Source: Paramacrobiotus metropolitanus (taxonomy: Eukaryota; Tardigrada; Eutardigrada; Parachela; Macrobiotidae). From it: a stretch of DNA of 64,000 nucleotides. The stretch lies in the NCBI RefSeq assembly GCF_019649055.1, contig NW_026570248.1, positions 620,001-684,000 of the forward strand, in the 5' to 3' direction. Shown in pieces: positions 1 to 64,000 of the stretch. The first letter of the stretch is position 1. The number at the start of each line of letters is the position of its first letter. A model generated the notes under the pieces. The model had not been told where the DNA came from and ran no database searches. It was given only the letters and a program-made list of their open reading frames with translations. A program made the position numbers and the translations under genes.

Positions 1-3000
1 ACGGCCACCTCTTCCGGCTCCCCCCTTCGCTGACGATGATTTGGCAGCCGATGAGGTCTTGGCCTTAACCTTAATCATGGTATCCTTCTCCACATTATCA
101 TCTTCCTTATCTTCATCATCGGCTGCAGTTGTCAGAGCAGCCGCGGTTTCCTCGTCCAGCAAATCTGTTTCCGCGTCACCTCCCGCTCGAGCCCGTGATG
201 ATTTTTTCACTTCAGCAGAGGAATAAGGATTAAGATGAGTGCCTTTATTTAACTGCCGAGTAAGAGTGGATTTGACCTGAAAAATTTAAACATTCGTATC
301 ATTACAAGATTCGCGATCATTCGCTGCACCTGCTTAAATCGAACGAAAGTTAGGAAACTAACAATTATACAGTTATTTAAATACCAGACTGTATATCATG
401 TTTCAAACCGGATAAACTATTTTGACGGAAAGTACCCATACTATGCCTTACACATAAAATTCTGCTGCAGTATTCTAAAACAAAGCTAGAATATGTACAA
501 ACTTACCGAAGCGGGAACATCCTTCATGGGATCATCGTCTTTTCCTCCCCATGAAGTGACTTCCAACACAGAATCAATATCTTCCCGTAACATATCATAG
601 GCATTAACGAAATCGGCTACTTTGTCCACACCCTCAGCACCATCCTTTTTCAAGGGAACAGTTAATGCTTTTCGCATTACCGGCAAATAATCTAGCACTA
701 AGCCAGTGAAACTTGACGAAACTCTGCCAATCCAGATAAATGCATGTTACAAGAGCAAAGAAAATGTGATGACACGAACGAAAATCTGGAAGTTAACCTT
801 ACCTTAGTCGCATATGGGTTTGCAATTCTTGTGCTAATCGTTTGTTCTTATTACTGGACGAATTCTTTCCCAGCCATTGCGGAAAATTGATCATGCCTCC
901 CATAGCTCCCCGCATCAAATTTCCCGGTATCACTGCCGAAAAAACAGCCTACAACAAGAGAACCATTCAAGTTCAATGGAAAAACTGATCAAACTATCTT
1001 TAAGCTTGAGAGATAGACACTTTCATCCTTTACGTGCAACCTCTATCTATAACCTTAGAACCGAAAAATTAACAGTTTCTATCGTCAAAAATTAATAACA
1101 TTTCTTCAGATCATATCAAGGGTGGTTCAATTAACTAATTCAAAAATTGATGATATTGAATTTATGCGCTAATCTCTTTGTAACTTACATGCTGTGGCAA
1201 CAAATGCCAACTTTGCTTTGACCTAACTTCGGCGTCAATCATATCCGAAATGGAAAAGCTCTCGGCAGCCTTGCTTAAATTATCCAAGACTTCATATTTG
1301 TTCACGTTGGCGTAAGGATGAACTTGCAGATAGTTCTCGAAGATGAACAAAGGTACAAAGTTATAATCTTCAAAATACAAGTCCATCTTTTCGTTTATAA
1401 AATCGCCTGGTCGAGATCCTTTAGGAGCTGCAAACATCAGACGGCACGCTTCAAACGCTCCCATTTTAATGCTATCTTTCTCTGAAGACGCTGCATTCGC
1501 TTTGGCTTCATCATATGTCATCGTCTTTTTTGACGATGTCCAGGTGTACAAGTTATGCAGTACTTGACGGATATCATGACGGGACATTTCGATGATTACA
1601 TCCAAAGCGTTTGGTTTAATATTAATACCTTCCTTCGCGCATATCGACAACATGGCACCCTATCAACGAAATCTTGCAAAACAGAATGCGATCTAATAAC
1701 AGAATTTTATTTACCCTTATTGGCTCAAGCCGAGGACGCTGGAAACGCAAATCATAACAGTACCCTGCTAACGAACGCATCTTCTGGCTTTGACGGTCAT
1801 TGCAAATGCAGATCACTGGAATCTTGCAATTCTTGATAAGTTGTATAACTTCCTAAATCAATTATCAGGTACAACTTATAATCTAATAAAAAATAGTGCA
1901 AATGCTTTTTACCTGCACTCCACCGCGATCTTCATTTCCAGCCATTCCATCAACTTCGTCCATAATGATGGCACTTTTAACAGCCGCCCCCTCCTGATAT
2001 TCCAGAAGTGAATGCGACGTCACACCACTCATAAACTGCTCTTGCAAGATGCGCTTGGAGCGATTATCCGACGCGTTGACGTGAACATAGGTGAAACCTG
2101 CTTCCTTGCATGCTAAAACGGCTGTCGTGGTTTTACCTATTCCTGGAGGGCCAGACAAGAGAACCGCTTTAAATGACGCCCCATCGGTGCTGCCGGATTT
2201 ATTGTAGAGACCTAAAAATCAAACAGCGCTTAACAAAAATTTCCGATAACAAATACCACTGAAAATACGCTACATTACATTGAAAAAATACGCTAAGTTT
2301 TTTTAAGGATCTTAAAAACACGCTAACCTGCTGATGCAGCCTTAAATCCATGTTTTTTGCGATTGTCCTGCCAGTGCTGTAACCAGGTTAACAATTTGTT
2401 GGCAGGACTTTGCGGTGTATGTTGGCCGACAACATTCTTTAAAGATTTTGGTTGGTATTTATCCACCCACAACAGCGCTGGAACATTTTGCGAGGACGGA
2501 CGCGGTGCTGGATCGCTAGCGGTGTTTGAAACCTGCAACAGTGTACAGCTACGCATAAGCCGAACCGGACGCAGCACCGTGGCAGGATCACCGTCACCTG
2601 CTTCGATGTAGACGGAACAACAGGTGCTTTCTCCGTAGCCTTCACGGACACAGGCGAGCTAGCTGCGCCCGATAGAATAGGCTTTTTTACGGGAGAAGCG
2701 GGTTTTACAGCGGGTTTTACAACTGATGCTGATTTAGAAGCCCCAGTACTGCTTGATGCAACAGCTTTCATCGAAGATTTCACCGGACTGGCAGTGGTCC
2801 GCGCTTTCTTCGCCGGAGGCTGGTCATCGTCGTCCGAATCAAGAAGAATCTAAGGCAAGTCAAAACCGTAAAGAACTAGTTAACCAGTAATCCAGTTTAT
2901 GCATATTTTACAGTTCAATACCACCATTCAAATATACGACAGAAAAATTTATTACCACATCAGCGTCCTTTTTCTTCGATTTTCCGGGTGATACTTTAAC

Positions 3001-4200
3001 CACTGAAGCCGTTCTGGAAAAACCTGTTGCTTTCATTCCGGAAGCCGTACCGTTGGGTTTGCCTTTCGATTCTGGAACCGCTTTTCGTACCAGATCGAAT
3101 AAACCATCTTCGTCAATAATTTTCGTCTTCATTTCTTTAGCCTTTAAACGAACAACCAACCGCTTAACAGGCATTTTTTTATTTTGGTTTTTAAGATGTA
3201 AATAATCCAATCCCATTTCTTATACTAATTTCATAATCCCATCCATTCCCACTTTCCAGCTTTAATACAGCACAACATTTAGAGGTTAAAACTAACACCA
3301 CAATCAAGCCCCAGGCGGCTTCAAAAAATAACCAACCTTTTTCAATTTGGATTCGCCTGCATCTCGCCCGGCCACCAAGTACGACGTCTTTTTCGATACT
3401 CCTGTTTTCACGGAACCTCCGTGACGTTTTATTAAATCCTCAGCATCCTCTCGAGTTATGCTGTCCAGAACGCCAGTCACCACAAAATCCAAGCCTTGCA
3501 AGCAGTCTTCCGGGCCCTACCCAAGCGGATTAATTTAACCAAAACCAAATTTTTCTCGGCTCGATGAAGCTGGAAAGCTGCACAGCAGAGTGAGTACTGC
3601 ACACCAAACCAACTCCACCATTCAAAAGCACATCTGTCACTTTTCTAAGATTATGGAAAGATTATCCAAGGGGCAGGGATAAAAAACCCGTAGTAAATAA
3701 AGTTGATACCTCTGGTACTTCTTTTGACCCAAGCGCCTGCGGAGGCGCGCGGCTCATGAACTTCCGATATCCTGCGTTTTTCTTCTGCTGTCCATCACCA
3801 TCTTCGTCCTCATCCTGTCAAGAATCGATCGACACCCCCTTCGCTTTTGACAGAAGCAGAGCAATCGGTCCTATCATATGAAATCGGCTAACCTTTTTAG
3901 TTTTTTTGGGAGATCCCTTAGAGGCAGTCGCAGATCCTGCAAAACACGCACTTTAAAAAGATGGATCTGTTAATAACTACTTATCCCATTACAGAGATAA
4001 AGCGAAAACTTCACAAGCTGCTTACGTTTCCCGTTAGAACCTCCAACATTTTTCACTGGTTTGCTCTGCAGAATACAAACACAATTTCACAGGAGATTTC
4101 AAAATCAGCGACAAACCACATTGCTCAAAAACATAAACATGAACCTCTGTTGCTGTTTTTGCCGATTTTCAGCCAGTGCACGTACCATTTCCTGGCGCCT
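1..4200 (-). CDS. RFC1: Replication factor C subunit 1 (3' end beyond window)
   Basis: Large subunit of the RFC clamp loader, which opens PCNA and places it on primer-template junctions in the nucleus. On the minus strand the exons give a Lys/Asp-rich N-terminal part, then a BRCT domain (about 3519-3336, 3145-2957; [25 protein letters not shown]). An Ala/Pro/Lys linker follows (about 2850-2600), then the RFC1 box [17 protein letters not shown] (2560-2329). The AAA+ ATPase has Walker [10 protein letters not shown] (near 2150) and Walker B IIMDEVDG (near 1960). The sensor region [12 protein letters not shown] lies near 1580, the RFC1 C-terminal domain at about 945-507, and an acidic/Lys tail from 276 to the edge. 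Domain order fits the family. Introns are short. The start codon and first exons (about 3900-4200) are uncertain, and the stop lies left of the window. Confidence 0.93.
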
Positions 4201-4799
4201 AGGTGAGACGGCTGACGGGGTATTCACTCCACTTATCAAACTCTTAAACTTGCTCCCATAAATCGAATCTTCTAAAAAACGGAAACTAAAGGTAAAGTAG
4301 TTTTGAAGTGGTCGCAAATTACACGGAGAAAACGAAAGGCGTCTCAATATGAAAGAAATACTGCATGACTTTGAAGCTGATATGACTGATATCGGAAAAG
4401 TTTCGACTTTCGAGTTTCATAACAAAACGTGCGAAGTGATGGACTGTGAGGTGCCGTACATCTGCATGCTGTGCATGATATGGGCGCAAAAGCAGTGGTG
4501 GATGGGTGGTGACGATAACTTCATTAATCGACCGATTACTGTACTGTGATTCATGATCATTGCTGAGTGCTGACATTGTATGAGTGCTGTTACATTTAGT
4601 AAACACGTTTAAATTATGACTCTGCCAGAAATGATAAATTATAAGTTCGACTTCAAGCGTTGGAAAATCGAAAATTCAAAGAGGAATCGACGGAAGCTGC
4701 AGTGAAGACTGAAGAGCAAAGAACTGGTTCTATCGTCCTGACCTTGAATTTGATCCGGCCATTGTTGAAAGGCGGTTGGTGCAGAAATAAAAGATGCGC

Positions 4800-5218
4800 G
4801 CCACCGTGTCCATTCCATTCATTTTGGCCATTCATTTCGGCCAAAACATGGTGGTGATGGTTCGATTTTTGTTTTAGTTTTGTTAGGTTTTCTTAGGTTT
4901 CTTAGGTCTTCTTACTTGTTTCTTGGTTATTCTTAGGTTCGTAGGTTCTTAGGTTCTTAGGTTTTCTTGCCCTCGGTTTTTTGGTGTTTACTATTTTAGG
5001 TTTATGTTATTAAATTTACTTGTTTTCCTTATGTTTTCTTATGTTTATTTTTATTATGTTTTTATTTATTGGGGAAACATCTGAAACTCACAGCGTAATG
5101 AATGTATGTACTAGTGATTACTGAAAATCGAACGGTACTAAAATCAGTGGTGACCAAAATGAATGCTGGCCGAAATAAATGGTGGCCAAAATGAATGGTG
5201 GCCAAAATGATAGGGCGC
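4800..5218. mobile_element. Small MITE-like element with inverted ends
   Basis: The left end (about 4812-4848) contains CCATTCATTTTGGCCA followed by ATTCATTTCGGCCA. The right end (about 5146-5213) contains these words in reverse complement, in several tandem copies (GGTGGCCAAAATGAAT units). The interior of about 300 bp is T-rich and non-coding. This structure fits a miniature inverted-repeat element with subterminal repeats. I cannot define a target duplication, so the element call is inference. Confidence 0.45.
4880..4968 (+). repeat. Degenerate TTAGGT-rich simple repeat
   Basis: About ten imperfect copies of a TTAGGT or CTTAGGTTT unit in a T-rich tract. The unit contains the arthropod-type telomere pentamer TTAGG, but the copies are irregular and interspersed with other T-rich words, so a simple-sequence expansion is the plainer reading. 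Confidence 0.5.
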
Positions 5219-5325
5219 CCGCGCCACATGCTTCATGGGAATTTTGTCGAGATTTGTGGGTTCGTAACTCCTAGCGTATCGGTATCGTTGGAGCTCTCCA
5301 GTCTCCGCATAAGGAAATTCAAAAA

Positions 5326-8007
5326 ATGTCACGGCGCGGTTCTATTTGCATCTGTGGTAGTGACGAGCATGAACTGTACTTCATTCCGGATGAAAGTGAG
5401 CCTACATCGACCTTGGTGGTGAAGTCGATTGGCAGACGTGGAGTTGGCTACGTTACATTCTTTGGTAAGCTCCTGATTTGTACTCAAGCTGGTTCTTGTC
5501 GCCGCAAACAAAACGTAAATAAATATAAATTGCAAACCGGCTTTTTATTGATCTTATTACAATGCCCCTTTAGAGTGCGTCCAGATTCCTGCGGATGATT
5601 TGTACACTGGTGTGCATATTGATCATGGATCCATTGAAATCCGCGAAGAATCGGGCATTTGCAGTCCGTTCAACCGACCGGCGAGCGTGACGTTCGAAAA
5701 TGTATGGAATCTTGACGAATGGCGTCTGGAATGTACGAGACATGGTGACACGACCACAGTGGCCAGCTCGCATGATGAGAGCGATCCAGTTGCGCTATCT
5801 GCGATGTACAGCGCCGAAACGGGAATTTTTCGGTTCGCAGTTTCTGGCTTCTCCAAATATAAATTATGCCTGGCGGGCAGTTCTTCACCCAATGGCCAGA
5901 GTTCGGACAGTAAGGAAACATTTTCCCGACAACAGAATTCTGCAGCCACGCATTCATGGGCTCCATCTTACGAGAGACGGCCCCAAGTGGTCTACAGCAA
6001 ATCTGAGAGTTCTCCGCTGTCGGATTTCCTTGTGAGTGATCTGCTGCACAATCTGGCTTCCGCAGAAGTCTACAGTCCGGACGGTGGCCCTCTGCGATTC
6101 CCTCCTGATGTAGGCGACGGTGTTTCGCATTGGCGAATACATTTTCTTGAGAGATTAGCGGATAACTCGCAACGTACTGGAAGCGATGAACTGGATGGAG
6201 CTTTGTCCGAGTCCGAAATCGACGTACGGGAGGCTTCGCAGACCCCGGAATCATCTACTGCGCTGTTTGATTTGTTTTTCGAGGAATATATTGCCGCTTG
6301 TGAGATCAAGCGGTGTAACGGACGTATTGAATTAATTCCCCCTAGGGGAAGCGGGAAATATCTGGAATTCACTGCTAAGCAACTTTTTCGAGTGCCGTTT
6401 GACTCGACAGAAGCTATGCATCTTTGGATCGCTTTGAAGTTGATTTGCGCGTTATGGGGCGCTGGGAGTTCTGCTGGGCAGGCGGGCTACAAAGCGGATA
6501 GACCGGAAACCGCGCAGGCATTTTTGTCATGGCTCAAGGACGTTTTGCCGCATTTCAATAGCGACAAGCAGGACTACCACGACGATATGTACCACTCAGT
6601 TTTCCAGCGGATGGCTGGCTGATTTGAACCTGGGCCAAGCGGCGTTGATAGCCAAGCATCGCAACAACGATAAAGCCTTAGCTGAACTGATTGGAGTTAA
6701 TAGGGAAAATCGGCATCAGCTGGCGTATCAAGTTGCCATCATTCAGCTGTGGAACAAAAACAAAGCTGCAGGACAGTGGATAAAAAAGATTCTGCTGTTG
6801 CTATCGGGATCGATTTTTGTGGAAGACAGCAGTGCTTGCGAGAATATGGACTGGTTGCATTGTTTCGCTATGTGCGCTTACTATGTGATTAGCGATCAAC
6901 CAAACAGTAAGTAATGTTTTTGCGACTTCTGTATGTGTTTGTTTTTGTACAATTGTTATTTAGAATGCGCTTGCCGAAAACACGTTTTGAAATATTTGCC
7001 ACAGTTTGGCCCACTGCACATAATCGCGTACGCAATAAAGTTTCGTTGCAGGCTTGGAGGACATTTTCAAAATGTACGAAGATTGCTGCATCTACGACTT
7101 GTGCTGTGTCTTACCTGTTGATGATGATGTGAAAACTGACGGCCCTCCCCGCATTCTTTACAGTATTATTCGGTTGTACCTTGGAATTGAGGATATTACT
7201 TTTGTACGACGTACAGAATTTGTCAGATGGAATGCATTTTATAAGTGGATTTTCCTTAGCGCTTTGTACAATATCGGTTTTGATGCTCCGGTGGATGTTT
7301 TCGAGCAGGCTATCGAAGCCTTGGTTTCTTCACTTGTACTCCAGAACAAGTGGGAATATGCGGTAGCTTTACTGCTGCACTATCAGCCATGCGAGAAACG
7401 TGACAGCCGCATTCGCAAGTTTATTTCTTCCAACATGGAAACAAATCTATCTGACAACAGCGATTCTATGGACGTTCTAAGCGGAAAATTGCTTTTTGAC
7501 AAAAAATGGATCATCGAAGGAAAAGCGATGTTCGAGTTAGAATGTAATCATTATGTGGAAGCAGCCAGACTATTTACGATCGTGGAAAAACCGGAAAAAG
7601 TCGTTGATATTCTGATTAATAAAATATTTTTGAAATGGAAGCGAGGTGATGATTTGAATGAATCGCTGTTAACAGTGATGGAAAGCATGGAACCGTACCT
7701 GTCCAACAGCGAATTGCCTAATAATTTGTGGTATGCGACAATTTTCGAAACGGTGCTGACTTATTGCCATCTGAAACAGCTTACCGAAGAAAATAAACGT
7801 GAACGGACAAGAGAGTTAAGTTTGTTAAGACAAAAGCTTCGAAATTATTTGGAGGAGATCAGATTGTTGCTGGGACATCCACAAGTGAAGTGCAGGGATT
7901 TCATTGAAGATGTTATTGAACAAGCGGAAGAACTGTTGTCTCTGTATCCACCCAGTGGTGGCGTGATTGACCTGCTGAAGGGAATGGTGACATCTTTCTT
8001 CGGATGA
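5326..8007 (+). CDS. NUP98: Nup96-like nucleoporin with vestigial Nup98 autoproteolytic domain
   Basis: Scaffold nucleoporin of the Y (Nup107-160) complex. Exons: 5326-5464, 5574-6906, 7052-8007. The first 150 codons match the Nup98 C-terminal autoproteolytic domain (GVGYVTFFG, FNRPASVTFENVW, ETGIFRFAV). The Nup96 linker and the alpha-helical ACE1-type domain follow, ending in a helical tail (LLGHPQVKCRDFIED). The Nup98 FG/GLFG half is absent. The ATG at 5326 opens directly onto this domain, with no FG-coding sequence before the divergent RFC1 gene. The cleavage motif HFSKYG reads GFSKYK here. The frame breaks once, at about 6611-6622, where GGCT is present twice in tandem; counting it once restores a protein of about 807 residues. 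Intron 2 is clearly placed by GTAAGT and TTGCAG. The Nup96 identity is firm; whether the frame break is real or a sequence error is open. Confidence 0.82.
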
Positions 8008-9196
8008 TAGGTTGTTGTTTTTTTTTGTTTTTATTTTTAAACCTGCGTACGCCGAAAATGTGTAATGCTTTTTTTTGTTGTAAGATCCTGCTCTGCCTTT
8101 TGGCTAAGTCATCTTTTTTCAGCCTTCAGTGTAACCATTGTGAAATAGTCGAATGGCGATTTGTTTGCACTTTGATGATAGGCTATATTGTTTTTTATTG
8201 TTGCTTTTGTGAATTTTTGCATCAAAATGCGCCGACCTGTAGGTAAATCTTGCGTTTCACTGCAAAGCAAATATGCATTATGTAACCAAGCCTGCGCAGA
8301 TTACTGTAGTACTTAAATCTAAAATCCTAATATAGCAGTAAATAACGATGCACGACAGAACATATTGTACCAATTAATTACAGTACTAGTACTGCAGTAC
8401 ATCGAGTCATCGGCAGCCTGACTGACAATGAGCCTGTTGGCTCCAATCTGCCGGCCCATGCTGTGTCTCAGCCTTTATTGTCCTGTGGTTGGTACAATTC
8501 AAAATCGTCAATACATGTAGTTCACAATTTCACGAAAACAATCAAACAAAGTGCTACGTAACTGACAACAAGGCAACATTTTGGCGCCGCAAAAAGGGCA
8601 AGCCGACCTGCACATCACAAAGGGGCCTAAAAAAGAATGAAGTAGCAAAAGCTCTTAAACGCCCGGCACGGTACTCCTGTATGTGCTACTTTTAATCTGC
8701 TACAAATCCTAAAAACATGGCGATACTTTTCCGTTTTACTTTTTCATGCAGGTGTATAAAATGTGTGCAAAATATCAAGTGTGATTGATAAATTTAACCA
8801 CAGAATCAGGGGTTTACAAAACAAAATTAGGCGGTCACTGCATAAAGTGAAACCCGTAATACAAAGTACAATTACATACATTGCTAACAAGTGACGACCG
8901 CTTTGGTCAGTATTTTTTGTATGGGAGTACACAGTTTAGCATTTGTAAGCAAACATATTTGCATTCTGGCTAGAACAGGAGAACGTAATAAATGCACATT
9001 CAAAAGAATGTTTCTTTATAGCACTCAGTGTTTAAAACAAGTTTTCAAAAGCATAAGAAGATAACACCTTATAACAAACAAACAAAAAAGAGATCGGGAT
9101 AAAAAGAACGTACTAAAATAATTTTTGCTTCTGCCATCCTCGGTATTCGGTATAGTGGTGGACTGGTAGAGCCGTAGAGGTATCAGAATACACTCA
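8008..9196. other. Convergent intergenic region
   Basis: 3' flanks of the Nup96-like gene (plus) and the BICRA-like gene (minus). It is T-rich just after 8007 and holds one copy of a dispersed repeat (8464-8618). I see no gene in the rest. Confidence 0.5.
8464..8618 (+). repeat. Dispersed repeat, copy 1
   Basis: About 155 bp, beginning GTGTCTCAGCCTTTATTGTC and ending CTGCACATCAC. It is nearly the same as 48621-48781, in the same orientation, with a few substitutions and small indels. Flanking bases differ between copies, so this is a mobile or scattered sequence and not a segmental duplication. No protein is encoded. Confidence 0.8.
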
Positions 9197-12100
9197 TCAG
9201 CTTAAAATACTCTGAATGGCCTCATCCAGACCCGGGTCTTCCGTCTCATCTGAGAAGGCAGTGGGACCGTAAAAATAATCTGCAAAGGCTGAGCCATTGC
9301 TCATCACCGGTTGTCGCACTAAGCTGCCTGGCCGAAGGTTGCTGGCCGTCTTCGTCTCGTCGTGCGCAATAATTACTGTTATATTATCCTCTTTATTTAA
9401 CTGTAAAATACTGTCAACTGCATTCTGGGTGACACTATCCACTGCCACTCCAACCGTAGGACCCTTTTCCGCAAACTCTGGATCCGATTCGCGTAAGTCT
9501 TGCTTAGCCCTGGCCACCGTTGTCCATTGATTAGCCGACATTCGCAGTTTAAGACTGATTTTTTTCGTCGGTTCAACTGATCTATCGACATTTTCAGGCT
9601 TAGTTTCTTTCTGGCGCTTAATCAAAAGCTTGATCTTTCCGGGTTGGGAGGTTACGGTGACGGAGGACGAAGAGGAGGGAGGCTCGGATTTAAGGGATAC
9701 GCTGCCATCGGAAGGCGGTTCGGGCGTCAGGGTTGGACTGAAGAGGATGCTGTTTGCACTGGATGCTGGCTCATCCGGTAGTACGGTATCTTCGGAAAAT
9801 GTGGACAGGTAATGTTCATCAAAATATGGCACATTAGGATCATGCTGAAAGTCCGTGTACACCCAATTAGGTGGATCTACCGGTAAACCTTCTGAGGCTG
9901 CCCGCTTCTCTGCCTCGAACTCCTCCCTCTCGGATTCCAGCCATGTTTGCACACATGACAGAATATCAGTATTCGAAATGGGTTGCTGCAGAAAAAATGT
10001 AGAATGTTATGCTTAGTAAGTAATGCAATTTATGTGCATTGCAGAAGACATACAGCGGCATCAAAAATCATCTGCTGGGCGAAGCGGGCATACAAATGCC
10101 TTCCTCGATCAATTAAGGCGTCCGATACAAGGTCGAAGGTACGATTTTCTGGAACAAGGAAAAAGAAATTACCGATAAAAAATGAACTTGAATGGGTGGA
10201 GCACACACAAACTCCAACGTGTATTTTTCCTGATATTTAGCTGTATAAAAATATTACACTGCAAAACGCATGCACTGATTGATATGAGTATCATTGTAAA
10301 CCTCTTAAGTCACTGACCTCTTTCGACAACTTCAGGCCGAATGTCTGGAGCAGACAACAGGTGAAAGGGCAGCAGTCGGTTCATAGAACTGGTCATTCCT
10401 TTAAAAGGCAGTTTTAAATCAAGCTTTTCAAGCATTTTCACGTCTTTCTCGTCCTTCACTGCCAGATCCGTTTTCTTTTTCGCTGGTCTGGAAGGTGCGG
10501 TAGGTACTGATTTCGAAGGCACAGGAGTGAGAGGCAATGACGATGGAAGAGTTGGCTGTGCCCGTGCTAAAACTTTGGACGTCAGTACTGGGCGCGTGAC
10601 GAGAGGCTCAATTGAAACCGGTGACTGGATGGGAGCAGCAGTCGTGATTGGCTTGATTGCTGCGGAAACTGGTCTGGAAGCAGTGCTTACAGGCACCGTT
10701 GAAAATACTGTAGAGGATACATTCAGCGGCGGCGTGGGTACGGGTGGCAAAGAATCAGAAAACGAAGTTGCATTTGGTGCTGGGACGACTTCTTTTTGCA
10801 TTTCTTCTCCACATTTTTTTAATATCTCCTCGACTTTCTGCAGAAAAAAAGTAAAACTTCTGGAAACTGGAATACAGCTGGAAACAATTTCGAGAAAACT
10901 AGTCAAATTTTGTTTGACTTTCTCGAGTAAAACAATACTGGATGCCATAGAATGAATCACAAGCTAGTCAGTAAGTAAGTATCGAGATTAATAACTGCAT
11001 CAGTTACTTTTTTTAAACAGTAAGTGCTTACCATTTTTAATTCGTCGGGTTCTTGTTTCTTCTTCCTGGGTCTTGAGGGGCGTTTCTTCTTCGCAGGGGC
11101 AACAGGTACAGCGGTGTTGCTGGTCGAGTTAACTGCGGGAGACTGGAACATCGGCCCGGTTACTAATTCTTCCAAAATGGACTGAGCAGTAGAGTCCAAA
11201 ACGCTCGCCTGCGCCGCTGTCATTCCAACGCTGCTCGGGGCCGTTCCAAAGTTAGAAACTCGTCCAAATTAAAATCGGAATCCATTTTCTGTTTTTTATC
11301 CGGCGGCTCCGAAGTAGTTATGTCATCCTGAAGCACAGACGAGCTTTCCCCGGTGTTCGTTGTCGCCATAAGATTAGACTGGTGCGAAAGGTCGTTCGGA
11401 GCGAATCCCGGCACTTGCAGCGTGTTCGATGCGAGCAGACCAGCAATATTAGGCGGTAGGGCATTGAAACCAGTGGGCAACTGATTGTTAACCGGGTTAT
11501 TCGATACAAACTGAAGCCTCGGTCCACTGGAAGCCAAGGATATATTCGACTGGCCAATGTTGACATTGTTAGGAAGAAACGCCACGGTCATAGGCCCATT
11601 CGGAGTCTGTATAGTCTGCAACTGCACCTGCACAGTTGGAGCCGGCGTTCGCAGCGGCTGCGGGACTAGAGTTTGTTGTTTTGTACTGTTTTGAGGTACA
11701 TCCACTGTTTTGTCAGAAACCATCTTCTGCTGCGCCAGCTGAACGGGGTTGATCAGCTGAACGCCGCCAAATGTCAGCGCCTGGCCGCCAAGAAGCATAG
11801 GAGTCTGGAGATTCACGGAATTGACAATGGTCTCGTTTGGGAGCACAGAATTAGGCACATTATTCACGGAAGGCGCAGATAACTGAGGGGCACTAGTTGC
11901 ATTGACCACCGGTGCAACGGCACGCACCACCGGCGGCACCTGGCCACCGGGCGGTTTAGGCAGAATGGTGCGTGCACCACGTAGCTGCACCGCACTGGCG
12001 GGCATCACTGCGGCAGGCTGAGTAACCGTGGTAGCGAAGGCTGTTTGGAAGATGGAGAGCGGAGTGGTGGAGACGGCGAAATTCGGATTATTTGCCGATG

Positions 12101-12601
12101 CTTGGGATGATGTTGAACTCGTCGACGCAGTACGAACCCGAGGACTGCGTTTACGAGCGGGTTTGGCAGGCGTGCCGTCGGTCGTAGTCTGGCCACACGT
12201 GTTTGCGGGTGTCTTCTTCGGCGCAGATCTCTTGGCTGCAGGTCGTGGCCTTGGTTTGGCCGGAGTTTTAAGATTAGCGATAACACCGTTGACTTTAGCA
12301 TTAACTGTGGATAAAATTGGGGCTGAAGAAGGATCTGTGTGCATGATTTCCGGGGCAGCCACATCGCTAATAAATAGCCATCAAACATGAAAGTTTGGAA
12401 GCAGGGAACATGAGCAATAAACTGTCCTATGTGAATATCATATTCGGGGCCACACGCTAAAGCTAGCCATCAAACATGAAAGTTTGGAAGCAGGGAACAT
12501 GAGCAATAAACTGTCCTATGTGAATATCATATTCGGGTTACTTACTTAACGACATCGGAAACGAATGCAGCAGCTTTAATACCGTCAGGCACTGCGTCCA
12601 T
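9197..12601 (-). CDS. BICRA/GLTSCR1-like SWI/SNF (ncBAF) subunit
   Basis: Exons on the minus strand: 12601-12546, 12366-11032, 10837-10318, 10148-10054, 9985-9197. The long N-terminal part is low-complexity, rich in Ala, Pro, Thr, Gln and Val, with basic patches (near 12290-12120 and 11100-11060). The diagnostic part is the GLTSCR1 domain across 10430-10054: PFKGMTSSMNRLLPFHLLS, then DLVSDALIDRGRHLYARFAQQ. In known animals this domain defines BICRA and BICRAL, subunits of the non-canonical BAF remodeller that bind BRD9. The C-terminal region is acidic. Exon phases agree throughout, except that exon 2 is one base short: the frame ending at 11220-11222 overlaps the next one near 11223-11265. 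This could be a one-base deletion or a sequence error. The total is about 931 residues. The family call rests on the one domain. Confidence 0.72.
12349..12538 (-). repeat. 89-bp tandem duplication over an intron-exon boundary
   Basis: A 74-bp segment is exactly repeated (12375-12448 and 12464-12537; period 89). The sequence just left of each copy is also related (GGGGCAGCCACATCGCTAA versus GGGGCCACACGCTAA), so the duplicated unit includes the 3' splice site of intron 1 of the BICRA-like gene. The distal copy of the acceptor is degenerate, and the proximal one gives the correct reading phase. Confidence 0.8.
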
Positions 12602-13682
12602 GAACTAGGAAGAGCTTCATACAAAGATAAAAATTCAGGGTATTCTGGAAGGAAACAATCTGATATGTAATCCATGCAGCAAGATCTGCATCAACCGATG
12701 TTTCGGTCTATTCTCACATTCCCCATTCACTTTCACAGTTAATGAAAAGTTATCACTGCACAAAATTACGCAAAACAAATATATTTTAATGAAACCAAGC
12801 TGATGCCGTTAAATGTTTCCATAAACAACGAAATCAAGGAACATCAACTTCAAGTGTTTCTAACTTGTAAGCAGTAAGCTTCTTGAGTTATGTTTGGTAC
12901 ACATTTCCTGCAGAGTACTGTACTTTTTCATTACACTTGTCCGTGCCTGTCGTATATGGCAAACACCACGTGCTAACGGCCATTTGCATCATTCGTGCTA
13001 CAGCATGTGGTACTTACGTACCGTTCATAGATAAACCGTTCCTTTGCAAACGGCTTCTGGAGCTGATGGGATCACACAGGTCCATCTTCCCGAACAATAG
13101 CACAGATTTGGAACATTACCAAACATAAAACGATCCATTGGAGGCCCGCTAAATGTATACACAGGCTAGTATTTTACGAAATAATTTACTGTTTCCTATA
13201 GAGGCTCAGGATGCGTACTTGTAGTTTTGTGATTTCAATGCGTACCACCCATCAGCCGTGCTAAACCAATTGCGAGCGTCTCTTGGCGTAGTACACTGCC
13301 TAATGTACAGCGACGGTGCAAGCATTTGTGCAAGTAGCCAAGAACCTTAAAAGCGCCATCTGCCGGAAGTTGTAAGCGGCCGATTGGACTCCATGATCCA
13401 AGTAATACTGCACTCACCATGGTCAGTGTACTGTACGTACTGCAGTAGGAAGTCAAAACATTTTAAATTTTCCGCGCTTCGCTCGGTGTAGCAGAATTGT
13501 GTGGGCTCTGAAACATAGGCAGACGCAGATCACAATAAAATAATTTTTCTCGCTCATCGGCTCATGGTGTGAAATCTGAAAATGTTAAGATCGTCTGTTT
13601 TTTACGATTAGTAGAATCGCAACTGAGCGTATATCCGAAAAGTTTCACTTTTTTGAATAATTATCACTGCGTATCCGCAGAA
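12602..13682. promoter_or_regulatory. Divergent intergenic region BICRA-like / NDUFS8
   Basis: About 1.1 kb between two genes transcribed away from each other; it should contain both promoters and 5' UTRs. Short open frames here have no recognisable content. I see no repeat or RNA gene. Confidence 0.4.
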
Positions 13683-14476
13683 ATGCTGCTTTTACGGTGC
13701 AGTCTATCGCAAAAACTGACAAGAACACTGTGGTCGTCCACATGTTCATCCCATGTTCGCTATGCCTCCACATCGCCCAACATGGGGGAATATAAGTACG
13801 TGAATCCACCTCAACCGGAGCAGACATGGACAGAATTGACCGAAACTGCATCCAAGACTATTTTTTGGAGGGAATTGGTCAGTGGACTGCTGGTTGTGGT
13901 TGGGCAGGTGTTTAAGGAGCCTGCCACTATCAATTACCCATTTGAAAAGGGGCCTCTGAGCCCGCGTTTCAGAGGGGAACATGCGCTACGACGGTATCCG
14001 TCAGGCGAGGAACGGTGTATTGCCTGCAAACTGTGCGAAGCAGTCTGCCCGGCTCAGGTTGGTGTTGCCACCGTTGCGTGTAGAAATATATTTTGCTGCT
14101 GGTTGTAAGTTAACGCAATGGATGTAAGTTAAGAGCACGGTCAGGCTGGCCAGCACCCATGTAGTAGAATTCCTAAACAAACGTGTAGATTGAATTGCCA
14201 TTATGCGACCTGTAGGCTATAACAATCGAAGCTGAAGAGCGCGCTGATGGTAGCCGTCGAACTACTCGATATGATATCGACATGACGAAGTGTATCTACT
14301 GCGGATTATGCCAGGAGGCCTGCCCCGTGGACGCCATCGTTGAAGGACCGAATTTTGAATATTCGACAGAAACAAGAGAAGAGTTGCTGTATAACAAAGA
14401 CAAACTGCTAACCAACGGCGATAGATGGGAAGCGGAAATCGCCGCAAATCTGGAAGCGGATCATCTGTATCGATGA
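13683..14476 (+). CDS. NDUFS8: NADH:ubiquinone oxidoreductase core subunit S8
   Basis: Iron-sulfur subunit (TYKY) of mitochondrial complex I, which passes electrons towards ubiquinone. Exons: 13683-14057 and 14216-14476, giving 211 residues, the usual family length. The N-terminus is Arg/Ser/Leu-rich without acidic residues, as in a mitochondrial presequence ([17 protein letters not shown]). Then come [20 protein letters not shown] and two 4Fe-4S motifs: [12 protein letters not shown] at about residues 117-128 and [12 protein letters not shown] at about 153-164. The intron interrupts the gene just after the first cluster, with donor CAG/GTTGGT and acceptor CTGTAG, phase 0. In-frame codons exist upstream of 13683, but the presequence supports this ATG. 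All eight cluster cysteines are present. Confidence 0.95.
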
Positions 14477-15081
14477 AAGGATCCTATTTTGCAAGTAATT
14501 TGCATGTGGGTTCGCAAAGTTCAAGAAGATTTACGAAAGAGTGTAGAATAATCTTTAAGAACTTGGCAATTGTACAGCTTCGTTTAATGGAAGGCCATCC
14601 TGATTTCGGTAGTGGCCCTGGACTGATTGTTGAAATATTTTTCAGCTGTCTGGTGTTGTACATTTTACGAATAACAGTGCAAAGCCAATCGGCATTTCTT
14701 GAAATATGATGCTTTATAAGATCAGAAAGCTGCAGATAACATCAGCTGCATCAGCCTGCCTATACGATTCTGGAGCAAATGCCTCTCGGCGATTTATTCA
14801 TTTTCAATAAATTAACTAATAATTTTACAAACACTTCAAATGAAAAGAAAAATGCTTACCTATACAGTAGGAACTTTGTTGTCGTACAGAATAGGGTTTA
14901 TCTTCAAAATATACAAAAGCACCTGACTAGAGAACAAGAGCAAGGGCTGAAAAAGGCAAGACGCTGCGAAACAAGGAACATCTGTCTATTCAACATTTCA
15001 AACATTGGACTGGGACACATGAGATTATTTTGCTATCATAGGGAAACGAAAAGACGTAACCTTCTGGAAATGCCAGTGATA
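14477..15081. other. Convergent intergenic region
   Basis: 3' flanks of NDUFS8 (plus) and the WDR47-like gene (minus). An AATAAA occurs near 14806. I see no further gene. Confidence 0.4.
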
Positions 15082-18784
<3,703 letters not shown>

Positions 18785-18896
18785 TTCCAGCGGTAATTAT
18801 ATTAAAAATGTTCAAAAGAAAATTTCAGGACTATTCAGCACTTCGTAAAGGAAATGGAAGGGATAAATGGATGGTAAATTACACAATGGATTAATA
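18785..18896. promoter_or_regulatory. Short 5' flank of WDR47 next to the palindrome
   Basis: 112 bp between the WDR47-like start codon and the left end of the giant inverted repeat. It contains TAAATGGATGG (18864-18874) and ATTAA (18890-18894). Both words recur just beyond the right end of the palindrome (37534-37544 and 37532-37536). Confidence 0.5.
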
Positions 18897-21800
18897 GTAG
18901 TAAACGGCGTCCCGCAAAGCGATTTTGGATTTTGTCACGTCCAGATTGCAGTTTATGACGTCACACATATAGTCTAAAATACCATTGCATTTATCGCAAC
19001 CAAGTGTTTTAGTTTACACACTAGTTAATTACACTAATTAATTAATTAAGGTTTTAGTCAATCTTACAAGTACCTACCAGAAATGAACTTGTTATAGCTA
19101 ATTTTGTTCAGAAAAAAACCCTGTTAAGTGATATTTGAACTATGCGAACTTGAGATCACGTGACCAAGGTATAAATTTTAAGTTACTTTGTTGAAATTCA
19201 GCAATATTTGCTAATGGCGTCTAAAATATGTGACACATGACTTTTCAAACGTCATAAAAACAATGCAAAAATTCCATAAAAATTACCAAATTTAGACCCT
19301 ATTTTGTATTATCAACTGCATAGATTAGAGAATTATCGTAATCATACACGTACATACTAGCTTGCGTGCACGCATTAAGCTGCTGGAAACAGCTGTTACA
19401 TTTATCGCACAATAAAAGTACAGTTATGAAAGTGGGCAGTTCATGGTACACCCATACCTGTTTGTCCTATAAATAAATAAGTATCCTCAAACTGTAGAAA
19501 TAATAATGCAATATTTAACTGAATGGAATTTCAACGCGCCAGTAGCGTCATAATTAAAGTACCATGCCACAAAAAATGCATACTCAGGATCATGCTGAAC
19601 AGCCAAAGATAGTTAGAATAAATCTTCCAGTAGTGTACAGTGTACTTCATAAGGCGCAATTCATATGTATTGTACATGAGTCCCACAGTGTTAAATAGTT
19701 TATTATTCGAGCCGCTCAGGCTGTATGGCATTATTGACGAGGTAGTCGCGCTTATGTTCGAGCGCTGTTCCACGCCGCAAGAATGTAAACAACTTGTTGT
19801 GTGACAGGGACTCATCTTAGTACGATGGGTAAAGTATACAATAATGTACACCATACAGTATTATACGTAAACAGTATACAATTTTGAGCTTAACAGCTAA
19901 TACATTGCAACCCACAAGCATTGATTTATTAAGAATAAATTCCTTAAATACTTGAGACATACCATTCTATGTAGAAAAATTGATTTACAAAGTACATTTA
20001 AACGGGGTACGTACTGTATTATCATTTTATTGTAATGGTTAGATAAACAGTACACATAGCGTTCCACGCCGTGCCCACGCGCACATCAGGCACCCCACCC
20101 ATCAACGCATCAGAGATACGGATCTTCCTCAACCATGAGCACTATCCTGCCTTCGCTGCAGCTACGTTAGCGACTAAAAAGTTTTGTTTTGCATCCAAAT
20201 AGTGCGCTGAAGGATTTTATTTTGCAATTGAGGTAAAACATCCTCTAGTAGTAATTTTATGACTTTGTAAAACCAAAATCACAAATTATGCTGTTTTAAG
20301 ATGTGCACACTATACAACCGCTCACGCTCAATAAAATATTGATCTGCCAAACTGATATGATGAGCGCGCGTATGTGTAACGGAATGCTTTGCAATACTAA
20401 GTTTACATAATTATTACAAAAGAATGATACTGCTTACCCTGTTGGGAAAGTACTTAGTATAGCCGATTTTTCTCATAGAATAATGGTATGCTCAAAGTAT
20501 TTACAAAAATATATTCTTATCAAATTACTGCTTTTCGGTTACAAGCAGGATTTAAAAATATGGGTTGCTTAAAGGCACAGGTGGATTGCAATGTGCGCTG
20601 GGCGGCGCTGTCGTCATAGCCACTGCACTTTATATAATCGTTTAAATGACAGACTTATTAATTGCAGTACTGCACACATATTACATTAAACAAAAAATGA
20701 GTAAATGACTGTAATTGAAATATGCGCTAGCTTTGTTCAGTTTTGAAACGCTAAGGTAGTGTGGCATGCCATTGTAATGAACTTACAAGATGAGACCAGT
20801 TGTCTTTGGATTCCAGGCAGGTGCTTAGGCTTAAAATAAGCTTATAATATAGTCTATTTTATCCCATTTTTGCAGTACCGCTGATAGAAGAATATTTAAT
20901 ATGTACTCAAAATTATTAGAGAGCTGGGATGCACTATGGCGATCCATTTGTCTTGGTGCATCATGTTAACTCTCCTGATGTTGGTTCTCATTGAAAACAC
21001 GAACATAGTGTTCAAGATCCAAAAGCAATGTTCGAAAACCGAATACGACGCTCGAAACGAAAGCATAATGCTTTCGTGTTTAAAGCGCAGACAGAGCATC
21101 ATCCGCTGAGACAAACCGTTATTAGAGCGCATTGAGCTCTAAACTTTGAGTGGTTTTAAATCTTATCTTTTATATCAGTGGGGTAGCGAAAAATGAAATG
21201 AAAATGCAACTCTAAGCTTCACTTTAAGCCTAAACACCAGTCTGACCCAAAGACAACTGGGTTCCTATGCTGTTAGTAACTCAATGTGAAATGCTACTGT
21301 TTTACGCAAACCATTTGAAATCTGCTTGTCTTATCAGTTTTTGCTACAAAAATTGGTTCCAGAAAGGAAACCGAAAGAATGACTTTGCAAATTTAACCGC
21401 AAAATAAATGTTATCCATCAGTACTGATTTAACAGTACGAATTGCTGTACAAAAAAGAAAAGGCTGTTTTGCAAGATAGCCGTTAATGCTTTTTATAGTG
21501 CATGGTGCTCTTGAAACGTATGCGATCACAGTTAAATGAAACATTGTACAAAAGGCTGACTGATATTTGAGTTTGTTAACAAAATTAAAATTTTATCAAA
21601 ATTACAAATTGTTGACTACTCTGATTATGTAAAACTGATAAATAAAAGCATGAAACATTTTTTCGCCGAACCTAGCAATGGTATCCAATTTTTTATTGTT
21701 GCTAGCATACATTTCTGTTCCACAAAACGAAGGGTAACGAACGTTGACTACTATAGCAGAATTTTTTTGAATGATTTTGCAACAAGTATATACATCCTGC

Positions 21801-22191
21801 GAGCTGAGTCGTTTACCGCAGTTTTTTGCGAAATTTTACGCATCTAGAACTGTATAGATTCAATCAATAAAAAATAAAATGTTTACGAGATTGTAAGACA
21901 AAAATTTTTTTTGCATAAATTTTCGAAAGATGGCAAAATAGGGGTGCATGAATCAGGCATCAGAAAAGTGGTAGTCGGGCGTTCAAAACATCTGATTATA
22001 ACGCCACCACGCTAGCATTTTCCATACGGTAAAAGAGTGCACTACTGTCGTGTTTTACTGCTAAGGCGACAGAATCACTTCCGAAATTTGTACTGTATGA
22101 TATAGCGTTTGTTGAGATTTGATATTGTAGAAGTATGTTTATCAGCCTTTGTAAGTTGGTACAGTAAGCGATTGTCAATAGTTCAGCCACG

Positions 22192-22462
22192 AAAGTCATC
22201 GAAAACAAATTCTGCAAAGTTGACAGTTAGGACAATATGTTGACATTTTAAGATAGGGCAATCTGCAGCAATAGCCAGAAGCAAAAAAATATTAAAGGCT
22301 ATATCAGCAAAACGTTCAAAAAATTGAAAGTCATCGAAAACAATCTGCAAAGTTGACAGTTAGGACAATATGCTGACATTTTGCAAGATAGGGCAATCTT
22401 GCAGCAATAGCCAAGAAGCAAAAAAATATTAAAGGCTATATCAGGCAAAACGTTCAAAAATT
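22192..22462 (+). repeat. Tandem duplication inside left arm
   Basis: Two adjacent copies of about 130-135 bp, each starting GAAAGTCATCGAAAACAA. The first copy lacks several single bases found in the second. The right arm has one copy (about 33965-34110). The duplication is therefore private to one arm. Confidence 0.8.
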
Positions 22463-23864
22463 GCCAAAATTTGAAAAATGTAAAGAAACCCGAAACGCAT
22501 AGCTAACGCACGGTTCTACTCTGTCGTTTGCGTAATTTCTATAAGAAGTATAATATAACGAAGTTTTAGTGCACTTATGAAGCATGGTTTATTTAAAAAA
22601 TTAACAAGAAACAGTTTTCTTTGCGCCAATCACAAACCTGACGGACGACTACGCTGCGATAATTGTACAAAATTAGACAAAAATCTGTAATTGTCTTAAT
22701 TTTGTAAAATTAGTGTTAAATTTTTTACAATACTCATCTGTTTTATGAAGTATCATTTTCTTAAAACATTAGTAATCCACGCGCACTACTCATATGGTCG
22801 TTTAACTGGCTGCAGTATGTCATCGGTGACGGTTGTTGAAAGCAATATCACGTATTGCTGCTTCTACAAACCGATTCTTCCGTTTTTCCCTTACTCATTT
22901 CAACATAGCGTACTGTATGCGCAGTCCATACTATAATTTTTAAATTTGAAACGGTGTCCTTGCGTCGTTAAAAAAACGTGATGAACTACACGCCATGCCA
23001 CCCGATCCACTGCACTCCACCAGTGTTACAACCACATTTATGCGGCAACGCAAAATAATGATTCACTTAAATTTAATTGAATAAGTCTATTTTTTCTTTT
23101 AAAATTGTTCCTAGGTTGATTTTGTTTCATTATGCACATTTACCGCTTGCACAGCCACAACGCAGCCGTACATTACATGGCGATGACCGCTGTTTATGTA
23201 GTTCGACACAAGCGGCGTGGCAAAGTGTTGCCTTCTTATTGGCTTTTTTAGCGATGTATTTGAAAAACGGTTTAAAATGTTTTAAAAAATTTGAGACACT
23301 GTATAACATATACAGTTGAATTGAGTCCAGGAAAGGAAATTGGTTTGTGGAAGTAAGTAGTAGTTTTTCGTGATGGCTACGGTGGACGTCCACCAAGCTT
23401 TGATTTGTTGTAGGTGCCCATTTAGGTGGGCATTTAGCGACCAAAAGGGAAGAAAACAACAAGTCACTGAATTGCTGTGGGTTAAAATGAGCACGAAGCT
23501 ACATCATACACAAAACGCAGCCACAGAGCAACCAGATTAGTTTTACTCTGACGCGATTCATCATCAAAGTTGCGGCCCATTAGTACTTCGCTTTAGGGGT
23601 TCGAAGTGGTGAGTTGACTCAGGTAGACCTGTATTGACCACAGGCATTACTGTAACGAGCACGCATTCCCGAACGGTCAGCGTTGATACAGGCTGACGAC
23701 TATAGACATTGCCATGGGGCCGTGCATGATTTGCACGGATGCGTGGAGCAAAAGAAGGTCCAAACAGTTTTAGAGGTGCATAATGCTAGCGTTGCGCACT
23801 CGGATCTCGGATATGCTTCATGGATCTCACATCCTAATTAACCAGTGGTAATAACATAATTTAT

Positions 23865-24243
23865 CTACACTGTTTTGCCAGCTAGCAAACGTTTGCTTTC
23901 AAAAGTATTGTTTGTGCTTGTGGTTAGATCTTTGCACTTAGGACAACCAAGTTCTTTGCAACTGATGACTTCAGGAAATATGCCCCGAAGCTCTGTTTTC
24001 CAAATGTTATTTGTGTAAAATGTCAGTTGTACCTGAGCGTTCTCCAATCTACTAAAAAAATTCTGAATTGCTCACCACACAAGCCCATGAGAATGTCAAG
24101 ACTGACTGTGAAAGTTGGCTGGTAACGATTAAGTTTGCAGGAGTGGTAAACCAGAAACAATAGCTGAGGCCAGTGCCACAATCACACACTGCTATTCGTG
24201 TAATAAACCTCTTCGATTTAGCTATAAACGAGTCAATATCCAC
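23865..24243 (-). pseudogene. Relic ORF shared by both palindrome arms
   Basis: On the minus strand two adjoining frames (24243-24052 and 24047-23865) read as one protein segment of about 125 residues if a run of seven T is counted as six. It has VDIDSFIAKSKRFITRI at the start and CKELGCPKCKDL near the end. The right arm carries the same segment on the plus strand (32103-32515; MSECKPKVVVDIGSF), also with frame breaks. The pattern reminds me of uncharacterised element-associated proteins in invertebrates that start with an acidic V-D-I motif and end with a GCPK motif, but I cannot name the family. It looks dead in both arms. Confidence 0.4.
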
Positions 24244-27200
24244 AACAACCTTTGGCTTTGCACTCTGACATTTTTCACTATTATTTTAAAAATGTGCCTG
24301 GGGAGCAACTCGGTTTTTCTTGAGGTCATGTAGCAAACTGCATAAAAGTGAACTGTCGGTCAATTTGTCGGTAAGAAGTTGTGATAATTATCGTACGTCA
24401 GTTCAGAAATTGTCATTACAAAGCGAAGACGAGTAAATTGCTTCCATAAAAAATGAGCACGTGTTCACAATTTTTACGTCTTTAAAGGTTGAAAAATTTG
24501 ATTTTACATCAACTATTGTTTGTTTTGGTTTCTTAATTTGCTGGCACGATAGTCACTGCCATATGCGCTTTAAAGATTACATTTACTTATTGATAGTTTT
24601 GATCAAACCTTTTAATTATACTTGACGCTAGTACTGACACTTGACGCCAGTAATGCTCAACGCTAAATATGGTGAGCATCCACCTCTTAGTGGATTGGCA
24701 CATAGAAATAGCCACGGCCTGGATAAAGTTGGACGAAGTGTAACAGCTAGTCATGTTTCCATTTGCACTAATAAATTGCGTTCTTATAAATGTCATCTTT
24801 TAGTTACAGAAAGAAAAGGGCACAAACACATGTAGACAAGAAAAATGTCACCAAACTGGTCCAGTGGATATGCATATATATATATATATATGTATACATC
24901 ATTCAAAAATTAACTGCAACAGTTTCAGTGCGATATTTTTGACACCGCATTTTATCTCACTAAAATTTGACGTCAAATTTCTTGGTGGCTGTAGATAACC
25001 AGCTTTTACCCTGCATTACCTTGTTTACAGAAATTGAATTATTTTTGTGAAGTAAACATTTTTGTCTGTTGTTTTGTTCCACTTATTTGGGCTTTCGACT
25101 TCTAGTACTGTATTGTTGATAAATATTTAAACTTTGTAACTTGTTCGGAAAAGTGTTTCGAACATTACACAAAATTATGTAATAATAATGAACGATACAA
25201 GAACTGCTTCACAAAGTTTTGTCTTGGGATCACTGATCTTCATTTTAAAAGTTTTGACATGTCATCAAATGTTGGATGCGTCTGACTGTTTAATAGTTGC
25301 GCTGCAAGCTTAATGAGAAGGTATATTTTAAACTCGCTAGCTACATTCTGTAATAATTGATATATCTAAACACATTTTACGTTTTGTGGGTAAAACAGCG
25401 ACGTCTTAGTTAACCTTAATCAATTGCGATATGCATAATGTAAAACGGTTGAATAATCATGGCTAAAAATTCAAGACCGTGTGGTATAAAGATTTAACTA
25501 ACTTTCCATGTGGAGCAACAAAGTAACGCTGATTTATAATTTGACCTACATTATACTGCAATGCTTTGGTTCGCTGAGAAAATATTGGGTTTACAGTCAA
25601 TATTTAGGAAACGCTATGAGTTGTACAAACGTCTCAGCTTATACCTATTTAACAATAATGATACGGTATAAGTCTGATATTTTCTTTGCGCTTGCCACCA
25701 AAAGGCGCTTAACTGGAATTTAACTACTTGTGCACGTGTGACACGTAATGCCACTTTGAGCGGCACGGACGGCTATAGCGTGTGTCGTGATATTTGATTT
25801 AAACATATTTTGTTTAGAACTTGCATTTACAGCTGCTGTATGAAGAAACAGAGATGTTTCGTTTTGGATCTTTGAAAGTAAACAGTAAAATTTCGGCGAA
25901 CGTTTGCGTACAAATTCAAATATTATATAAAAAATAATATTATATAAAATATTTTCGTGTTTGCTGTTTAAAGGAACCTGATTAGTGCGAGCGGGTAGTG
26001 CGTACAGCAGTAAAACGGGACATGTTAGGTAATTTCGATCTTGAAAAATTTTCAAAGAATGAAATTTTATTTTGGCAGAATTTGAAGAGTTGACTAAATT
26101 ATACTCCAGTGTTTTGTATGCTAGATAATAAAGTGGGCTGATGTACAATAATAGCAATAAATACTCAACCAAAAAAATAAGACATGTTTGCAACCTGCAA
26201 AATGCAATAAGAACAACGTAACAGCAGGGTACTAGAGCTGGGAGCTATTTTCTTGCTCATTCCGGTTTTGATACTGTTAGTCATTTAGCAAACAACACGG
26301 TGGGGGAGCGTTTATAGAAAAAACAATTACGCAAAATTCTGAATACAAACTGGCCAATGCTGAACCTCTAAAGGATCACTTTTTTGTTTTTTGCGATATA
26401 TACTTACTAGTTGTGATTTCTTTTGTTATTACGAGTAGTTGGCATGCGAGTCTGTCTATCAAGCTAGTAAATTAATTAGTAACCTCTACAAGCCTATTTG
26501 TTTTGATTATTTTGAAGACGCGGAGAAGAGATAATTACTTACAACCTTTCCGTCGACATTTTGTTGCCCAAAACAACTGAAAACTGTAATAGTAACCTAC
26601 CTCACTCATACCAAAGCCGTTAAGCGAAAGGAGTAAATTTTCAGGCCTCTGAGACATCATGATAGCGACAGAAGATAAAGCACGATAAGGAGTATCGCTG
26701 ACGTACGGTTACAGATTTTGTTTACCTGTATTCGGGTAACTGAGAGATTTGATTCTAATTCAAAGAACACGCAACATGTGGTTCGAGATTGGCATTTGTT
26801 CTTTGATGTTCAAAAGCCAGCAAGCTATCGGTTAGCGTAATAGCACTGGTCTGTAAGTCTTATATCGAAAACCTTCATTTGTAGAATAAAACTTTCATAG
26901 ATTTAGTCTGCTATCGCCTGTACAGTAATGACTACAATATGATTTGATTGAAAGGCCTTGCGCTTGCATCAGTTAGAAACTGAAATACTTAATATTTTTA
27001 GTTTTTAACGACACCACAACAAAGCAGAATAAAGAAAGCATAATAGAGAAATAATAACGACTGACAGCTGCAAAGCTGTGGTTGGTTCTATAAATTGGTA
27101 ATAGCTATGACTCTTGTTGTGGTAGCGGTGCTGGTAGTGACAAGTATTGTGGTACTAGGAATGTACACTTGTTTTAAAATTTTGGTTTTCGGGCACTTGT

Positions 27201-27890
27201 GTATTTTTATTTTTCAAACCTTTTCAGAGTCTCTTGATTTCTTATTTTTGGATATTTTGGCTTTTCGTTTCAGTGTGTCTATTTGTACATTTGTTTTCGT
27301 TTTTTAATATTCCTAGATTTAAATTGCAGTTAATTCTGATGATAGGAGGAAAGTTTCGCTAGCACAAGTTTCAAGTTTTGCTAGTGTTTTATCGGCACTT
27401 AAATTTTCTTTATATTTAAGCATCCAATTAAAATTTTTCTTAAAAATACTCAGAAAGTCTAGTTAAACTAAAGACCTTGAAGCAAGAACTGCGCAAAGAC
27501 GCGTGCAGTTTTATTGACGACTCTAATTCATTAAGCGAGACCAACCGACAACCACCCTTTCTGTCCCGACCCATGATTTCTTCACGTGTCCGCTATTTGT
27601 AAAAGATTGATAGTATGTTGAACAATGTGCATGGCCGTCGGCTGGTGCAGTCAAATAAATGGAATGTCGGTTTAGTTACGCGCATACTGCATGGTGACTG
27701 CACTAATACCAAACCACGCCCACTACCTGTGTTCCTGCACATACTACCAAACACTAACATCTGTACCACCACCAAGGCTCCTCTTCTCACCTCCGTTGTT
27801 CCTACCAATTAAGGAAAAACTGAAATTAGCTGCTTAACCGGTAAGTCAACCTCGGTTAATCCGTAATTTTAAAACCGTTTCCACTACCCT

Positions 27891-28360
27891 TAAGCTTAAA
27901 GACTTGAGACAACGTGAACGGGGTTTTTCACTATTTTCTGGGAAATCGAACGAATTTTTAGCAGAAGGCAGAAGAGCGTACAAAGGCGCTCGTTTGTCTA
28001 GAGATTTTGTTAAGAGCACTACATTTGTAAAACTATTAAACCTTACTTTTCGATTAAATTTAAACATTTTTAATCTGTCTCGCTTTAACAAAACACGTTT
28101 TCCGTAGCAATAATTATTTGTCGGGTCGGATATTTTCTGCTTGCTGTATTTTGTATCACGTGGTGGTGGGTGAATCCATGTATTGTTCATTGCGCTGCAT
28201 TTTTTAAAATTTTGGCAAAAGCGTTAACGTAATTCGTTTGACGATACTAGTGAACAATCACGACCTGTGAACGGTTATTTAAGTTTCGTTTAGCATGCAT
28301 TTTTACTTGACGCAAAATTTGTTACAATTCAGTGCGCCAGCACTACGTTTTGAGCAATTT
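27891..28360. other. Unique spacer at the palindrome centre
   Basis: 470 bp between the inner ends of the arms (CCACTACCCT and AGGGTAGTGG). It has no internal symmetry. Open frames of 67 codons (plus) and 114 codons (minus, extending into the arm) give basic, Phe/Asn/Arg-rich peptides I do not recognise. It is the only unpaired part of the structure. Confidence 0.85.
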
Positions 28361-31300
28361 AGGGTAGTGGAAGCGGTTTAAAATTAGGGATTAACCGAGG
28401 TTGATTTACCGGTTAATCAGCTGATTTCAGTTTTTCCTTAATTGGTAGGAACAACGGTGGTGAGAGGAGGAGCCTTGGTAGTGGTACAGATGTTAGTGGT
28501 TGGTAGAATGTGCAGGAACACTGGTAGCGGGCGTGGTTTGGTATTAGTGCAATCACCATGCAGTATGCGCGTAACTAAACCGACATTCCATTTATTTGAC
28601 GGCACCAGCCGACGGCCATGCACATTGTTCAACATGCTATCAATCTTCTACAAATAGCGGACACGTGAAGAAATCAGTGGTCGGGACAGAAAGGGTGGTT
28701 GTCGGTTGGTCTCGCTTAATGAGTAAGCCGTCAATAAAACTGCACGCATCTTTGCGCAGTTCTTGCTTCAAGGTCTTTAGTTTAACTAGACTTTTGAGTA
28801 TTTTTAAGGAAATTTTAATTGGATGCTTAAATATAAAGAAAATGTAAGTGCTGATAAAACACTAGCAAAACTTGAAACTTGTGCTAGCGAAACTTTCCTC
28901 CTATCATCAGAATTAACTGCAATTTAAATCTAGGAATATTAAAAAAACGAAAAACAAATGTACAAAATAGACACACTGAAAAAACGAAAAGCCAAAATAT
29001 CCAAAAATAAGAAATCAAGAGACTCTGAAAAGGTTTGAAAAATAAAAATTACACAAGTACCCGAAAACCAAAATTTTAAAACAAATTGTACATTCCTAGT
29101 ACCACAATACTTGTCACTACCAGCACCGCTACCACAACAAGAGTCATAGCTATTACCAATTTATAGAACCAACCACAGCTTTTGCAGCTGTCAGTCGTTA
29201 TTATTTCTCCTATTATGCTTTCTTTATTCTGCGCTGTTGTGGTGTCGTTAAAAAACTAAAAATATTAAGTATTTCAGTTTCTAACTGATGCAAGCGCAAA
29301 GGCCTTTTCCAATCAAATCATATTGTAGTCATTACTGTACATAGGCGATAGCAGACTAAATCTATGAAAGTTTTATTCTACAAATGAAGGTTTTCGATAT
29401 AAGACTTACAGACCAGTGCTATTACGCTAACCGATAGCTTGCTGAAAACTTTTGAACATCAAAAGAACAAATGCCAATCTCGAACTACATGTTGCGTGTT
29501 CTTTGAATTAGAATCAAATCTCTCAGTTACCCGAATACAGGTAAACAAAATCTGTAACCGTACGTCAGCGATACTCCTTATCGTGCTTTATCGCTACCGT
29601 CGCTATCATGATAGCTCTCACCAGAGGAAGCCTGAAGAATTTACTCCTTTCGCTTAACAGCTTTGGTATGTGTGAGTGAGGTAGGTTACTATTACAGTTT
29701 TCAGTTGTTTTGGGCAACAAAATGTCGACGGAAAGGTTGTAAGTAATTATCTTATCTCTTCTCCCGCGTCTTCAAAATAATCAAAGACAAATAGGCTTGT
29801 AGAGGTTACTAATTAATTTACTAGCTTGATAGACAGACTCGCATGCCAACTGCTCGTAATAACAAAAACAAAATCACAACTAGTAAGTACATATCGCAAA
29901 AAACGAAATGTGATCCTTTTAGAGGTTCAGCATTGGTCAGTTTGTATTCACAATTTTGCGTAATTGTTTTTTCTATAAACGCTCCCCAGCCCGTGTTGTT
30001 TTGCTAAATGACTAACAGTATCAAAAACCGAAATGAGCAAGAAAATAGGTCCCAGCTCTGGTACCTTGCTGTTAAGTTGTTCTTATTGCATTCTGCAAGT
30101 TGCAAACATGTCTTATTTTTTAGCTGAGTATTTATTGCTATTATTGGTACATCAGCCCACTTTATTATCTAGCAGACCAAAAACACACTGGAGGTATAAT
30201 TTAGTCAACTCTTCAAATTCTGCCAAAATAAAATTTCATTCTTTGAAAATTTTTCAAGATCGAAATTATCTAACATGTCCTGTTTTATTGCTGTACGCAC
30301 TACCCGCTCGCACTAATCAGGTTCGCACAACAGCAAACACGAAAATATTTTTATATAATATTATTTTTATATAATATTTAGATTTGTACGCAAACGTTCG
30401 CCGAAATTTTACTGTTTACTTTCAAAGAACCAAAACGAAACATCTCTGTTTCTTCATACAGCAGCTGTAAATGCAAGTTCTAAACAAAACATGTTTAAAT
30501 CAAATATCACGACACACGCTATAGCCGTCCGTGCCGCTCAAAGTGGCATTACGTGTCACACGTGCACAAGTAGTTAAATTCCAGTTAAGCGCCTTTTTGG
30601 TGGCAAGCGCAAAAGAAAATATCCAGACTTATACCGTATCATTATTGTTAAATAGGTATAAGCTGAGACGTTTGTACAACTCATAGCGTTTCCTAAATAT
30701 TGACTGTAAACCCTTAATATTTTCTCAGCGAACCAAAGCATTGCAGTATAATGTAGGTCAAATTACAAATCAGCGTTACTTTGTTGCTCCACATGGAAAG
30801 TTAGTTAAATCTTTATTGCCACACGGTCTTGAATTTTTAGCTTATGATTATTCAACCGTTTTACATTATGCATATCGCAATTGATTAAGGTTAACTAAGA
30901 CGTCATGTTTTTACCCACAAAACGTAAAATGTATTTAGATATATCAATTATTTACAGAATGTAGCCATAGCGAGTTTAAAATGACCATACCTTCTCATTA
31001 AGCTTGCAGCGCAACTATTAAAGCAGTCAGACGCATCCAACATTTGATGACAGTAATGTCAAAACTTTTAAAATGAAGATCAGTGATCCCAAGACAAAAC
31101 TTTGTGAAGCAGTTCTTGTATCGTTCATTATTATTACACTAATTTTTGTAGTAATGTTCGAAACACTTTTCCGAACAAGTTACAAAGTTTAAATATTTAT
31201 CAACAATCGCACAGTACTAGAAGTCGAAAGCCCAAATAAGTGGGAACAAAACAACAGACAAAAATGTTTACTTCACAAAAATAATTCAATTTCCTGTATT

Positions 31301-34300
31301 AAACAAGGTAATGCAGGGTAAAAGCCTTGGTTATCTACAGCCACCAAGAAAATTTGACGTCAAATTTTAGTGAGATAAAATGCGGTGTCACAAAAATGTC
31401 GCACTGGAAACTGTTGCAGTTAATTTTTGGAATGATGTATACATATATATATATATATACATATGCATATCCACGTTGGACCAGTTTGGTGACATTTTTC
31501 TTGTCTACATGTGTTTGTGCCCTTTTCTTTCTGTAACTAAAAGATGACATTTATAAGAACGCAATTTATTAGCTGCAAATGGAAACTTGACTGTAGCTGG
31601 TATTTCCTACACTTCGTCCAACTTTATCCAGGCCGTAGGCTAATTTCTATGTGCCAATCCACTAAGAAGGTGGATGCTCACCATATTTAGCGTTGAGCAT
31701 TACTGGCGTCAAGTGTCGAGTACTAGCGTCAAGTATAATTAAAAAGGTTTGATTAAAAACTATCAATAAGTAAATGTAATCTTTAAGAGCGCATATGGCA
31801 GTGACTATCGTGCCAGCAAATTAAGAAACCACAAAAACAAACAATAGTTGATGTAAAATCAAATTTTTCAACCTTTTAAAGACGTAAAAATTGTGAACAC
31901 GTGCTCATTTTTTATGGAAGCAATTTACTCGTCTTCGCTTTGCTTAATGACAATTTCCTGAACTGACGTACGATAATTATCACAACTTCTTACCCGACAA
32001 ATTATTGACCGACAGTTCACTTTTATGCAGTTTTGCTACATGACCTCAAGAAAAACCGAGGATTGCTCCCCAAGGCACATATTTTTAAAATAATAGTGAA
32101 AAATGTCAGAGTGCAAGCCAAAGGTTGTTGTGGATATTGGCTCGTTTATAGCTAAATCGAAGAGGTTTATTACACGAATAGCAGTGTGTGATTGTGGCAC
32201 TGGCCTCAGCTATTGTTTCTGGTTTACCACTCCTGCAAACCTTAATCGTTACCAAGCCAACTTTCACAGTCAGTCTTGACATTCTCATGGGCTTGTGTGG
32301 TGAGCAATTCAGAATTTTTTAGTAAAGATTGGAGAACGCTCAGTACAACTGACATTTTACACAAATAACATTTGGAAAAGCAGAGCTTCGGGAGCATATT
32401 TCCCTGAAGTCATCAGTTGCAAAGAACTTGGTTGTCCTAAGTGCAAAGATCTAACCACGCAAGCACAAACAATACTTTTGAAAGCAAAACGTTTGCTAGC
32501 TGGCAAAACAGTGTAGATAAATTATGTTATTACCATTGGTTAATTAGGATGTGAGATCCACTTGAAGCACATATCCGAGTGCGCAACGCTAGCACATTAT
32601 GCACCTCTAAAACTGTTTGGACTGCTTCTTTGCTCCACGCATCCGTGCAAATCATGCACGGCCCCCATGGCAATGTCTATAGTCGTCAGCCTGTATCAAC
32701 GCTGACCGTTCGGGGTGGCGTGCTCGTTACAGTAATGCCTGTGGTCAATACGAGTCCTACCTAGGTCAACTCACCACTTCGAACCCCTAAAGCGAAGTAC
32801 TAATGGGCCGCAACTTTGATGATGAATCGCGTCAGAGTAAAACTAATCTGGTTGCTCTGTGGCTGCGTTTTTGTGTATGATGTAGCTTCGTGCTCATTTT
32901 AACCCACAGCAATTCAGTGACTTGTTGTTTTTCTTCCCTTTTGGTCGCTAAATGCCCACCTAAATGGGCACCTACAGCAAATCAAAGCTTGGTGGACGTC
33001 CACCGTAGCCATCACGAAAAACTACTACTTTTACTTCCACAAACCAATTTCCTTTCCTGGACTCAATTCAGCACAGCATATGTTATACACAGTGTCTCAA
33101 ATTTTTAAAACATTTTAAACCGTTTTTTCAAATACATCGCTAAAAAGCCAATAAGAAGGCAACACTTTGCCACGCCGCTTGTGTCACCGAACTACACCAT
33201 AAAACGGCGGTCATCGCCATGTATGTACGGCTGCGTTGTGGCTGTGCAAGTGGTAAATGTGCATAATGAAACAAAATCAACCTAAGGAACAATTTTAAAA
33301 GAAAAAGTAGACTTATTCAATTAAATTTAAGTGAATCATCATTATTTTGCGTTGCCGCATAAATGTGGTGGTAACACTGGTGGAGTGCAGTGGATAGGGT
33401 GGCATGGTGTGTAGTTCATCACGTTTTTTTAACGACGTTATTGTAAGGACACCGTTTCAAATTTTAAAAAAATTATTAGTATTGGACAGCGCATACAGTA
33501 CGCTATGTTGAAATGAGTAAGGGAAAAAGCGGAAGGAAATCGGTTTGTAGAAGCAGCAATACGTGATGACCCCTTTCAACAACCGTCACCCATTGACATA
33601 CTGCAGCCAGTTAAACGACCATATGAGTAGTGCGCGTATGAATTACTAATGTTTTTGAAAGTGATACTTCATAAAACGAATGAGTATTGCTAAAAAATTT
33701 TAACACTAATTTTACAAAAAATTAAGAAAAACAATTACAGATTTTTGTCTAATTTTGTACAATTATCGCAGCGTAGTCGTCCGTCAGGTTTGTGATTGGC
33801 GCAAAGAAAACTGTTTCTTGTTAATTTTTACTAAACCATGCTTCATAAGTGCACTAAAAACTTCGTTATATTATACTTCTTATAGAAATTGCAGCAAACG
33901 ACAGGGTAGAACCGTGCGTTAGCTATGCGTTTCGGGTTTCTTTACATTTTTTTCAAATTTTGGCAATTTTTTGAACGTTTTGCTTGATATAGCCTTTAAT
34001 ATTTTTTGCTTCTTGGCTATTGCTGCAAGATTGCCCTATCTTGCAAAATGTCAACATATTGTCCTAACTGTCAACTTTGCAGAATTTGTTTTCGATGACT
34101 TTCGGTAAGCTGTGAACTATTGACAATAGCTTACTGTACCAACTTATCTGCCAACAAAGGCTGATAAACATACTTCTACAATATCAAATCTCAACAAACG
34201 CTATATCATACAGTACAGAATTTCGGAAGTGATTTCTGTCGCCTTAGCAGTAAAACACGACAGTAGTGCACTCTTTTACCGTATGGAAAATGCTAGCGTG

Positions 34301-37300
34301 GTGGCGTTATAATCCAGATGTTTTTGAACGCCCGACTACCACTTTTTTCTGATGCCTGATTCATGCACCCCCTATTTTTGCCATCTTTCGAAAATTTATG
34401 CAAAAAAAATTTTTGTCTTACAATCTCGGCTTAAAGAAACATTTTATTTTTTATTGATTGAATCTATACAGTTCTAGATGCGTAAAATTTCGCAAAAAAC
34501 TGCGGTAAACGACTCAGCTCGCAGGAAGTATATACTTGTTGCAAAATCATTCGCAAAAAAATTCTGCTATAGTAGTCAACGTTCGTTACCCTTCGTTTTG
34601 TGGAACAGAAATGTATGCTAGCAACAATAAAAAATTGGATACCATTGCTAGGTTCGGCAAAGAGAAAAAATGCTTTCATGCTTTTATTTATCAGTTTTTA
34701 CATAATCAGAGTAGTCAACAATTTGTAATTTTGATAAAATTTTAATTTTGTTAACAAACTCAAATATCAGTCAGCCTTTTGTGTACAATGTTTCATTCAA
34801 CTGTGATCGCATACGTTTCAAGAGCACCATGCACTATGCAAAAAGCATTAACGGCTATCTTGCAAAACAGCCTTTTCTTATTTGTACAGCAATTCGTACT
34901 GTTAAATCAGTACTGATGGATAACATTTATTTTGCGGTTAAATTTGCAAAGTCATTCTTTCGGTTTCCTTTCTGGAACCAATTTTTTGTTTAAGCAAAAA
35001 ACTGATAAGACAAGCCAGATTTCAAATGGTTTGCGTAAAAGAACAGTAAGCATTTCACATTAAGAGGTTACCCTAACAAGCATAGGAACCCAGTTGTCTT
35101 TGGAGTCCAGACTGGTGTTTAGGCTTAAAGTGAAGCTTAGAGTATATTGCATTTTCATTTCATTTTTCGCTACCCCACTGATATAAAAGATAAGATTTAA
35201 AAACCACTCAAAAGTTTTCAGAGAGCTCAAATGCGCTCTAATAACGGTTTGTCTCAGCGGATGATGCTCCTGTCTGCGCTTTTAAACACGAAGCACAAGC
35301 ATTATGCTTTCGTTTCGAGCGTCGTATTCGGTTTTCGAACATTGCTTTTGGATCTTGAACACTATGTTCGTGTTTTCAATGAGAACCAACATCAGGAGAG
35401 TTAACATGATGCACCAAGACAAATGGATCGCCATAGTGCATCCCAGCTCTCTAATAATTTTGAGTACATATTAAATATTATCCTTCATATCAGCGGTACT
35501 GCAAAAATGGGATAAAATAGACTATATTATAAGCTTATTTTAAGCCTAAGCACCTGCCTGGAATCCAAAGACAACTGGGTCCTCATGCTTGTAAGTTCAT
35601 TACAATGGCATGCCACACTACCTTAGCGTTTCAAAAACTGAACAAAGCTAGCGCACGCGAAATATTTCAATTACAGTCATTTACTCATTTTTTTGTTTAA
35701 TGTAATAACTTAGTAATTTATTTGCAGTACTGCAATTAATAAGTCTGTCATTTTGACAACGATTATATAAAGTGCAGTGGCTATGACGACAGCCGCCGCC
35801 CAGCGCACATTGCAATCCACCTGTGCCTTTAAGCAACCCATATTTTTAAATCCTGCTTGTAACCGAAAAGCAGTAATTTGATAAGAATATATTTTTGTAA
35901 ATACTTTGAGCATACCATTATTCTATAGAGAAAAAATCGGCTATACTAAGTACTTTTTTTCCCAACAGGGTAAGCATTATCATTCTTTTGTAATAATTAT
36001 GTAAACTGAGTATTGCAAAGCATTCCGTTACACATACGCGCGCTCATCATATCAGTTTGGCAGATCAATATTTTATTGAGCGTGAGCGGTTGTATAGTGT
36101 GCACATCTTAAAACAGCATAATTTGTGATTTTGGTTTTACAAAGTCATAAAATTACTACTAGAGGATGTTTTACCTCAATTGCACAGAAAAATAAAAAAT
36201 CCTTCAGCGCACTATTTGGATGCAAAACAAAACTTTTTAGTCGCTAACGTAGCTGCAGCGAAGGCAGGATAGTGCTCATGGTTGAGGGAAGATCCGTATC
36301 TCTGATGCGTTGATGGGTGGGGTGCCTGATGTGCGCGTGGGCACGGCGTGGAACGCTATGTGTACTGTTTATCTAACCATTACAATAAAATGATAATACG
36401 AGTACGTACCCCGTTTTAAAAATAGTACTTTGTAAATCCAATTTTTCTACATAGAATGGTATGTCTCAAGTATTTAAGGAATTTATTCTTAATAAATCAA
36501 TGCTTGTGGGTTGCAATGTATTAGCTGTTAAGCTCAAAATTGTATACTGTTTACGTATAATACTGTATGGTGTACATTATTGTATACTTTACCCATCGTA
36601 CTAAGATGAGTCCCCTGTCACACAACAAGTTGTTTACATTCTTGCGGCGTGGAACAGCGCTCGAACATAAGCGCGACTACCTCGTCAATAATGCCATACA
36701 GCCTGAGCGGCTCGAATAATAAACTATTTAACACTGTGGGACTCATGTACAATACATATGAATTGCGCCTTATGAAGTACACTGTACACTACTGGAAGAT
36801 TTATTCTAACTATCTTTGGCTGTTCAGCATGATCCTGAGTATGCATTTTTTGTGGCATGGTGGAGCACTTTAATTATGACGCTACTGGCGCGTTGAAATT
36901 CCATTCAGTTAAATATTGCATTATTATTTCTACAGTTTGAGGATACTTATTTATTTATAGGACAAACAGGTATGGCTGTACCATGAACTGCCCACTTTCA
37001 TAACTATACTTTTATTGTGCGATTAATGTAACAGTGTTTCCAGCAGCTTATTGCGTGCACGCAAGCTAGTATGTACGTGTATGATTACGATAATTCTGTA
37101 ATCCATGCAGTTGATAATACAAACTAGGGTCTAAATTTGGTAATTTTAATGGAGATTTTGCATTGTATTTATGACGTTAAAAAGTCGTGTGTCACACACT
37201 TTAGACGCCATTAGCAAATATTGCTGAATTTCAACAAAGTAACTTAAAAATTTATACCTTGGTCACGTGATCTCAAGTTCGCATAGTTCAAATATCACTT

Positions 37301-37531
37301 AACCCAGGGTTTTTTTCTGAACAAAATTAGCTATAACAAGTTCATTTCTGGTAGGTACTTGTAAGATTGACTAAAACCTTAATTAATTAATTAGTGTAAT
37401 TAACTAGTGTGTAAACTAAAACACTTGGTTGCGATAAATGCAATGGTATTTTAGACTATATGTGTGACGTCATAAACTGCAATCTGGACGTGACAAAATC
37501 CAAAATCGCTTTGCGGGACGCCGTTTACTAC
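28361..37531 (-). repeat. Giant inverted repeat, right arm
   Basis: This 9,171-bp arm is the reverse complement of 18897-27890. It ends in CCGTTTACTAC at 37531. Near the centre the arms differ by true substitutions (for example five residues in a 65-codon frame at 27615-27812 versus 28635-28438), while the outermost 300 bp are almost identical. No intact gene is recognised. It carries a second copy of the relic ORF (32103-32515) and a (TA)n tract near 31445. The unique sequence leading to UBA3 starts directly after it. Confidence 0.93.
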
Positions 37532-38122
37532 ATTAAATGGATGGATGAACACAAAACTGAAAGTTCCCAAACGTTAATGAATGACGAAATTCACAACAGA
37601 GAGAGTATACGTACAAAGGCAAATAATTGAATGAAGGGAAACTTTTATTGCAGCGCAGCAGACGGCCATATGAATGGGCAGCAGACGCATCAAAACATTG
37701 GTGAGTCATTGCAGTGGCACAAATCAGTATGACCCGCCGCAGTACGAACAACAGTACAAGGCTTTTAATACCGTTTCAAGTTTCAACCGTTTATATCGGT
37801 TTACGTCTTTGTAGACATCCGAGTTGAGCTGTAAAGCAACTGTCTGCAATTTCGATAAGCCTGGAAGATCTTCCTTAATCATTCTCGCTGCGGTTTGCGA
37901 TAACAACCGAAAGCGGAAAAAATATCGTGGTGAGTGCTTGTAGTCTGCAGTCTCCCGACTCGGATATCCAGCGTCAGTCCAGGAGTTCTGCAGTACGCAC
38001 TGAGGCCATTGACTGGTACGGTACAAGAAGGATAGCTTTTTTTAGTTACGTAGTGAGTGTTTAACTTCAACCATTTCATAACCAGGGAAAATATCTCCAG
38101 AAGAGTTCGTACGGTATTTCAT
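37532..38122 (+). promoter_or_regulatory. 5' flank of UBA3
   Basis: About 590 bp between the right end of the palindrome and the UBA3 start. It begins ATTAAATGGATGG, matching words in the flank of the left arm. I see no other structure; promoter and 5' UTR are presumed here. Confidence 0.4.
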
Positions 38123-40534
38123 ATGCAAAAAATGGCATCAGAAGAAATTGACAGCGGAGACGACGATTTCAACATGAACGAATTCAGTGGAACGACCAGT
38201 GACAGCCGACTGCGCGCTCTGAATAATTTACTGCAGCGGCCTATGCTTCCAGGTTTGGCGCTCCCGGATTTTGAAGGCTGTCCGGAGGTAGGCAACCAGA
38301 TCCGTCAACCTTTTCTTATACGTTTTGATTGAATCAATGCAAGTACAAGCGGGCTTCCTCACATGCGAAGAACACATTGCAATTCTCAGTTCACCAGTCA
38401 AGCCTAAAGCGATGCTAATAATAATAATAATACAGAATCAGATATGACTGTCTGATATAATTTTGATGCTTAAACCTATCTGTATATATTCGGTATTACT
38501 GTAGTGCTTATGTCGTTATTGCAGCTGGTCAATTTTATGCGCGAGAACTGCAAAATCCTCGTTGTTGGAGCAGGTGGTTTGGGATGTGAACTGCTCAAAG
38601 ATTTGGTATTCCAGTGGTTTCTTTTTTTGTTATGAATCTGTAAGATACTCAGGTCACGCCTGGATCACGTCAATTTTTTTTGTTACAATTTACAGGCTTT
38701 ACTTGGATTCCGGCAGCTGACCGTAATCGACATGGACACGATTGATCTATCCAATCTTAACCGACAATTTTTGTTCAGGTAGACAAAACGAGTGCAAATG
38801 TGTGTTACCAAATCAAAACATTTCTTGGAACATTTTCCAATTTGAAATATCTGACAGGCCAAGTGATATCGGCAAAAGCAAGGCCGAATGTGCTGCTCGC
38901 TTCATCAACGAAAGAGTGCCACAGTGTCGAGTGGAAGCGTAAGAACGGCTGTTCATGATATTTTTCTGCGGTTGTTTAGTTACATATTTTTTCTGTGATA
39001 TGCAGTCTCTGCAACCGAATTGAAGATTTTGATGAGGATTTCTATCGAGGTAAAAAGACAGACGGTTACTGTACTGTTTTTCACAGTCGCGAATGAGATG
39101 ACCAGCTTGCAGTATATATTTCCGTCGCTTGTATTACAGGATTTCGTATTGTTGTCTGTGGTTTGGATTCCGTTGTGGCGCGAAGATGGATGAATGGAAT
39201 GCTGGTGCATATAAAAACATGCAGATTCCTTCAAGGCGATAAATTTGTACTTTAAGTTTATATGTTTTTAGCTTTCTCTGCTTTCGTTCGATGAGGATAG
39301 CAACCTTGACCCAAGCACCATCATCCCGCTCGTTGATGGTGGAACCGAAGGATTCAAGGGCAATGTCCGAGTCGTGACCCCTGGTATTAGCGCTTGTTTG
39401 GAATGCTCTTTGGACCTCTATCCTCCCGCTGTGAGTTTGGCCATATTTCAACAGACAAGAAGCGTTTCTAATATGTATCGTCTATAAAGGTCAATTTTCC
39501 CATGTGCACTATTGCTCATACTCCTCGTTTACCTGAACACTGTATTGAGTACGCGAAAATTTTACTGTGGCCGAAGGAAGAGCCATTTGGGGGTAATGAT
39601 CGATTATCTTGCTAATAATCTTACTGGTTACATGTCAAGAAAAGCATGCTTTCTTTTCTTAGTGGGTGTGAACGTAGATGGAGATGATCCGCAACACGTA
39701 ACCTGGATTTGGCGAAAAGCGGAAGAGCGAGCAAAAGAGTTTGCCATTCAGGGCGTCACGTACCGTTTGACGTTGGGTTTGTTTCTTTAATTTCAAAGAT
39801 CGTTTTAGAGGATCAATAATTTCCAGCTACGTGCCTTATGCCGTTTCTTTTTGCAGGAGTTGTCAAGCATATTATTCCTGCAGTTGCCTCCACTAACGCG
39901 GTAGTTGCTGGTAAATTTAACTTATTGATTCTTTTTTTTGTATTTTGTTTTAATCAATTTCGTTTATTACTGCTAGCTATATGCGCCTCGGAAGTTTTCA
40001 AGATCGCGTCATCCATGTATTCACCTGTCAGCAATTTCTTGTCCTTCAATGATGTCGATGGGATATACACGAATACTTTCCAGATGGAACGAAATGTAAG
40101 CACTGGCTTATTTTTTATCATTCTTATTAACAGCAACACTCAAGTATCGAAATTGTAGCCGGACTGTTTGGCCTGTTCCCAAATGTCGGTTACTTTTGAC
40201 GTGGATTTCACCAAAACCTTGGGAGACTTCATCGAGTCTTTGAAAGTCAATCCAAAATTGTATGATACCATCATGGACTAGGGGTTTTAAGTGAGCATTA
40301 CTTAAATTCAATCATTTTTTGATTTCCTTTAGTCAGATGAGGAATCCGGCTGTAACCGCATCCATAGAAGGAAAACAACGAACCCTGTATATGGCCAGCC
40401 TCGAGCAACAAACGAAAGGAAATTTGGAAAAAACGTTATACGATCTGGGTTTAAAAAGTGGTCAGGAAGTGGTAATTGCGGACATTACTTCTCCCGCTGC
40501 TAAAGTGTTTCACCTGCGATCTCTACATAACTAA
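38123..40534 (+). CDS. UBA3: NEDD8-activating enzyme E1 catalytic subunit
   Basis: With NAE1 this protein adenylates NEDD8 and takes it on a cysteine, then hands it to UBC12 for cullin neddylation. Thirteen exons: 38123-38287, 38525-38605, 38696-38778, 38858-38938, 39006-39049, 39140-39204, 39272-39430, 39490-39592, 39663-39776, 39857-39910, 39977-40095, 40159-40259, 40333-40534. All are in phase, giving 456 residues, the normal length. Motifs: nucleotide-binding [34 protein letters not shown], the catalytic Cys in [17 protein letters not shown], and CxxC zinc cysteines (C-LEC near residue 207; CLAC near 355). The C-terminal ubiquitin-fold domain is [19 protein letters not shown]. The start could also be the next ATG at 38132. 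Introns are 60-240 bp. Confidence 0.96.
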
Positions 40535-41145
40535 TGTGAAGTTTACGTTTTTGCCGCTTTTTTGTTTGGATCAAATTTTGATGTGATTAGAAATGATTTT
40601 TCCGCTGTACTCTGAGCTTGAAAACACTGTCCTTTTTAGAAGGCAAATAGCACAGATTTCTAACAAGAAAATTTAGAATAAGGTTTCAAATCTGTGGAAA
40701 CTAACTCCGGGCACCCAAGGATTTGACACGGAGCTCCATCGCTCAACCCCTATTACAAAATTACCAATTTGACCAAAGGCTACTTATTACACAAATTCTT
40801 TTATTATTTACTAACAAGTCACAACCAGGTAAGTACTCGTACACTGTACAACAAAGTTCGAACAATACCAATTCAAAACGTCCATATTTCAAAGAAAAAG
40901 AGCAAACATTCTAAAGGTTAACCCTTTGCCAAAAAAAACTCACGTTCGTGATGGAAAGTTTAAAAGTACATCCCGACATCCGAATGTAATAACATCAAAG
41001 TGCCTTTTCTTTTCTTGAAAATGATGAGATACGAAATCAGTAAATCCATAATAATTATCGTTATCCTCCAAAAAAGCGGCGTATTCAAAATTCATCCGTC
41101 CACAATTAAAAAACCGTTCTCCTTCCAGTACTTCTATATGAATTC
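40535..41145. other. Convergent intergenic region UBA3 / POLR2H
   Basis: About 610 bp of 3' flanks. A minus-strand open frame of 69 codons directly follows the POLR2H stop (41149-40940), but it has no start ATG of its own near the gene and no recognisable content, so I treat it as 3' UTR. Confidence 0.45.
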
Positions 41146-41607
41146 TCAAAAAGCCAGCTTTTTCATTAGGAGATAGACGTTGCTGTCGACCTCAAACGAC
41201 AACAAATTGCTGGCGTCTCCGTGCAAACGCATGAGCAGTCCGCCGTAGGAGACATAGGCCGCCAGTCGCCCAGACTCACTCGAAGCATCGTCTCCTTCCA
41301 GACGGTAAACTTTACCGTACATGATGTACTCATACTGTTCCGCTCTCGGGAATTTAGAGATGTCGCGATATTCCCCATCCTCGGGCATTTCCCGGTCCGT
41401 GCTGTCGCCCAGCGAACTGGCCACCACCATACGGAATTTTTCCCCAAGTTCCATGGGGTAAATCTGAGTGTTCACATCCAGAATCAAATCCATTTTAAAA
41501 GACTCACTTTCACAGAACAATCGGGACACTCGATCGAACTTCTTGCCATCAGGATCGATATCTTTGACATCGAAAATATCTTCGAATATGATTCCACTGG
41601 AAGCCAT
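41146..41607 (-). CDS. POLR2H: RNA polymerases I, II and III subunit RPABC3 (RPB8)
   Basis: Small subunit shared by the three nuclear RNA polymerases. It is a single exon of 153 residues, close to the animal length of 150. The sequence follows the family end to end: [66 protein letters not shown], and the C-terminus YLLMKKLAF. The ATG at 41607 is chosen because the upstream in-frame residues are hydrophobic and not family-like. Lack of introns is unusual among its neighbours but not suspicious for so short a gene. Confidence 0.97.
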
Positions 41608-44449
41608 GAAGGATCGACTCAAAACGTGCAGGAAAATTACACAATCAAACACCGAATAAGATTCCAGAACAAGAATAAGCTGCTTTAAGCGCTGCTTTAA
41701 GGTGAAGCGCTTCAGTGGTATAAATCTAATCAAACCAATTTCGACAACTATTCGCGTCCTGTGCCTTTGTGAAAAACCGGCGAACCGCTATATCAACTCA
41801 AGGCTCCAAAATCATAATTCAACCAAAACGAATAATAATTATTATTATTTTAATTATTATTATTAACTTTATAAGTTACGGTAGCCACTAATTTTTTGTA
41901 CTTGTATATTTCTAGTTATTATTATTACTAATTTTTCAAAATTGCGAAAAACGTCCAGGATTTCTCCTCGTCTAATGGAAACAACTTCCGTTTGGTAGGC
42001 ACGCCTCTAACCTTCGAAAACGCTATCGCACGCACCGGACGGTATTGTAGACTTTGTAGTGTGCTGTGTTTTGTACGTTGTACGAGAAGTGCATGAGTTT
42101 GTTTGTTGCATGAGTGATAACAAAGTCCGTAAGTTTTTAATTAGAATTTTATACTATATTCGGTTTTGTCGAATTGAAGTACTGTAAGTAAGTACTGTAA
42201 ATACTAGTATGCCTAATTTTTTCATAATTGCCACAGAGTTGCCACAGAGCTCGTGACGTCACGAACCGGAAAAAATGCCGAACCGTGGCAAAACCGACAG
42301 CGAAATTACCCGAAGCGCCAACAGAAATAATTAACTGCGCCAAATGTAAGCATTTTTAGCCGGAAGTGCGAGACAGCATGGGTTTCTAAGAGAATTGCTT
42401 ATATCTATAACTTTGGTGCTATAGAAATATGGGCGTTTACGTTCCCTTTATGCAAATTATCCCAGTATTTTAATTATTCTAGCAACATCCGCTTGTCAAA
42501 ACTCAGCTCTGAAGGCAAGCAATGGAGTACGAACATTGGCCGTGTAGCATTGCCGCTTACGGGCGAAATCGTTTCCGGTCCATCTATTTTTTTCATGTGA
42601 TTAGAGATCACCTGTGGCAGCTCATCTATACGTAATGTAATGAGCACGATAAAGCTGTCTGGTAGGAACTAGGAAGCAGTCAAGCAGAGTATACTTGCGT
42701 CTTATTAATTTCAATTTCTGATGGTGAACTGCAATTGAAGTTAGTGATTAATCCTGTAAAATTACTTGCTTGTTGGACTGCCAAAATGTGACGCTATTGA
42801 AGGCTATTCAGTATTCAGACGTTTCATCGTTATCTGTCTAATGGTTAATTCTGTGAACCTTTCCCCTGGTGCGTTTGATAGATTTCTGAACTACCGCCGG
42901 CCGGGTCGCTTTAATTCGTTTATCCTGGCAGGCCTGGCTACGGAAGATCCTTTTTTTCTCCTGCACTTCATCGTTTCCATATCCGTTTAAACGCAGCTGA
43001 ACGCTGAAGCACGCACTACGCTTATAAGTACAGTTACGAAATTGAGCCACCTTTGCATTATTTCACCGCTGTCTGAGCGCAGGCGGTGATTATGATTATT
43101 CGCACCAACGCCAAGGAAGAAGGACGTTATCGATCGCCTTTACCTGCGGCCTTCTTATTTGCTTCGCGTCGTTGGTGTGTGGCTGTGTTGAAGCCGGAGA
43201 TTATTTACTAGATTATATTCTCAGCCCCTATGCAGGCTATGCCGTTGAATTCTGGATTTTTGAAATGCATTCTAGCCATTAACCATCCGTGGACTGCTGG
43301 ATGGAAGGAATGCAGAACTGTGTTCCCGTAAACGATAAAATTCGGTATGTGGTAAATGGTAATTAGCAATTTTGGAAGTTAAAAGCTGAAATCTGTCGTT
43401 GGCTTGCCGTCACTTGCTCGAATCTACGTCGTGCATGATACGTATCCTAGGACCAGCAGTTGATAATTTTGCCACTTTATAATTTATTATTTTCTCACCG
43501 TCAGCTGCAGTATTTGCTGTTTGCACATGGCGTATGGCGTTGGTTGCAGTGCAGATGGCTATCGTAAAAGAGTTTACAAATACTAATCTTTTGAAGTACT
43601 AAGAAGGAGGTGTACTTAAACACATTGTCGTCGAAATACGGTAGGTAATCTCTTCGTCTGTTTTTAGTAGCATGCTCTTCTCGGTCCACTTGAAGCACAC
43701 TTTAACCTATTCAGTCAGCTGGTTGTTAAAATGTCTGGATTTCAAAGTTTTTTAATTGTGTCTTTGAAGAGTTTCTAGAGCCTTACAGCTACAATAAACA
43801 ATTAACATGTACGAATAATTGATCGCAATTACCACCTGTATAGAAACGTACTTTTTAAAATTTATGTGACTCTGCCAGACTGCGGCACTAAAAGAAATGG
43901 TTTAAAGTAATACAATAATATAATTTTAGTTTTATGTGAATTATCGCCCGCAGTTATCAACAGCACTTGCTTACGCAGAACCTTATGGAAATTGCTGATA
44001 TTTGTTTGACGAGTATGGGTACCTCTACAGTTCTACTTGTAATGGGATTGTCGAAGACTGTTTTTCTTGGAGCTTTTAATTTGCTGTACCATAACAAAAA
44101 CTGTCTGTTGGAATCAGGTAAAAGTTTGTGAATTTTACGATTAATCGCAAAATTTACAATAATATTTTATGTAATATCCAGGCATTACGTAAAAGACCAA
44201 TGTTGGTCTTTTACGTAATACCTGGATATTACATAAAATATTATAATTGTTGTAGTGCACTGTGGCATAATTTATTATAACGCTTTGACTTTTGTTGCAG
44301 CTCTAGGACAGTTTTGTGCCATCTTGATTCCATCATCACTGCTGTTCAAAAACATCCCCAGTGAAGCTGAGGATCTCCAGTGCGACATATGCCCGCCATT
44401 CTGCATCATCTTGGCCTAAAAGAATTGCGCTTATCTGGTACCTTTTACC
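41608..44449. promoter_or_regulatory. Divergent intergenic region POLR2H / MGAT4-like
   Basis: About 2.8 kb between head-to-head genes. It contains an ATT-rich tract (41834-41868), no convincing open frame, and a strong 40-bp-arm hairpin at 44161-44242. Promoters of both genes and perhaps a non-coding 5' exon of the MGAT4-like gene must lie here. Confidence 0.4.
44161..44242. repeat. Near-perfect hairpin, 40-bp arms
   Basis: AATATTTTATGTAATATCCA begins the left arm (44161-44200). A 2-base loop (TG) follows, then the right arm 44203-44242, with a single mismatch in 40 pairs. It is AT-rich and lies about 200 bp upstream of the MGAT4-like start. The ends do not show a clear target duplication. 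It may be a tiny foldback element or a structured RNA. Confidence 0.85.
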
Positions 44450-47400
44450 ATGAACGTCGTGCTGCGGCGGAAGTCAGTGATCATCGTGGCACTGACAGTG
44501 TTTTTGCTGCCGTATGCCTTGCTAAACACATGGAACTGGTTTCGGGAGCTTCGGTTAACCACGAGCGGTGCGCATTATAAACCTGCAGCTTTTGATAATG
44601 ATATCCTAAAATTAAGTGTCTTTGAATAGAGTTTATGGCTCGTCAAATCAGTATCAGCGACCAGTTGAATTTACTGAAAGACAAGTTTTCCCACGCGGAG
44701 TACTTGCTGCATTTACGACAGAAAAGACTCCATTTCCTGAATATGACACAAACCCAGCCTTGCAACCGCAAAGTGGAAAATAATAGCACTGGTCATTTAT
44801 TGCGTCCAGAGGACATTTTGTCTCGAGATGGTCTACTTGAGATACCGACTGTTTTTCAACACATGCCACATATTTTGGATAGACCGGATGCTCTTATACC
44901 TCGAATACTCATTGGAAAAGGTCGGCAGCGGGGTAAGTTGAAAAAGTTTATCGGTTTTGGTGGATTTATTCGAAATTTTTTATAGATTTAGTTTCTTGCA
45001 GCAACTGCGGCGTCGCGACACCCTTTTCACACCGTAATTTAAGCGACACATACTATATTTAGGGATTGCATGTAAAGTTTGCATTTTTTGTGTCAGAAAT
45101 ATGAAGCTTTCAAATGCGGATCCATGGTTTAGGTTTTCGGAACGCAGTAACAGTGAAACAGTTATTTTTTCATCGAGGAAATGCTATAAAAGTCGTACAA
45201 CTGAGTCTGACATACAGTCTGACTTTAAAGCTTTGTCGTGTTTGTCTTCGGTAGAAATTCCGTTATTTTCTGTACAAGAAGTCTATTGTCTGCCTGGCAG
45301 TCTCTTTGTACTTGCGCTATTTAACTGCGTATTTATTGTTTACTCGAGGTGAATATTATTATAATTATGTGCGAAATTGCAAATTCATGCTGCAATTGTT
45401 CGTTCGGTAGTGGTGCAATGTGCATATAAAGCGTATGCAAGTAAGTATTCATATTCTCCCGTATGTTGGACATCCAGCCTTTACTAGCAGTTTTTTTTAT
45501 TATGAAGGAAGTACTTACTTGGCATGTTACACAATTAACATTTGCTAGAGCGATCCTTTACAATATTTGCCGTGGATATACTGTAATCATGCTGCGTACA
45601 CAAACAATTGTAATATTTTTGGTTATTACATATATTTGCAACTAGTTTGGGCGGTACCTATAAATGCGGGCTGCGAGTTGAAAGAGGTTACGACCTAACA
45701 AAAAAGGAATTTCTTGCGTCATCCACGCTTTTTGTCTTTTTTTCTAAATCTGGCATTGCGCTTGCGTGCGTTGTATAATTATATTATTTAATCACTGTAA
45801 ATTTTTTATGTCGCCGGGGATTAAACTTCCAGTACCTGTTCTTGAATAAACTGGCATTCTGCGGCAATTTTATTTCTGGTAATAAATAGTATGTAGTTTA
45901 GAAAAGGCTTTAATTATGAGCCCTCCGTTAAGAAGAAATGGTTGTTTAGAAAGTGATATTTTGAAAATTCGAATGACTCATTGTTGTGCTTTCCTTGGGT
46001 TTTCTGTAATAACGTTGTTATAAAATAATAATGCATGCTGTAAAATTGAGTAATTTTTTCTGCTTGCAGTTTCATTGGTTATCGGCGTCCCGACGGTTCA
46101 GAGGACTACGCACAATTATGTAGATGAGACTCTTGAATCGCTCTTACGGAATCTTAATGAAAGTGAAGAGGCTGATGTGGTGGTGATTTTAATGGTTGCC
46201 GACATTACCAATCTGGCTATAACGGATGTTTTCATAAATGAATTACGGGAAACATTTGCACTTCACATCGAAAAAGGAACACTTGAAATTCTCGCTCCGT
46301 CGCCAAGCTATTATCCTGATTTTGATAAACTGCCGCCTACTTTGGGTGATCCTCCCGAACGCATGAAGTGCGCAGCTTTGATAAACACTAATCTTCTTGA
46401 GCATTAGTATTATAAGCTGCCACTATTGCCGTGTTTGCAGATGGAGGACGAAACAGACGTTGGATTTTGCGTATTTGATGATGTATGCTCATACGAAAGG
46501 GACGTATTATCTTCAAGTAAGTGTTGTGGTTATTATTATTGTCTATCAGCCGCTAACAATGATCCGCGTTTATGACTGAATTATTACCCAGTAACTGTGC
46601 ACGTAACTTCTAATTCTGTGGAGAAAAAGACGGAAATTACCAAAGATGTTTTATTGCTGTTTTCGCTCTTTACAGCTGGAGGACGATGTAGTGACGAAAC
46701 CTAATTATGCTACAAAGATAAAGACCTTTGTGGATACGGCTAATGACTTCATTATGGCAGAGTTCGCTAGTTTGGGGTTTATCGGTAAACAGGACTGGCT
46801 GCGTATTTTGTTGTAAGATAAGCATTAGCCAACTCATGCAATAGCCTACTTATGCAAAATTACGCTGGATTTTAAAGTTATGTCAAATAGCTATGTCCGT
46901 TGGTTAGCGTGTAATTGCCGCGCGGGAACACTGCTTGGCACTGACTGGTTTTTATGATATGCCCCATTTTTGTAAAGAAGAAAATGGGTTTTTGATTACA
47001 TATTCGCTTGTTTCCAGGAAAACTGTTCCGTTCATCGGAGTTGCCGACATTTGTTGAATTTATCCTCCTGTTTTATGAAACCAAGCCGGTTGACTGGCTC
47101 CTCACAAATTATCTTTTTGTAAAAGTGTGCTTGGAATTGTCGGATACCAAGTACTGTCCAAAAGCAATGGAGAAAGCGGTCAAAAGGTTCAAGCCAGCTC
47201 TATTTCAACATATGGGAGTAGAGTCGTCTCTAAAGGGCAAAGTGCAAAAATTGCGGGTAAATTTTTTGTTTCGAATCGTATCTGCGTGCACATGGGTTTG
47301 CATTGCAGTTCATTTTTCGGTACAAGAAATTTTTATTTCAATCAAGTATTTTCTTGTTACTTTTTTCTTAAACCATTATCTTTTTACAGGAAAAGGATTT

Positions 47401-47950
47401 TGGAAAAGTAGATTTGTTTGTACCCCATGAAAATAACCCGTCTACGAAGAAAATTTGGACGTCTTTGAAAGTCTACCAGTCGCACTCACTGGAAGATGCA
47501 TATAATGGAAAAAACTATTTTTGGGCTTTGAATCCGCAACCGGCGGATACAGTTACTATAGAATTCAAGGATCCGATTATTATCTCCTCGTATCTTTTCA
47601 AATCTGGGAATGCCGAACATCCAACGGATCAGTTTTATGATGCGGTTGTGGAAGTAGCGACTGGCCCGGGAACAGGAAATGAAACGTACACTTGGGAACA
47701 GGTCGGGAACTTTCGACGAGGCATTGCTGAAGGAGCGCTGGCATCCAAGAAACCTTCGTTGGCCATTCGGATACGAGCTGTTAGCGAAAGTGCTTTCTGG
47801 GTGACTTTGAGAGAAGTATGTTTTATTGCATTACTAACGTACGTAACGAGCCAGTTAATTTCGATAATGTGTTTCTATAATATGTTTCTCTAAGGTGTTT
47901 CCATAATGTTATGTGGATTTCAGATTTGGATCCAGACTGTCCAGCGGTGA
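44450..47950 (+). CDS. MGAT4-type beta-1,4-N-acetylglucosaminyltransferase (GnT-IV)
   Basis: Golgi enzyme that adds GlcNAc in beta-1,4 linkage to the alpha-1,3 mannose arm of N-glycans. Eight exons: 44450-44567, 44630-44932, 46070-46367, 46441-46516, 46676-46784, 47018-47256, 47390-47815, 47924-47950. They sum to 531 residues, the usual length. A type II membrane anchor is at the start (SVIIVALTVFLLPYALL, about residues 9-25), followed by a coiled stem. The catalytic domain has VIGVPTVQRTTHNYVDETL, WRTKQTLDFAYLMMYA, YYLQLEDDV (metal-site Asp), FASLGFIGKLFRSSELP and LFQHMGVESSLKGK. A C-terminal lectin-like part follows (FWALNPQPADTVTIEF, FKSGNAEHPTDQF). Two donors use GTGCGC (exons 1 and 3). 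Exon 1 is placed by phase and by the anchor. MGAT4A versus MGAT4B cannot be told. Confidence 0.92.
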
Positions 47951-49189
47951 AAACTGCGAATCTATCCTGCTGATCAAAAATTTTGCTACTATACTGTGAT
48001 AGCCGCGCATTACGGTGACAGTGAAGAGACATGGATAGTGATTTGATAATTTAACCCAGTTTCTCCCACCGTGGCAATCTCCTTTTGCGTAAAAGTAATT
48101 ACTACAACTGTCTACATTCGTTATCTGATACTAGAACAGTATGGGACCTGTTGAGATCGCTCCTTGGGCGCGGTTTAGCATCCGTCCTGCTGACCAAAGA
48201 AATTCAATCATTCTGCAGCCAGTATGGCCATATATGAGTGCCATAACTTTTTTGATCGTTACAGATTATTTTCAGTTTGTACTCCAGATTCTTTTACAGA
48301 GTTGATTACTTCAATTATCTCGTTTTACGGTCGTATCTTTTACGTGTACTATTTCGATTTTTGGGGTGCTGAAGATGAGTCAGTTGGAGATGCAGTTGAA
48401 TCATTTGTACTCATGTAATAAGAAAATGGATAGAGCCAGATCTTCGGTTTCAGTTCGAAAGTCGGAACAAATTTTGCTTAATATGAAAACCATGGTATGC
48501 AAAACTCAGTCGACAAAAATTGGCAGTAATGTCGTAAATCGTGGCCAGCACTGTTGCCCCACCTTGGTTGCACGTAAGAATGCTTGAAAAATTGTTTACT
48601 TAATGGTAGATTAATACGAGGTGTCTCAGCCTTTATTGTCCTGTGGTTGGTACAATTCAAGATCGTCAATAGAAGTACATGTAGTTCACAATTTCACGAA
48701 AATTTCTAACAAAGTGCTACGTAATTGACAACAAGGCAACATTTTGGCGCCGCAAAAAGGGCAAGCCGATCTGCACATCACCTGCACATCTACTGCTGCA
48801 CTGACCAGTGAGAAACCAGCAAGCCGGAAAATAAACAAAAGGTCATCCAAACAGGTTGAACAACAATATATATGTCTGATAAACTGTGCTCTGTGCAGTG
48901 AGTGTGCACTCTGCACAATTTTTTGTTGGTTATATTTCCAATATTTTTATTTTTAAAACTCCTACTGTTAAAGTCTTTATTGTATTTGAGGTTCGTATTG
49001 GACAATGTATTACAAGAATATCGGTTAACAAAAACCATAACATCATTTCCCTTCCGCTAAATGAAAGGCAAATTACACAATGTCATCTTCCTTCTCTACC
49101 GTGTCGTTGAATGTACCAACAATAGAAACTGCATTTACTCGCTGAATCTCAGTACCAATTTTTGGCGTAAAAACGGCGTAAAAACTCTC
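47951..49189. other. Intergenic region after the MGAT4-like gene
   Basis: About 1.2 kb, AT-rich, including 3' UTR and a second copy of the dispersed repeat. I see no gene. Confidence 0.4.
48621..48781 (+). repeat. Dispersed repeat, copy 2
   Basis: Matches 8464-8618 in the same orientation. It differs by a small insertion (AGAAGT near 48672) and substitutions, and its last ten bases are followed by a local repeat of CTGCACATC. The flanks are unrelated to those of copy 1. Confidence 0.8.
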
Positions 49190-49610
49190 CTAAGCGGAGG
49201 TTGCCTGTACTGTCGATAATCTTCTCGACAGCTCTTTGAAGAATTTCTTCGTCAGTGGTCCGAACGTGCCCGTAGTTTCAAACGCCAGCGGTTGAACGAT
49301 ATAACGGTCTGCCAGCCCGCTATACTTTCCTAACTTCCGATTTTCGCGTATTTCCGCTGCACTTCCCGGCACCCTAGACGTCTGGGCGATGTATGTTTGG
49401 GCAAATGTGTCCGCCACGGTTACATCCCACACTAGCGGCTTTCCAGTTTTCCAAGGGAATGCTGTCACCCCGTCGGGCCGCTTTCCGTCGCCTCTGTCTA
49501 AACCCGCCGGTTTAAGGGACGATGGCACTTTTGCCGAACTCAGTGCGCGCTTCGTTGCTTCGTTCAAGACAGCGTGGACACCGTGTCTTCCTTTTGCTGT
49601 TAAATAGGTA
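49190..49610 (-). pseudogene. Relic of a LINE 3' end (PD-(D/E)xK-like domain)
   Basis: The minus strand reads RHGVHAVLNEATKRAL, then KRPDGVTAFPWKTGKPLVWD, VTVADTF and RYIVQPLAFETTGTFGPL, ending SRRLSTVQATSA. This matches the C-terminal region of non-LTR retrotransposon polyproteins found in many invertebrates, where a KRPDG...VWDVTV block follows the reverse transcriptase and resembles a PD-(D/E)xK nuclease core. Only this last part of about 140 codons is present. No reverse transcriptase can be read upstream (49610-50300). It is a 5'-truncated insertion, the usual fate of LINE copies. The frame is still open, so it is fairly young. Confidence 0.7.
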
Positions 49611-50831
49611 ATAACATGCTTTGAAGTTTAAACGAAGTCAATTTTCGATTTAACGGTCTTGTGCTACCTGGGCTTGCTGCTCCATGAAGAAATGAATAAA
49701 ACCCCCTTCGGAACGTTTCCTGTGGAAACCTCACGTAGGCGCGTGGATTGATTGGAATTAATTTGGAAAAAGGCTGCTGGTTTTGATGAACAAAATAGCC
49801 CTACGGCTCGCTTCCCTCGCTATGCGGTTTTTCATTAACCACGCAGGTCCACGCTCATGCCGAGTCATGCGTATTTTGGCCCGGATGGTTGTATAGGAAG
49901 GTGTTATTTTTCTGGTGACTTTCGTCCCAAAGGGCCTCCCTAGCGTGGAATGCCCGGGTGTACTAAGCCGCAGTTTGTGGGCTGGCTTGTTGATTGTGGC
50001 AGGACCGCTATTGGCTCGGACCGCAACGCCGACCAATTACAAATGACCAACCGCTAAGCCAATGCCGTATACCCATCTCGTGTGTGGGTCTGTTCACAGA
50101 AGGCGAGCATCCCTTTTTTATCTTGCCTTTTTCGTCAATTTTTTATTCTAAAAGTAAACCATCTCCAGTACGGCAGTCTAGTCGCATATCCTGGTCTAGT
50201 TTGTCCTCTGGATCCCAGATATTATTACTGACGGAGACGCTTTGGTTGAGTAGAACGAGAAGGATTCCACATTTTCTTGCAATAGATTTGCGTTGTACTT
50301 TTGCAAGGACCTGGTGGTTGCTATTTTCGTGAGCTGGCTGCAGAATAGTTCCGACCGTGGGTATTCAAACTTTAAAATTTGAAATGTGTATTTTATTGAT
50401 CTTTTCCTGCTTTTCGTTACTAAAGGGCTGAGCTATCTATATAGTTTGAAAATTTTTAGCTGTTTGAAACCCATGATATTTATGAGATTGCTTTCCTGTG
50501 GTGAGCTAGGCGAAGTGTTGATCATGTGATCCAGTGCAATCATGTCGCCTGACGCCTGTGTTTTTGCTTTAAAGCATTTATTTTTTCAATACAAGTTTTA
50601 CGCATTTGTGACTAAACTAGAGCCGTTTTATTAGCCGTAATATTTATCCTGCTACCGAATTTTATTTTAACAATCTTCGGTAAACTTAAAGTATGATAAG
50701 CAAGGAAGATTCTTGAGGAACATCAACGCACGTGACATTCATGTTTTTCTACGATTTGGTAAATAGTGGCACTACTATTGCTCCTCCTAAACTGTAATCC
50801 GTTTTGCCTGTGCAGTGCTCCTGTGGACAAG
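49611..50831 (+). promoter_or_regulatory. Region upstream of ATP6V1A
   Basis: About 1.2 kb without a supported gene; GC content is higher at 49750-50330 than in the neighbouring intergenic DNA. The ATP6V1A promoter and 5' UTR are expected in the right half. No reverse transcriptase remains are readable. Confidence 0.4.
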
Positions 50832-53010
<2,179 letters not shown>

Positions 53011-53963
53011 ACGTGTAAGAAATCGTGCAGCTGGTTGACAGGACATGTTTTCTGTAACCTCTGCTTGCATAGACAAGTAATAATTTAAAACGTTTTTCTC
53101 GTAAGCATGTTGTATCGAGTTGTGCAGTTTTGGTATCAGATTGCTGTCGTTGTGATATATCTAATTTTGCAGTTTTGTCTGGGTTGAATTATATACTGTA
53201 GACTGTAGGTAGACTTCTGCCGGAAATTGGTGCACTTCTGATTTTAGTTTATTCCGTAACTAATCATTCCTTATTTAAAGCGTGCTTGATGGTATATGAG
53301 ATGATACTCTCCGAGGCGGTGTTGTTTAACCGATGTGTTCGAAGCGGTAGCTGCATTAGATTGTTTGACTGATTTTAAATTGTTTGAAATTGAGTTTGAT
53401 ATAGAATAGTATTTTACTCTATTGCTGCTAATAAAATCTAGTACTCAACAATCAAGATCTGATGCTGCAGTCCACTATTTAATTTTATTGTACACTGGCC
53501 AATATATGGTTTGGAAAATTCAGGAACATACAAAACATTACTATAAAAAATTGGAACACTTCATAAACAGAAAAATTAGAAAAAAAAGGCTTTGGAAATG
53601 TGTGGAATGTGACTGCATTATAAGCATAAACAATCAAACAAGGTCATCTGGGATGGGGAACACCAACTTTCGCGTACAGTATGCTTAGCTTCACACTTCG
53701 CAAATCGTGGTGAATCATAACGACCACATGCCCGCATGCATCAAAAGATAAAAGTGTTTAAGTTATCTGGAATGTACACATGTCCAACAGCGGACTCAGT
53801 TGGCACGGCTGTACAGCTGAACTTCCCAGTTTCCTTGCACGAAGTGATTTCATACACGAAGCTGAAAATTACGAAATTCAAATTTCAGCATCATTCTATG
53901 GTTCAGTTTTCAAACTGCTTTGTCAATCGCTTGTAACACATTCAAGGAACAGGCCGGCGCTGC
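53011..53963. other. Convergent intergenic region ATP6V1A / DXO-like
   Basis: 3' flanks of two convergent genes. AT-rich, AATAAA-like words near 53433; I see no gene or repeat. Confidence 0.4.
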
Positions 53964-56073
53964 TCACCTTCTGCAATCTTCCACGACTGAATTCAGCACG
54001 AATTTAAGTAAACTATAGGTGAATCCCAGCGATGTTTCAGCATTCCACAATGGACGACCCAACTCCTCTTCCTTTTCCTGATTAGGCATGCGACATAGCG
54101 TTAATAGCGCCATATTAGCAGGTAGCGATTAGAATTCACAATCAGAATATCGGCGATCAGCTTTCGCTGCTTACCTTAACAAGCTGCGGAATATCATTCA
54201 TATGATATGTGTAAACTTCGTTCACTACCCCATCCTCGTGGACGCCAACGTGAACATTGCCCACACCGATAAAAATGTTGTTTGTCCACCAGCGAAACAA
54301 TCGCTGCCTAGAAAAAATTGGATGAAAACTTTCGCAAAAGATTTTCTTTTCAACAAAACAATCAAAAGACCAGGAGGTTCCACCAACTGGCAAAAGCTTA
54401 TGGAAAATGCCAGTCATGGACACCACAGATTTGCAAACAGATTGGAAAACTTATACACATTTCGAAATTTTTGAGCTATTATTGCCCTATTCAGAGTAGC
54501 ATAATCACACCTCAATATTCAATAATCAAAGTATGGTCGCACCCTCTACAATTACAAATATTTATACTAACGGGCAACGGCTATCCTACCTGTACAGTTT
54601 CATCTCGTTTTCCAGGACATTTGCCAACATGATAGTGAAGTCCACATATTTTCCTGGGCCAGGTGCAGACGAATTCGGATCAATTCCATCTATTGCACTT
54701 TCGATAAGCATATCAATATCCCGGAAACGAAGTTTCATTACACTGCGATAACGTGGTAAATCCACTCCAATATCATCCGAATCGGCTCCATCTGCATAAT
54801 GTACAAACATAAGATGTTATTATTTGTACACAGAGACAATACTACAGGCTATTTATTGACTTCTACTTTCGAAGACTACAGACCATTCGAATACGCCGCT
54901 TTAACATTACCAAATACCAACTAATTATTGTACTGTACAATAAATACCTCCTAATGCCGTCATGTAAACTTCGTATCGTCGTCCCCTGCAATAAAAGTAA
55001 AGCAAATGGTGCAGTGATCAAACGTACCAGCAAATGAATCAGTGACCACATAATTATTTTACAGATACAAAGCATAAAGGCGGCAAATGATCTTACAATC
55101 CTTACGGTAAGCCCACACTGATACATTGTACACAGTGTAAAGTTAAAATTTCCCGCGTACCGGTACGCTCCGCGATCATCTTCCAGGTTTCGTACGTGAT
55201 CCGGAGACTTCAAGGCTGTGATATCTATATCCGGGCGCTGAATTTTACCCAAAATGACTTTCCCTCCAATTTTAGCCGCTCCGAAAATGTAACCAGTAGC
55301 ATTACTGGCATCTTGACCGTATGGGATTTTGATCAGCTCCGACAACAGCGATTTGCTGACCAGAATTTTAGTATCGTGCCTGCAGACACGAATAAAAATA
55401 CATTATCAATCGTCCCCAAAACAATCTTCGAAAACTGCCGGATCTGCTGTGTACAAGGCCTAATGGAAAGCATGGCAATTACAGACCCTGATACCGTAGC
55501 GTACTGCCGTAGACCACGGCTCACGCGAAGCCGCGTCTTACATAGGGCACAACCCGCCATTAATGCAGTGCTTATCAATTATTACCTAATGCGAGAATTA
55601 ATTATTTCAATGTAGCATTCCCTGACTTCTCGCCAAGTCGTAAGTACTTCCTTGCTTTACCTCAAGCGTCTAATTCGATCATCATCGGCATGTTCCTCCA
55701 GCCACTGATAAAGGATGCGCATCTCCCGGTTGAAAACGACATATCGTCCCTTTCTGGCAGTATTGAATCCAGCATCCAGATTGAAGTGCACCGGCGTTGG
55801 AGCGTCAGCATCGCACCGGACCGTCATTGCGCGCAATTTGCTTCTATCAGATCGGATAACCAATTCCTCTTCTGTATCTCCGTACAGTGAGTAAAATCCT
55901 ACTTCTTCCAGTTGGATACTGTTCGTACTAATGCCCATTCGCTGGAACTTAGAACGTGGATGGATGCTGAATGCGCCATCGCCGTCACTGTCAGACTGCG
56001 CATTCCGCCAACCGGGACCACCGGAATAGCCACGGCCACCCCGACCTCTGCCTCGGTTTCCTCGCGAATACAT
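53964..56073 (-). CDS. DXO/Rai1-family decapping exoribonuclease-like protein
   Basis: The family removes incomplete or non-canonical 5' caps and degrades the RNA. Exons on the minus strand: 56073-55661, 55379-55161, 54985-54948, 54791-54590, 54307-54175, 54077-53964, summing to exactly 373 codons. The N-terminus is an RGG-rich stretch (residues 4-20). Family blocks follow: VHFNLDAGFNTARKGRYVVF; TKILVSKSLLSELIKIPYG; GRRYEVYM, in place of GYKFEQYM; IESAIDGIDP, in place of the E-x-D block; KYVDFTI, in place of YVELKT; RLFRWWTNNIFIGVGNVHVG, the conserved WAQSFLVG-like region; and the C-terminal LWNAETSLGFTYSLLKFV. One catalytic Glu appears as Ala, another acidic residue as Asp, and the Lys after it is lost. 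The family call is firm from order and length. Activity is doubtful. Confidence 0.82.
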
Positions 56074-56395
56074 TTTGTCTTTACCAAAACTGATTCAAGA
56101 ACTAGGTGGTAAATTGGTAATTGCGGTATCGTCGGTACACCTTTGTGGCATAGAGCTGTGTAAAGCGGCGGAATCGCTGTAATGGACAACTAAAAATGGA
56201 GAAAGGAGGCAAACGAGCGACAGTGAATTTGATTTCTCTTTATGTGGAAACCAAACCGATATACGAGTACACAAGAACTAATGGTAATGCAGGGATGACG
56301 GTACGAGTTGTACGATACAACTCTGTACTACGTCACCACAGGTGTGCAGAGCCAGCTAGGTGGATATGTGGCCAGCGTTGTGATGTGTTCTTTTA
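56074..56395 (-). promoter_or_regulatory. 5' flank of the DXO-like gene
   Basis: About 320 bp between the DXO-like start codon and the probable left end of the LTR retrotransposon. Promoter sequences are expected here; I recognise none. Confidence 0.35.
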
Positions 56396-56566
56396 GTGTG
56401 TTGATATGCACAGTCTTGACTGGCATATTTTTCTCTTCCCTTTTTGCGCCCTTTCCTCCGCCATGTATTGCATTCACTGATGAATAAAATTCCCATTTTA
56501 TTCACGTGTGTTGTCTCATATTCATTCGTCATCCGGGATACGAGGATTAACCTCGTATTCCCTATA
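56396..56566 (+). mobile_element. Candidate 5' LTR of gypsy element
   Basis: The sequence directly left of the primer site should be the end of the 5' LTR. It holds a possible TG start (TGTGTTGATATGC at 56397), AATAAA at 56483, and a hairpin GGATACGAGG/CCTCGTATTCC at 56536-56562. The 3' LTR lies outside the window, so both borders are provisional. Confidence 0.5.
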
Positions 56567-56576
56567 TGGTAGCAGA
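56567..56576 (+). other. Primer binding site (initiator-Met tRNA)
   Basis: TGGTAGCAGA is the complement of the 3' end of animal initiator methionine tRNA including CCA. It lies about 650 bp before gag and directly after the candidate LTR, where minus-strand DNA synthesis would start. Confidence 0.7.
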
Positions 56577-56638
56577 TCTGTGAAAGATCTCGTCTCTAGA
56601 AGAGCCTCGATCTGTGCTGTTTACAGCGCAGACTGGAA

Positions 56639-56938
56639 TCATATCTTTGGATCCCATCCTTGATCGGACGGATCCATATTTCCCATTTCCTGCGGATATT
56701 TGGGCACCATCAAAATTTTTTCACTGTCGAGCAGTGGAAAGGGAGGAATAAACTCCAGAAGAGAATCAACCTCACGACGCGAACAGTTCGCGGAATAACG
56801 CTGCTGAACGCCTGACATCTCTGTGTACGAAACACACTGTGTCATAGGGACAACAGTGAACCGTGTATGCGCGCCGTACATTTCAAAGGAAACGAAACCA
56901 GCAGTGGCCAAACGATTAAAGAATTGTTTCTAGAATTA
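56639..56938 (-). other. Antisense open frame in the gypsy leader
   Basis: On the minus strand a frame of about 90-100 codons runs from just after a possible splice acceptor (TTCTAG, near 56939) to a stop at 56639. It begins KQFFNRLATAGFVSFEMYG and ends with a Pro/Asp-rich tail. I do not recognise it. It may be chance, an antisense gene of the element, or a captured exon. Confidence 0.25.
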
Positions 56939-57227
56939 CTTCTGACGAACAGAAATCTTTACGAATAAATACAAAAAATTCCTGACCTTTTCAGATAAAT
57001 TCTACGATAGAATTTCCTGGTTACGTGCCTGGAATTTTGGTAGCTGTAAACTGTCTGTCTGTGGTAAGTGCATAGTAGCTAGATCATTATCAGCCTAGCA
57101 CGATAACAAAAGAAGCGGATATATCCGCATACGAAAAAAAATATTGCTACTGCAATAAAGCCGTGCCTTTCTGCCTATGCATTGACTGTAATTGAAAATA
57201 CTTGTATACTGTAAATCACGAAATACG

Positions 57228-59759
57228 ATGTCTGGGAGATACGCAATTTTCAACGGACTGAAAAGCATCTTCCCGTTCGGAACACGCGATAACATGGAGG
57301 AAACCATGTTTATGTACGCTGATCGACCAAATCCTCGGCAACCGTCAACTGCTACTGGCGCTACGACGCGCCAGCAGACAAAGAAATTGGGAGCTGCTAA
57401 AATGTCGAAAAACAACGATAAGAGTGAGGAATCGTCCAGTGATGACGACACATCATCGCAGACGTCTGCGAGGAGAATTTTCCAAGGACGGAAGCACCCA
57501 ACCGACAATATGGAGATTCCATCGAAATTTCAGGTGGGAGACGGCAGCGATAACGAACGAGGAGATTCTCCCTGGAACGGAGATCAACTCGATACGACCA
57601 TGATCGAGGCGAACGAAGACAATCTGAAAGACATCATTGAAAATGTTGAAAATGAAATGCCGACGATCGGCGAAGGAAATGATAACACGAAGGAACCGGA
57701 AAAAGAGCTGGACGAACCAGCTACGGAAAAACCAACGGTGGACGATTCGCAAAATACGACCACTGATACTCATGAAAAGGAAAATCTCGACAAAGAAGCC
57801 GCAGATATGACTGAAGCGGAATTACGAGACGCATTTTATCAAGTCGTCCAACGAAATACACATCTCCGAGGGGAGCTGTCCCAATTAAATGAACATTACG
57901 AAGAGACGTTGGAACGCCTTGAAGAATTGGAGAAAAATCGCGAAGCCATGGAAACAGAGTTTGACGAAAAACATACGGAGAACGCGAATAACGAACAAAA
58001 GAATAAGACATTAACTGCTGAAAATGAACGTTATAAGAAAGTCATTTTCAAAATGGACCAGCTACGGAAGCTGGATAAAAGCAAACACGTGGCCGAAATG
58101 GAGAAATTACGCAAACAATTCGCTAAATCGTTGAAGGAAAAACGTCACGAAGACGTAGAGGCACCGGCCAAACAGGTCAAAATAACGGAAAAATCCGAAT
58201 ACTTTAAAGTCGAACGCCGTGATGCGACTGGAAGAAAATCACCGTTTGAAAAGCCACGTGAAACACGAGAAGTTTTATACACGAGAGATCAAGTGGATCA
58301 GACGGTGGAGAACGCCCAATTTACTGCTTACGAGCAAGGATACCAGGAAGCCGTGGAACAAATGCAGGAGGAAAATTTCCGTTTAAATGCAACAATTCGA
58401 GATCTGACGAACAGATCATTGCAAGCACGTTCCACAGCACCTCCACCTCCCCCAAGACGCCCACCACCGGTCAACACAGTACCAGTTACGATTCCTTTAC
58501 CACCGGGCACGATGCCCGTAAAGGACGTTACGGAATTAATTAAAGCGGCACGCGCCCCGATTCCAATTACGAAATACAATGGAAACCGGGAGGAGATTGA
58601 CAGCTTCATTATAAAGTTTCGCCGTGCTGTAGTGCAGAATAGCTGGGACGAAGCCACAGCTGTAACGCAGCTAGGAGCGGCATTGACCGGCGAGGCACAG
58701 CAGTGGTATAATCTGACGATCAGATCGCAGCCACACCTGGATAATATCGAAGCCTGGTTAACGCTCTTGACTGAGCGCTTCACTGATAAGAATCCGGCTA
58801 CGACAGCCCTGAATGAGCTGACAACACGTGTCTGGCAAGCCGGAAAAGAAGACATTGACACCTATTACCAGAAAATGGTATCTTTACGCGATATGGCTGG
58901 TATGATTGGATCAGATAAACAACTGTGTACATTCCTTACGAAAGGAATCAGGGATTATCCCCAGCTACATATGGCCTTGAAAATTAAAGATCCTAAAACG
59001 CCAACGGAATGGCTTTCGTATGTTAGAAGTATTATTTCGGACGATCCGAAATACGTAAACGGAAGTGACAAAAAGACTGCCACAGTTAGTTTGGTCACCG
59101 TTGACGGAGAAAGCTACGCCATAATTAACGCAGCAACGGCTGACGATAAAGACGAGCCGTGGAAAACGGTTACGAGAAAGAAATGGAAGAATGGCAATGG
59201 AGGAAGCCCAAACGGCGACGACAGCCGTAAATCTCCCACGCCATCATCCTCACCGCCGAAAGGAAAATTCAGTCGCCCTTGGAACGGAAACCGAAAACTT
59301 AATAACGGCGGTGGAAACAATAATAATAACGGCAATTACGCCCGCAATTCCTTTTATTGCGATAATTGTGAGATAAAGGGTCACGAAACCCGGCGTTGCC
59401 GATTTGCTGGAGTCGCGAAAATTGACAACCCCACGTCCTGTAATAACCATCCCGAAATGGAGTTATTCTATATGAAAACTCACCCGGAACACCAAAGAGC
59501 AGCAGCAGTAATTGCGCGCCACGCAGCCGGAGCCGATAATGCGGACTCGAACGGCGAATATCAGCGGGAGAACCGGGGGAATTTCCGTGGTGGCAGAGGA
59601 CGGGGTGGATTTCGCGGCGGCGGATATCGCGGAGGAAACCGTGGGAACGGCAGATATAATAATAATCAGGGAGGACGAACCTTCACTGATTTAAACGGGA
59701 ATCCTGTACCGCAAGGAGCCGCAGCTGGTAATTTAAACCCGCAAGGGAACGGCCAGTAA
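57228..59759 (+). CDS. gag: Gypsy-type retrotransposon Gag
   Basis: Structural protein of the LTR element, 843 residues from the ATG at 57228. In order: an acidic, Thr/Asn/Glu-rich N-terminal third; a long coiled coil (about 200-300); a Pro-rich joint (PPPPPRRPPP); the retrotransposon Gag core (about 444-604; NSWDEATAVTQLGAALTGEA, QQWYNL); a CCHC zinc knuckle CDNCEIKGHETRRC (about 711-724); and an Arg/Gly-rich tail (about 783-810) that should bind RNA. It is longer than most gypsy Gags because of the N-terminal coiled-coil part. It ends with TAA at 59757-59759, overlapping pol in the -1 frame. The frame is intact, suggesting a recent insertion. Confidence 0.9.
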   Translation: MSGRYAIFNGLKSIFPFGTRDNMEETMFMYADRPNPRQPSTATGATTRQQTKKLGAAKMSKNNDKSEESSSDDDTSSQTSARRIFQGRKHPTDNMEIPSKFQVGDGSDNERGDSPWNGDQLDTTMIEANEDNLKDIIENVENEMPTIGEGNDNTKEPEKELDEPATEKPTVDDSQNTTTDTHEKENLDKEAADMTEAELRDAFYQVVQRNTHLRGELSQLNEHYEETLERLEELEKNREAMETEFDEKHTENANNEQKNKTLTAENERYKKVIFKMDQLRKLDKSKHVAEMEKLRKQFAKSLKEKRHEDVEAPAKQVKITEKSEYFKVERRDATGRKSPFEKPRETREVLYTRDQVDQTVENAQFTAYEQGYQEAVEQMQEENFRLNATIRDLTNRSLQARSTAPPPPPRRPPPVNTVPVTIPLPPGTMPVKDVTELIKAARAPIPITKYNGNREEIDSFIIKFRRAVVQNSWDEATAVTQLGAALTGEAQQWYNLTIRSQPHLDNIEAWLTLLTERFTDKNPATTALNELTTRVWQAGKEDIDTYYQKMVSLRDMAGMIGSDKQLCTFLTKGIRDYPQLHMALKIKDPKTPTEWLSYVRSIISDDPKYVNGSDKKTATVSLVTVDGESYAIINAATADDKDEPWKTVTRKKWKNGNGGSPNGDDSRKSPTPSSSPPKGKFSRPWNGNRKLNNGGGNNNNNGNYARNSFYCDNCEIKGHETRRCRFAGVAKIDNPTSCNNHPEMELFYMKTHPEHQRAAAVIARHAAGADNADSNGEYQRENRGNFRGGRGRGGFRGGGYRGGNRGNGRYNNNQGGRTFTDLNGNPVPQGAAAGNLNPQGNGQ

Positions 59760-59779
59760 ATCCCGGCCACGCTGTTCCC
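59732..59779 (+). promoter_or_regulatory. -1 ribosomal frameshift signal (gag/pol)
   Basis: The heptamer T-TTA-AAC (59732-59738) lies in the gag frame as a canonical X-XXY-YYZ slippery site. Six bases later a hairpin begins: GGGAACGGCC (59745-59754) pairs with GGCC (59765-59768) and GTTCCC (59774-59779). The pol frame opens exactly at 59732, directly after an in-frame stop at 59729. Confidence 0.85.
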
Positions 59780-62700
59780 GTACCCCCGAAACCGCCGGAT
59801 AAAATTACGAGTACGGATAATAAGGCGACAAACGCCGAAGGAATAAATATTCACGGATTCACCGTGAACCGCCCTCCACAGAAATACGCCGAAGTAAATT
59901 TATTAACGGCATTAAATCAACCGGAGATTGCACCGGTGCTGACGCACAGCATTGAAGTTGGAGGAATTCCAGTGGACGCGATGATTGACACTGGAGCGGA
60001 GACGTCCTTAATTTCGCAACAATTTTGCGAATTAAATAAATTGGAGACGCATAAATTGAAAGCGCCACTTTCCATACGCGGAATAGGCGGCATACATAAT
60101 TTTCCCGTGCAATACGCTTGCACAGTTCCTGTCTCCATGGACGAAATAATGACTGGCCATTGCTTCTACGTGAAGCCAACGCAGGATGCCGTTAAAGTCC
60201 TCCTTGGACAGGATTTTCTGCGGAAGATAAAAATTGTGATAAGTGGAAGTCGCATTGTGGCGACGGAATGGATTCCACCTAACGAAAGAGGGCCAGTAAA
60301 AAAAGCTGCCACGTGTGCAAATGTGGATGCGTACGAAACGCAAAATAATACGGCAGCAGAGATAGTGTCATCTCTCCCTATACCGGTGGCACCGGTTGAG
60401 ATGCCACTATCTCACAACAATAAGGGTCAGAAAGAAGAAAATCCCGATAAAGAGGATCTTGAAGAATTAACGCGAAGAGCTCGAGAATGGCTACGCGAAC
60501 AAATGTCGGACGAACCGGCATGTGATTGCATGGATACAACCATACAGCCCACAACAAAGAAACCGTTCTTCACCCGTCAAAAGATAAAACCACGGGATAA
60601 TCGTGTTAACGAACCGGACAGCAATAATAGCGTAATCGAGATGTCACCAGAAAACCTGAAAGAAATGCAAGAAGAATATGACGTGGACACGGTGGATAGA
60701 GAGCTTACAAAAGCTGCAACGGTGATTAAAGGGGCAAACGAGCCAAAGTCACGCGTTAAATTATTAAAAGTCTACGCGACTGACGACTTCAACGTGGACC
60801 CTGGATACACGTGGATATCGGCAATGCCAAAGAAATACGATACCGTACGAAACGAACCGTACATTTTCTCGCCGAATCCCGCGATATTCTCTGCAACGCA
60901 GATGACACCAGTACAAGGACTGGTGAAGCCGGAAAACCGGATAATCGATATATTTATGGCCAATTTCAAAGATAAACGGCAGATTGTACGCAAAGGCACT
61001 TGGCTTGGAATTTTGGAAACGTATGAAGAAATACAGGACGAACCTGTAGTTTCCACAGTGAAAGTCACGCCAATGACTGCCGATGAAAAGAAAGAGATGG
61101 ATGAAAATATCGCCGCGATGCATTTCGGCCCACAATTAACTGCTGAAGAAAAGAAGTCACTCATAGAACTATTCTACGAATACCGGGATGTCTTTCCATC
61201 AAAGAGCCGTCCATACGGGACAGTGACAGTAGCAAAGCATCATATCGATACAGGTGACGCTAAACCTGTGAAGTGCCCGCCACATCGTACGAGTTGGAAG
61301 GGAAAAGAATACATCTCGGAGCACGTGAAGGACATGTTAGCGAAAGGCGTCAAACGACCATCAAAGTCTGCATGGAGTTTTCCAGTGGTACTAGCGATTA
61401 AACATAACGCTGATGGACATCGTCTAGCCGGTTGGCAGAATACAAGATTCTGTGTCAATTATATTCGCCTCAATAACGTCACGCGCAAAAACAACTATCC
61501 CCTTCCAAATCCAGACGAATTACTGGGAGCCGTGGCCGGCAACGCTCTCTTCTTCACTTTCGACTGTCACCAAGGATTTTGGCAAATTCCTATGGACGAG
61601 GAATCGATACAGAAGACAGCTTTTATAACGCAGGATGGACTTTACGAATTTACGAGAATGCCTTTCGGCGTCTGTAATGGGCCTGCGACCTTCCAAGCGG
61701 CAATGGATACTACGATACAACCATTAAAGGCGATGGGACTAGAAGGAATTTTCGCATTTTTAGACGATCTAATATGCGCCTGCAAAGACTTGATAGATGG
61801 CATAAGGAAATTACGTGCATTATTTGAATGCTTACGTAAATCTGGCTTTACGCTAAAGCCATCGAAATGCCACATCGCCAAGGAGGAACTTCACTTCCTC
61901 GGTCATATCGTATCCAAGGAAGGAATTAAAGTGGATCCGGAGAAAATTAACGCGATTAACGCAAGAAAAAAGCCGACTGACGAAAAGTCGCTACGTTCTT
62001 TTCTTGGATTCGCGAATTATTACCGGAAATTCATCCACCATTATGCGAATAAAACGCGTAATTTATACGATTTACTGAAAGGCGGAAAAGACGTCAAGGC
62101 CGATTGGAACGAGAAGCACGACGAAGAGTTTGAACGACTCAAACATCTTCTCACCAACGCGCCAATTCTAGTAAAATTCGATCCGGAAAAACCCGTGGTG
62201 ATAGAATGTGACGCTAGCTACGTAGGAATCGGAGCGATCCTCAGCCAGGATGGAAAACCGGTGGCTTACGCAAGCCGTGTGTTAAAAGACGCTGAGAAGA
62301 AATACGCACCTACGGAGCTGGAGTGTCTTGCTGTCGTATTCGCTGTAAATAAATTTAGACATTATGTTGATTACAGTGAATTTACCGTCAAAACGGACCA
62401 TCAAGCATTGGCAAATCTCTTACGATCAACGTCGAAACGGGACGGAATTAATCCGCGACTTACACGCTGGGCAATTGCTCTGGGACGATACCAGATAAAA
62501 ATTGCATATCGCCCTGGAAAAGCGAATGATAACGCGGATGATTTAAGCCGGAATCCCATTGGACAGCCATCACCAGACGAGAATCTGGATGAACTGCCAA
62601 CATTTGACGCTTATAAAGACGAAGGGATGAAACTAAATGACTACGAGCGGTCAACAGCACGAATAAATGTGATTACGCTGGACGATCCAGCTGATCATGA

Positions 62701-64000
62701 CGCGGATACCGAAGAAGACAATTTTATGTTCTTACGAAAAGAACAGGAAAAGGATCCCGTAATTCTAAAGAAAATTCTAAAGCTGGAAAACCGCGATGCG
62801 ACGAAGCCGTTACCGAAAGATTATGACACATACGAAATGTGGCATAAAGTACTGTATAAAATATCGGAACGGGATGCACAGAAATATCGTCGATTCATTG
62901 TCCCACGTCACATGAGAGGAGACATTTTACGCGCCATGCACGATTCCCCTTCAAGCGGACATCTTGGAAGAAAGAAAACGTATAAGGCGATAGAAGTACG
63001 ATACTTCTGGAACGGCATGACGCAGGACATCATCGACTACTGTGATAGCTGCAAACGATGCCAGATGCGGAAAATTCTTGGGAAATTACCACCAGGAAAA
63101 CTACAAGAAGTGAAAGTCGGTGAACCCTTCTTCAAAATTCAAATGGACTTGAAAGGCCCGTTGCCAATTACGCGGAAGAACAAAAACCGATACATCGCCG
63201 TGGCCATCGATCATCTAACAAAGTTCGTGATAGCAGACGCGCTGCCCAACATAAAAGCCTCAACAGTCGCTGATTTCTTCGTTAAACGAGTGGTACTGCC
63301 GTATGGAGCACCAAGGATAGTCGATACGGACAGAGGAAGACAATTCACGAGTAAACTCTTCGAAAAGATTACGAAAATCTTAAAAATCGAACGACACCTC
63401 GGATGCGCATACCACCCGGAAGGACGCGGCTTGGTTGAGCGGCAGATGCGTAGTATAGCAGATTCGCTCGCGATGTACGTGCGGAGAGGACATGTACGAA
63501 ATTGGGACCAGTTTCTTCCATTTGTAGTCTCGGCACGAAACCGAGTACCGCATAAAACGACGAAGATGTCCCCGTTTCGGATGCTGTACGCCAGGGAACA
63601 AGTAATTCCAGAAGATATCGTTACGCAAACGAATCTTCCCGTCGACTACGAGTCAATGGATGATTACCTGAAAGCGACAGCAGATCACCTCGCACGTGCA
63701 CATGAAATAGCAGAAATATTTATTGAAGAAGAATTCCAAAAGAAAGCGGAATTATATAACCGACGAAAGTCTACGCCTACGTTCAAAATCGGTGATCTCG
63801 TATGGATAAAGCAAACTCAAAAGAAGAAAGATGAAGTAGATACGCTACGAAAGCAGTATCTGGGACCATACGAAATTTTAAAATTTCCATACGGAAATAC
63901 GGTCACAGTAAAATGCCAAAAAGACGGAAAAACAATGGACGTGGCAGTTGATCGATTTAAACCGTATATATCACCGGACATTGAACTGCGGAAAATTCCC
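59732..64000 (+). CDS. pol: Gypsy-type retrotransposon Pol (continues past window)
   Basis: Open to the right edge, over 1,420 codons without a stop, in the -1 frame relative to gag. Domains in order: aspartic protease with MIDTGAETS (about residue 85) and LLGQDFL; reverse transcriptase (about 500-740) with FDCHQGFWQIPM, MPFGVCNGPATFQ and the active site FLDDL (about 675); RNase H (about 810-940) with ECDASYVGIGA, ELECLAVV, TDHQAL and NADDLSR; and integrase with an HHCC zinc finger (CDSCKRCQ). The integrase DDE triad is D in MDLKGP (63145), D in DTDRGRQF (63329) and E in GLVERQ (63437), giving the classical D-35-E spacing. A basic C-terminal part follows (FKIGDLVWIKQTQ, LGPYEI). The domain order protease-RT-RNase H-integrase marks Ty3/gypsy. 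Whether an envelope gene follows cannot be seen. All catalytic residues are present. Confidence 0.95.

What the first reader, a model, noticed from the sequence alone, without database searches (positions are those of the whole stretch)
18897..37531. 18.6-kb near-perfect palindrome with 9-kb arms and a 470-bp centre
The two arms mirror each other across their whole length. Such size is far beyond usual foldback elements or MITEs, and there is no intact transposase. The outer ends are sharp and sit between two unique genes, and flanking words repeat on both sides. Near the centre the arms differ by base substitutions, so they have existed long enough to diverge, while the outer 300 bp are almost identical. 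Possibilities are a giant non-autonomous foldback transposon, a collapsed pair of head-to-head insertions, or a gene-conversion-maintained palindrome. It could represent an undescribed element class.
Basis: partly seen in the sequence, partly recalled or inferred. Interest (0 to 1): 0.88.

Follow-up and report, generated by a model that had tools for sequence, protein, structure and literature searches.

The report
Giant palindromic hitchhiker of Maverick elements
An 18.6-kb stretch of what looks like an animal genome reads almost the same on both strands; it appears to be a gene-less mobile element whose tips match those of virus-like Maverick transposons in the same genome, so it probably moves with their machinery.

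Summary
The palindrome is real: arms 18897-27890 and 28361-37531 around 470 bp. The genome holds three more diverged palindromes of the family (C42, C39, C27). The ends are of Maverick/Polinton type: AGTAGT at the left tip, ACTAC(A) at the right, flanks ATTAAT/ATTAAA; copy C42 has AGCAGC...GCTGCT and an exact 6-bp duplication, ACCGCC. The outer 33-35 bp match PolB-bearing elements of 21-26 kb in the same genome (34/35 here; 32/33 for C42, which matches another Maverick subfamily). Eight of nine full-length tip pairs enclose a PolB hit; the two complete palindromes enclose none listed, and no coding signal held up. Best reading: a non-autonomous Maverick satellite whose inverted repeats have grown to nearly its whole length (9 kb; 46-1,447 bp in vertebrate Mavericks). 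Arms are sisters in three of four copies, so palindromes are homogenised; C39's outer arms are not, which suggests the palindrome is inherited. Much of this window's arm divergence looks like poor consensus in the left arm (315 missing bases against 7). Against: six of seven full-length pairs read have no target duplication, and no integrase was established.

The parts
18896..18930 (+). left terminal module, begins AGTAGT; 34 of 35 alignment columns as in the Maverick on contig C405 (one gap)
37498..37532 (-). right terminal module, same sequence inverted; last base A instead of T
18890..18895 (.). left target-site duplication candidate ATTAAT
   Evidence: 5 of 6 match to the right
37532..37537 (.). 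right target-site duplication candidate ATTAAA (its first base overlaps the expected last base of the element)
18897..27890 (+). left arm; excess of small deletions, probably poor consensus
27891..28360 (.). 470-bp spacer; matched in the centre of copy C39 (582610-583078, 89%)
28361..37531 (-). right arm, the cleaner one
22191..22460 (+). 133-bp tandem duplication in the left arm; the right arm has a single copy there

Best explanation
The palindrome is a gene-less (non-autonomous) member of the Maverick/Polinton group: a satellite with Maverick tips whose inverted repeats make up nearly the whole element. Shown: shared tips with a doubled trinucleotide, an exact 6-bp duplication in one copy and a near match here, a family of four palindromes, no coding signal that held up, PolB elements with the same tips in the same genome. 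Inferred: a Maverick in the same nucleus supplies protein-primed polymerase and integrase; the palindrome arose when a shorter defective element was copied back on itself during strand-displacement replication (snap-back), giving the functional tip at both ends; when single-stranded, the element folds into a long hairpin, and mismatch repair in that hairpin (or conversion in the chromosome) keeps the arms alike.
For: Tips: the 24-bp terminus occurs at 37 places with up to 3 mismatches (four of them on the palindromes C28, C39, C27), 0 for the reversed control pattern. The window's tip agrees in 34/35 columns with C405's; C42's in 32/33 with C58's, although the two palindromes agree in only 22/35 there and in 63/77 just inside. 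So each palindrome wears the tip of a different Maverick subfamily. C405 carries DNA_pol_B_2 (1.1e-11) and an adenovirus-type protease (3.7e-6) between its tips. Of nine non-palindromic tip pairs 21.3-26.1 kb apart, eight enclose a PolB hit (6 of 7 of the first tip type, 2 of 2 of the second); the two complete palindromes enclose none (one search scored 74 of 658 candidates). TSD: C42 exact ACCGCC, window 5 of 6. (AGT)2//(ACT)2 ends, 6-bp TSDs and 12.7-24.6 kb size are given for vertebrate Mavericks in PMC8097293 (passages). Family: C28, C39, C27, C42. No coding: no Pfam match at E 0.05 for 4 window ORFs, 1 of C42 and 2 of C39; in the four arm pieces tested the longest ORF is within the shuffles; no tblastx match to C405. 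Homogenisation.
Against: Beyond about 70 bp nothing in the arms resembled the C405 Maverick. The window TSD has one mismatch, and six of seven full-length tip pairs whose flanks were read show no TSD (C7, C1, C131, C148, C213, C58; only C160 shows GGTAAC, and only if its right tip is taken one AGT shorter), so the usual integration signature is weak even in the supposed helpers. The integrase was not established: the best rve match in C405 is E 0.094, for one ORF, and ten C405 ORFs only were scanned. C39 and C27 lack the outer 1.8-2 kb of the right arm, so only two of four copies have both ends. The left arm has one 174-aa stop-free frame (25723-26244), longer than the longest in any shuffle (153, of other arms); it has no Pfam match. 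One stretch of the outer arm (240-480 bp, C42 against C28) shows codon-like periodicity above its null, but no common ORF. No reads, no empty site, no evidence of movement.
Confidence: 0.77

Rival explanations
1. Assembly artefact: one arm was assembled twice (missed adapter, fold-back read or graph error).
For: Left arm of the window has 315 missing bases against 7 in the right and an excess in homopolymers, as in unpolished sequence; gap runs are one-sided in C39 (29 against 11), C42 (6 against 15) and C27 (3 against 28) too.
Against: Flanks differ on the two sides and the inverted match stops at the element's tips. Four loci share the architecture; C42 has an exact TSD. In the outer arm of C39, of the sites where its two arms differ, 40 have the right arm like C27 and the left like C28, 3 the reverse, which an assembler's copy or random error cannot give.
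Confidence: 0.08
2. A palindrome made in place after insertion of a one-armed Maverick derivative (break and inverted duplication), independently at each locus.
For: Arms are more alike within a copy than between copies at C28, C27 and C42; spacers differ: 470 bp here, 3.9 kb in C42, 6.4 kb in C39.
Against: C42 has both tips and an exact TSD, so it moved as a palindrome; the window nearly so. In C39's outer part the right arm groups with C27 and not with its own left arm, so the two arms are older than that split unless sequence was exchanged between copies.
Confidence: 0.1
3. A foldback element of a cut-and-paste superfamily (P/Galileo-like, or PIF/Harbinger, whose transposase lies in the centre of C39).
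For: C39 centre has DDE_Tnp_4 (2.9e-23) and a Myb/SANT-like ORF (6.5e-8), the gene pair of Harbinger elements (recalled).
Against: tblastx of the C39 centre gives no match to C42 or C27, and to C28 chiefly the spacer and arm parts. Tips and 6-bp duplication are of Maverick type; Galileo makes 7-8 bp TSDs (PMC4168063, passages).
Confidence: 0.04

Closest known systems
Maverick/Polinton (vertebrate set of PMC8097293)
   Same: doubled trinucleotide tips, 6-bp TSD (C42), size range, tips shared with PolB elements of this genome
   Different: no genes found; inverted repeats about 9 kb against 46-1,447 bp reported there (passages)
Foldback-like elements such as Galileo (P superfamily)
   Same: long inverted repeats, variable in structure, ends more conserved than the rest (PMC4168063, passages)
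   Different: other superfamily, 7-8 bp TSD; shorter repeats (recalled)
Symmetric adenovirus recombinants (SYREC) and self-complementary AAV genomes (both recalled; search 38 for the former found no paper)
   Same: palindromic genome with a viral end at both tips, replicated with a helper's proteins
   Different: those are viral DNAs in infected cells or vectors, not chromosomal families
Teratorn
   Same: giant element with long inverted repeats and viral relations (PMC6431247, passages)
   Different: piggyBac-herpesvirus fusion, 41-182 kb, 18-bp TIRs, many genes

Membership tests
Maverick/Polinton | doubled short motif at both tips, as (AGT)2//(ACT)2 | tested here: met
   AGTAGT left; ACTACA right, one base off; C42 AGCAGC//GCTGCT
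Maverick/Polinton | 6-bp target-site duplication | tested here: inconclusive
   C42 exact; window 5 of 6; C39 and C27 right ends missing
Maverick/Polinton | tips shared with PolB-bearing elements of the same genome | tested here: met
Maverick/Polinton (autonomous) | PolB, integrase, protease, ATPase, capsid genes | tested here: not met
   no Pfam match in the palindrome ORFs scanned, no PolB hit listed inside; hence at most a non-autonomous member
Maverick/Polinton | protein-primed replication, virion packaging | not testable with these tools
   inferred only
PIF/Harbinger | 3-bp TSD (recalled) and transposase belonging to the family | tested here: not met
   6-bp duplication in C42; transposase found only in C39
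Foldback/Galileo | 7-8 bp TSD, P-type transposase relatives | tested here: not met
   6-bp TSD in C42; transposase relatives not searched for

The most novel reading that the evidence does not exclude
A lineage of self-complementary satellites of virus-like Mavericks: the displaced strand snaps into a ready hairpin, skips second-strand initiation and is copied and perhaps packaged with helper proteins; the satellite changes its outermost 33-35 bp to fit whichever Maverick subfamily is active, and its two arms record, like the LTRs of a retrotransposon, the time since the last round of replication.
Probability: 0.3. Interest if true: 0.82.

Novelty: new variant of a known kind. Interest (0 to 1): 0.62.

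Why it matters
Long palindromes are unstable in most genomes (recalled), yet here a family of 12.7 to over 23 kb persists and has spread. If Maverick proteins mobilise them, they are natural helper-dependent satellites of protein-primed elements in an animal and point to the part of the tip (33-35 bp) that a helper may recognise. Arm-to-arm divergence would also give a clock and a test of how palindromes are homogenised. My search for six phrases of the kind 'non-autonomous Polinton/Maverick' found no paper in the held open-licence library; it says nothing of other wordings or of subscription journals.

Tried and rejected
Searching the arms for genes: ten ORFs were scanned; 4 of 4 window ORFs, 1 C42 ORF and 2 of 5 C39 ORFs had no Pfam match at E 0.05, the other three C39 ORFs are the Harbinger pieces and the Myb-like ORF. 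A conserved ORF in the outer 0.6 kb was considered and dropped: that part is conserved in sequence, but no stop-free frame is common to all copies. Head-to-head pair of complete insertions: dropped, no tip found at the centre. Harbinger as the mover: dropped. piggyBac because of TTAA at the ends: dropped once C42 showed AGCAGC tips and ACCGCC. Size constraint by packaging: the complete palindromes are 12.7 and 18.6 kb and the full-length pairs 21-26 kb, but an 895-bp pair with the second tip type exists, so size proves nothing. Naming the organism through V-ATPase A: matches up to 94%, the named ones mostly birds at up to 92%, none decisive. Precedents in adenovirus: one search listed no paper; searches listed 11 and 2, none on the point by title and start of abstract, none opened.

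Full report
What was checked. The window lies on contig C28 (620001-684000) of a 169.8-Mb assembly of 533 contigs. The inverted repeat is as described: 18897-27890 against 28361-37531, with a 470-bp spacer. No tRNA and no Rfam family at gathering score was found in the window.

It is a family. Arm sequence was sought in the whole genome in three pieces (only the best candidates are scored, so counts are lower bounds). Long matches occur at three further places, and at each they are again an inverted pair: C42:191237-203963 (arms 4.4 kb, 98.65% by blastn; 13 substitutions in 4,402 aligned), C39:567510-590895 (arms 96.0 and 98.7% by piece, 6.4-kb centre) and C27:65989-76989 (arms 98.9-99.6%). 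Between copies identity is 75-96% by piece, lowest with C42 and highest between C27 and C39. C396 has a solo piece of the outer 600 bp at 85%. Other matches are under about 550 bp. C39 and C27 lack the outer 1.8 and 2.0 kb of the right arm.

The ends. The left ends of C28, C39 and C27 begin AGTAGT; the window's right end has one base off; C42 begins AGCAGC and ends GCTGCT, flanked by ACCGCC on both sides. The window is flanked by ATTAAT and ATTAAA. In vertebrate Mavericks the commonest tips are (AGT)2//(ACT)2, with 6-bp duplications, TIRs of 46-1,447 bp and sizes of 12.7-24.6 kb, and the doubled motif is said to serve jumping-back in protein-primed replication (PMC8097293, passages seen).

The helpers. 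The 24-bp tip occurs at 37 places with up to three mismatches, none for the reversed control. Apart from the window's palindrome, seven inverted pairs lie 21.3-26.1 kb apart; six enclose a hit to the C405 polymerase piece, C213 does not. The C42-type tip occurs at 11 places; besides C42 itself, two pairs 22.8 and 23.0 kb apart both enclose a polymerase hit, and one pair of 895 bp does not. Among single tips, 11 of 21 of type one have a polymerase hit within 25 kb inwards and 0 of 3 of type two; two of the 21 are the palindromes C27 and C39, without a hit. One search scored 74 of 658 candidates, so missing hits are not proof of absence. C405 itself has polymerase B, an adenovirus-type protease, a RING protein and a TBP gene between its tips. 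PolB genes are abundant in this genome (507 first-look candidates, 79 scored).

Matched tips. The window's outer 35 bp agree with C405 in 34 columns (one gap); C42's outer 33 bp agree with C58 in 32. The two palindromes agree with each other in 22 of 35 there but 63 of 77 in the next stretch, where agreement with the Mavericks is weak (55/92, 53/89 with gaps). Either the tip was exchanged or tip and helper changed together; both suggest dependence on the helper. This rests on one contrast (three type-one palindromes, one type-two).

No genes found. Pfam finds nothing in the window ORFs tested. In the four arm pieces tested (C28 right, C39 left, C42 left, C42 centre) the longest ORFs are within the range of 20 shuffles each, and substitutions show no codon periodicity overall, with one exception near the tip that has no common frame. 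The left arm, not among those four, has one 174-aa open frame without Pfam match. tblastx against C405 and C360 gives nothing; C396 matches in the outer 600 bp. C39's centre holds a PIF/Harbinger-type transposase and a Myb-like ORF with no counterpart seen in C42 or C27: probably a passenger.

Arms through time. In a 1-kb shared stretch the arms of C28, C27 and C42 pair as sisters (support 0.998, 1.0, 1.0), while C39's right arm groups with C27 (1.0), not with its own left arm. Along C39 the arms differ by 5-9% in the outer part read (1.8-4.3 kb), where the right arm is 94-97% like C27, and by 0-2.2% from 4.8 kb inwards. Of the outer sites where C39's arms differ, 40 have right like C27 and left like C28, 3 the reverse, 81 are unique to the left, 23 to the right; 9 sites set both C39 arms apart from the other two (2,402 columns). 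The excess on the left may again include consensus error, the 40 to 3 cannot. In the inner part C39's arms are sisters. The simplest account is that the palindrome is older than these copies and is homogenised piecewise; exchange between copies could also give the C39 pattern.

Left arm quality. Of the differences in this window, 167 substitutions are left-derived and 55 right-derived; 315 bases are missing only on the left and 7 only on the right; few of the missing bases (9) lie in the first 1 kb. One-base losses favour homopolymers. If the right arm's rate (55 in 8,838) holds for both, true divergence is near 1.2%; this is an estimate, not a measurement.

Mechanism. Shown: tips, family, inverted structure, absence of recognisable genes, co-resident polymerase elements. 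Inferred: helper mobilisation, snap-back origin, repair in the hairpin, packaging. The integrase of the helper was not established (rve E 0.094), and six of seven full-length tip pairs whose flanks I read show no TSD, which I cannot explain.

Verdict. A real, unusual non-autonomous Maverick/Polinton derivative whose repeats make up nearly the whole element: a new variant of a known kind, not a new class. On checking, mended counts (single tips 11 of 21; identities between copies 75-96%) did not call for a change of odds.

Noticed in passing
L009:2762-3394 (contig C405): A TATA-binding-protein gene (Pfam TBP, 6.1e-30) lies within a PolB-bearing Maverick-like element that also has a RING ORF and a weak, below-cut-off PC4 match (0.0025); perhaps captured host transcription genes.
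   Followed up: no
C7, C1, C131, C148, C213, C58 tip pairs (L030, L032, L036-L041, L043, L044, L047, L048): Six of seven full-length tip pairs whose flanks were read have no target-site duplication, although the tips are intact.
   Followed up: partly
L046:109-1003 (C130:20408-21302): 895-bp element with C42-type tips and flanks TGCGTG/TGCCTG; a miniature non-autonomous relative of the Maverick at C58, 91% alike over the 250 bp at one end.
   Followed up: partly
L019:7258-8420 and L020:1237-1614: PIF/Harbinger-type transposase pieces and a Myb/SANT-like ORF in the spacer of the C39 palindrome.
   Followed up: partly
window 59732-64000: Long ORF of a Ty3/gypsy-type retrotransposon (protease, RT, RNase H, integrase) running to the window's end; a long ORF at 57192-59756 before it was not scanned.
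   Followed up: no
window 44159-44244 and 17794-17952: Short inverted repeats (86 bp at 95%, about 160 bp at 82%) outside the element.
   Followed up: no
L012:3111-6332 (C396): Tandem array with a period of about 317 bp, copies 97-98% alike.
   Followed up: no
window 18224-18796: ORF on the minus strand whose upstream end lies about 100 bp from the palindrome; no Pfam match itself, resembles WDR47 from memory; a WD40 match lies further on at 15532-15891. The insertion may sit in a promoter.
   Followed up: partly
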